From Pirellulales bacterium (GTDB lineage Bacteria > Planctomycetota > Planctomycetia > Pirellulales > UBA7805), in the NCBI GenBank assembly GCA_030751095.1, contig JASMGX010000010.1, forward strand, positions 1 through 37,727: 37,727 nt of DNA, given 5' to 3'. The position numbers and the translations under genes were made by a program. Below, in pieces: positions 1 through 37,727 of this stretch; position 1 is the first letter of the stretch; each line of letters begins with the position of its first letter. The notes under the pieces were generated by a model that saw only the letters and a program-made list of their open reading frames with translations, did no database searches and was not told where the DNA came from.

Positions 1-366
1 CGTGAGCGATACCCTGACGTTTGGCGAACATTTCAGAAACTGGACCTTACGAAAGACACGTTGCCCAAAGTGGATGTGGTGCTCTGCCGGGACTGCTTGG
101 TCCATTTGTCTTTACGGAATATTCAAAAGGCATTGTTTCAAATTGTGGCTAGCGGATCGCAATACCTGATCGCAACAAATCATCAAGACACCGTAGAGAA
201 TATTGATATTTTGACCGGGTACTGGCGGCCGCTGAATCTCACAAACCCTCCTTTCAACCTGCCGCAACCGTTCGAGTCGATTGTAGAAAGAAGCACAGAG
301 AACCCCGATAAGGTCCTTGCAGTCTGGAAGGTAGCGGACATTGCCGAGAGGCTCGGCAGAGACTAA
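1..366 (+). CDS. Class I SAM-dependent methyltransferase, C-terminal part (5' truncated by window edge)
   Basis: Frame 1 is open from base 1 to the stop at 364-366. The translation RERYPDVWRTFQKLDLTKDTLPKVDVVLCRDCLVHLSLRNIQKALFQIVASGSQYLIATNH reads like the post-motif II/III part of a class I methyltransferase. Confidence 0.6.
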   Translation, partial: RERYPDVWRTFQKLDLTKDTLPKVDVVLCRDCLVHLSLRNIQKALFQIVASGSQYLIATNHQDTVENIDILTGYWRPLNLTNPPFNLPQPFESIVERSTENPDKVLAVWKVADIAERLGRD

Positions 367-420
367 GTAACCTTCCCAAACATTGTTCGACCAATATTTT
401 TTGTAATCATGGTGATCTAA

Positions 421-1686
421 GTGACTCTGAATCAACTCCTTACAACGGCGCCACAATCGCACAGCCAACTGGCGGCTGCAACCGCGGTATCGAGCGAATC
501 GGTTGCCAAACCATGCCGAGTACTTCACATCATTGATTCCTTAGGCGTGGGCGGTGCCGAAACGTGGATCATGTCGCTGCTACGATATTTTGCAAAGCAT
601 CGGATACACGACGGCCAGTCTTTTGAATTTGACCTCTGCCTGACAAGTGGCAAAGAAGCGGTCTTCGACGACGAGGCAAGAGCACTTGGGGCAACGCTTC
701 ATTACCTCCCCTACAGTCGTCGCAACCTTTGGTCCTTTACAACCAAGTTTCGCAAATTGCTGCGCAATCGCTGCTACAGCGCAATCCACGACCATCAGGA
801 ATTTTCTGGGGGATTTCATCTTGCCTGCGGTCTCGGCGCGTTGCCGCCCGTGAGGGTCATTCATGTACATAACCCGCTGTTGCACTATGAAAATTATGGA
901 ACCACATTTTCCAGGCGATGCTCCATCAAGATGGGACGTGCCGGGGTTGCGCTGTTTTCTACGGCAATAGCAGGTACCTCCTGCCAACTCCTGCGGGAAT
1001 ATGGGTATGACCGCCAGCCATTTGTGTCGCGCAATCGAGGGGCCGCCCATTGCGGCTTCGATGTCAACGAATTCATGGGGGACTATGAGGAGAGCCATAG
1101 ATCGGTCTGTCGTGAATTTGGCTGGCCCAGTTCGGTCCGGATCGTTTTGTTTGTAGGCAGGCTCGATTCCAATCGGAACGAACAAAAAAATCAAAAGAAT
1201 CCGGCTTTCGCTTTTAAGATTGCTCAGAAAATCGCCCAACGTAATCGGGATACCGTATTTTTGTTTGCGGGGGCCGGCGACGAAGCTCGCAGCCGATTCG
1301 AAACAGAAGTTCGAGAGGCGTCCCTTGAGGATCAAATCCGCTTCGTCAAACCACGAAACGATATTCATCGACTCATGATCGGTTCGGACCAACTGCTCTT
1401 CCCTTCGCACGCCGAAGGACTCGGTATGGTCGTGGTGGAAGCCCAGGCGGCCGGCTTACCGGTGTTGGCTTCAGATACAACCCCGAGAGAAGCCGTTGTG
1501 TTGCCCGAACTGGTTGAACATCTTCCGCTGGAATTCGGCGTGAGTCGCTGGGCGGAGGTGCTTGAGGAACGGCTGCGGGCGCCGCGACCATCGATTGAGA
1601 CCTGCAACCGCGCGGTCCATCGATCTGCATTCTCGATTGAATCTTCCGCCAAACGCCTGATCCATCTCTACTTAGAAAACAAGTAA
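421..1686 (+). CDS. Glycosyltransferase, GT4-like (GT-B fold)
   Basis: N-terminal RVLHIIDSLGVGGAETWIMSLL and C-terminal LFPSHAEGLGMVVVEAQAAGLPVLASDTTPREAVV, a GT4-type donor-site motif. Confidence 0.9.
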   Translation: MTLNQLLTTAPQSHSQLAAATAVSSESVAKPCRVLHIIDSLGVGGAETWIMSLLRYFAKHRIHDGQSFEFDLCLTSGKEAVFDDEARALGATLHYLPYSRRNLWSFTTKFRKLLRNRCYSAIHDHQEFSGGFHLACGLGALPPVRVIHVHNPLLHYENYGTTFSRRCSIKMGRAGVALFSTAIAGTSCQLLREYGYDRQPFVSRNRGAAHCGFDVNEFMGDYEESHRSVCREFGWPSSVRIVLFVGRLDSNRNEQKNQKNPAFAFKIAQKIAQRNRDTVFLFAGAGDEARSRFETEVREASLEDQIRFVKPRNDIHRLMIGSDQLLFPSHAEGLGMVVVEAQAAGLPVLASDTTPREAVVLPELVEHLPLEFGVSRWAEVLEERLRAPRPSIETCNRAVHRSAFSIESSAKRLIHLYLENK

Positions 1687-1740
1687 CTTTTGTAATCGCC
1701 TCTGTTCCCCGTTCACTCTTAAATCACGGTACTCCTGAAG

Positions 1741-2877
1741 ATGCACTCCACTGACCCCAACAAGCCGGCATCACCGCGAGCGCGACTCTTGGTTCTCGAA
1801 GCCGCTGGAAATCTTTGGGGATCGGAGCGTGCCCTGGCCGACCTGCTAGGCGCCATGGACGACACACAATGGAAGGTCGGGATCTGTTGCCCCCCCGCAA
1901 TGCCCTTTGAGAGCCTGCTGGATGAAAGTCGCATCCAGATCTTTCCGACATTTGTTGGAAACCTGCACCTGAAAAACAAGCTCAGCCGCATCTGGGCTCT
2001 CATCGGACTCATCCGCGCAATCCGGCGTTTTTCTCCGCACCTTATCTATGTCAATCAGGCCGGTACGACCAAAATTGCATTGGCGGCAGCTCGGCCGTTC
2101 GGATTGCCCGTCGTCACGCACACGCGGCTCAAGGAAGATGTGGAGTATGTCGAGACACTGCTGCACCGGGATCCTCTGAAACGAGTGATCTGCATCAGCA
2201 AATTTATCCGAGATGCCTTTTCAGACCGGATCGATCCCGATCGCACACTAACGCTCTACGATGGCTACCGGCCGGCATGCGATTGGCACGCTCCGCAACC
2301 AGTGCCGCCTCGTTCGCGTTTTGTCTGTCCGAGCCGACTTGGCTACACCAAAGGGCAGGATGTGCTGGTGAAGGCATTTTTACAGTTTTCAAAAGCGACC
2401 GCTGAAGGACATTTGACGCTCGTCGGCGGAACAGGGCCTCAAGACGACTTTGAAGTGGAACTGCAACGAGAGGTGGCACAAGATGAACACCGGGACCAAA
2501 TTCGGTTTCTCGGTTTTGTCGACAACATCTGGCCCATTCTGGGTGAAGCCGATTTTTTGGTCTGTCCCTCGCGGTACGAACCGCTGGGACGTGTCATTTT
2601 TGAGGCCTGGGATGCCGGCCTGGTTCCTCTGGCATGGAAAGGTTCGGGGGGACCAGCCGAAACCATTTCGGCAAGTCGCGGGGGATTACTCTACGACCAC
2701 CAAAACCCCGAATGTCTTGCAGAGACTCTGCGGTTTGCCAATTCGATGAGCAGCGAAGAACGAGCCGGGTATGTGCAGCGAGGAAGAGCCTGGCTTATCA
2801 GCAATTGCAAACCACAAATCTACGCACAACACATGTCACATTGTTTTCATCAAGCGATCGACGGGCGGGCCGCATGA
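1741..2877 (+). CDS. Glycosyltransferase, GT4-like
   Basis: FVCPSRLGYTKGQDVLVKAF ... FLVCPSRYEPLGRVIFEAWDAGLVPLAWKGSGGPAETI. Confidence 0.88.
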   Translation: MHSTDPNKPASPRARLLVLEAAGNLWGSERALADLLGAMDDTQWKVGICCPPAMPFESLLDESRIQIFPTFVGNLHLKNKLSRIWALIGLIRAIRRFSPHLIYVNQAGTTKIALAAARPFGLPVVTHTRLKEDVEYVETLLHRDPLKRVICISKFIRDAFSDRIDPDRTLTLYDGYRPACDWHAPQPVPPRSRFVCPSRLGYTKGQDVLVKAFLQFSKATAEGHLTLVGGTGPQDDFEVELQREVAQDEHRDQIRFLGFVDNIWPILGEADFLVCPSRYEPLGRVIFEAWDAGLVPLAWKGSGGPAETISASRGGLLYDHQNPECLAETLRFANSMSSEERAGYVQRGRAWLISNCKPQIYAQHMSHCFHQAIDGRAA

Positions 2878-3962
2878 AGATTCTCTACATCGGACAGTTG
2901 GCAGATGGGCAGACCTGCCGCATGCGGATGGAAGCCTTGCTCGAACAGGGGCATGAGGTGTGCTCGCTCGATACGCAGAAAGCCTGGGACGAATCATCAT
3001 GGTTATCGCGACACCTGCAAAAACGTCTCTTTGCAGGCCCGGTCATTAACAGGCTCAACGAAACGCTCCTGCAAAGGGGACACGAATTTCGACCGGACTT
3101 GCTATGGTGCGACAAGCAGGAGTATCTCAAACCTGAAACGCTCAACACATTTCGTCGGCTTGGCATCACGACCGTCCATTTCACACCGGACCCTTACTTC
3201 ACGCTGACCTGGAAACGAACTCGGCTCATGGACGCGTGCATGCCGCTGTTCGATTGTGCCATTACATCCAAGCAGTATGAGCTTGACCAATACAGACAAG
3301 TCTGCCGCAAAGTGATCTACATGCCTCTGGGATACTGTGAAAAAGTCCACCGACCGTCCCTCCCGGGCAATAGTGATCAACAGCACGAATTTTCGAGTGA
3401 TGTTGCCTTTTTAGGTGGGTGGGAACCCCGCCGCGAAGCGCTGCTCAATGAGGTGACATCGCTGGACTGCGTTCTCAAAGTATGGGGATACACCTGGGAC
3501 CACCTCATTGATGGCCGTTGGACACCTCGGCGGGCCTATCGGCTTAAAACGACAGCCGGCAAGGCAAGATTTCGTATCCGTCGCAATGCCGCATTGGCGC
3601 CAACTCTGCAGGGCGGGGAAATTTACGGCGAACAATATGCCTGGGCTCTTTCCGGTGCGCGCATCAATTTAGGTTTTTTGAGACACGTCTGTCCCGACCA
3701 GCATACGACGCGATCCTTTGAAATACCGGCTTGCGGGAGCATGCTTCTGGCGGATCGCACTGCGGAGCATTGCGAGTTTTTCGAAGAAGGTAAAGAGGCA
3801 GAATTCTTCTCCGATGTCGCTGAACTTCGGGAAAAACTCCGCTATTACCTTGAGCATGAAGATCAGCGCAAGGCGATCGCCACCGCTGGCCGCCGGCGCT
3901 GTGAGGATTCCGGCTATTCGTATCAGGTGCGGATGCAGCACCTCTTAAGACAACTTTTCTAG
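2874..3962 (+). CDS. CgeB-like glycosyltransferase
   Basis: ATG at 2874 gives MKILYIGQLADGQTCRMRMEALLEQGHEV. C-terminal GARINLGFLRHVCPDQHTTRSFEIPACGSMLLADRTAEHCEFFEEGKEAEFF resembles the CgeB / glycosyl transferase 1_2 region. The ORF-track start at 2634 overlaps the preceding gene and is unlikely. Confidence 0.8.
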   Translation: MKILYIGQLADGQTCRMRMEALLEQGHEVCSLDTQKAWDESSWLSRHLQKRLFAGPVINRLNETLLQRGHEFRPDLLWCDKQEYLKPETLNTFRRLGITTVHFTPDPYFTLTWKRTRLMDACMPLFDCAITSKQYELDQYRQVCRKVIYMPLGYCEKVHRPSLPGNSDQQHEFSSDVAFLGGWEPRREALLNEVTSLDCVLKVWGYTWDHLIDGRWTPRRAYRLKTTAGKARFRIRRNAALAPTLQGGEIYGEQYAWALSGARINLGFLRHVCPDQHTTRSFEIPACGSMLLADRTAEHCEFFEEGKEAEFFSDVAELREKLRYYLEHEDQRKAIATAGRRRCEDSGYSYQVRMQHLLRQLF

Positions 3963-3986
3963 TTCCACAGTCACTTGGACTCAACC

Positions 3987-4748
3987 ATGATCGTGCAATC
4001 GAAACAGGTTTTGCGGCGGCTCATTTCCAGCATCGGTTACGATGTCCGCTGCATCAAACACGAGCCTTCGCCGATGCTCCTGGCCGATAATCAGATTCCA
4101 TTCGGATTCCGACACTTGCTGGCAGACTACTTGCATCGCAAGGGCTCAGATGATTTCTTTTTTATTCAAGTCGGTGCGTTTGACGGCATCCAATGCGATC
4201 CGCTGTATGACTATGTTCAGCGCCACAAATGGTCTGGCGTCTTGCTCGAACCCCAGCGCAAAGCATTTGAACAACTCACTGAGAATTATAAGAGTCAGCC
4301 GCAACTTCGCTTGATGAATGCCGCTATCGCTGAGAAACCCGGTTCTTGCACGCTCTACACACTAGCCGGAGAGGGCCTGCCACCCTGGTGTGAAGGCATG
4401 GCCAGTTTTGACCGTGACGTGCTTCTAAAACACCAATATCTTATTTCGGATCTTCCTTCTCGCATTCGTGAGGAACAGGTCGAATGTGTCACTTTCGAGA
4501 GTATGCTACCGAGCGATTCTTCCCAGGAGGTGGACCTGCTCCAAGTTGATACAGAAGGCCATGATGCACAAATCATCGCGATGTTCCCCCTCGAGCGAGT
4601 AAAGCCATCGATCATTCACTTTGAATCCAAACATATCCCCAAGGCGGAACTCGAAACGTGTCTTACAAGGCTGGCAGACCACCGATACGTGTTTGCCCGT
4701 GACGGTGGCGAGGATATGATCGCCTGTCTTGCGAGTATTTTGAAATGA
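3987..4748 (+). CDS. FkbM family methyltransferase
   Basis: FFFIQVGAFDGIQCDPLYDYV (motif I), GVLLEPQRKAFEQL, VDLLQVDTEGHDAQII. The ORF track starts at TTG 3975; ATG 3987 is an alternative. Confidence 0.82.
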   Translation: MIVQSKQVLRRLISSIGYDVRCIKHEPSPMLLADNQIPFGFRHLLADYLHRKGSDDFFFIQVGAFDGIQCDPLYDYVQRHKWSGVLLEPQRKAFEQLTENYKSQPQLRLMNAAIAEKPGSCTLYTLAGEGLPPWCEGMASFDRDVLLKHQYLISDLPSRIREEQVECVTFESMLPSDSSQEVDLLQVDTEGHDAQIIAMFPLERVKPSIIHFESKHIPKAELETCLTRLADHRYVFARDGGEDMIACLASILK

Positions 4749-5638
4749 CGATCCAACGCATCTACATCCCGACACACAAGGGCGATTTGCGCCTGACGGC
4801 GATCTGCGCAGCCAGTATCCGATACTGGTATCCCGAGATTCCTATCCTCCTGATCAAGGACTATTCGCACGGTTCCTTCGATACCAGCGAAATCGAACGC
4901 CTCTGTAACGCCAGCATCTTCCAGACCACAAAACGAGAATTCGGATGGGGATTTGCCAAGCTCGAACCATTATTTGAATCGGCAGGTGGGCGATTTCTCG
5001 TCGTCGATTCCGATACCGTCTTTACCGGACCGGTACTCGACACATTAAATCAGTGCGACACGGATTTCGTTGTCGACGACGAAACCCAACCGGCTCACGA
5101 AATCAAACGGCTCTATTTTGATCTGGACTATCTTCAAAAGATCGATCCCGACTTCAAGTTCTCAGGCAAGACTTTTAATTCGGGGCAATGGGTAGGCACG
5201 CCCGGATTAGTTTTACGTGAAGATTTTTGCCAGGTGCTCCACTGGGGAAATCCGCCTGAACTGAAGGATCCGTCATTCTTCATGCCGGGTGATCAAGGCA
5301 TCCTCAACTATGTTCTGAGTAAACTTGCACAACAAGGCACTCTCTCACTCGGCCGCATCCCACTAATGCTCTGGGCGGTTCGTGATATCGAACAACTGGA
5401 TCTAGAGCAACTCAAAGACAACAGTCCCTACCGGAAAATCATTCATTGGGCGGGTGTCAACAAGCAACGTCTCGGTGCGATGCCACGAGCAGACATTTTG
5501 CGTTTTTTTGAACAGTGCTATTTTTCATCGATGCCACTAGGCCCGTTGAAAAGACGACTACGTTCGTCAAAGAACTACGTCATTGGACAAACCCAGCGGG
5601 CAGTTCACAAAGCCGCGCGTCTTGCACGGGTCGCTTAG
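4745..5638 (+). CDS. Putative glycosyltransferase (GT-A-like)
   Basis: IYIPTHKGDLRLTAICAASIRYWYPEIPILLIKDYS and a DxD-like motif in FLVVDSDTVFTGPVLDTL. It is coupled to the previous gene by an ATGA overlap. Confidence 0.6.
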   Translation: MTIQRIYIPTHKGDLRLTAICAASIRYWYPEIPILLIKDYSHGSFDTSEIERLCNASIFQTTKREFGWGFAKLEPLFESAGGRFLVVDSDTVFTGPVLDTLNQCDTDFVVDDETQPAHEIKRLYFDLDYLQKIDPDFKFSGKTFNSGQWVGTPGLVLREDFCQVLHWGNPPELKDPSFFMPGDQGILNYVLSKLAQQGTLSLGRIPLMLWAVRDIEQLDLEQLKDNSPYRKIIHWAGVNKQRLGAMPRADILRFFEQCYFSSMPLGPLKRRLRSSKNYVIGQTQRAVHKAARLARVA

Positions 5639-5657
5639 CTTGAAGGGACCGAGAACC

Positions 5658-6560
5658 ATGGATATTACGAAACCAATCGCCCGCGGGCTTTTTGAATTGT
5701 CCTGTTTGGTGGGTCGGCCTATTGGTGGTCTCCGCCCACACCGGTTTGTACACTTGCTCGCCCAGCACGGTTTTGGAGATACTGCTCCTTCGCCCGAACA
5801 GTTTCGTTGGGTTCGAGATAACTTTGGCTCCGAGTTTCTCGTACATCCCTATTACCTGATCGATCGCTATATTCTCGCGTTTGGTTCCTACGAGTCGGCA
5901 CTGCACCGATACATCGGGGCGAATGTTTGCCGTGGGGCAACGTGTCTGGATGTCGGCGCAAACACGGGCGCTATCAGCCTGCATCTCGGGCGGAAAGTAG
6001 GCCCTGAGGGAAAAGTCCACTGTTTCGAACCGGTACCGCACATCCTGGAACGATTGCGACGGAACATCGAAAAGAATTTTTTAGCCGACGTGATTCAGGC
6101 CCATGGTGTCGCCTTGAGCGATCGGGCTGGCAAACAAGAAATGGCACTGGCCACAAAATCGCACACCAATCAGGGCATGTCCTCGCTCGTAGAATTCGGT
6201 CATGGCGACTTGACGGAAAGGGCAACGATTACCACGACCACCCTCGACTCTTTCGTAGCAGAACATGAAATTACCTCTGTCGACTTTATCAAAATTGATA
6301 TCCAGGGTGCGGAACCCTTTTTCCTAAAAGGGGCTCACAATACGCTGCAATCGTTTGGTCCACAACTCATTATGGAAATGGCGCCCGGCAGTCTTGCGGA
6401 TGCCGGTTACACGAACCGCGACTTAGTTGAGATGCTCCATTCTCTCAATTACGAGATTTTTGAACTGAGCGACAGTGGCAAGCGTGGTGCAGTCGTTGAC
6501 AGCCAACGCTGTGACGACTCGACCTTTTCGGCAAACGTCCTTTGCCAGAGGAAAGATTGA
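5658..6560 (+). CDS. FkbM family methyltransferase
   Basis: ATCLDVGANTGAISLHLGRKVGPEGKVHCFEPVPHILERLRRNI, VDFIKIDIQGAEPFFLKGA. ATG at 5658 is preferred over the track start 5583, which overlaps the previous CDS. Confidence 0.9.
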   Translation: MDITKPIARGLFELSCLVGRPIGGLRPHRFVHLLAQHGFGDTAPSPEQFRWVRDNFGSEFLVHPYYLIDRYILAFGSYESALHRYIGANVCRGATCLDVGANTGAISLHLGRKVGPEGKVHCFEPVPHILERLRRNIEKNFLADVIQAHGVALSDRAGKQEMALATKSHTNQGMSSLVEFGHGDLTERATITTTTLDSFVAEHEITSVDFIKIDIQGAEPFFLKGAHNTLQSFGPQLIMEMAPGSLADAGYTNRDLVEMLHSLNYEIFELSDSGKRGAVVDSQRCDDSTFSANVLCQRKD

Positions 6561-8098
6561 ACTCTTTGACGACGCTTGCACACAATAGGACCGCTGGCCT
6601 CTTGTCGGGACAACAATGGCTCGCCATCGTCGGCAGCAGCCTATTTGTTGTGTTTCTAACCTTCCCCGTCTACTCCGAGATATCTCCGTGGATCGGGCTC
6701 GGAATCTTTACGGGGGTGGCAACCATCATTCATTACGCATTGGTATCAGAATATATCCTCCCAATACCGCACGTTGCCATATTATTTGCCGTTCTCGGAT
6801 ATGTGATTGGCCCCTGGATTAATGTCCACTTCCCGCCCCCGCCGAGTGAGTCTGCTCCACCCCACTGGGCAGGCAGGCTCTATGGCGTACCCAATGATTA
6901 TTTTTCCTATGCAGGGCCGGTTGTTTTTGCAGTCGCCATCGGCTGGCTAAGTACCATTTCATTCATGCCGCGGCTTTGCGCACAGTACTCCAGAAAACTT
7001 CGCTATGGAGATACCCGACTCTTTTCGGCATTGGACTACTTACTGTTCGGTGGCATGGCATGCACCCTCTGTTTGTCGTACGGCCAAGAACTAATCCCAG
7101 GCTCATTAACTTTTCTTTTTATCCTATTCTCCAATCTTCGGTTTTTAGGGGCCATGGGGTGGATGCTTAGCGGACACCGTGGATGGATCTGGCGAACATG
7201 TCTTGTACTGGGTGTCGAAATATTAGCATCTACCTCCTCAGCATTTTTTTTGGACCTGATCCTCTGGGGCACAAGTTTTGCGGCGATTTTATTTTATCGC
7301 TATCGAGTCCCTAAATGGGCTTTGGTGATTGGCGTGTTGATGGCAGCACTTCTGATTCCCGGTCTCCAACATGCCAAATGGAAGCTCCGAGATATACAAC
7401 CGAACGAATCGGTCGAAGTCTTTGGGGAAAACATTCCTGCCACCCGGGGAAATCGTCCGTTGATTTGGATCGGTGCGCTCTATGAAGGAGTTGTGCCAGG
7501 ACTTACCTTGAGTTATTCGGACGAGTTTATTGGCGAAAATATCTTGCGCTACAATCAAGGATGGATCATCGATCGCGTGATGCGCCACATGCCGTCCCAG
7601 CGAGAGCATGCTGGAGGCGAAACGGTATGGAAAGCTGCCATTGCTGCGATCTTTCCAAGGTTCATGCTCCCCGATAAGGCGAACGCAGGAGGTCGGGAAA
7701 ACTTCACCACGTATACAGGCTTACAACTCAATGCGCGGACGAGCATGAATCTCGGCTATGCAGGCGAGATGTATGCCAATTTCGGTTTCTATGGTGGTAT
7801 TTTCGGTTGTTTCGCGTATGCCGCAGCGTTTGGATTATTGTTTCGCTGGATGAGCCTCAAGAGTCACGCACAGCTCATTATCCTTGCGTTTATTCCCTAC
7901 GTACTCCACTGGTCCGCTTTGATGGAAGTGGGATTGCTTGAAACGTTCGGATACACCTTCAAAGCAGCCATGGTTATGTTGGCAGTGCAATACGCATTCC
8001 CGCCTTTGAGATTCAAAAGCCCAAAACGTTTAAAAGAAATGAAGCCACGGTCACGACACTCTGAGACTGCAGGTCGAAAGATTCTAGCAAAATCCTGA
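6542..8098 (+). CDS. Wzy-like oligosaccharide repeat-unit / O-antigen polymerase
   Basis: 518 aa polytopic membrane protein with a large central loop (NQGWIIDRVMRHMPSQREHAGGETVWKAAIAAIFPRFMLPDKANAGG) and MNLGYAGEMYANFGFYGGIFG. The start may be TTG 6542 or TTG 6557. Confidence 0.7.
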   Translation: MPEERLNSLTTLAHNRTAGLLSGQQWLAIVGSSLFVVFLTFPVYSEISPWIGLGIFTGVATIIHYALVSEYILPIPHVAILFAVLGYVIGPWINVHFPPPPSESAPPHWAGRLYGVPNDYFSYAGPVVFAVAIGWLSTISFMPRLCAQYSRKLRYGDTRLFSALDYLLFGGMACTLCLSYGQELIPGSLTFLFILFSNLRFLGAMGWMLSGHRGWIWRTCLVLGVEILASTSSAFFLDLILWGTSFAAILFYRYRVPKWALVIGVLMAALLIPGLQHAKWKLRDIQPNESVEVFGENIPATRGNRPLIWIGALYEGVVPGLTLSYSDEFIGENILRYNQGWIIDRVMRHMPSQREHAGGETVWKAAIAAIFPRFMLPDKANAGGRENFTTYTGLQLNARTSMNLGYAGEMYANFGFYGGIFGCFAYAAAFGLLFRWMSLKSHAQLIILAFIPYVLHWSALMEVGLLETFGYTFKAAMVMLAVQYAFPPLRFKSPKRLKEMKPRSRHSETAGRKILAKS

Positions 8099-9294
8099 TG
8101 CGCGTTCTGCACATTACACCCTACTTTGCTCCCGCTTATTGCTATGGTGGTCCACCGAGAAGTATTTTGAGCCTCTGTCACGGTTTGCAGCAGATCGGAG
8201 TAGAATCCGCCGTACTGAGTACCTCAGCGAATGGAGATCGGGAACTATCCGCTCAAATCACTCGCGAGCAGCAATTTGAGGGAATACATGTTCGCTACAC
8301 ACCGCGAACATTTCCCAAGCGTTTCTTCGCTGTTTCCAATCTGGCAGCCAGCTTTAAGAAACAAAAGATCGGTTGCGATCTGGTGCATATCCATGGCTGC
8401 TGGAACTACTTGAATTGGTGGTGCATGCGAGAATGTCGACGCGAGCGTATTCCGTATCTGATCTCACCGCGAGGCATGCTGGATACTGCATCGCTAAGGC
8501 GTTCGCGTATAAAAAAGCAACTCGCCTATCTGGTCGGAGAAAAGAAAAACCTGTCAGGCGCGAGGGCATTCTGCGTATCGACTGCCGAGGAACAATCCCG
8601 ATTGGAGTTGCTCGGCATCAAGCAGCCAATCACGGTGATTGCCAATCCCCTCGATATTAGCGCATTTTCCCAGTTGCCCAACAGAGACGCGGAACGAAAC
8701 CGACTCGGTATTTCTGCCGATGAGACCGTTGTGTTGTACGTTGGCCGTTTGCACCCGCAAAAAGGGGTTGAACTTTTAGGCGAGGCAATGCGCGACATTC
8801 GTCGTCGCGGCATACGATCTCGACTACTGATCGCAGGTGCCGGTAACGCAAATTACGTTGACTCGCTACAAGAGAGGTTCCACAAACTTGTGAACGATGG
8901 AACCGTGATTTTTGCCGGGCAACTCAACGGGAATCAACGACTGGCGGCCTTTGCAGCAGCCGATGTATTCGCGATTGCATCTGAATGTGAGAGCTTTGGA
9001 ATGTCGATTGCCGAAGCAATGGCGGCGGGACTCCCGGTAGTCGTCAGTGAAGAGTGTCCCTGGCCCGACATTGAAACACGCAATGCAGGGTTCCGCGTCA
9101 AACGCTCTGCCAGCGCCTTTGCCGATGCTATTTCTCGCCTTTGTCCGGACCGCAAGTTGCGCATGGCAATGGGAACAAATGGTCAGAGTCTCGTTACAAA
9201 GCTAAGCCCCCGATCTGTTGCGAGTTCCATGTGTGATCTTTACGAACAGTGCCTCGATTCGACATCGAATGCGTCTATTGCGAGAGCAGCGTGA
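8098..9294 (+). CDS. Glycosyltransferase, GT4-like
   Basis: MRVLHITPYFAPAYCYGGPPRSILSLCHGL; VVLYVGRLHPQKGVELLGEAM; FAIASECESFGMSIAEAMAAGLPVVVS. Confidence 0.93.
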   Translation: MRVLHITPYFAPAYCYGGPPRSILSLCHGLQQIGVESAVLSTSANGDRELSAQITREQQFEGIHVRYTPRTFPKRFFAVSNLAASFKKQKIGCDLVHIHGCWNYLNWWCMRECRRERIPYLISPRGMLDTASLRRSRIKKQLAYLVGEKKNLSGARAFCVSTAEEQSRLELLGIKQPITVIANPLDISAFSQLPNRDAERNRLGISADETVVLYVGRLHPQKGVELLGEAMRDIRRRGIRSRLLIAGAGNANYVDSLQERFHKLVNDGTVIFAGQLNGNQRLAAFAAADVFAIASECESFGMSIAEAMAAGLPVVVSEECPWPDIETRNAGFRVKRSASAFADAISRLCPDRKLRMAMGTNGQSLVTKLSPRSVASSMCDLYEQCLDSTSNASIARAA

Positions 9295-10391
9295 GCCTTC
9301 ACATTCCCAAAAAGATTTTGTTTCTGACACCTGCTTTTGGTGGTGCCGATGGAATCTCCATGGTGTGTCGTCAGGCCCTCAATAGCTGTTTGCCCTTATC
9401 AGAACATCACGGCATACAACTTGAAGTATGGTCCCTCAATGAGAGCGGCGAGGAAACACTGCATGAGACGCCATCGGGAGTGACCTATCACTATGCCAAC
9501 AACAACAAATTGCGCTACGCATCGTGGGCCTTGCGCGAAAGCGCCAGGAGCACCAAGAATACACTCGTCATTGCATTTCACGTTGGCCTCGCACGCATCT
9601 GTTTGCCAATCATTGCTCGGGGAGGCCGGTTGGCATTATTTGTCCACGGCATCGAGATTTGGCGGCAACTCGACAGACTTGAGACGCTGGCAACGAATTT
9701 CGCAAACACTGTAATTTCGAATTCGAATTATACATTGCGCGAGTTTGCAAAGCATAATCGACAAATACGCTTAGACAATGCTCATGTATGTCATCTCGGA
9801 ACTCCATCTGTCAATCCAGAGACGTTTACAAACAGCGATGGACATTTCGCACTACTCGTTGGTCGCATGGCGTCCACGGAACAGTACAAGGGGCACGACG
9901 AATTAATCGAACTCTGGTCCGCCGTTGTCGAATCTGTTCCCCACGCTTCGCTTTTCATTGTGGGAGATGGGGACGATCGGGCAAGGCTCGAGCAAAAGTG
10001 CCAGGATTTAGACCTGACTCGCCATGTGAAATTTTTGGGACGCGTCGCGAACGAACGCTTAGCAGAGTTGTATCAGGAATGTAGCTTTTTCGTCATGCCG
10101 AGTTCCGGAGAAGGGTTTGGCCTTGTCTTTTTGGAAGCGATGCTTGCGGGCAAAGCCTGTATCGGTGGCGCGGGAGCCTCTGAAGAGATCATCATCGATG
10201 GTGAAACGGGACTGATTGTCGACCGCCATGATCGGCATCTGCTGCAGTCGAGCCTGATCCGACTCTTTCGAGAAAACGAAACTCGCGAACAAATGGGACT
10301 GGCAGGTGCCCGGCGCGTTGATCAATATTTTACAGAAGCACATTTCCATCACCGGTTCCGGCAGTCGCTCGGACTGCCAAAGGTAAACTAA
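9291..10391 (+). CDS. Glycosyltransferase, GT4-like
   Basis: GTG start at 9291 gives (V/M)SLHIPKKILFLTPAFGGADGISMVCRQAL. FALLVGRMASTEQYKGHDELIELW; FFVMPSSGEGFGLVFLEAMLAGKACIGG. Confidence 0.9.
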   Translation: MSLHIPKKILFLTPAFGGADGISMVCRQALNSCLPLSEHHGIQLEVWSLNESGEETLHETPSGVTYHYANNNKLRYASWALRESARSTKNTLVIAFHVGLARICLPIIARGGRLALFVHGIEIWRQLDRLETLATNFANTVISNSNYTLREFAKHNRQIRLDNAHVCHLGTPSVNPETFTNSDGHFALLVGRMASTEQYKGHDELIELWSAVVESVPHASLFIVGDGDDRARLEQKCQDLDLTRHVKFLGRVANERLAELYQECSFFVMPSSGEGFGLVFLEAMLAGKACIGGAGASEEIIIDGETGLIVDRHDRHLLQSSLIRLFRENETREQMGLAGARRVDQYFTEAHFHHRFRQSLGLPKVN

Positions 10392-10392
10392 T

Positions 10393-12327
10393 ATGTGCGG
10401 AATCGCGGGAATACTGACGAGCCGATCCGATCTGGATCTGGAAAAGCCCCTGCAGCAGATGAAATCCGCGCTGCGCCATCGGGGACCCGATGGAGAGGGA
10501 TTGGAAATAGCCCGCCTCCCCTCAGGAATCCAGATAGGCCTGGCCCATACACGACTTTCGATCCTGGATCTATCTGTGGCGGGCCGACAACCGATGTCGG
10601 ATGCACCATCCGGTTCTCTCATTGTCTATAACGGTGAAGTCTATAATCACATGACAATCCGAGAGTCACTCAGACAACAACCGTTCACCTCACGCACCGA
10701 CACCGAAACAATACTCAAAGGCTGGAGCGAACGGGGTCCTGCGATTTTGCAGGATTTGCGTGGGATGTTTGCGCTAGCTATGTACGATTCACCACGAAAG
10801 CAGTTTTGCTTGGCGCGGGATCGGATGGGAATCAAGCCGCTCTATATCTGCCGGAGAGATGAGCGGACTTGGATCTTTGCATCGGAAGTGCGTGCGATTC
10901 TGGCGAGCGGACTGGTGGACCGCTACCTGGACGAGGCTGCCTTGGAGTCCTATCTGGCATTCGGTTCGGTCATTTCTCCCCGTACCCTGATTGACGGCAT
11001 CCAGAGTCTGACTCCTGGTGAATCATGGACTTTTGCGTTGGATGAGCCAAACCTGGAGCCGACACGGTCGCGCTATTGGCAAGCCCCCTTCAGGTCACAC
11101 AGTTCGAGTGTACCGGACCGTGACGATGCCCTCGCAATCATCCGGGAACGAATGAAAGAAGCCACACAGATGCGCATGCTTTCCGACGTTCCTGTGGGAG
11201 TGTTTCTTTCCGGGGGCATCGATTCGAGCGGTATTGTCGCCACGCTCGCAGATGCGGGACATCAGGTTCATAGTTTTTCGGTCACCTTCGACGAAAAAGA
11301 GTACGACGAATCTTGTTATGCATCGACCGTGGCAAAACATTTTCAGACCAACCACACCGAGTTGCGACTTCGGTCAGATGACATTCTGGGTCAGTTCGAT
11401 CATGCGTTGGCCTCCTACGATCAGCCTTCAGCCGATGGACTCAATAGTTTCTTTATTGCCGAAGAAGTACGGCGCGCTGGCATCAAGGTTGCATTGTCGG
11501 GATTGGGAGGCGATGAATTGTTCGCAGGATATCCGATGTTCCAACATGCCAACAAACTGGATAATCCGCTCCTGCGTTTCTCTTTTCGATCGCTTCTACC
11601 TATTGCACAACGCGTTTGGCCAAACAGCACTAAATTCCAAAAACTGGGTGAACTGTTGCAGGCGGAAGATTCGCGTGTGGATCGTTTTGCCGCCTATCGT
11701 CACCTGATGAAAAGGCCTCGCTATGGCTCACTTTTGCACAAAGGATCCCGCTTTGTGCAAAACGCGTTGCCGGAGAATCTTTCAGCAGAACTTACCGAAC
11801 GGACCCGCGATCTCGATGCCGTCAACGCCCACTCTCTTTTGGAGATATCCCTCTACCTGCAAAATGTGCTGCTGCGAGACACCGACCAGATGAGCATGGC
11901 GCATGGCCTGGAAGTGCGTGTCCCGTTGATCGATCATGCGCTCGTCGAAGCGGTTTGTGCGCTGCCGGGCCGCATGAAACTTTCCCCGGGAAAAAGAGGA
12001 GCGATGAAAGGGCTTTTGCTCGACGCTCTGCCCGTGCCACTGCCACGAACGGTAACACATCGAAAGAAAATGGGGTTTGTACTGCCCTGGTCCCGATGGA
12101 TGCGAAACGAACTGTACCAGCAGGTTTCAACGCTGCTTGGCGATAGGGACACATGTGAACAAATCGGACTTTCATCGGGTGCCGTGAAAACCATGTGGTG
12201 TGACTTTTGTGCATCGCGACCGTCGATTCGTGCTGAAGAAATCATGGCCCTTTTGAATCTGATGTGCTGGTGTCGCAATCAAAAAGTCCGCTTGCGGGCA
12301 GGGTCCGCCGCTCGCCTGGCGGCCTGA
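10393..12327 (+). CDS. asnB: Asparagine synthase (glutamine-hydrolysing), AsnB-type
   Basis: MCGIAGIL (catalytic Cys2 class II glutaminase), RHRGPDGEG, FSGGIDSSG-type PP-loop (VGVFLSGGIDSSGIVATLADAG), ALSGLGGDELFAGYP. Confidence 0.93.
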   Translation: MCGIAGILTSRSDLDLEKPLQQMKSALRHRGPDGEGLEIARLPSGIQIGLAHTRLSILDLSVAGRQPMSDAPSGSLIVYNGEVYNHMTIRESLRQQPFTSRTDTETILKGWSERGPAILQDLRGMFALAMYDSPRKQFCLARDRMGIKPLYICRRDERTWIFASEVRAILASGLVDRYLDEAALESYLAFGSVISPRTLIDGIQSLTPGESWTFALDEPNLEPTRSRYWQAPFRSHSSSVPDRDDALAIIRERMKEATQMRMLSDVPVGVFLSGGIDSSGIVATLADAGHQVHSFSVTFDEKEYDESCYASTVAKHFQTNHTELRLRSDDILGQFDHALASYDQPSADGLNSFFIAEEVRRAGIKVALSGLGGDELFAGYPMFQHANKLDNPLLRFSFRSLLPIAQRVWPNSTKFQKLGELLQAEDSRVDRFAAYRHLMKRPRYGSLLHKGSRFVQNALPENLSAELTERTRDLDAVNAHSLLEISLYLQNVLLRDTDQMSMAHGLEVRVPLIDHALVEAVCALPGRMKLSPGKRGAMKGLLLDALPVPLPRTVTHRKKMGFVLPWSRWMRNELYQQVSTLLGDRDTCEQIGLSSGAVKTMWCDFCASRPSIRAEEIMALLNLMCWCRNQKVRLRAGSAARLAA

Positions 12328-12451
12328 ACCGGCTGCGGATACGGTCCGATTCCTCCCACAACTCGATCGCTGAACAAGAGGCGATGGATTTAACAACCAA
12401 CGAGTGCTAGCAATACCCCAACCCCCCCCTTCCCCACAAGGTATCCAAGCG

Positions 12452-13687
12452 TTGCGGATCACGATCGTCAATCAGTTCTTTCCCCCCGATATCAGCCCCA
12501 CAGGATGCTTGGCCGCTTCCCTAGCGGAAGATCGAGCCTCCCGCGGTGATACGGTCACCGTGATCGCAAGCGAGGGCTATGTTGCAGAGGCGAATCGTGA
12601 TGAAAAAGCCTGCCACCCCCGTATCGGGATACACCGTATCTGGACCCCCCGGCTCGGAAAGCGGACGATTTTTCACCGGGGACTCGACTATCTCCTCTTC
12701 TACATCCTCGCCACATGGGCTGCGGTGCGGCTCCCGCGACAGGATGTCGTGATTTGTCTAACAACACCCCCGCTGATCGCCGGCGTCGGGGTCGTCCATA
12801 CATTTCTGCACCCGAGCACAAAGCTCATGTTGTGGAATATGGACTGTTATCCGGAAGTTGCAGAGCGTGCCGGTGTAATCCGTCCCGATGGGTGGATCAG
12901 CCGACTCTTTAAAACTCTGAATCGACACCTCTCAAGACGGCTTGACCACATTGTTTGCCTCGACGAAGCGATGCGGCAGCTATTGCACAAACGTCCGCGA
13001 GAAACCGAGGTCGCGACAACGGTCATTCCAAACTGGGAACCTTTGTCTGAATTTCCAATCCCGGAAACAAACACTCCAAGCAATTCGGGAAAACAGCCTT
13101 TCACGGTCCTCTACAGCGGAAATATGGGGCATGGGCACAGCTTCGATACCCTGATTGAAACCGCCGAGTTGCTTGCCAGAAGAAAATCGAACATTCAATT
13201 TGTGATCACAGGCGGAGGTATCCAGGCAGATGCCGTCCAGCGGATGATCGAAAAACGTCGTTTGCAGAACGTGCGTCTTGTAGGATACGTTGCGACCGCG
13301 GAACTTCGCGAGATTCAGCGGTCGGCGAGCTGTGCCCTTATCACCTTGCGTGACGATATGCTGGGCGTCATGAGTCCGAGTAAATTGCACGCCAATCTCG
13401 CGATGGGATTACCGATCGCCTACATTGGACCCGCCGGCAGCAATGTCGATGATGCGATCAGGCAATTTGATTGTGGCATCAGTCTTCGGCATCACGATTC
13501 AGAGAGTCTCGTCCAATTTCTGGAGGAGTTGGCTGGATGTTCTCTAACCCATCAAAGGTATGCGGCGCGTGCGCGGGCAGCCTTTGAACAGGCCTACTGC
13601 GATGAGCAAACATTGCCACTTCTCGATGACGCTCTTGGTGCCATGCTCTCTGGCAATGGGGCGCGGAAACAATCTCTAGCTGCTTAA
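12452..13687 (+). CDS. Glycosyltransferase, GT4-like (WbuB-like)
   Basis: LRITIVNQFFPPDISPTGCLAASLAEDRASRGDTVTVIAS; LYSGNMGHGHSFDTLIETAELL; MSPSKLHANLAMGLPIAYIGP. TTG 12452 aligns with typical family N-termini; the track starts at GTG 12404. Confidence 0.85.
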   Translation: MRITIVNQFFPPDISPTGCLAASLAEDRASRGDTVTVIASEGYVAEANRDEKACHPRIGIHRIWTPRLGKRTIFHRGLDYLLFYILATWAAVRLPRQDVVICLTTPPLIAGVGVVHTFLHPSTKLMLWNMDCYPEVAERAGVIRPDGWISRLFKTLNRHLSRRLDHIVCLDEAMRQLLHKRPRETEVATTVIPNWEPLSEFPIPETNTPSNSGKQPFTVLYSGNMGHGHSFDTLIETAELLARRKSNIQFVITGGGIQADAVQRMIEKRRLQNVRLVGYVATAELREIQRSASCALITLRDDMLGVMSPSKLHANLAMGLPIAYIGPAGSNVDDAIRQFDCGISLRHHDSESLVQFLEELAGCSLTHQRYAARARAAFEQAYCDEQTLPLLDDALGAMLSGNGARKQSLAA

Positions 13688-13747
13688 GCTCTTAGGCAGT
13701 CGTTCACCAGACACCTCCCCGGGAACCGCACCCCGGAAAACCTTCGC

Positions 13748-14662
13748 TCAATAGTCTGGGATCATTTCGGGAGTCAGCAGCGAGGGTCCTCTCACAACTT
13801 GCATTGTCGCGAGCAGGAAAGCGATCGCTTCTCGACACCCCATCAAGGGAAAGAGCCAGGGGCGTGCTGCCACAAACTTTCCACACCGCGGTCTGAGCAT
13901 GCGGTAGATGCAATTACCTATTGCCTGATGAATTTTCATATTGCGCAAGGTAAAATAATGCTCGCCGACAGATCCGCTACATGCAAAGGGATCGTACGCT
14001 GCCCGCCGCGACTCACAACCTCCCGCCATTGAAGCGAGATGGACGAGCGAGGCCGCAGGGACATATCTGGCCAGGCAATCGTATCGCGCGCAAAAGCGAT
14101 ACAAAAAGTCGCTATCCTCACGATAGGCTACTTTGTAAAACCGTTCATCAAAACCACCAATGGCACGGGCGAGACTACAATACACGCTAAAATTACCGCC
14201 GCCCATGTTCTTGATCCAGGCAGGTCGGCAGTGACTGAGAGGAAACCCAAGCTCAAAATCATCGATCTCATCGTGCTGTACCGGTCGATTCGCCGCGATG
14301 ATTTGGCCGGAAACAATCTTTACGTTTGGATCGCTATAACTTTCCTCGTGCGCCTTAATGAAGTCCTGCGATAAAATCACATCGTCATCTAAAAAAATGA
14401 TGATGTCTGATTTTGATTCGACGAGCGCCCGATTGCGGGCCGCTGAAAGACTGGGAACCTTCTGCCTAAGCCACCGAATCGTCCCCTGATCGTTCCAGCG
14501 TCTGAGCTGTCGCTTCGTCTGAGGTTGGTGTTCGACGGTTTGATCAACAACGAGAATTTCGTCCGCCTGCCGGCCTTGCGCCAGCACATGGCGAATCGTA
14601 TTGAGGAGCACGCCTTCGCGATTATAGGTCGGAATAGCAACGGTAATCGATAAATTACTCAA
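13748..14662 (-). CDS. Glycosyltransferase, GT2 (GT-A fold)
   Basis: LSITVAIPTYNREGVLLNTIRHVLAQGRQADEILVVDQT; IIIFLDDDVILSQDFI; GGFDERFYKVAYREDSDFLYRF. Confidence 0.93.
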   Translation of the reverse strand: MSNLSITVAIPTYNREGVLLNTIRHVLAQGRQADEILVVDQTVEHQPQTKRQLRRWNDQGTIRWLRQKVPSLSAARNRALVESKSDIIIFLDDDVILSQDFIKAHEESYSDPNVKIVSGQIIAANRPVQHDEIDDFELGFPLSHCRPAWIKNMGGGNFSVYCSLARAIGGFDERFYKVAYREDSDFLYRFCARYDCLARYVPAASLVHLASMAGGCESRRAAYDPFACSGSVGEHYFTLRNMKIHQAIGNCIYRMLRPRCGKFVAARPWLFPLMGCREAIAFLLATMQVVRGPSLLTPEMIPDY

Positions 14663-14829
14663 AAGAAATCCCGTGCTGCAACGATCTTAATTTCCGGAGA
14701 AAATCGATCCGAAGTCACCCGATCACCACGACTGGAATAGGTAATCCAGGGAAGTTACTGGCCCTGCAAAGTCAGGTCAAGACGAACTCGTTGCTGTTAT
14801 TTTCAGTCGTCGTTTCGCGATCCGCCCAC

Positions 14830-16068
14830 TTACGCTGGCACTGCTTGCACAGTTTCTTTTGTTGCTTGGCGACGACCGGAGTGCGACCTCGCCAATCGCA
14901 CATACTCCAGAAAATTTTCAGCGGCGCAAGTTGGCTCAAGATCCTCAGCCAGCGGTGGAATCGGACGCCCATCAAAGGGGGGTTCACCCCGCCAGGCCTG
15001 CAGCATGGCCCGGGCAAGTGCTGTCGAATCGTCGATCGGAACCAACGCACCGTTGATCCCGGCTGTGACCAGCTCATCGATACTGGCCCCTGCCGATCCG
15101 ATCACAGGCACGCCGCAAGCGAGGCTTTCTAGGACATTGTTCGGCAGATTGTCACAGCGGGACGGCGCAACCACTGCCACCGCCTTTTGCAGAACGCCAT
15201 AGAGTTCCGGTTTCTCCAGCGGCCCAAGCCAGGTGCAACGTTCACGTTCTGCGGCCAACTCTGGATAGACAGCCTCAAACTTTGCGTGTAACGGAAGTTT
15301 GCCTGCCCATAACATCTTCAAATCGGGTTCTTCTCGCCACGCCAAACACAAGGCATTGGCAACCACGTCCGATCCCTTGGCCCGGCCGATATTCCCAAAG
15401 TGAAAAAGATAACGCTCTGGCAAACGGCAAGCGACGCGTTCAGCCATTGGCGTTTCAAAGAAGAACGGTGGATGCACGACACCAACGGAAACTCCATGGT
15501 GAGATTGCTGATAATCGGCAAGAAAACGACTCGGTGCATAGACAAAGTCCACCGATTGGAGCCATCGCCGTTCGCGTCGGCCGCTCCAAAGACTATCCAG
15601 ACCGGGACGGTTACTCAGAACCTCGCCAATGACTCTCTCCGTTAAACTGCAACGGACGACGTGCGTTCGGTGGGGACGAGTCATTATGCACATCCCTGCC
15701 AACCGATAATCCGAACTCTGTACCAGATCAAATGGCAATGCTTGATGTCGCTGCTCCAGGGCCGCTGCCAGTACGGCCGCTTCACGATATACGGCAAAGG
15801 CACGACTCAATCGAAGACGCGGCCACAGCATCCCTGGAAGTGCACACACCTGCTCCCACCATCGAGCTGCCGGAGCGTGGACACGTTGCACGCGGACCCC
15901 ATGAAATTCAACGACTTCGGATACCTCCTGCGAGATCGTAAACACCTCGACATGGTGTCCCAGGGAGACCAACGTACGGCTCATCCGGCCCAAATAGGTC
16001 GAGAGACCACCCGCCGTTGTGAATTCAGTCGGAAACTCAGGCGTTACGAACGCGATCCGTACACTCAT
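14830..16068 (-). CDS. Glycosyltransferase, GT4-like
   Basis: VRIAFVTPEFPTEFTTAGGLSTYLGRMSRTLVSLGHHVEVFT; FHFGNIGRAKGSDVVANAL; VAPSRCDNLPNNVLESLACGVPVIGSAGASIDELV. Confidence 0.93.
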   Translation of the reverse strand: MSVRIAFVTPEFPTEFTTAGGLSTYLGRMSRTLVSLGHHVEVFTISQEVSEVVEFHGVRVQRVHAPAARWWEQVCALPGMLWPRLRLSRAFAVYREAAVLAAALEQRHQALPFDLVQSSDYRLAGMCIMTRPHRTHVVRCSLTERVIGEVLSNRPGLDSLWSGRRERRWLQSVDFVYAPSRFLADYQQSHHGVSVGVVHPPFFFETPMAERVACRLPERYLFHFGNIGRAKGSDVVANALCLAWREEPDLKMLWAGKLPLHAKFEAVYPELAAERERCTWLGPLEKPELYGVLQKAVAVVAPSRCDNLPNNVLESLACGVPVIGSAGASIDELVTAGINGALVPIDDSTALARAMLQAWRGEPPFDGRPIPPLAEDLEPTCAAENFLEYVRLARSHSGRRQATKETVQAVPA

Positions 16069-16071
16069 AAT

Positions 16072-17955
16072 TTACGCCTTTGGTCCACCAATCAACACAC
16101 TTCGTCCATCGCCGACGGGGGAACAAATCTCTCCATGGAATTGCCCCAACGATCTAAGCAGTTGTATGTACATTTGTTTGGGTGCTTGAAAACAGTCGGC
16201 ATTGTTCATTCCGAAATCATGGTGATTGTGTCCGTCACCCCAATGAATAAAACAAAGGCCATCGGGTCGCAGGCAAGAAATCCACTGCTTAAGGCAATGC
16301 TCCGGGTCGTAGCTATGATCGAAAGAATTGCTGTAGATAAAATCAACGCACCCTACCCACTCCTCCTTTACCTCGTGAAAGTCCCATTCAATAACATGCT
16401 CAACCTCAGTGGCCGAATTTGAGATTTCGGTTCCGATCACTTCGCATCCGAGTGTCTCACGAAGAAACTTCACCTCAACACCGGTACGGACTCCGTGGCA
16501 GATTCCGAATTTTGCCGATTGACATCGAGTGCGTATTGTATCGGCTACAAGTTCCAACTCTGATTCTCGAACCCAAACAGATGTTTGCTTCGCAAGATTT
16601 GTCTTACGCTGCGATTCCACGTACTCGTTATAGCTACTAAAGGTATGACACCGTGACTGACCAAGACGTTTGCGGTAAATCCATCGCCTTAAAACTACTA
16701 ATTTCGCATCGATTCTTTGAAGCACAGACGCTTTCACTGAGGATAGTCGTGAACGAAATAACCAGCACCAATATATCCAGTGCGATATAGAGCCAGATCT
16801 AGCAAACTGCTCACGACCTGGCAGTTCTTCAACACAAGGCTTCCAAGAGGAATGAATATGCTCTCTACCTACTTTTAGATAACATTCAAGAAGCTGATTT
16901 CTTCCAGCGATGATCTCCGGCGCAGCTTCGGTGTGCAGCGGGCCATGTTTTGGTGCGAAAAGAATTAGTTTCTTGTGGGGAACGAGTTTAGACACCGCGT
17001 AGGCAATCTGCCGATGGTGTGGATGACCACCGATGTCTCCATTAAAATGGTGCGTGATGACGGTATTGTATTTGGAAAGATCTATACCCGATCGATCAAG
17101 CGCCGCACTGAATACTTTTGGTCTAATTTTCGTCCGCTCGGTAGTTTGGTAGAAGTCCTGAACACTTCCGCCTTTGTACGGTATTTTACGATGCGGAATA
17201 TCGAGCGTAATAGGCCGTGCGCCACATGATTGACAAACTTGGCGAAATACGTCTTCAAAAGCAGAAACGTGCTCTCGACGCGTGGCACAAATCACATCCC
17301 ATCCTTGTCCATACTTTAGAAGCGTGGCACCTGCCGATACAACTTCGTCATCCCAATGTGCAACGATTAATGCTACTGGAGGCACAATATTAACGACGAG
17401 CGACTGCCGATAATCATTTGGCCGCAACTCGACTTGGCTGGTCGCGATCGGCGACCGGCGGATCGTTCCGTACATAATTTCTGCAATGCGTTCTGTCCGA
17501 TTACTGGGTGGCCGATAAGGAATGCAAACCGAATCCCGCTCGTTGACATATGAAGCGATGCTTTCCCTCAACTGCTCAATCTCATTCGTTTTCTGATCGG
17601 CTGCGAAACTAACGATCACCGTCGCATCCGGTTTCGCGACTCGATGGAATTCCTCTAGAGTCCGCAGTACGTCCGTTTTATAGATCATCCAGTTTGCAAA
17701 AATACAATCTACACTTTGATCCGGAAGGGGCAGGCACTCCGATTCCGCTTGGTGCGTCAGATTTGGAAAAGATTCGACATCGACTTGTATCATGTCACGA
17801 CAATCAAACCACTCTGAGTATTTACCGCCTTCAAAGTCGTCATCGGCACCACAACCGACATTCAACACCGTGTCAAATGTTTTGTCGCACACCACCTGCC
17901 GCAACCACCGATTGGATTTCATCCTCAGGTCTGTGGGCATGGTCGATACCCCCAT
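16072..17955 (-). CDS. Three-domain protein: SAM methyltransferase - PIG-L-type deacetylase - SAM methyltransferase
   Basis: N-terminal VLNVGCGADDDFEGGKYSEWF; LPDQSVDCIFANWMIYK; EFHRVAKPDATVIVSFA (class I methyltransferase). Middle ALIVAHWDDEVVSAGATLLKYGQGWDVICATRRE ... GDIGGHPHHRQIAYAVSKL (PIG-L/LmbE family). C-terminal GICHGVRTGVEVKFLRETLGCEVIGTEIS ... VDFIYSNSFDHSYDPEHCLKQWISCLRPDGLCFIHWGDGH (second methyltransferase). Confidence 0.8.
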   Translation of the reverse strand: MGVSTMPTDLRMKSNRWLRQVVCDKTFDTVLNVGCGADDDFEGGKYSEWFDCRDMIQVDVESFPNLTHQAESECLPLPDQSVDCIFANWMIYKTDVLRTLEEFHRVAKPDATVIVSFAADQKTNEIEQLRESIASYVNERDSVCIPYRPPSNRTERIAEIMYGTIRRSPIATSQVELRPNDYRQSLVVNIVPPVALIVAHWDDEVVSAGATLLKYGQGWDVICATRREHVSAFEDVFRQVCQSCGARPITLDIPHRKIPYKGGSVQDFYQTTERTKIRPKVFSAALDRSGIDLSKYNTVITHHFNGDIGGHPHHRQIAYAVSKLVPHKKLILFAPKHGPLHTEAAPEIIAGRNQLLECYLKVGREHIHSSWKPCVEELPGREQFARSGSISHWIYWCWLFRSRLSSVKASVLQRIDAKLVVLRRWIYRKRLGQSRCHTFSSYNEYVESQRKTNLAKQTSVWVRESELELVADTIRTRCQSAKFGICHGVRTGVEVKFLRETLGCEVIGTEISNSATEVEHVIEWDFHEVKEEWVGCVDFIYSNSFDHSYDPEHCLKQWISCLRPDGLCFIHWGDGHNHHDFGMNNADCFQAPKQMYIQLLRSLGQFHGEICSPVGDGRSVLIGGPKA

Positions 17956-20084
17956 ATTTCTGGGCGAGTGGGATCATTCCACGGCAAATTGATATGTGTT
18001 TGGTATCCGGCTGTCTTGAAAAACTGCTCAAGTTCGTGGACGCCCCAATCGACGACAAATTCTGTATGAAGTTCAATGCTGAACTGTTTCACCTCACGTA
18101 ACTGTTCAGGATCCATCGCGCGAAATACTTGCCATTCAGCTCCTTCACAATCGACCTTTAGCAAATCAATTATCCCGTCAACGCGACGCAGGAGATCTTG
18201 CATCGTGACTGATGCAACACGGGTAGCAGTCCCTGACTCGACTCTTCTTGCGTACACCGAGTTGGATTGTGGCTGTGCAGGAAACTCGTAGAACTCGACT
18301 CCGTTCGAATCCTGCCAAAGTGCCGCTGCCAGCAGGCGCACCTCGGATCCGACATCTTCTTTTGAGAGTCTGCGTTTTGCTTCGGTGATGGAGGCATCGC
18401 ATGGTTCGACTCCAATCACACGCCCGCCAAATCTTTTCACAAAAGGAATTGAGAATTCACCAAATTTGAAACCGACATCTACAATCGTGGGGCATTTTCC
18501 AAATAACTCTGACTTAAAGCGATGACCGCATAGCTCGCCAACACGGCTCGGGAGATGCGATTTCCACTGCAAGGTATCAGGCTGCAAGCGTCGATACAGA
18601 CTGCCAATCCGCCGTCGTAATTTTTTAAACGGTTCACACAATTGTAGATATCTAGAATATCGCACAGCGCGATTTAGTTGTCGCCGGATTTTTCTTGGCG
18701 ATTGATTCTTAAGTCGCCGAAAGTCACTGTCTCGAGCTAGCTTGCTGAATGCCGCGCCAAGATGTTCCGGGGCAATGAAGGTATCCAGTGTTCGAAAAGA
18801 ATACCCGACAGGATTAAAAGCTTTGACATGCACACCGTGATGGTGAGAAATCACTTCGTGAGGGCTGTAGGAGGGCAGACCAAATGCCTCTTCCATCATT
18901 CTCGCAAGAATCGCCTCGTTATTCATCACCTTGAGTGTGCGCGTATTCATTTGATTGGCAATACGATCAGCAATGGGTTTGACGAGATGGCCATATGTCG
19001 AGGGTTCAAAAAAGTGCACTCCTTGCATCTTCAAGTTGCCGGAAGAATCTCGTAGCGGTCGAACCACATTACTATATGGTTTTTGAATGTCTTGAGCGTG
19101 TCGCAGCCTGCTTTCCAACAACCACTTGTCTGTCAGAACCATATCCACATCGGTCATCAAGACCCCATCGTAATCTGCCCATTGTGGATCCCACATCAAC
19201 CAACGAAGCATTTTGCATGTCTGGTCGTCATAGCAACGTGCAGTCGTAAAGCGCGTGTACGGGAGTACTTCTGCGTCGATTCCAAGACGATTAACGATTT
19301 CATCCAACTGCCTCTGGCAGGCGGATACATCCTCTGCGGGTGCGTAGATGCGCACTGCTGGTGAACCTGGTAAATGGTGCGCCGAATAGGCCAAGAACGG
19401 CAAATATGCCGAGTAATTTTCTGTGCAAAATGCAGTAATCAGCAATTTGCTACGCAACTCTTTTTTTTGCCTCAGCCGATTTTCAAGATTACTCTGAAGA
19501 TCCCAATTGCGATCAGGTATGTAGTCAGTGTAACGCTTGACCAATATCTTATTATCGTGAAGAAACTGATCGTATGCATCTCGTCGGCTTTTCAAATGCG
19601 CGATTTTCGAAATGTTATCTTCATCACCGGGAGTGCCTAGAAAGAAATCAAAATGCATGTGCCAATTCGATTCAACAAGATCCCGATATACGGACCATTC
19701 GGCTCCCTCAATGTTCATCTTGAGGATATTGACTGCGTGACGACTCCAAAGTTGCCGATCAAGCCAGGAGGAAAAACGGCACACGGACACGGTATCGTAT
19801 CGTGACGGATCGACGTTGAACTTGTCGTCGTAGGGTGAATTCCCGACAGTATTTTTTGTTGCTTGGAACAGTTTTGCTTTCCCGTCTTTTTCACCAATTG
19901 CCAGAGGGTAAACATGGACATTCGGATACTTACGAAAACGGTGCTTGCAATGCGCAAACCACTTAGGATGTGGCTCAAAACCATGAATTACCCAGTCTTT
20001 CACGTGAAGCTTGCGCAAAGTGGCAATCATCATCGCTGTGACTTCACCTTCATTCATGCCGACATCGAACATTTGAACTTGCAT
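17925..20084 (-). CDS. Three-domain protein: FkbM-like methyltransferase - GT-A-like domain - FkbM methyltransferase
   Basis: N-terminal MFDVGMNEGEVTAMMIATL..IHGFEPHPKWFAHCKHRF..VNILKMNIEGAEWSVYRDL. Middle LLITAFCTENYSAYLPFLAYSAHHLPGSPAVRIYAP..DYDGVLMTDVDMVLTDKWLLESRL (DxD-like). C-terminal TIVDVGFKFGEFSIPFVKRFGGRVIGVEPCDASITEAKRRL..IDLLKVDCEGAEWQVFRAM. Confidence 0.8.
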   Translation of the reverse strand: MQVQMFDVGMNEGEVTAMMIATLRKLHVKDWVIHGFEPHPKWFAHCKHRFRKYPNVHVYPLAIGEKDGKAKLFQATKNTVGNSPYDDKFNVDPSRYDTVSVCRFSSWLDRQLWSRHAVNILKMNIEGAEWSVYRDLVESNWHMHFDFFLGTPGDEDNISKIAHLKSRRDAYDQFLHDNKILVKRYTDYIPDRNWDLQSNLENRLRQKKELRSKLLITAFCTENYSAYLPFLAYSAHHLPGSPAVRIYAPAEDVSACQRQLDEIVNRLGIDAEVLPYTRFTTARCYDDQTCKMLRWLMWDPQWADYDGVLMTDVDMVLTDKWLLESRLRHAQDIQKPYSNVVRPLRDSSGNLKMQGVHFFEPSTYGHLVKPIADRIANQMNTRTLKVMNNEAILARMMEEAFGLPSYSPHEVISHHHGVHVKAFNPVGYSFRTLDTFIAPEHLGAAFSKLARDSDFRRLKNQSPRKIRRQLNRAVRYSRYLQLCEPFKKLRRRIGSLYRRLQPDTLQWKSHLPSRVGELCGHRFKSELFGKCPTIVDVGFKFGEFSIPFVKRFGGRVIGVEPCDASITEAKRRLSKEDVGSEVRLLAAALWQDSNGVEFYEFPAQPQSNSVYARRVESGTATRVASVTMQDLLRRVDGIIDLLKVDCEGAEWQVFRAMDPEQLREVKQFSIELHTEFVVDWGVHELEQFFKTAGYQTHINLPWNDPTRPEIWGYRPCPQT

Positions 20085-20110
20085 CGTTTTTTATCGACCT
20101 CACAAATCAA

Positions 20111-21391
20111 CTAAATATTCTGCACAGGACGCCATTGCATCGGTGACATGACTCGACCTGCAAATTTCGTGTGCGGGTAAACCTGGCCGATCGATGAATC
20201 ATTCGTGACCTGCAATGCCATTGAGACCGGTGGCATACAATGTCGACCCCCTACTAAACCTGCGTGCAATTGAATTCTGTAGCCAACAGGGCCAAAAACG
20301 TTGGATGGAATCGTCCCGGTGACGAGATAATCTCCTGGATTCATCACACTCGGGATCGAATCGAGATCATCGTGAAAGGATCGGAAGATCAAAGTATCGG
20401 ACGGATCATAAACATCGAACCAGATTCGAAGACCTTTTACTTGTTCAAGAATGCGAAACTTAACGATCAGGTCGGTCGGATTGCCGTTAGAGATATAGAG
20501 CGATTGTTTTTTGCACTGTTCAATACGAACGTCAATAAGTTCAAACAAAGGATCGCCCGGAAGATCATTGACTTGTTGCTCAATTGAATCAAACCCCCCT
20601 GTCGGCACGATCGCATCTATGTATGTGTCGACCACACTTTGAGTATCACCATGCTTTGCAATACATCCTTTTTCAAGTAGCAAGGCACTGGTGCAGAGCC
20701 TCTGAATCGCTCCCATATTGTGACTCACAAATAGCACGGTTCTTCCACAACTAGTAACGTCTTTCATCTTTCCAAGGCATTTCCTTTGAAAAGCGCCATC
20801 TCCGACAGCGAGCACCTCATCGACGATCAATATCTCCGGATCGAGATGGGCAGCCACTGAAAAACCGAGCCGCACATGCATGCCATTCGAATAGTACTTG
20901 ACCCGGGTATCGAGAAAATCCTCGACCACAGCAAAGGAAACGATCTCATCAAATTTTCGGGAAATCTCCCGGCGGGTCATGCCAAGCACGGCACCGTTGA
21001 GAAAAATATTTTCCCGGCCCGTCAATTCAGGATGGAATCCCGTCCCGACTTCAAGCAGGCTACTGACCCGGCCACGAAGTCCGAATCGCCCGGATGTCGG
21101 TTCGGTAATGCGGGAAAGGATTTTCAAGAGTGTGCTTTTGCCCGCGCCATTGCGTCCGATGATTCCAAGAATCTCACCCTCTTTGACGTCAAACGATACA
21201 TCGCTGAGCGCCCAGAACGCGCCATTGCTCACCGAACGTTTGCTTTCGGAAGGTTTGGCCCGACAAACACTTCGGTGCAACACCCGCTTGAGGGAATTCT
21301 GCAACAACTCAGAAACGCGTTGGTATCGGGCTTGTGGCGCGATACTATATTTTTTTCCAAGATTTTCGACTTCAATAGAAATTTCGCTCAC
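20111..21391 (-). CDS. wzt: Polysaccharide ABC transporter ATP-binding protein with C-terminal extension (Wzt-like)
   Basis: GEILGIIGRNGAGKSTLLKILSRITEPTSGRFGLRGRVSSLLEVGTGFHPELTGRENIFLNGAVLGM; LDPEILIVDEVLAVGD. About 160 aa C-terminal region after the ABC domain, as in Wzt proteins with a carbohydrate-binding domain. Confidence 0.92.
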   Translation of the reverse strand: MSEISIEVENLGKKYSIAPQARYQRVSELLQNSLKRVLHRSVCRAKPSESKRSVSNGAFWALSDVSFDVKEGEILGIIGRNGAGKSTLLKILSRITEPTSGRFGLRGRVSSLLEVGTGFHPELTGRENIFLNGAVLGMTRREISRKFDEIVSFAVVEDFLDTRVKYYSNGMHVRLGFSVAAHLDPEILIVDEVLAVGDGAFQRKCLGKMKDVTSCGRTVLFVSHNMGAIQRLCTSALLLEKGCIAKHGDTQSVVDTYIDAIVPTGGFDSIEQQVNDLPGDPLFELIDVRIEQCKKQSLYISNGNPTDLIVKFRILEQVKGLRIWFDVYDPSDTLIFRSFHDDLDSIPSVMNPGDYLVTGTIPSNVFGPVGYRIQLHAGLVGGRHCMPPVSMALQVTNDSSIGQVYPHTKFAGRVMSPMQWRPVQNI

Positions 21392-21415
21392 AAGGCAAGA
21401 ATCCTTTCCTGCACA

Positions 21416-22375
21416 TTAAATACGGTCCGCGAAGGAACGCTCTGTATGTCGAAAATAAATCAATCCGCCGATCAGAATCGCCAATAGTATGGTGAAGCTA
21501 ACACCCATCATTTCCCAGGGAGGCATGCTTTTTCCCAGCAGCGCCCAGCGAAAACCTTCCAAAACCCCTACCATCGGATTCAATGCGTAGAGCGGCTGCC
21601 ACTGCTTCGGAATCACACTCGCTGTTTCGTAGACGACCGGCGAGAGGAAGAATCCAACCTGGATTAAGAACGGCACAACAAAACCAACATCCCTGTAAAT
21701 GGCATTGAGTGCAGAGAGCCAGATCCCCACCGCCAAGGACGTAAGCGCAGCAAGGGCAATAAACAGAGGCAGTGTCACAATATGCCAGGAGGGGAAAATA
21801 CCATACCAGGCCATCAAGCCAACAAGAACCAACATCGCAAAGAGCAAATCAACGATTCCCACCACGATGGTCGATAGCGGCAGGGCGAGCCGCGGAAAAT
21901 AGATCTTTGTGATCATGTTGCGATTCGTGACGAGGCTATTGCTGCACCCAGTCACCGTTGTGGAAAACAATTGCCAGCCCAGCAAACCACAAAATGCAAC
22001 AACGGCATAGGGAACGGCACCCACTATCGGCATATGGCCCATGAGATGAAAGAGCGTGGCAAAAACCAGCATCATGGTAAGCGGTTGCAATATCGCCCAC
22101 GCCACCCCGATCAGGGTCTGCCGGTAACGGACCTTCAAGTCGCGCAAGCCAAGGATCCAGATCGTTTCTCGATAACGCCATAATTCTGCAACATCGACGA
22201 TCCTAAATCGCGACCGACCTTCATAATAGCGCATCGGTAACGTGGCCTGGGCACCCTTATTCGAGTGCGCGGCGGTCTCCCCGGACGGGGGAGAATCAAG
22301 CGTATTTGGACACGTAGACACGAAACATCGATCTAAAAACGAGTTGCACGTACTAAGCGGCAGAGAGCCAGACAT
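21416..22375 (-). CDS. wzm: ABC-2 type polysaccharide export permease (Wzm-like)
   Basis: ELWRYRETIWILGLRDLKVRYRQTLIGVAWAILQPLTMMLVFATLFHLMG; FLIQVGFFLSPVVYE; LNPMVGVLEGFRWALLG. An internal ATG at about 22234 (MRYYEGRSRFR) may be the true start. Confidence 0.92.
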   Translation of the reverse strand: MSGSLPLSTCNSFLDRCFVSTCPNTLDSPPSGETAAHSNKGAQATLPMRYYEGRSRFRIVDVAELWRYRETIWILGLRDLKVRYRQTLIGVAWAILQPLTMMLVFATLFHLMGHMPIVGAVPYAVVAFCGLLGWQLFSTTVTGCSNSLVTNRNMITKIYFPRLALPLSTIVVGIVDLLFAMLVLVGLMAWYGIFPSWHIVTLPLFIALAALTSLAVGIWLSALNAIYRDVGFVVPFLIQVGFFLSPVVYETASVIPKQWQPLYALNPMVGVLEGFRWALLGKSMPPWEMMGVSFTILLAILIGGLIYFRHTERSFADRI

Positions 22376-22565
22376 ACCGCTTCCCGTCAGGCGGAGCCAT
22401 CACGATCTCAATGACCAATGGCTGCGGCAAAGAACAAACTCGCTACCGAGAAACGCGAGTCTAATCGTTAGCGGGTCTGGCGAACAAGATAAATCGCTGC
22501 AACCGGCGAAGGTGATGCCAACGCATGCAGTGCTAGCAGCAATGGTGGAGAAACGACTGCCCGGG

Positions 22566-25277
22566 TTAATTGAACTTTTTCCGAGGTAAGGAGACTTCTG
22601 CATCCCGGTTCGATCTGGCGATGCGTTGCTTCACCGCCTTCGCCAGTAGCGTTCTTGCTTTATGTGAATCTGGATTACGGGAGACGCACCAGCGAAGATG
22701 GGCTTCAGCATCTGCGAATTGTTCGAGTTGGATTAATAGTGTCGCCAACTGCATACGAACATCGAACCGACCTGAGTTACACCCCAGCGCACGCATTGCA
22801 CAAGACGCCGCTTTTTCAATCTCTTCAACACGCGAATAGGCTGTACTAAGGGTGTACCAGGTATCACAAAGATCCATCGAGTCTGCCTGCTGCTGAGCAA
22901 GCGCATAAAAATAATCGCAAACACTCTTTAATTGGGCAGTATTGCCCAACTGGGTATATTGATAAACGAACAATGGCCAGTCCTTTAGTTGAGGCTCCAG
23001 TATTTCAATCAACGCCTCTGCGGGAATGCGACTACTCAGGAGATAGAGAATGGCCTTCTTATTTTCGATCCCACATTGGAATGACTGTTTCCAATAAGCG
23101 ATCGCACCGGCAACATCACCCGCGACCGCCGCTTCTTTTCCTGCCATCAACAACACACTCCCGTCATGAGGCCTCACAAGCAGCGCCTGTTCGATATATC
23201 TTGATTTATCAAGATCTGTTCCGCCTTCTAAGAAACAGAGCTCCGCAAGAAAAAGATATCCTTCCCCTTGCAAAGGACATTGAGCGACCGATTGGTGTGC
23301 GTGCCACAAAGCCCGATCAAGAAGATTGCGATGATCACCGATAGCGCGATCGAGCCATTCGTTGAGTGCTGAACGCGACGGAAACTCAGACGCAATGGCA
23401 GCATCTCGAATCTGTCCCACATCCATAGGGTTTTTACTACTGCGCTGCTGGATCTGAAATTGCTGAAGGTAGATTGCCGCAAGGCGAAGATTGACCCGGG
23501 CATTGCCAATATGCTTCATTGAATAGGCTCGCAATGCCTGCTCCAGATTGTTGTCTAAAACATCGGACACTCGCTGAAGCTCTAATTGTTTCTGTGGATC
23601 ATTTGAAAACAATTTTTTCTCTTGCTCGATCGCAGTACGTTCTGTTGCATATTTCTGATAGCGGTCCCAATGAGCCGAAGCCACCGCAGGATCCCAAAAT
23701 ATGCTGACCATCCAGATGCCAACCACTGCAATCACCGGTGTTGCAAACAGCCAGGCCACACGAGGGACGGGATACCGCGACGGCTCCCGTTTAGAGTCTC
23801 CGCTCAATTGATATAACCGGCATGCGAGAGCGCACAGCACCACGGTCCACGACATACAAGCTGGTATGGACCAAACGAAATCGACTAACGAATGCACCGC
23901 ACTCGCCATCAAGGCCGCTGCTACAGCACCCACACAAGCAACTTCTGTCAATCTTTTTTGTCTTCTCAATGCCACCACACACCAGAACAGACAAAGACCG
24001 ACTGCTATGCATAAGAACGATAATCCCGCCAAACCTGTTTCGGAAGCGATTTGCAGATAGCCATTTTCTGCATGAGAAAACTCTACCGTATAAATATCTG
24101 GCAGAAACATTTTGTAATATTCTCGATGGGCTCCCACTCCATGACCGAACCACGGACTTTGCGTGAAAGCATTCCAATTCGCCTCCCAGAGTTCCATCCG
24201 AAGCCGCCCGGACTCGATACTATCGAGCGACATTTCCTGGACTTTATCCCACCGCTCACCAATTTGCTCTGCACCATGGATGGCAAACACCGTGATGCCA
24301 ATCAAAGCAAATACCAGGAGACTCATTGCGTGACGACGATCGAGAATTTTTGCCCATCCGTAAATGATACCTATGGTTGCCAACGCCGCTGCTAGTGCCA
24401 GTGCACCTCCTCTGGAAGTAGCTAGGATCGCGGTAAACCCTACGATACCTACCGCGATGCCAATGATGACTGTGAATACTGGACTCTCAAAAGGTTTGTT
24501 GCGCAGTCCAAAGACATTTTTCTCTCTCGGGTGTCTCTGTTTCCTACCATAGATTTTCATCCGATTGACAAAACACCAGATTAGCGGCCCCATTCCTAGC
24601 GCCAACAGGTGGACAAAGTGGTTGCGATTGCTAAATGGACCTTGGATATAAATCGCTTTTCGTTCGGGATGTTCATACGTCCAGAGAATTTTGCCATTTG
24701 TTGTCAGATACTGGGCTAAACCAAGAATCGCCATGCCAACTGTTGCCAATGCAATCCACGTCAAGAGTTTCTTCACATCTGCCAGGGATTGCACGCGCTG
24801 CACAACAACCACAAAAGTAAGTCCATACGCCACAAGCAGGGCAAGCCTCTGAATGGTCATGCCCGGATACATTGAGATTGTATTCCAACTTCCCAAATTG
24901 GCCTCTGTACCATCTGCCACCGACCATAACGGCAGTAGCGACTGCGTATTTGGTGAGAGTTGAGCGATGAAGTCGGCAGGCAGAGGAAAGATCTGAAAGA
25001 GGAGCAACAAGATGCCGCCAATAAATAGCCAATGTGCTGCGGAAGGTCGCCACAATGGCTCTCGCAATAAACATTGTCTTGAAAACCAAGCCACGCTCAT
25101 CACCGCAACAACAGACACAAAAACGAGACATCCCGTCGGATGTCGCCCACCGAGAACAAGAGGCGCGACAAAAAGAATGGCCAACAGACACAGGTCGACT
25201 AGATGCAGCAAGTGGCTTGGCAGGCCCGCATCTTGCGTTTCATATTTTGCAGATACCGGAGACACAGACAGTCTCAC
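22566..25277 (-). CDS. O-antigen ligase / polymerase family membrane protein with C-terminal TPR-like region
   Basis: Polytopic N-terminal half with FGHGVGAHREYYKMFLPDIYTVEFSHAENGYLQIASETGLAGLSFL (Wzy_C/WaaL-type signature). C-terminal half has alpha-helical repeats (RPHDGSVLLMAGKEAAVAGDVAGAIAYWKQSFQ..). Confidence 0.85.
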   Translation of the reverse strand: MRLSVSPVSAKYETQDAGLPSHLLHLVDLCLLAILFVAPLVLGGRHPTGCLVFVSVVAVMSVAWFSRQCLLREPLWRPSAAHWLFIGGILLLLFQIFPLPADFIAQLSPNTQSLLPLWSVADGTEANLGSWNTISMYPGMTIQRLALLVAYGLTFVVVVQRVQSLADVKKLLTWIALATVGMAILGLAQYLTTNGKILWTYEHPERKAIYIQGPFSNRNHFVHLLALGMGPLIWCFVNRMKIYGRKQRHPREKNVFGLRNKPFESPVFTVIIGIAVGIVGFTAILATSRGGALALAAALATIGIIYGWAKILDRRHAMSLLVFALIGITVFAIHGAEQIGERWDKVQEMSLDSIESGRLRMELWEANWNAFTQSPWFGHGVGAHREYYKMFLPDIYTVEFSHAENGYLQIASETGLAGLSFLCIAVGLCLFWCVVALRRQKRLTEVACVGAVAAALMASAVHSLVDFVWSIPACMSWTVVLCALACRLYQLSGDSKREPSRYPVPRVAWLFATPVIAVVGIWMVSIFWDPAVASAHWDRYQKYATERTAIEQEKKLFSNDPQKQLELQRVSDVLDNNLEQALRAYSMKHIGNARVNLRLAAIYLQQFQIQQRSSKNPMDVGQIRDAAIASEFPSRSALNEWLDRAIGDHRNLLDRALWHAHQSVAQCPLQGEGYLFLAELCFLEGGTDLDKSRYIEQALLVRPHDGSVLLMAGKEAAVAGDVAGAIAYWKQSFQCGIENKKAILYLLSSRIPAEALIEILEPQLKDWPLFVYQYTQLGNTAQLKSVCDYFYALAQQQADSMDLCDTWYTLSTAYSRVEEIEKAASCAMRALGCNSGRFDVRMQLATLLIQLEQFADAEAHLRWCVSRNPDSHKARTLLAKAVKQRIARSNRDAEVSLPRKKFN

Positions 25278-25337
25278 TTTATTTTCTGGAATCTAAAATT
25301 TTAATCAACCATCGGCTTTTTTTGAAATGATCCCTAA

Positions 25338-27668
25338 CTATGCCGCACGTCGAGGAGTTTGCAGGTCGGTTTGCTGAGCACCAGTTGTTGAATCCTCACC
25401 AGCAAAATCAATGGCAGGATATGCATCTTCACCATTTTCCTCATCGCTCAAACTGTAGCCGTAACCGTAACCATAGCCATGCTCGTCATCAAAGTTGTAC
25501 CCTTTTCCATTTTCAGAATTGACGCAATTGGCAACAATTCCAAATAGATGGATACCCATGCCGGTGAGGCTTTCCACAGCGCGGTGGACCAAGCGTCGAC
25601 GATTTTTTTCAGGGCGTACAACGAGCACAACACCATCGACAATCCGCCCGATGATCAGGGCATCACTTGCTACTAAGACAGGAGGACAATCGATGAGGAT
25701 CTGTTCGTATTGCGTTTCTGCCCAAGCCAGCAAATCTTCCATCCTATCACTCGAGAGCAACTCAGACGGATGCTGTCGTCGCGGCCCAGCAGGCAATATA
25801 TCGAGCTGAGGCATACTGGTCGGAAGGACGCACTCATTGACCAACTCTTTGAGATTCTGCTCGGAATACAAAACATCCGAAAGCCCCGATTGTCCCTTCA
25901 GATCGAGTAATTTCGTTAGGCCGGGACGTCGCAAGTCGGCATCAATCAGCAACGTCTTCTTTTCGGACTGTGCGTAGACTACAGCCAGATTCGAAATCAC
26001 CGTTGTCTTTCCATCCCCCGGTTCCGCACTGGTGAAGCAAACACGACTTGATTCATTCTCTGAGAGTGCCAAAGAGGTTCTCAGCGTCCGGAATGATTCG
26101 GCTTCGACTGAGTCCGGAGAGGTGTTGGATTGCAACACGTCCATACCAGCTTCAGAAACTGGAGGCAACTCTCTTATCATCGCTAAGAGTTGTTGTCCAA
26201 GCCGTTTGCTTAGCTCGTCCGGAGAACGAAAACGATCATCAATGATGTCTTGGACGTAAACAATCCCGCATCCGATGCTCAAGGTTGCCAGAAGACATAA
26301 AAAGACCACTCGCGAGAGCTTTGGTGAGACAATTTTGTCAGACGCAGTCGCTTCCTTAACAATCGTCGCTCGAATTTCACCACTTCCTTGCCGTAAGTCA
26401 ACACCGGCAATTTTCTCGACGAGAGCCTCGTGAAGTTTCCGCAACCTCTGCACATGCTGGCTGAGCATATTGTGATGTGCTGTATCCCGCTCATGCAATA
26501 CTGCCTGTTCACGGGCATCATCGAGTGAATCGCGCAATGCCGCTTCTTTCTGCATCGATTTATTCAACTCTTGCTGTACCATTTGGACCAGCATGGGACC
26601 GAGTTGGGTCGCCTCCAATTCATCGAATGAACTTCGAACCGTTTCTTTGTATTCCACAAGATAGTCTCGGGTGGCTTGCATGCGATTCTGCAACTCGATA
26701 ACACGCGGATGTGCTGGACCAAAGTCGTTAGCTAATGATTGTAATTCTGCCTTGTCTTTTAGGAGTCCCCGCTCCAACTCGATTCGAAGACGAGCTTCAT
26801 CCCTGTTGAATCCAAGGCCTGTCATCAAAAGTTCGCGACCGATCGTCTCTTCAACAGCCATCGCATATTGCTTGAGATCTTCACCACGACTGATTGCACG
26901 CTGGATTGCCATAATCATGGACTCGTGCGTCAATCGTTCTTTCTGTGCGTCAACCAATGCTTCGTTCAGGCTAACGACTGTTTGAATCAGAGGGTGAACA
27001 ATGTGGCTGCCTTCATCGATGGTAAAATCGCCAACTGCCAACCGTGCCGACAGTAATGCTGCTTCCTTTTCAGCTAATTCTTCCGCAATCTTGTCTTTTT
27101 CCTGAGTCATCACATTTAGGATTTTTTCCGTGGCTCCCTTGTGGGTACTATCTACAAAATCCAAATAGGATTGAATGATCGCCTGAACGACTGCTACGGC
27201 GATCTGCGGATCTTTCGAAAAATATTCCAGGTTTAAAACGGTGGTATTCCGTACAACATTCGTGTTCACTTTACGCGCCAAGACGTGATACCAGGAATCG
27301 AGAGGAACACCTGCAAACTCGGACAGACAGACATTCGGAAGATAGGCAATTGCTCCCGCCAAAACGGGCTGACTAACAATGAGTTGCTGGTGGGTTGGCA
27401 TGAGGCGTTGACCGGCCATATTCACGCCGAGAGAATTTTCGGATGCGTCAAGACCTGATCGAACAATCAGAATGGATGCACTTGCCTTGTAGTACTTTGT
27501 TGCTGTCAACGCATACCATACCCCGATGATGCCAACAACAATCGCTGTGGCAAACACAGTGCTCTTGCGATACCAGATGACCCGCAGAAAACGGAGTATC
27601 TGATGCACTGATCCCGCCGCATTGGTGACCGGCGAACCGTAGGCTTCATTGATGTATTCAGCAGACAT
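25338..27668 (-). CDS. Polysaccharide biosynthesis tyrosine autokinase (Wzz chain-length domain + BY-kinase)
   Basis: N-terminal Wzz-like TM and coiled-coil region; Walker A FTSAEPGDGKTTVISNLAVVYAQ; Walker A' TLLIDADLRRPGLTKLL; Walker B ILIDCPPVLVASDALII; C-terminal Tyr-rich tail HGYGYGYGYSL. Confidence 0.95.
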   Translation of the reverse strand: MSAEYINEAYGSPVTNAAGSVHQILRFLRVIWYRKSTVFATAIVVGIIGVWYALTATKYYKASASILIVRSGLDASENSLGVNMAGQRLMPTHQQLIVSQPVLAGAIAYLPNVCLSEFAGVPLDSWYHVLARKVNTNVVRNTTVLNLEYFSKDPQIAVAVVQAIIQSYLDFVDSTHKGATEKILNVMTQEKDKIAEELAEKEAALLSARLAVGDFTIDEGSHIVHPLIQTVVSLNEALVDAQKERLTHESMIMAIQRAISRGEDLKQYAMAVEETIGRELLMTGLGFNRDEARLRIELERGLLKDKAELQSLANDFGPAHPRVIELQNRMQATRDYLVEYKETVRSSFDELEATQLGPMLVQMVQQELNKSMQKEAALRDSLDDAREQAVLHERDTAHHNMLSQHVQRLRKLHEALVEKIAGVDLRQGSGEIRATIVKEATASDKIVSPKLSRVVFLCLLATLSIGCGIVYVQDIIDDRFRSPDELSKRLGQQLLAMIRELPPVSEAGMDVLQSNTSPDSVEAESFRTLRTSLALSENESSRVCFTSAEPGDGKTTVISNLAVVYAQSEKKTLLIDADLRRPGLTKLLDLKGQSGLSDVLYSEQNLKELVNECVLPTSMPQLDILPAGPRRQHPSELLSSDRMEDLLAWAETQYEQILIDCPPVLVASDALIIGRIVDGVVLVVRPEKNRRRLVHRAVESLTGMGIHLFGIVANCVNSENGKGYNFDDEHGYGYGYGYSLSDEENGEDAYPAIDFAGEDSTTGAQQTDLQTPRRAA

Positions 27669-27691
27669 CGACCGCCAATCCTTGATACGAT

Positions 27692-28819
27692 TTAAAACAG
27701 TGGAATACTCGTCGAGGCACCAATGCCAAAATTTATAAACCGGTTAAAGGCTTCGAAGATCACCGTTGCCGGAGTCTGTTCCACGCTTACCACATCGCCC
27801 GATGCGAGTCGGATATTTTCCGAATACTTACGTTTTGCTGCACGAAGGCTGACCTTGATAACTTGAGCCTCCGCTTTATCGGGTACGCGGCGGATTACAT
27901 AAATCTTATTAGCCACCGGAGAAATAATGCCACCTGACAATGCAATGGCGTCAAGGACTCGCAATTCTCGATCGGTTGGTAACGTATATTCACCCGGTTT
28001 CCGCACCAGGCCTAACACCTGGATCGGATTCTGATCTCTTTTATGGACCATTACGACATCACCATCTCGCAGATTGATGCCTCGTCCTGCCTGACTGGCA
28101 GAAATGAGATTAATGCGGACGCTCCGCGAAGCTGAAGGCGAAGATGCTGTAGCATCGACCGAATAGCTTGCCATTCGATTCTCCGTTTGATCCACAGAGC
28201 CGATCGGACGTTGCGCCGGACTGCGGACTTCAATATTCATACTTGCATCATCCTTGAGCCCGCCTGCTGCGACAAAAGCGGAGAGCAGGTTCGATGAGCT
28301 GCGAGGCAATTCATACGAACCTGGCTTTTTAACGGCGCCAATAACAGTGATTTTGCTGATACGCTTGTTCTCCATCACCACTGTCACATGTGGATTTCGG
28401 TAGACACCACGCGAAATGGCTGCTTGGCGAATAACCAGTTCGGCCTGCTCGAGTTCCATGCCCGCTAAAGGAATTTGGCCTAACAGTGGCAGTAGCGCAA
28501 CTCCGTCATCGCCAATTCGCACAGGGACCGTTAAGGGTTGCTTGTCTGCAACGCCACCAATGACTGTCACTTCAATCACATCTCCCGGTTCAATCAATAC
28601 CGTGCTAGATGAAAATCCCGATAGCCGAGAGAGATCAAGCGTTCCTGGATTGATAATGCGAGGGGCAATAAGATTTGGTGGAATATGCTTTGGCGTCACG
28701 ATCGGTTTATAGCACCCGAAGGACACAAGTACGCATAATCCCGCTAAGAAGATGTTCCCGGCGAGGCAAACACCCGTTGGGAGTTTTGACTTATCAGTTT
28801 TAGAATGTGCGATGACCAA
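27692..28819 (-). CDS. Polysaccharide export outer membrane protein (Wza-like, Poly_export + SLBB domains)
   Basis: Lipoprotein-like signal LAGLCVLVSFGCYK; VLIEPGDVIEVTVIGG; ITVIGAVKKPGSYELPRSSSNLLSAFVAAGGL; IQVLGLVRKPGEYTLPTDRELRVLDAIALSGG. Apparent TTG start. Confidence 0.92.
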   Translation of the reverse strand: MVIAHSKTDKSKLPTGVCLAGNIFLAGLCVLVSFGCYKPIVTPKHIPPNLIAPRIINPGTLDLSRLSGFSSSTVLIEPGDVIEVTVIGGVADKQPLTVPVRIGDDGVALLPLLGQIPLAGMELEQAELVIRQAAISRGVYRNPHVTVVMENKRISKITVIGAVKKPGSYELPRSSSNLLSAFVAAGGLKDDASMNIEVRSPAQRPIGSVDQTENRMASYSVDATASSPSASRSVRINLISASQAGRGINLRDGDVVMVHKRDQNPIQVLGLVRKPGEYTLPTDRELRVLDAIALSGGIISPVANKIYVIRRVPDKAEAQVIKVSLRAAKRKYSENIRLASGDVVSVEQTPATVIFEAFNRFINFGIGASTSIPLF

Positions 28820-29016
28820 GACGCTGAGTCTTTATGGAGGTGACGCGGGTAGGTCAGCCAATACAGATTTTTTGCGCAAAACCGTACGGACGGACTGTTT
28901 ACGAATCGTTAAAGGGCCCTCTTTGGGAAGGAGGTTAGTAGCAAATTGGGTTCTCGCCGGTCAAGAGCAGCTAAAACAACGGGAAAAAGCAACATTAAAT
29001 GAGGAACCGACCCCTA

Positions 29017-29038
29017 CTGGCACTGCAAACAGTGCCAG
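29017..29038. other. Perfect inverted repeat / hairpin
   Basis: CTGGCACTG-CAAA-CAGTGCCAG, 9-bp stem with 4-nt loop, in the ymdB / export-protein intergenic region. Confidence 0.9.
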
Positions 29039-29104
29039 CGGTCTGGCAAGACAAACCGCCTCATCTTCGATGTAAGGCGAGACATTACGCCGGAGAAGCC
29101 ATGC

Positions 29105-29130
29105 GGTGCCAATACCCCACTCATGGCACC
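29105..29130. other. Inverted repeat / hairpin
   Basis: GGTGCCA (29105-29111) - 12 nt - TGGCACC (29124-29130), just 3' of the ymdB stop on the minus strand. Confidence 0.8.
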
Positions 29131-29148
29131 CTTACTAGAAATCGACCT

Positions 29149-29970
29149 TTAGCAAGAGGGGATGCTGGCATTTGCCAGATCCACTGCCTCCTGCTCAAGC
29201 AGACACAATCGTCGGATCGCCGTTGCTCGTCCAGTGGAAGGATCCACATCGACGAGTGTACCGGCGAGTCGCACATCACCGGTAGCAACATCAAAAGGGG
29301 TCGGCGAAAAGGTGCGGGTGGTTTTTAGCACACGGTCATAGCGACGACCGAGAATGCTGTCGTAAGGACCTGTCATTCCCACATCGCACTGAAAGGCGGT
29401 CCCGCCAGGAAGAATGGTCTCATCTGCTGTGGGAACATGGGTGTGGGTCCCAAGAACGGCTGAAACGCGGCCATCGAGAAAACGGCCCATCAACTGTTTA
29501 TCACTAGTCGCCTCAGCATGCATATCCACGAGAATAACTTTTATTTCCTCATCCAAACTTTTCAAGATCTGATCGATTGCCGTAAAGGGACAGTCGACTG
29601 GCTTCATGAAGACCCGACCGATCAGGCTGATGATGGCCACTGGAATGTCCGCTGCCGTTTTGACCACTGCGACATTTTTGCCGGGAGCCTCTGCGGGATA
29701 GTTTGCGGGTTTGACAATATTGGAACGTGTTTCAAGCACCCGGATGATTGCCCCTCGCCGATAAATGTGGTCCCCGAGCGTAATCGCCTGCACACCTGCG
29801 GCTATGAGTTCATCATAATTGGAAGGCGTCAATCCAGATCCACCCGCAACATTTTCTGCATTGGCAACGACCAGATCAATCTGCTCGCGTGCGACAAGAC
29901 CGCGGACCGCCTGACAGACGATTTTTCGTCCGGGTTTTCCAACAATGTCACCAATCAACAATAAACGCAA
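29149..29970 (-). CDS. ymdB: YmdB-family metallophosphoesterase (TIGR00282-type)
   Basis: MRLLLIGDIVGKPGRKIV; VANAENVAGGSGLTP; AITLGDHIYRR; VDMHAEATSDK; VSAVLGTHTHVPTADETILPGGTAFQCDVGMTGPYDSILG. Directly downstream of rny. Confidence 0.94.
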   Translation of the reverse strand: MRLLLIGDIVGKPGRKIVCQAVRGLVAREQIDLVVANAENVAGGSGLTPSNYDELIAAGVQAITLGDHIYRRGAIIRVLETRSNIVKPANYPAEAPGKNVAVVKTAADIPVAIISLIGRVFMKPVDCPFTAIDQILKSLDEEIKVILVDMHAEATSDKQLMGRFLDGRVSAVLGTHTHVPTADETILPGGTAFQCDVGMTGPYDSILGRRYDRVLKTTRTFSPTPFDVATGDVRLAGTLVDVDPSTGRATAIRRLCLLEQEAVDLANASIPSC

Positions 29971-30026
29971 AGCAATCTACTCCCTATCCATGCTGACATG
30001 CAGAATGCATTCCACACTATTTCAAA

Positions 30027-31592
30027 TCAATGGGCCACTTCCGTAATGCGAGTTTCTCGCAACACGGTGACCTTAATCTCACCCGGATATGTCAGTTGTT
30101 TTTCAAATTCATTCGCAATGTCCCGGCAAATTTTTGCCGCCGATTCATCACTTGTCTGAGCGGCAGAAACCATCACGCGAACCTCACGTCCCGCTTGAAC
30201 GGCATATGCCTGTTGCACACTATTAAATTGTGTCGCAATCGATTCGAGTTCCTCCATCCGCTTGACATAGCGGTCCAGAGTTTCGCGTCTCGCCCCCGGC
30301 CGGGACGCACTACAAGCATCTGCAGTAGCGCATATGATCGTATAGGGGTATTCTAAACTGAGGTCATCGTGGTGCCCAAGTGCCGCATGCACAACCTCCG
30401 GCCCCTCACCATATCGCTTCAGCAAATCTGCCCCGACTTTGGGATGTCCGCCCTCGGTATCGTGATCTGCCGCTTTGCCAATATCGTGAAGAAGCCCGCA
30501 GCGGGTTGCCAGCGGACCGTCGAGGCCCATCTCTTCGGCAAGTGCACCGGCGAGAAAAGCAACTTCAATGGAGTGTCGTAGCACATTTTGACTGTAACTG
30601 GTACGAAACTTTAATCGGCCCAACAAATGAATGATTCGTTCATGTAGCCCATGGACATCCACCTCATCCGCTGCTTCCTCGCCCTCCCTTTGAATATGCT
30701 TGTCCATCTCCAGCGTCGTCTGCTGGACGACCTCTTCAATACGACTGGGATGAATCCGTCCATCCGCAATAAGGCTGTTGAGGGCCGTCCTGGCAATCTC
30801 ACGTCTTACCGGATCAAATGCACTCACAATAACAACACCCGGTGTATCATCAATAATCACATCCGCACCGGTTGCTTTTTCAATGGCACGGATGTTACGA
30901 CCCTCGCGCCCGATAATCCGGCCCTTCATTTCATCGTTTGGAATGTCAACGGTACTGGTTGTCGTTTCAGCAGTGTGTGCCGCACCATAGCGCTGAATCG
31001 TGGTCAACAGCATGTCGCGCGCCTTCTGTTCGACCACTTCAGCAATCTGCTTTTCGTGCTTTAAAATGACCGAGCCTGTTTGCTCAACCAGTTCCTGATC
31101 AAGCATTTTAAGTAGCCGATCTGTAGCTTCTTCGACCGATAGCCCGCTCAACTGGTGTAATGTCTGTCTCTGCATGTCCAACAGGCCGTCGAGTTCCTCG
31201 TCGCGCCGCTTGATGTCTGACATCCGCTCGGAGATCTTTCGTTGATTGTTCTCAACCAGACGTTCCTGCTTCTGCAGTTCCTCTGTGCGGGTTTCCAGAA
31301 GGTCACCCTGCTTATCCAGTTCGCGTTCTCGCTGATGAATTTTTTCTCTGCCCGTCGAGAGTTCTGTTTCCATCGTCGCCTTTTGCTGCAATGCGAGTTC
31401 CTTCAATTCCAACTCTGCTTCTTTACGACGAGTATCAATCTCGGATTCCACTTTTGCACGAATTTCCCGGGCAGTAGATTCGGCATCCTTGCGGCGCATC
31501 CGATTTATCAATTTAAAAACCACCACCGTCGCCACGACCACAAGGAGCAACATCGCAACGAGCAGCCAGGACTGAATTTCAATCAGATTCAT
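30027..31592 (-). CDS. rny: Ribonuclease Y
   Basis: N-terminal TM and coiled-coil; KH domain [52 protein letters not shown] domain [30 protein letters not shown]. Confidence 0.97.
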
Positions 31593-31981
31593 CGTGTTCG
31601 ATCTCCCTCTATTTTCACCGGCGAGAAAACGACACAGTGGGGTTGGTTCGCAACCACCGGTCGATCGTCGTCACGGTTTTTTTAACCTAGACGATCTAGA
31701 CACTGGGCAAACAGAACCTTTGCCAGGTGGGATGGAAGGGGCAGTGAGCAAACCATCTACCCGAGAGAAATGAGCGTAATTGCAATTGTCCCACTACCCA
31801 AAGCCAAAAGATCACCAAGAACAACAACCAACCGTTGGCACTGGTGAGGATCCACTGCAAACATGGCGGGCTGCAACCCGTCCCGGTGAGTGGGGAGCGG
31901 AAAGGTAATTCAGTACGAATTTGCTACATCCTGAGGAAAGACCGGCTTTCCAAAAACCGACCGGTCGACGATTGGTACGAT

Positions 31982-32050
31982 CAAAGGTGATACAGGCAAA
32001 GGCGGTACAGGCAAAGGCGGTACAGGCAAAGGTGGTACAGGCAAAGGCTT
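31982..32050. repeat. 15-bp tandem repeat (minisatellite), consensus TACAGGCAAAGGCGG, 4 units plus a partial upstream copy
   Basis: Units at 31991-32005, 32006-32020, 32021-32035 and 32036-32050, with a partial copy CAAAGGTGA at 31982-31990. Confidence 0.95.
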
Positions 32051-32433
32051 TCCTCGCAAACGCACTTTCACCACGATTGCCAATCAGAATGCACTGCGGC
32101 AAATCGACATGCGCCGCACGCCGCAGAGGGAAAATCGCAGATATTAGAAGCAGTAGAAAATGCATGACCGGACCCGTAGTTCGACCTCCTCGTCGCAGCT
32201 AACTCGTTCTTCCTAACAAGGTTACGCTTAAAATCTTCTCGAATTGTTTGCTCGGCCACTAACATCCAGATCGCCGAGGACAAATTGTAATTTCTGATGT
32301 TAATTTACCAGACTCTGGAAAAACTTCAAGCGAACCGTTTTACTGCAGGGACAGGTTCGCCGGGCCGCAGTTTTCCCCAATCAGCCCAGGGGCGAGATCG
32401 GGCAGCCCGATGGTGTTTCAGGTGAAGAAAATC

Positions 32434-33477
32434 ATGACCCCATTCCATCCCTTCGTCACAAAGCTGGCCAGCAGTTGGCCGGCCGAGTCGTGGCAAACAA
32501 TCCCCATCATCGTGGCCGTCTCCGGCGGACCGGATAGCGTTGCACTCCTGCGTGCTCTGGTGGAACTCAAAGAGCAAAGCGACAAAACCTCAAAATCTCC
32601 GGGCGAAGTGCGCGAGCATCCTTTCATCATTGTCGGACACTTCAACCATTGTCTGCGGCCTGAGCAAGCAGATGCGGACCAGGCCTTTGTCGAGTCGCTC
32701 TGCGAGCAGCTCGGCATACCATGCGAAACGGGCCATGCCGATGTGCGACAACTTGCAGAACAACAGGGAGACGGAATCGAGTCCGCGGCCCGAAAGATCC
32801 GCTATGATTTTCTCCTCTCCTTAGCCGAGAAACATGGTGCACGTTATGTTCTCACCGGACATACCGCCGATGATCAGGCAGAAACCATCCTGCACCGTAT
32901 TGTTCGTGGCACCGGCCTGCGGGGTCTGGCCGGGATGCCCAGAGCCCGCAGCCTCTCCCCTGCCGTCTCTCTCTTGCGACCGATGCTCACGATTGAGCGA
33001 TCGACGGTACACGCCTATCTCGACCAAATCGAACAACCCTTCTGCACCGACGCGAGCAACAGCGATCCAGCCTTCACGCGCAACCGGATCCGCAAGAAGC
33101 TACTGCCTTTGATCCAAAAGGAGTTCAATCCTCAAGCGGCGGCGGCACTCCTGCGACTCGGCCAACTGGCAGGTGACGTCCAGAGACTCGTCGATCAGAT
33201 CGCCGAGCGGCAACTCGCAGAGTGTGTCACCCGCTCCTCTCCGGAAACGATCTGCCTCGACGGTTCCCGTCTCGATGGTTTGGATGACTCTTTGATTCGC
33301 GAACTGTTGATCCAAATCTGGCGCGACCGGGATTGGCCGCTACAGGCGATGGGGCATCGCGAGTGGGAATCGCTTGCCGAGATGTCCCAATGCGACACGG
33401 ATGCAACGACGACGCTGCCGGGGGGCATCCTCGCAAAAAAACAGGACGGGCAGCTCTCGCTGACCCGTCCTGCATGA
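32434..33477 (+). CDS. tilS: tRNA(Ile)-lysidine synthase
   Basis: IIVAVSGGPDSVALLRAL (PP-loop); GHFNHCLRPEQADADQAFVESLCEQLGIPCE; YVLTGHTADDQAETILHRIVRGTGLRGLAGM; RNRIRKKLLPLIQ. ATG 32434 (MTPFHPF) is more likely than 32410. Confidence 0.95.
   Translation: MTPFHPFVTKLASSWPAESWQTIPIIVAVSGGPDSVALLRALVELKEQSDKTSKSPGEVREHPFIIVGHFNHCLRPEQADADQAFVESLCEQLGIPCETGHADVRQLAEQQGDGIESAARKIRYDFLLSLAEKHGARYVLTGHTADDQAETILHRIVRGTGLRGLAGMPRARSLSPAVSLLRPMLTIERSTVHAYLDQIEQPFCTDASNSDPAFTRNRIRKKLLPLIQKEFNPQAAAALLRLGQLAGDVQRLVDQIAERQLAECVTRSSPETICLDGSRLDGLDDSLIRELLIQIWRDRDWPLQAMGHREWESLAEMSQCDTDATTTLPGGILAKKQDGQLSLTRPA
33435..33472 (-). terminator. Rho-independent terminator for the minus-strand MFS gene, embedded in the 3' end of tilS
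   Basis: Perfect 9-bp inverted repeat CAGGACGGG (33442-33450) / CCCGTCCTG (33464-33472) with 13-nt loop. A7 at 33435-33441 becomes U7 immediately 3' of the hairpin on the minus strand. Confidence 0.85.
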
Positions 33478-33545
33478 GCATTTACAGTTCAATATCAAAG
33501 CCACTGGCATAAAGCTGGGCTTAGCCGTATACGCCGCAAGTCACC

Positions 33546-35144
33546 TTATTGTGCCTCGGCAGCTAGTTCCTGCACTTTGTAACCACCACGGGCTTTGAAG
33601 TACAAGATGAGTATTAAATAGGCAATCAACATAATAGCAGGAAAAATAGCCATTGTTGCCAGAGCACCCTGCTTGCTCTCATTGCGAATTTCATCGATGT
33701 CCTCTTCCACTAACTCGCGTTTATCTCCCGGCAATTCCTTCAAAAGGGTGTCTAATTTTTCCTGTGAAATCGGCTTGTAGTGGATAACCTCGTAGATGCT
33801 TTTATCTTCCAAAACAGTTAGCTCGCCGTTTTCTACTAAACCGGGCAACTCTGCTGCAACAGCCTCATTCGAAACAATCGCGGCATTTACTTTATCCGCT
33901 TGCAAAGCGCCGATATAGGGAAATCCTAAAGTACCAACCGCTAACATTCCAATGCCGCTGATTGCATTCAAGGTTAAAGCACCACCTTTGGGAGTTTGTT
34001 CCGAAACCACACCCAGCATCGTCGGCCAGAAGAAAGTCTTACCAACCCCATATAGCGTGGCTGCTGCAAAAATCCATACTCCCGCTGTAAACGAAAGTGT
34101 ATAGAGTCCAAGAATGGCAAGAACCGAACTCACCACAAGCAATCCAAGAGGCGACAATTTGTGCACAATTGGCCCGGCATAAAATCTCAAAACCAGCATG
34201 ATTGCCGATGTGTAAATGAGAACCCACCCGGCGTGAAAATTGTCTTTGGCAATGCCTTCCATAATTCCTGTGATCCAACCATCGGTCCCTATTTCCGTGA
34301 TTGCGAGGGGAAGCATAATCAAGATGAGAAATAACATCAGAAATCGGCCGAGGGATCGGGTGTAAATGCCAAATGCCAAAACAATTGCTACACCGATTGC
34401 TATAAATATTGCTTTTTCATTTGGTGCGAGTGGCATAGTGCTGCCGTCGGAAAAGAAGTCCATCAATTGCAGAGTAATCAGAAATCCAACAACCGCAGCC
34501 CCTAGAACACCAAATTCTGAAAGCATCTCTCGATAACTAACCCCCGAAGCCACACGCTCCTGGACAGGGAACGTACACTTAATGAGCATCACAAAATAAA
34601 CGACTGCGGGGATAGCGATCAGGCCGACCTTCACCCACCACGGAACTGTATCAATAAAAATAGTGACCATTCCTGCGAGTACCAAGCCACCTGGCCAACC
34701 GGCGTGGAGAATATTGAGCCACTTGGTTTTTTCCTTGTTGAACATGGTTGCCACCACCGGATTGATAAAAGCCTCTACAGTCCCGTTGGCTAATGCGAGA
34801 ACAAGACTGCCCCAGTAGAGCAAGTTGAACGCTGTTTCCTTATCGCCGCCCTCGGCAACAAAGTATGCTGTTATCCCCATTGCTGCCCAGCAGATGTGGC
34901 CAAAAAAAGCAAGAACCATCGCTGTTTTGTAACCGATCTTATCTATGAACAAACTGAACCCGATGATGCTAACGGCAAAAGGCCAAACACCAATGCCAAG
35001 CAGTCGCCCCGCTTGGGCAGTATCCAAATCAAATTGCAATGCCCAGCCTTTAACTAAGAACACGCGGGCTATAAAACCGAATGCCGTTGTAATCAGCGCG
35101 ATGAAACATCCCCAAAAGACGATCTTGTTGTTTCTGTCGTTCAT
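33546..35144 (-). CDS. MFS transporter with soluble insertion before the last transmembrane helix
   Basis: Polytopic 532 aa protein: [99 protein letters not shown]. Confidence 0.85.
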
Positions 35145-35573
35145 GAAAATTCACCCCTCCGCTGGGCCTGAAAGGTTGGGATCAAAATAAATTCAACGGA
35201 CCGGTCGCTCACCGCCACCGGTCGCGATAAAAAATCAGTTGTCGTCCAAACGATGAAAGCAGTGCCAGCAGTCGACGCGGCCCTGCCATTCGGTCTGCCC
35301 AATTGCCGGTTGAGTATACGGCATTGGGTAAACATTTTCATAGCCGTGATTTAGGGCCTTTTTGGCTTTTTCCTATGGAGACCTCCCCCACGGTTCCTCA
35401 TAGCAACCCATTTTGAGCCATCGGTCCCACCGACCCGTGCTGCACAGCAACCGGGATAACTGGACCTTGACCGTGCTTTAGCGCCCTGCGTACTATTGCC
35501 ACGCTCGTCTGTCGGGAATACCGGTCTGGCAGGAAAAATACCAGCTTCGTCCCGCTCCGCCGAGAAGACAAGT

Positions 35574-37727
35574 TTGCTGCTGCGCTTTAAAGCATCAGAC
35601 TTTAAAGCAACAGCTCCGTGCGAAAGGATTTGCGCCATTTTCACCCGTTTGATCAACGCCTGCTGGTTTCTCTTCAAGTACGGACTGCTTTTGAGCGGCC
35701 TCGCAGCGATTGCTCTGCTCTGGTATTTCCAGGATACGCTCAACGACAAGATTCACAGTCACGTCGAGCAAGTCATTGCCACTGCCTATCCCCATCTTGA
35801 TGTTCAAGTTGGCACTGTGCAGCGGGTCGAGGGCAAGGGCATTCTGATCCGGGACCTTACGCTCATCGAGCGAGATGCAAGCGGACCCCAGGCAGAGTTA
35901 GCGCATTTTGAGGAAATATTGCTAGGCTGTCGTGCTCAGATCCAGGACCTGGTCCGTGGCAAACCAAATATAACCCATGTGATTCTCCGCCATCCAACAT
36001 TTCGTGCTACGCGACGAGCCGACGGCACCTGGAGCATAGAACGACTCTTACCTCTGCCCAACTTCGGTGGCACGGCACGGGCGTTGAAAGTGGAGCAGGG
36101 ATCACTGGTTCTTTTTGATCCGCTGAAGAATCCATCGGGAATGCTCTCGTTCCGCGATATCAATCTCGTATTCCAACTGTCTCAATCTGCCGACAATCAA
36201 ACCGCCGACCGACCACTCACCGAGGTGAAAGGATCACTTACCGGTGAACATCTCGGGCGAGCAGAAATCGAAGGCTGGATCAACAATTCCACCGGGCGCT
36301 GGAAACTTGCCGGACGACTCGACGACATTGATCTCTCTCCAGAATTGCAGCAGGCCCTACCGGGCGAGTTTGCACAACGGCTCTCAACCATCCACCCATT
36401 ACGAGGCCGTCTGGAAATGAACTTTCAGGCCGATCATGATCCCCGCCGGACAGACCCCTGGCAGTTCGATGCTCGTGGCCGACTCACAGAGGGTCGCATC
36501 GATGACGACCGCCTCCCTTACCTGCTGACAGACGTTAAGGGAGACGTTCACATCAACCAACATGGCATCACCATCCATGAAATAACGGCTCGCAATGGAC
36601 GTACCTCTTTTTGGCTTTCGGGCGAGCAAAAGGGATTTGGACCCTCACCGATCATCAAGCTCAGAGGCAAGGTGGAGCGGTTGATTCTGGACAACCACAT
36701 TGTCGCGAAACTGCCTGTCTCCTGGAGGGAAACCTGGAATCGCTATCTTCCAGGTGGTGAAATCAATGCCACGTTCCAACTGGATCACGATGGCCAACGT
36801 TGGCACCCGGAGGCCATGGTCGATTGCGTCTCCGTTGCATTCACCCACTACAAATTTCCCTATCGACTTGAACAAGGTCATGGCAAGATCTCGTTGAAAA
36901 ACAATCAGTTGGCACTGCAGCTTCAAGCGCTAGCCGGCAATCGACCGGTAGACATCACGGCAAACATTACCAATCCGGGACGCTATGGCATTGGAGAAGT
37001 CCTCATTCGCGCAGACAAACTCCCACTCAACGAACAACTCCTCCAGGCAATTCCCCAGCCACAGCAAACAATTATTCGATCATTTGCGCCGCGTGGAACC
37101 GTCAACAGCATGCTGCATATCACCCGCAGCGACCCGAAGGCACGCTGGATTCCCCACCACATTATTGACCTGAACGCCATTTCGATTCGCTACGAAAAAT
37201 TCCCCTATCCACTGCACGATGTGCGTGGTCGTCTCGAAGGAATCGGCAAAGAGTGGACCTATCGTGATCTAAGCGGCAATAACGACACCGGGGTGGTGAC
37301 TGCCGTTGGCCGATTGATGCCAACCGCTTCGGGAAGCCAGCTGACGCTGCAGTTCACCGGAACCAATGTCTCGCTGGATGAAGAACTTCAAAATGCCCTG
37401 CCTGCGAATATGCGCCGGTTCTGGAAACAGTTAAAACCTCAGGGCAGCATCGATGTCTCAGTCGCTTTAAATTTTACGTCTGAGGACAAAGTACTAAACT
37501 TAGCAGTCGGTGCCGAACTGGATGGTATTCGTGTGGAGCCGACATTTTTTCCCTACCGAATGGAAAATTTGCGCGGCCGTGTTGTGTATCAAAATGGTCG
37601 GGCCGATTTTGCCAACTTGACTGCTTCGCACGGCAATCTTCTGGCAACCGCTTCGGGGAATTGCGAATTTCCTGCCGATGGCAGTTGGAAATGTGACTTC
37701 ACAAGTCTGAATGTCGATCGGATTCGT
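35574..37727 (+). CDS. Large AsmA-like / YhdP-like repetitive protein, 3' truncated by window edge
   Basis: Frame 3 is open to the window end. N-terminal TM helix (FTRLINACWFLFKYGLLLSGLAAIALLWYFQDTLNDKIHSHVEQVIATAYPHLDVQVGTVQRVEGKGILIRDLTLIE), then beta-rich repetitive sequence (VEQGSLVLFDPLKNPSGMLSFRDINLVFQL). The start is uncertain: TTG 35574 or TTG 35649. It is missing from the supplied ORF track. Confidence 0.7.
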   Translation, partial: MLLRFKASDFKATAPCERICAIFTRLINACWFLFKYGLLLSGLAAIALLWYFQDTLNDKIHSHVEQVIATAYPHLDVQVGTVQRVEGKGILIRDLTLIERDASGPQAELAHFEEILLGCRAQIQDLVRGKPNITHVILRHPTFRATRRADGTWSIERLLPLPNFGGTARALKVEQGSLVLFDPLKNPSGMLSFRDINLVFQLSQSADNQTADRPLTEVKGSLTGEHLGRAEIEGWINNSTGRWKLAGRLDDIDLSPELQQALPGEFAQRLSTIHPLRGRLEMNFQADHDPRRTDPWQFDARGRLTEGRIDDDRLPYLLTDVKGDVHINQHGITIHEITARNGRTSFWLSGEQKGFGPSPIIKLRGKVERLILDNHIVAKLPVSWRETWNRYLPGGEINATFQLDHDGQRWHPEAMVDCVSVAFTHYKFPYRLEQGHGKISLKNNQLALQLQALAGNRPVDITANITNPGRYGIGEVLIRADKLPLNEQLLQAIPQPQQTIIRSFAPRGTVNSMLHITRSDPKARWIPHHIIDLNAISIRYEKFPYPLHDVRGRLEGIGKEWTYRDLSGNNDTGVVTAVGRLMPTASGSQLTLQFTGTNVSLDEELQNALPANMRRFWKQLKPQGSIDVSVALNFTSEDKVLNLAVGAELDGIRVEPTFFPYRMENLRGRVVYQNGRADFANLTASHGNLLATASGNCEFPADGSWKCDFTSLNVDRIR

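Follow-up and report, generated by a model that had tools for sequence, protein, structure and literature searches.

The wzm and wzt genes of a Pirellulales bacterium and the two genes that follow them, which encode fusion proteins of 719 and 627 amino acids (aa), may together form a lineage-specific end-tailoring cassette for ABC-dependent glycan export, in which the tailored end is read by the C-terminal domain (CTD) of Wzt. We hold this reading tentatively; a capping role for the two fusion proteins is a reasonable guess. The genes lie on contig JASMGX010000010.1 in a stretch of 37,727 nucleotides, which was analysed as a whole and is referred to below as the window. So far, cap-and-read export has been described in a few model organisms. 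Our survey suggests that another entire phylum commonly uses it, with Wzt proteins ending in domains of the carbohydrate-binding domain (CBD) type and with methyltransferases (MTs), kinases or sulfotransferases encoded directly after wzt. The surveyed loci are concrete candidates for new cap chemistries, of which the window cassette is one lineage-specific example.

Gene Order and Surroundings

The genes for Wzm, Wzt, the 719-aa protein, the 627-aa protein and a GT4 glycosyltransferase (GT) follow each other in this order of transcription, all on the minus strand, and an ORF check confirmed both this order and the coordinates of the original prediction, including the C-terminal extension of Wzt. 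Wzm is an ABC-2 permease of 319 aa (21416..22375; PF01061, ABC2_membrane, E 4.4e-19). Wzt (426 aa; 20111..21391) consists of an NBD (ABC_tran, E 2.3e-21) and the CTD; the NBD is of the polysaccharide-export ABC type, with Aquifex Wzt as the best PDB relatives (E 1e-61). The ORF of the 719-aa protein (17925..20084) starts after a gap of 26 bp from wzt, in which a GAGG-like ribosome site is seen, and overlaps the ORF of the 627-aa protein (16072..17955) by 31 bp, so that the predicted short gap followed by overlapping ORFs is indeed there. The next gene, that for the GT4 (14830..16068; PF13692, E 3.7e-21), is separated from the 627-aa ORF by 3 bp. In scans of the locus promoter-like sites were not in excess over shuffles and terminator-like sites were only about one standard deviation above them. 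The two fusion genes (47.5–47.8% GC) are slightly AT-richer than most of the island, a difference too weak for transfer to be argued from it.

Upstream on the minus strand (22566..28819) Pfam identifies a frame of three genes, for an SLBB/Poly_export protein (27692–28819), a Wzz/BY-kinase (25338–27668) and a Wzy_C/TPR protein (22566–25277), and the same three genes are found in the same order in genomes G003, G004, G005, G008 and G009. On the plus strand the window carries a GT cluster that also has FkbM genes (3975–4748 and 5583–6560). Two ORFs of this cluster (4745–5638, 297 aa; 6542–8098, 518 aa) are without any Pfam match; G003 and G005 have weak relatives of the 518-aa ORF (25–30% identity) in the same island.

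The Two Fusion Proteins

The 719-aa protein has an FkbM MT domain at either end, one at residues 1–150 (19635..20084, minus strand; PF05050, E 1.4e-9 for the isolated domain) and one at residues 515–700 (17985..18542, minus strand; PF05050, E 1.2e-21). In the full protein PF05050 matches residues 7–132 and 536–695, and TIGR01444 (fkbM_fam, NCBIfam) likewise covers two stretches. By eye the catalytic motifs look intact: both ends have DVGxNxG-type loops and an IEGAE/CEGAE motif, and the N-terminal domain keeps DVGMNEG, FEP and NIEGAE. Since the two domains are 22.6% identical, they are an old pair. Because a genome search with the whole protein scored two candidates per genome, the central domain (about residues 206–470; 18675..19469, minus strand) was searched for separately. 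It gave no Pfam match even at E = 1 and no PDB match at E ≤ 10, and no relative was found in the other 245 of the 246 genomes searched or in viral contigs. The sole hint of a GT, putatively GT-A-like, is a DxD-like TDVDM motif. Thus, of the predicted architecture FkbM-GT-FkbM the two ends were found again, whereas the GT in the middle is unproven. An AF2 model of the protein made without an alignment was unusable (pLDDT 33.5). Residues 461–502 contain basic amphipathic stretches.

In the 627-aa protein Pfam finds, as predicted, an MT, a PIG-L and a second MT domain. The N-terminal domain is of the Methyltransf_11 type (residues 1–185; 17401..17955, minus strand; PF08241, E 3.7e-7 for the isolated domain). 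It is followed by a PIG-L (LmbE-like) de-N-acetylase domain (residues 194–330; 16966..17376, minus strand; PF02585, E 3.9e-7, above cut-off) with the metal-site motifs AHWDDE and HPHH (family pattern AHxDDE and HxxH), a basic hydrophobic stretch (residues 413–435) and a class I MT domain (residues 436–603; 16147..16650, minus strand; PF08241, E 3e-4; PF13489, Methyltransf_23, E 7e-4). A literature search did not find PIG-L/MT fusions.

The C-terminal MT belongs to a family with the pattern CHGxRxGxE...EWDFHEV, whose members are mostly encoded away from wzm-wzt. For example, the stand-alone relatives in G461 and in G100 (Hyphomicrobiales) are not near these genes. A stand-alone relative from another family (G274, locus L058), 51% identical, is encoded inside a wzm-wzt operon with the order Wzz/BY-kinase, Wzy_C/TPR, wzm, wzt, GT2, MT. 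A first iterated HMM had also assigned to the family an MT of L084, where a kinase adjoins, and one of L109; closer inspection showed these to be generic MTs (E 1.7e-3 and 5e-4), so this link was dropped and L058 alone was kept. In two distant genomes the Wzz/BY-kinase and Wzy_C/TPR block thus runs straight into wzm-wzt (window 22566–28819; L058 2–8048), and both blocks mix parts usually assigned to the Wzy-dependent pathway with parts assigned to the ABC-dependent one. The Wzm of L058 (4508–6742) has 744 aa, with about 480 extra residues before ABC2_membrane that have no Pfam match.

Full-length relatives of the 627-aa protein were found neither in 57 relatives or 392 genomes of the phylum nor in 98 genomes of the order (the window's own included in both the phylum and the order set), nor in genome contigs covered by a patterned search or in plasmids, and the phylum, order and plasmid searches likewise gave none for the 719-aa protein. 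Both fusions were matched in genomes by single domains only, and their recurrence together with this Wzt subtype was not seen in phylum, order or genus genomes, in plasmids or in the patterned contig scan. The Pfam matches of the two proteins do not include a kinase family, and a PDB search with them gave no WbdD-like match.

The C-Terminal Domain of Wzt

The Pfam model Wzt_C matches the Wzt extension (residues 262–426; 20114..20608, minus strand) weakly, partially and below cut-off (E 0.022 with the full protein, 0.003 with the domain alone), and for this reason the extension was examined by structure. The domain was aligned with 58 CTDs taken from the phylum's wzm-wzt loci and then modelled. 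The AF2 model is a beta-sandwich of eight strands (pLDDT 84.1), and in a Foldseek search of the PDB ranks 1–17 are all CBDs of Wzt or WzmWzt proteins, among them the best match, Aquifex 6o14 (E 9.5e-7), further 8dky and 8dku, the Wzt C-terminal domain 2r5o, and the Kdo-reading O12 structures 5hno/5hnp. A profile of 59 relatives compared with PDB sequences finds the Aquifex CBD (E 4.4e-14), 2r5o (1.3e-3) and 5hno (8e-3). Structure prediction thus shows a CBD fold, as had been proposed, and makes the CTD plausible as a cap reader.

The ligand of the Aquifex CBD is 3-O-methyl-mannose, whose methyl group stacks against Trp362 (PMC9445017). In a sequence alignment, in which the two domains are about 16% identical, the window CTD lacks an aromatic residue at the position of Trp362. 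A 3-O-methyl ligand can therefore not be assumed, and the ligand probably differs from that in Aquifex.

The Position After wzt Across the Phylum

A wzm homologue (E ≤ 1e-15) is present in 205 of the 392 phylum genomes. Eighty loci were fetched, to which the window and L057 were added, and in 44 of them the gene immediately downstream of wzt (position +1) was taken. It encodes an MT in 13 loci (window, L057, L066, L071, L074, L075, L076, L078, L083, L099, L113, L128 and L135; that of L078 was called by a local FkbM model), an APH-type kinase in three (L084, L137 and one more by family count) and a sulfotransferase in three (L070, L103 and L118). With the window excluded, Pfam finds Methyltransf_11 in 10 of 43 cases at +1 versus 9 of 123 at +2 to +4 (Fisher p = 0.0076); other MT models of Pfam gave p = 0.004 to 0.008 and a conservative union p = 0.025, all for loci that are not phylogenetically independent. 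These Pfam counts replace an enrichment obtained with an HMM seeded on the +1 MTs, which was biased. Position +1 is thus enriched in MTs in the phylum, and that the WbdD-like position is MT-rich favours the general idea of capping. The nearest relative of the window CTD, that of L057, also has an MT at +1. On a tree of the CTDs, however, MTs at +1 are not clustered (13 changes versus 13.5 ± 1.4 after shuffling), although the tree has little power, given the strong divergence of the domains.

Several loci have other genes at this position. The APH-type kinases directly after wzt, in L084 with a class I MT following the kinase (L084, 11541–12716 and 10693–11520; L137, 11566–12732; L142, 11559–12734, the last by family count), belong to loci within a supported clade of Wzt CTDs (99% SH-aLRT), and these loci are candidate split methyl-phosphate capping systems. 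The sulfotransferases after wzt (L070, 11678–12556; L103, 4020–4817; L118, 8519–9313) or two genes on (L180, 2787–3788) may point to sulfate caps. Two related genomes encode, directly after wzt, proteins of 681 and 700 aa without a Pfam match (L085, 7195–9240; L088, 10752–12854).

The Same Slot in Congeners

Three congeners, G003 (L175), G004 (L174) and G005 (L177), share with the window the genes for SLBB, Wzz/BY-kinase and Wzy_C/TPR upstream and, downstream, those for a GT2 (13748..14662, minus strand; 67–68% orthologs) and the facing GT p12404; in G004 the GT4 is also kept after the slot (53%). What lies between differs. The slot of G003 holds genes for two sulfotransferases, a FemAB/GNAT protein, a class I MT and GTs, and that of G005 has a G003-like layout as judged by ORF sizes and an MT match. 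The slot of G004 holds a sulfotransferase gene and, on the opposite strand, a gene for a GT-MT fusion. None of the three slots holds wzm-wzt; in G005 wzm-wzt is found elsewhere on the contig of the frame, and in G003 a wzt likewise. The sequence of the closest congener, G002 (86–91% identity), ends inside the Wzy_C/TPR gene, before the slot. Tailoring genes with no exporter beside them are thus common at this place, which is a swappable tailoring slot. The four genes of the window fill it together, which supports a common function of exporter and fusions.

Proposed Function and Alternatives

With respect to a new cap module read by the Wzt CTD, the original prediction is thus borne out in the CBD fold and in the MT-rich position after wzt, but not in full-length relatives of the fusions or a link between CTD and MT; and the evidence, including the other genes in the congener slots, is largely against a conserved linkage across genomes.

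The cassette would export a lipid-linked glycan via the ABC-dependent route. At the inner membrane the fusion proteins would modify the growing non-reducing end, the FkbM and class I domains by O-methylation and PIG-L by removal of an N-acetyl group, and the central domain of the 719-aa protein may add a sugar. Binding of the finished end by the CTD would then license export through Wzm/Wzt, and the ligase-type Wzy_C/TPR protein and the envelope machinery encoded upstream would take over the product. We infer that both modifications, methylation and deacetylation, take place at the chain end, that elongation stops as a result and that this CBD reads them. The tight spacing of wzt and the two fusion genes favours a cassette; counting against a cap, four MT domains and a deacetylase exceed the needs of a simple one, Trp362 lacks an aromatic equivalent in the CTD, and most relatives of the C-terminal MT are encoded away from wzm-wzt. 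A more specific version is decidedly unlikely. In it the export licence would be a sugar end with a free amine, left by de-N-acetylation, and with several O-methyl groups, made by two obligately paired fusions and read by a divergent Wzt CBD; its chemistry would differ from that of the caps in the literature consulted, namely methyl, phospho-methyl and Kdo.

Almost as likely as end-tailoring is decoration along the chain. The fusions would then tailor sugars within each repeat, the adaptor or the core by methylation and de-N-acetylation and would determine the surface chemistry of the polymer rather than its length or export licence, the CTD reading another feature. This is a real possibility: four MT domains and one deacetylase are in keeping with elaborately modified repeats, the congeners have sulfotransferases, FemAB/GNAT proteins, MTs and GT-MT fusions in the slot without adjoining wzm-wzt, FkbM genes are also found in the plus-strand GT cluster, and there is no co-variation between the CTD and an MT at +1. 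However, the enrichment in MTs is specific to position +1, which internal decoration alone does not predict, and the exporter and the fusions occupy the slot together. Rather unlikely is a third explanation, namely that the fusions serve the Wzy-type pathway of the SLBB, Wzz/BY-kinase and Wzy_C/TPR frame (or a small glycolipid or a protein O-glycan) and that they adjoin wzm-wzt because both lie in one shared polysaccharide island. The congeners, with frame and tailoring genes but no wzm-wzt in the slot, indicate that slot genes can serve the frame alone, and the exporter genes elsewhere on the contigs of G005 and G003 fit this. On the other hand, gap and overlap make wzt and the two fusion genes look co-translated, and in G274 the frame leads directly into wzm-wzt and an MT gene of the same family as the C-terminal MT of the 627-aa protein, so that frame and ABC exporter can belong together.

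Comparison With Known Systems

WbdD, an MT-kinase that terminates the chain, is encoded with Wzm/Wzt in Escherichia coli O9a and O8 and in Klebsiella pneumoniae O3 and O5. The window resembles these systems in that a multi-domain MT-containing protein is encoded after wzt and in that Wzt has a CBD-type C-terminal domain. It differs in that four MT domains and a deacetylase are spread over two fusion proteins, and no sequence relation to WbdD was found in the PDB search. Position and MT domains are thus as predicted for a WbdD counterpart, but because the fusions have no kinase domain, the analogy is positional only.

By analogy, WsaE from the S-layer glycan cluster of Geobacillus stearothermophilus (wzm-wzt-wsaE) is a closer precedent, which the original prediction did not name and which lessens the novelty of the module. 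WsaE is an MT-GT-GT protein that makes a chain-ending 2-O-methyl cap; wsaE directly follows and overlaps wzm-wzt, and the GT activity of WsaE is proven (PMC2943079). The window likewise encodes an FkbM MT fusion directly after wzt, although between its MT domains there is a domain of uncharacterised type with unproven GT function, and a second protein with PIG-L is added. ORF6 of K. pneumoniae O7, encoded next to wzm-wzt, combines MT-kinase, coiled coil and GT-GT (PMC11231755). It illustrates how varied terminators built as MT fusions beside wzm-wzt can be; it has a kinase and a coiled-coil ruler, whereas in the window fusions no kinase was found. On the side of the reader, the CBD of Wzt from Aquifex aeolicus (6o14, 8dky), which reads a 3-O-methyl-Man/Rha cap (PMC9445017), is the best structural match of the window CTD, in which an aromatic residue corresponding to Trp362 is missing. 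With WbdD, WsaE and Klebsiella O7, multi-domain MT terminators at this position are already known.
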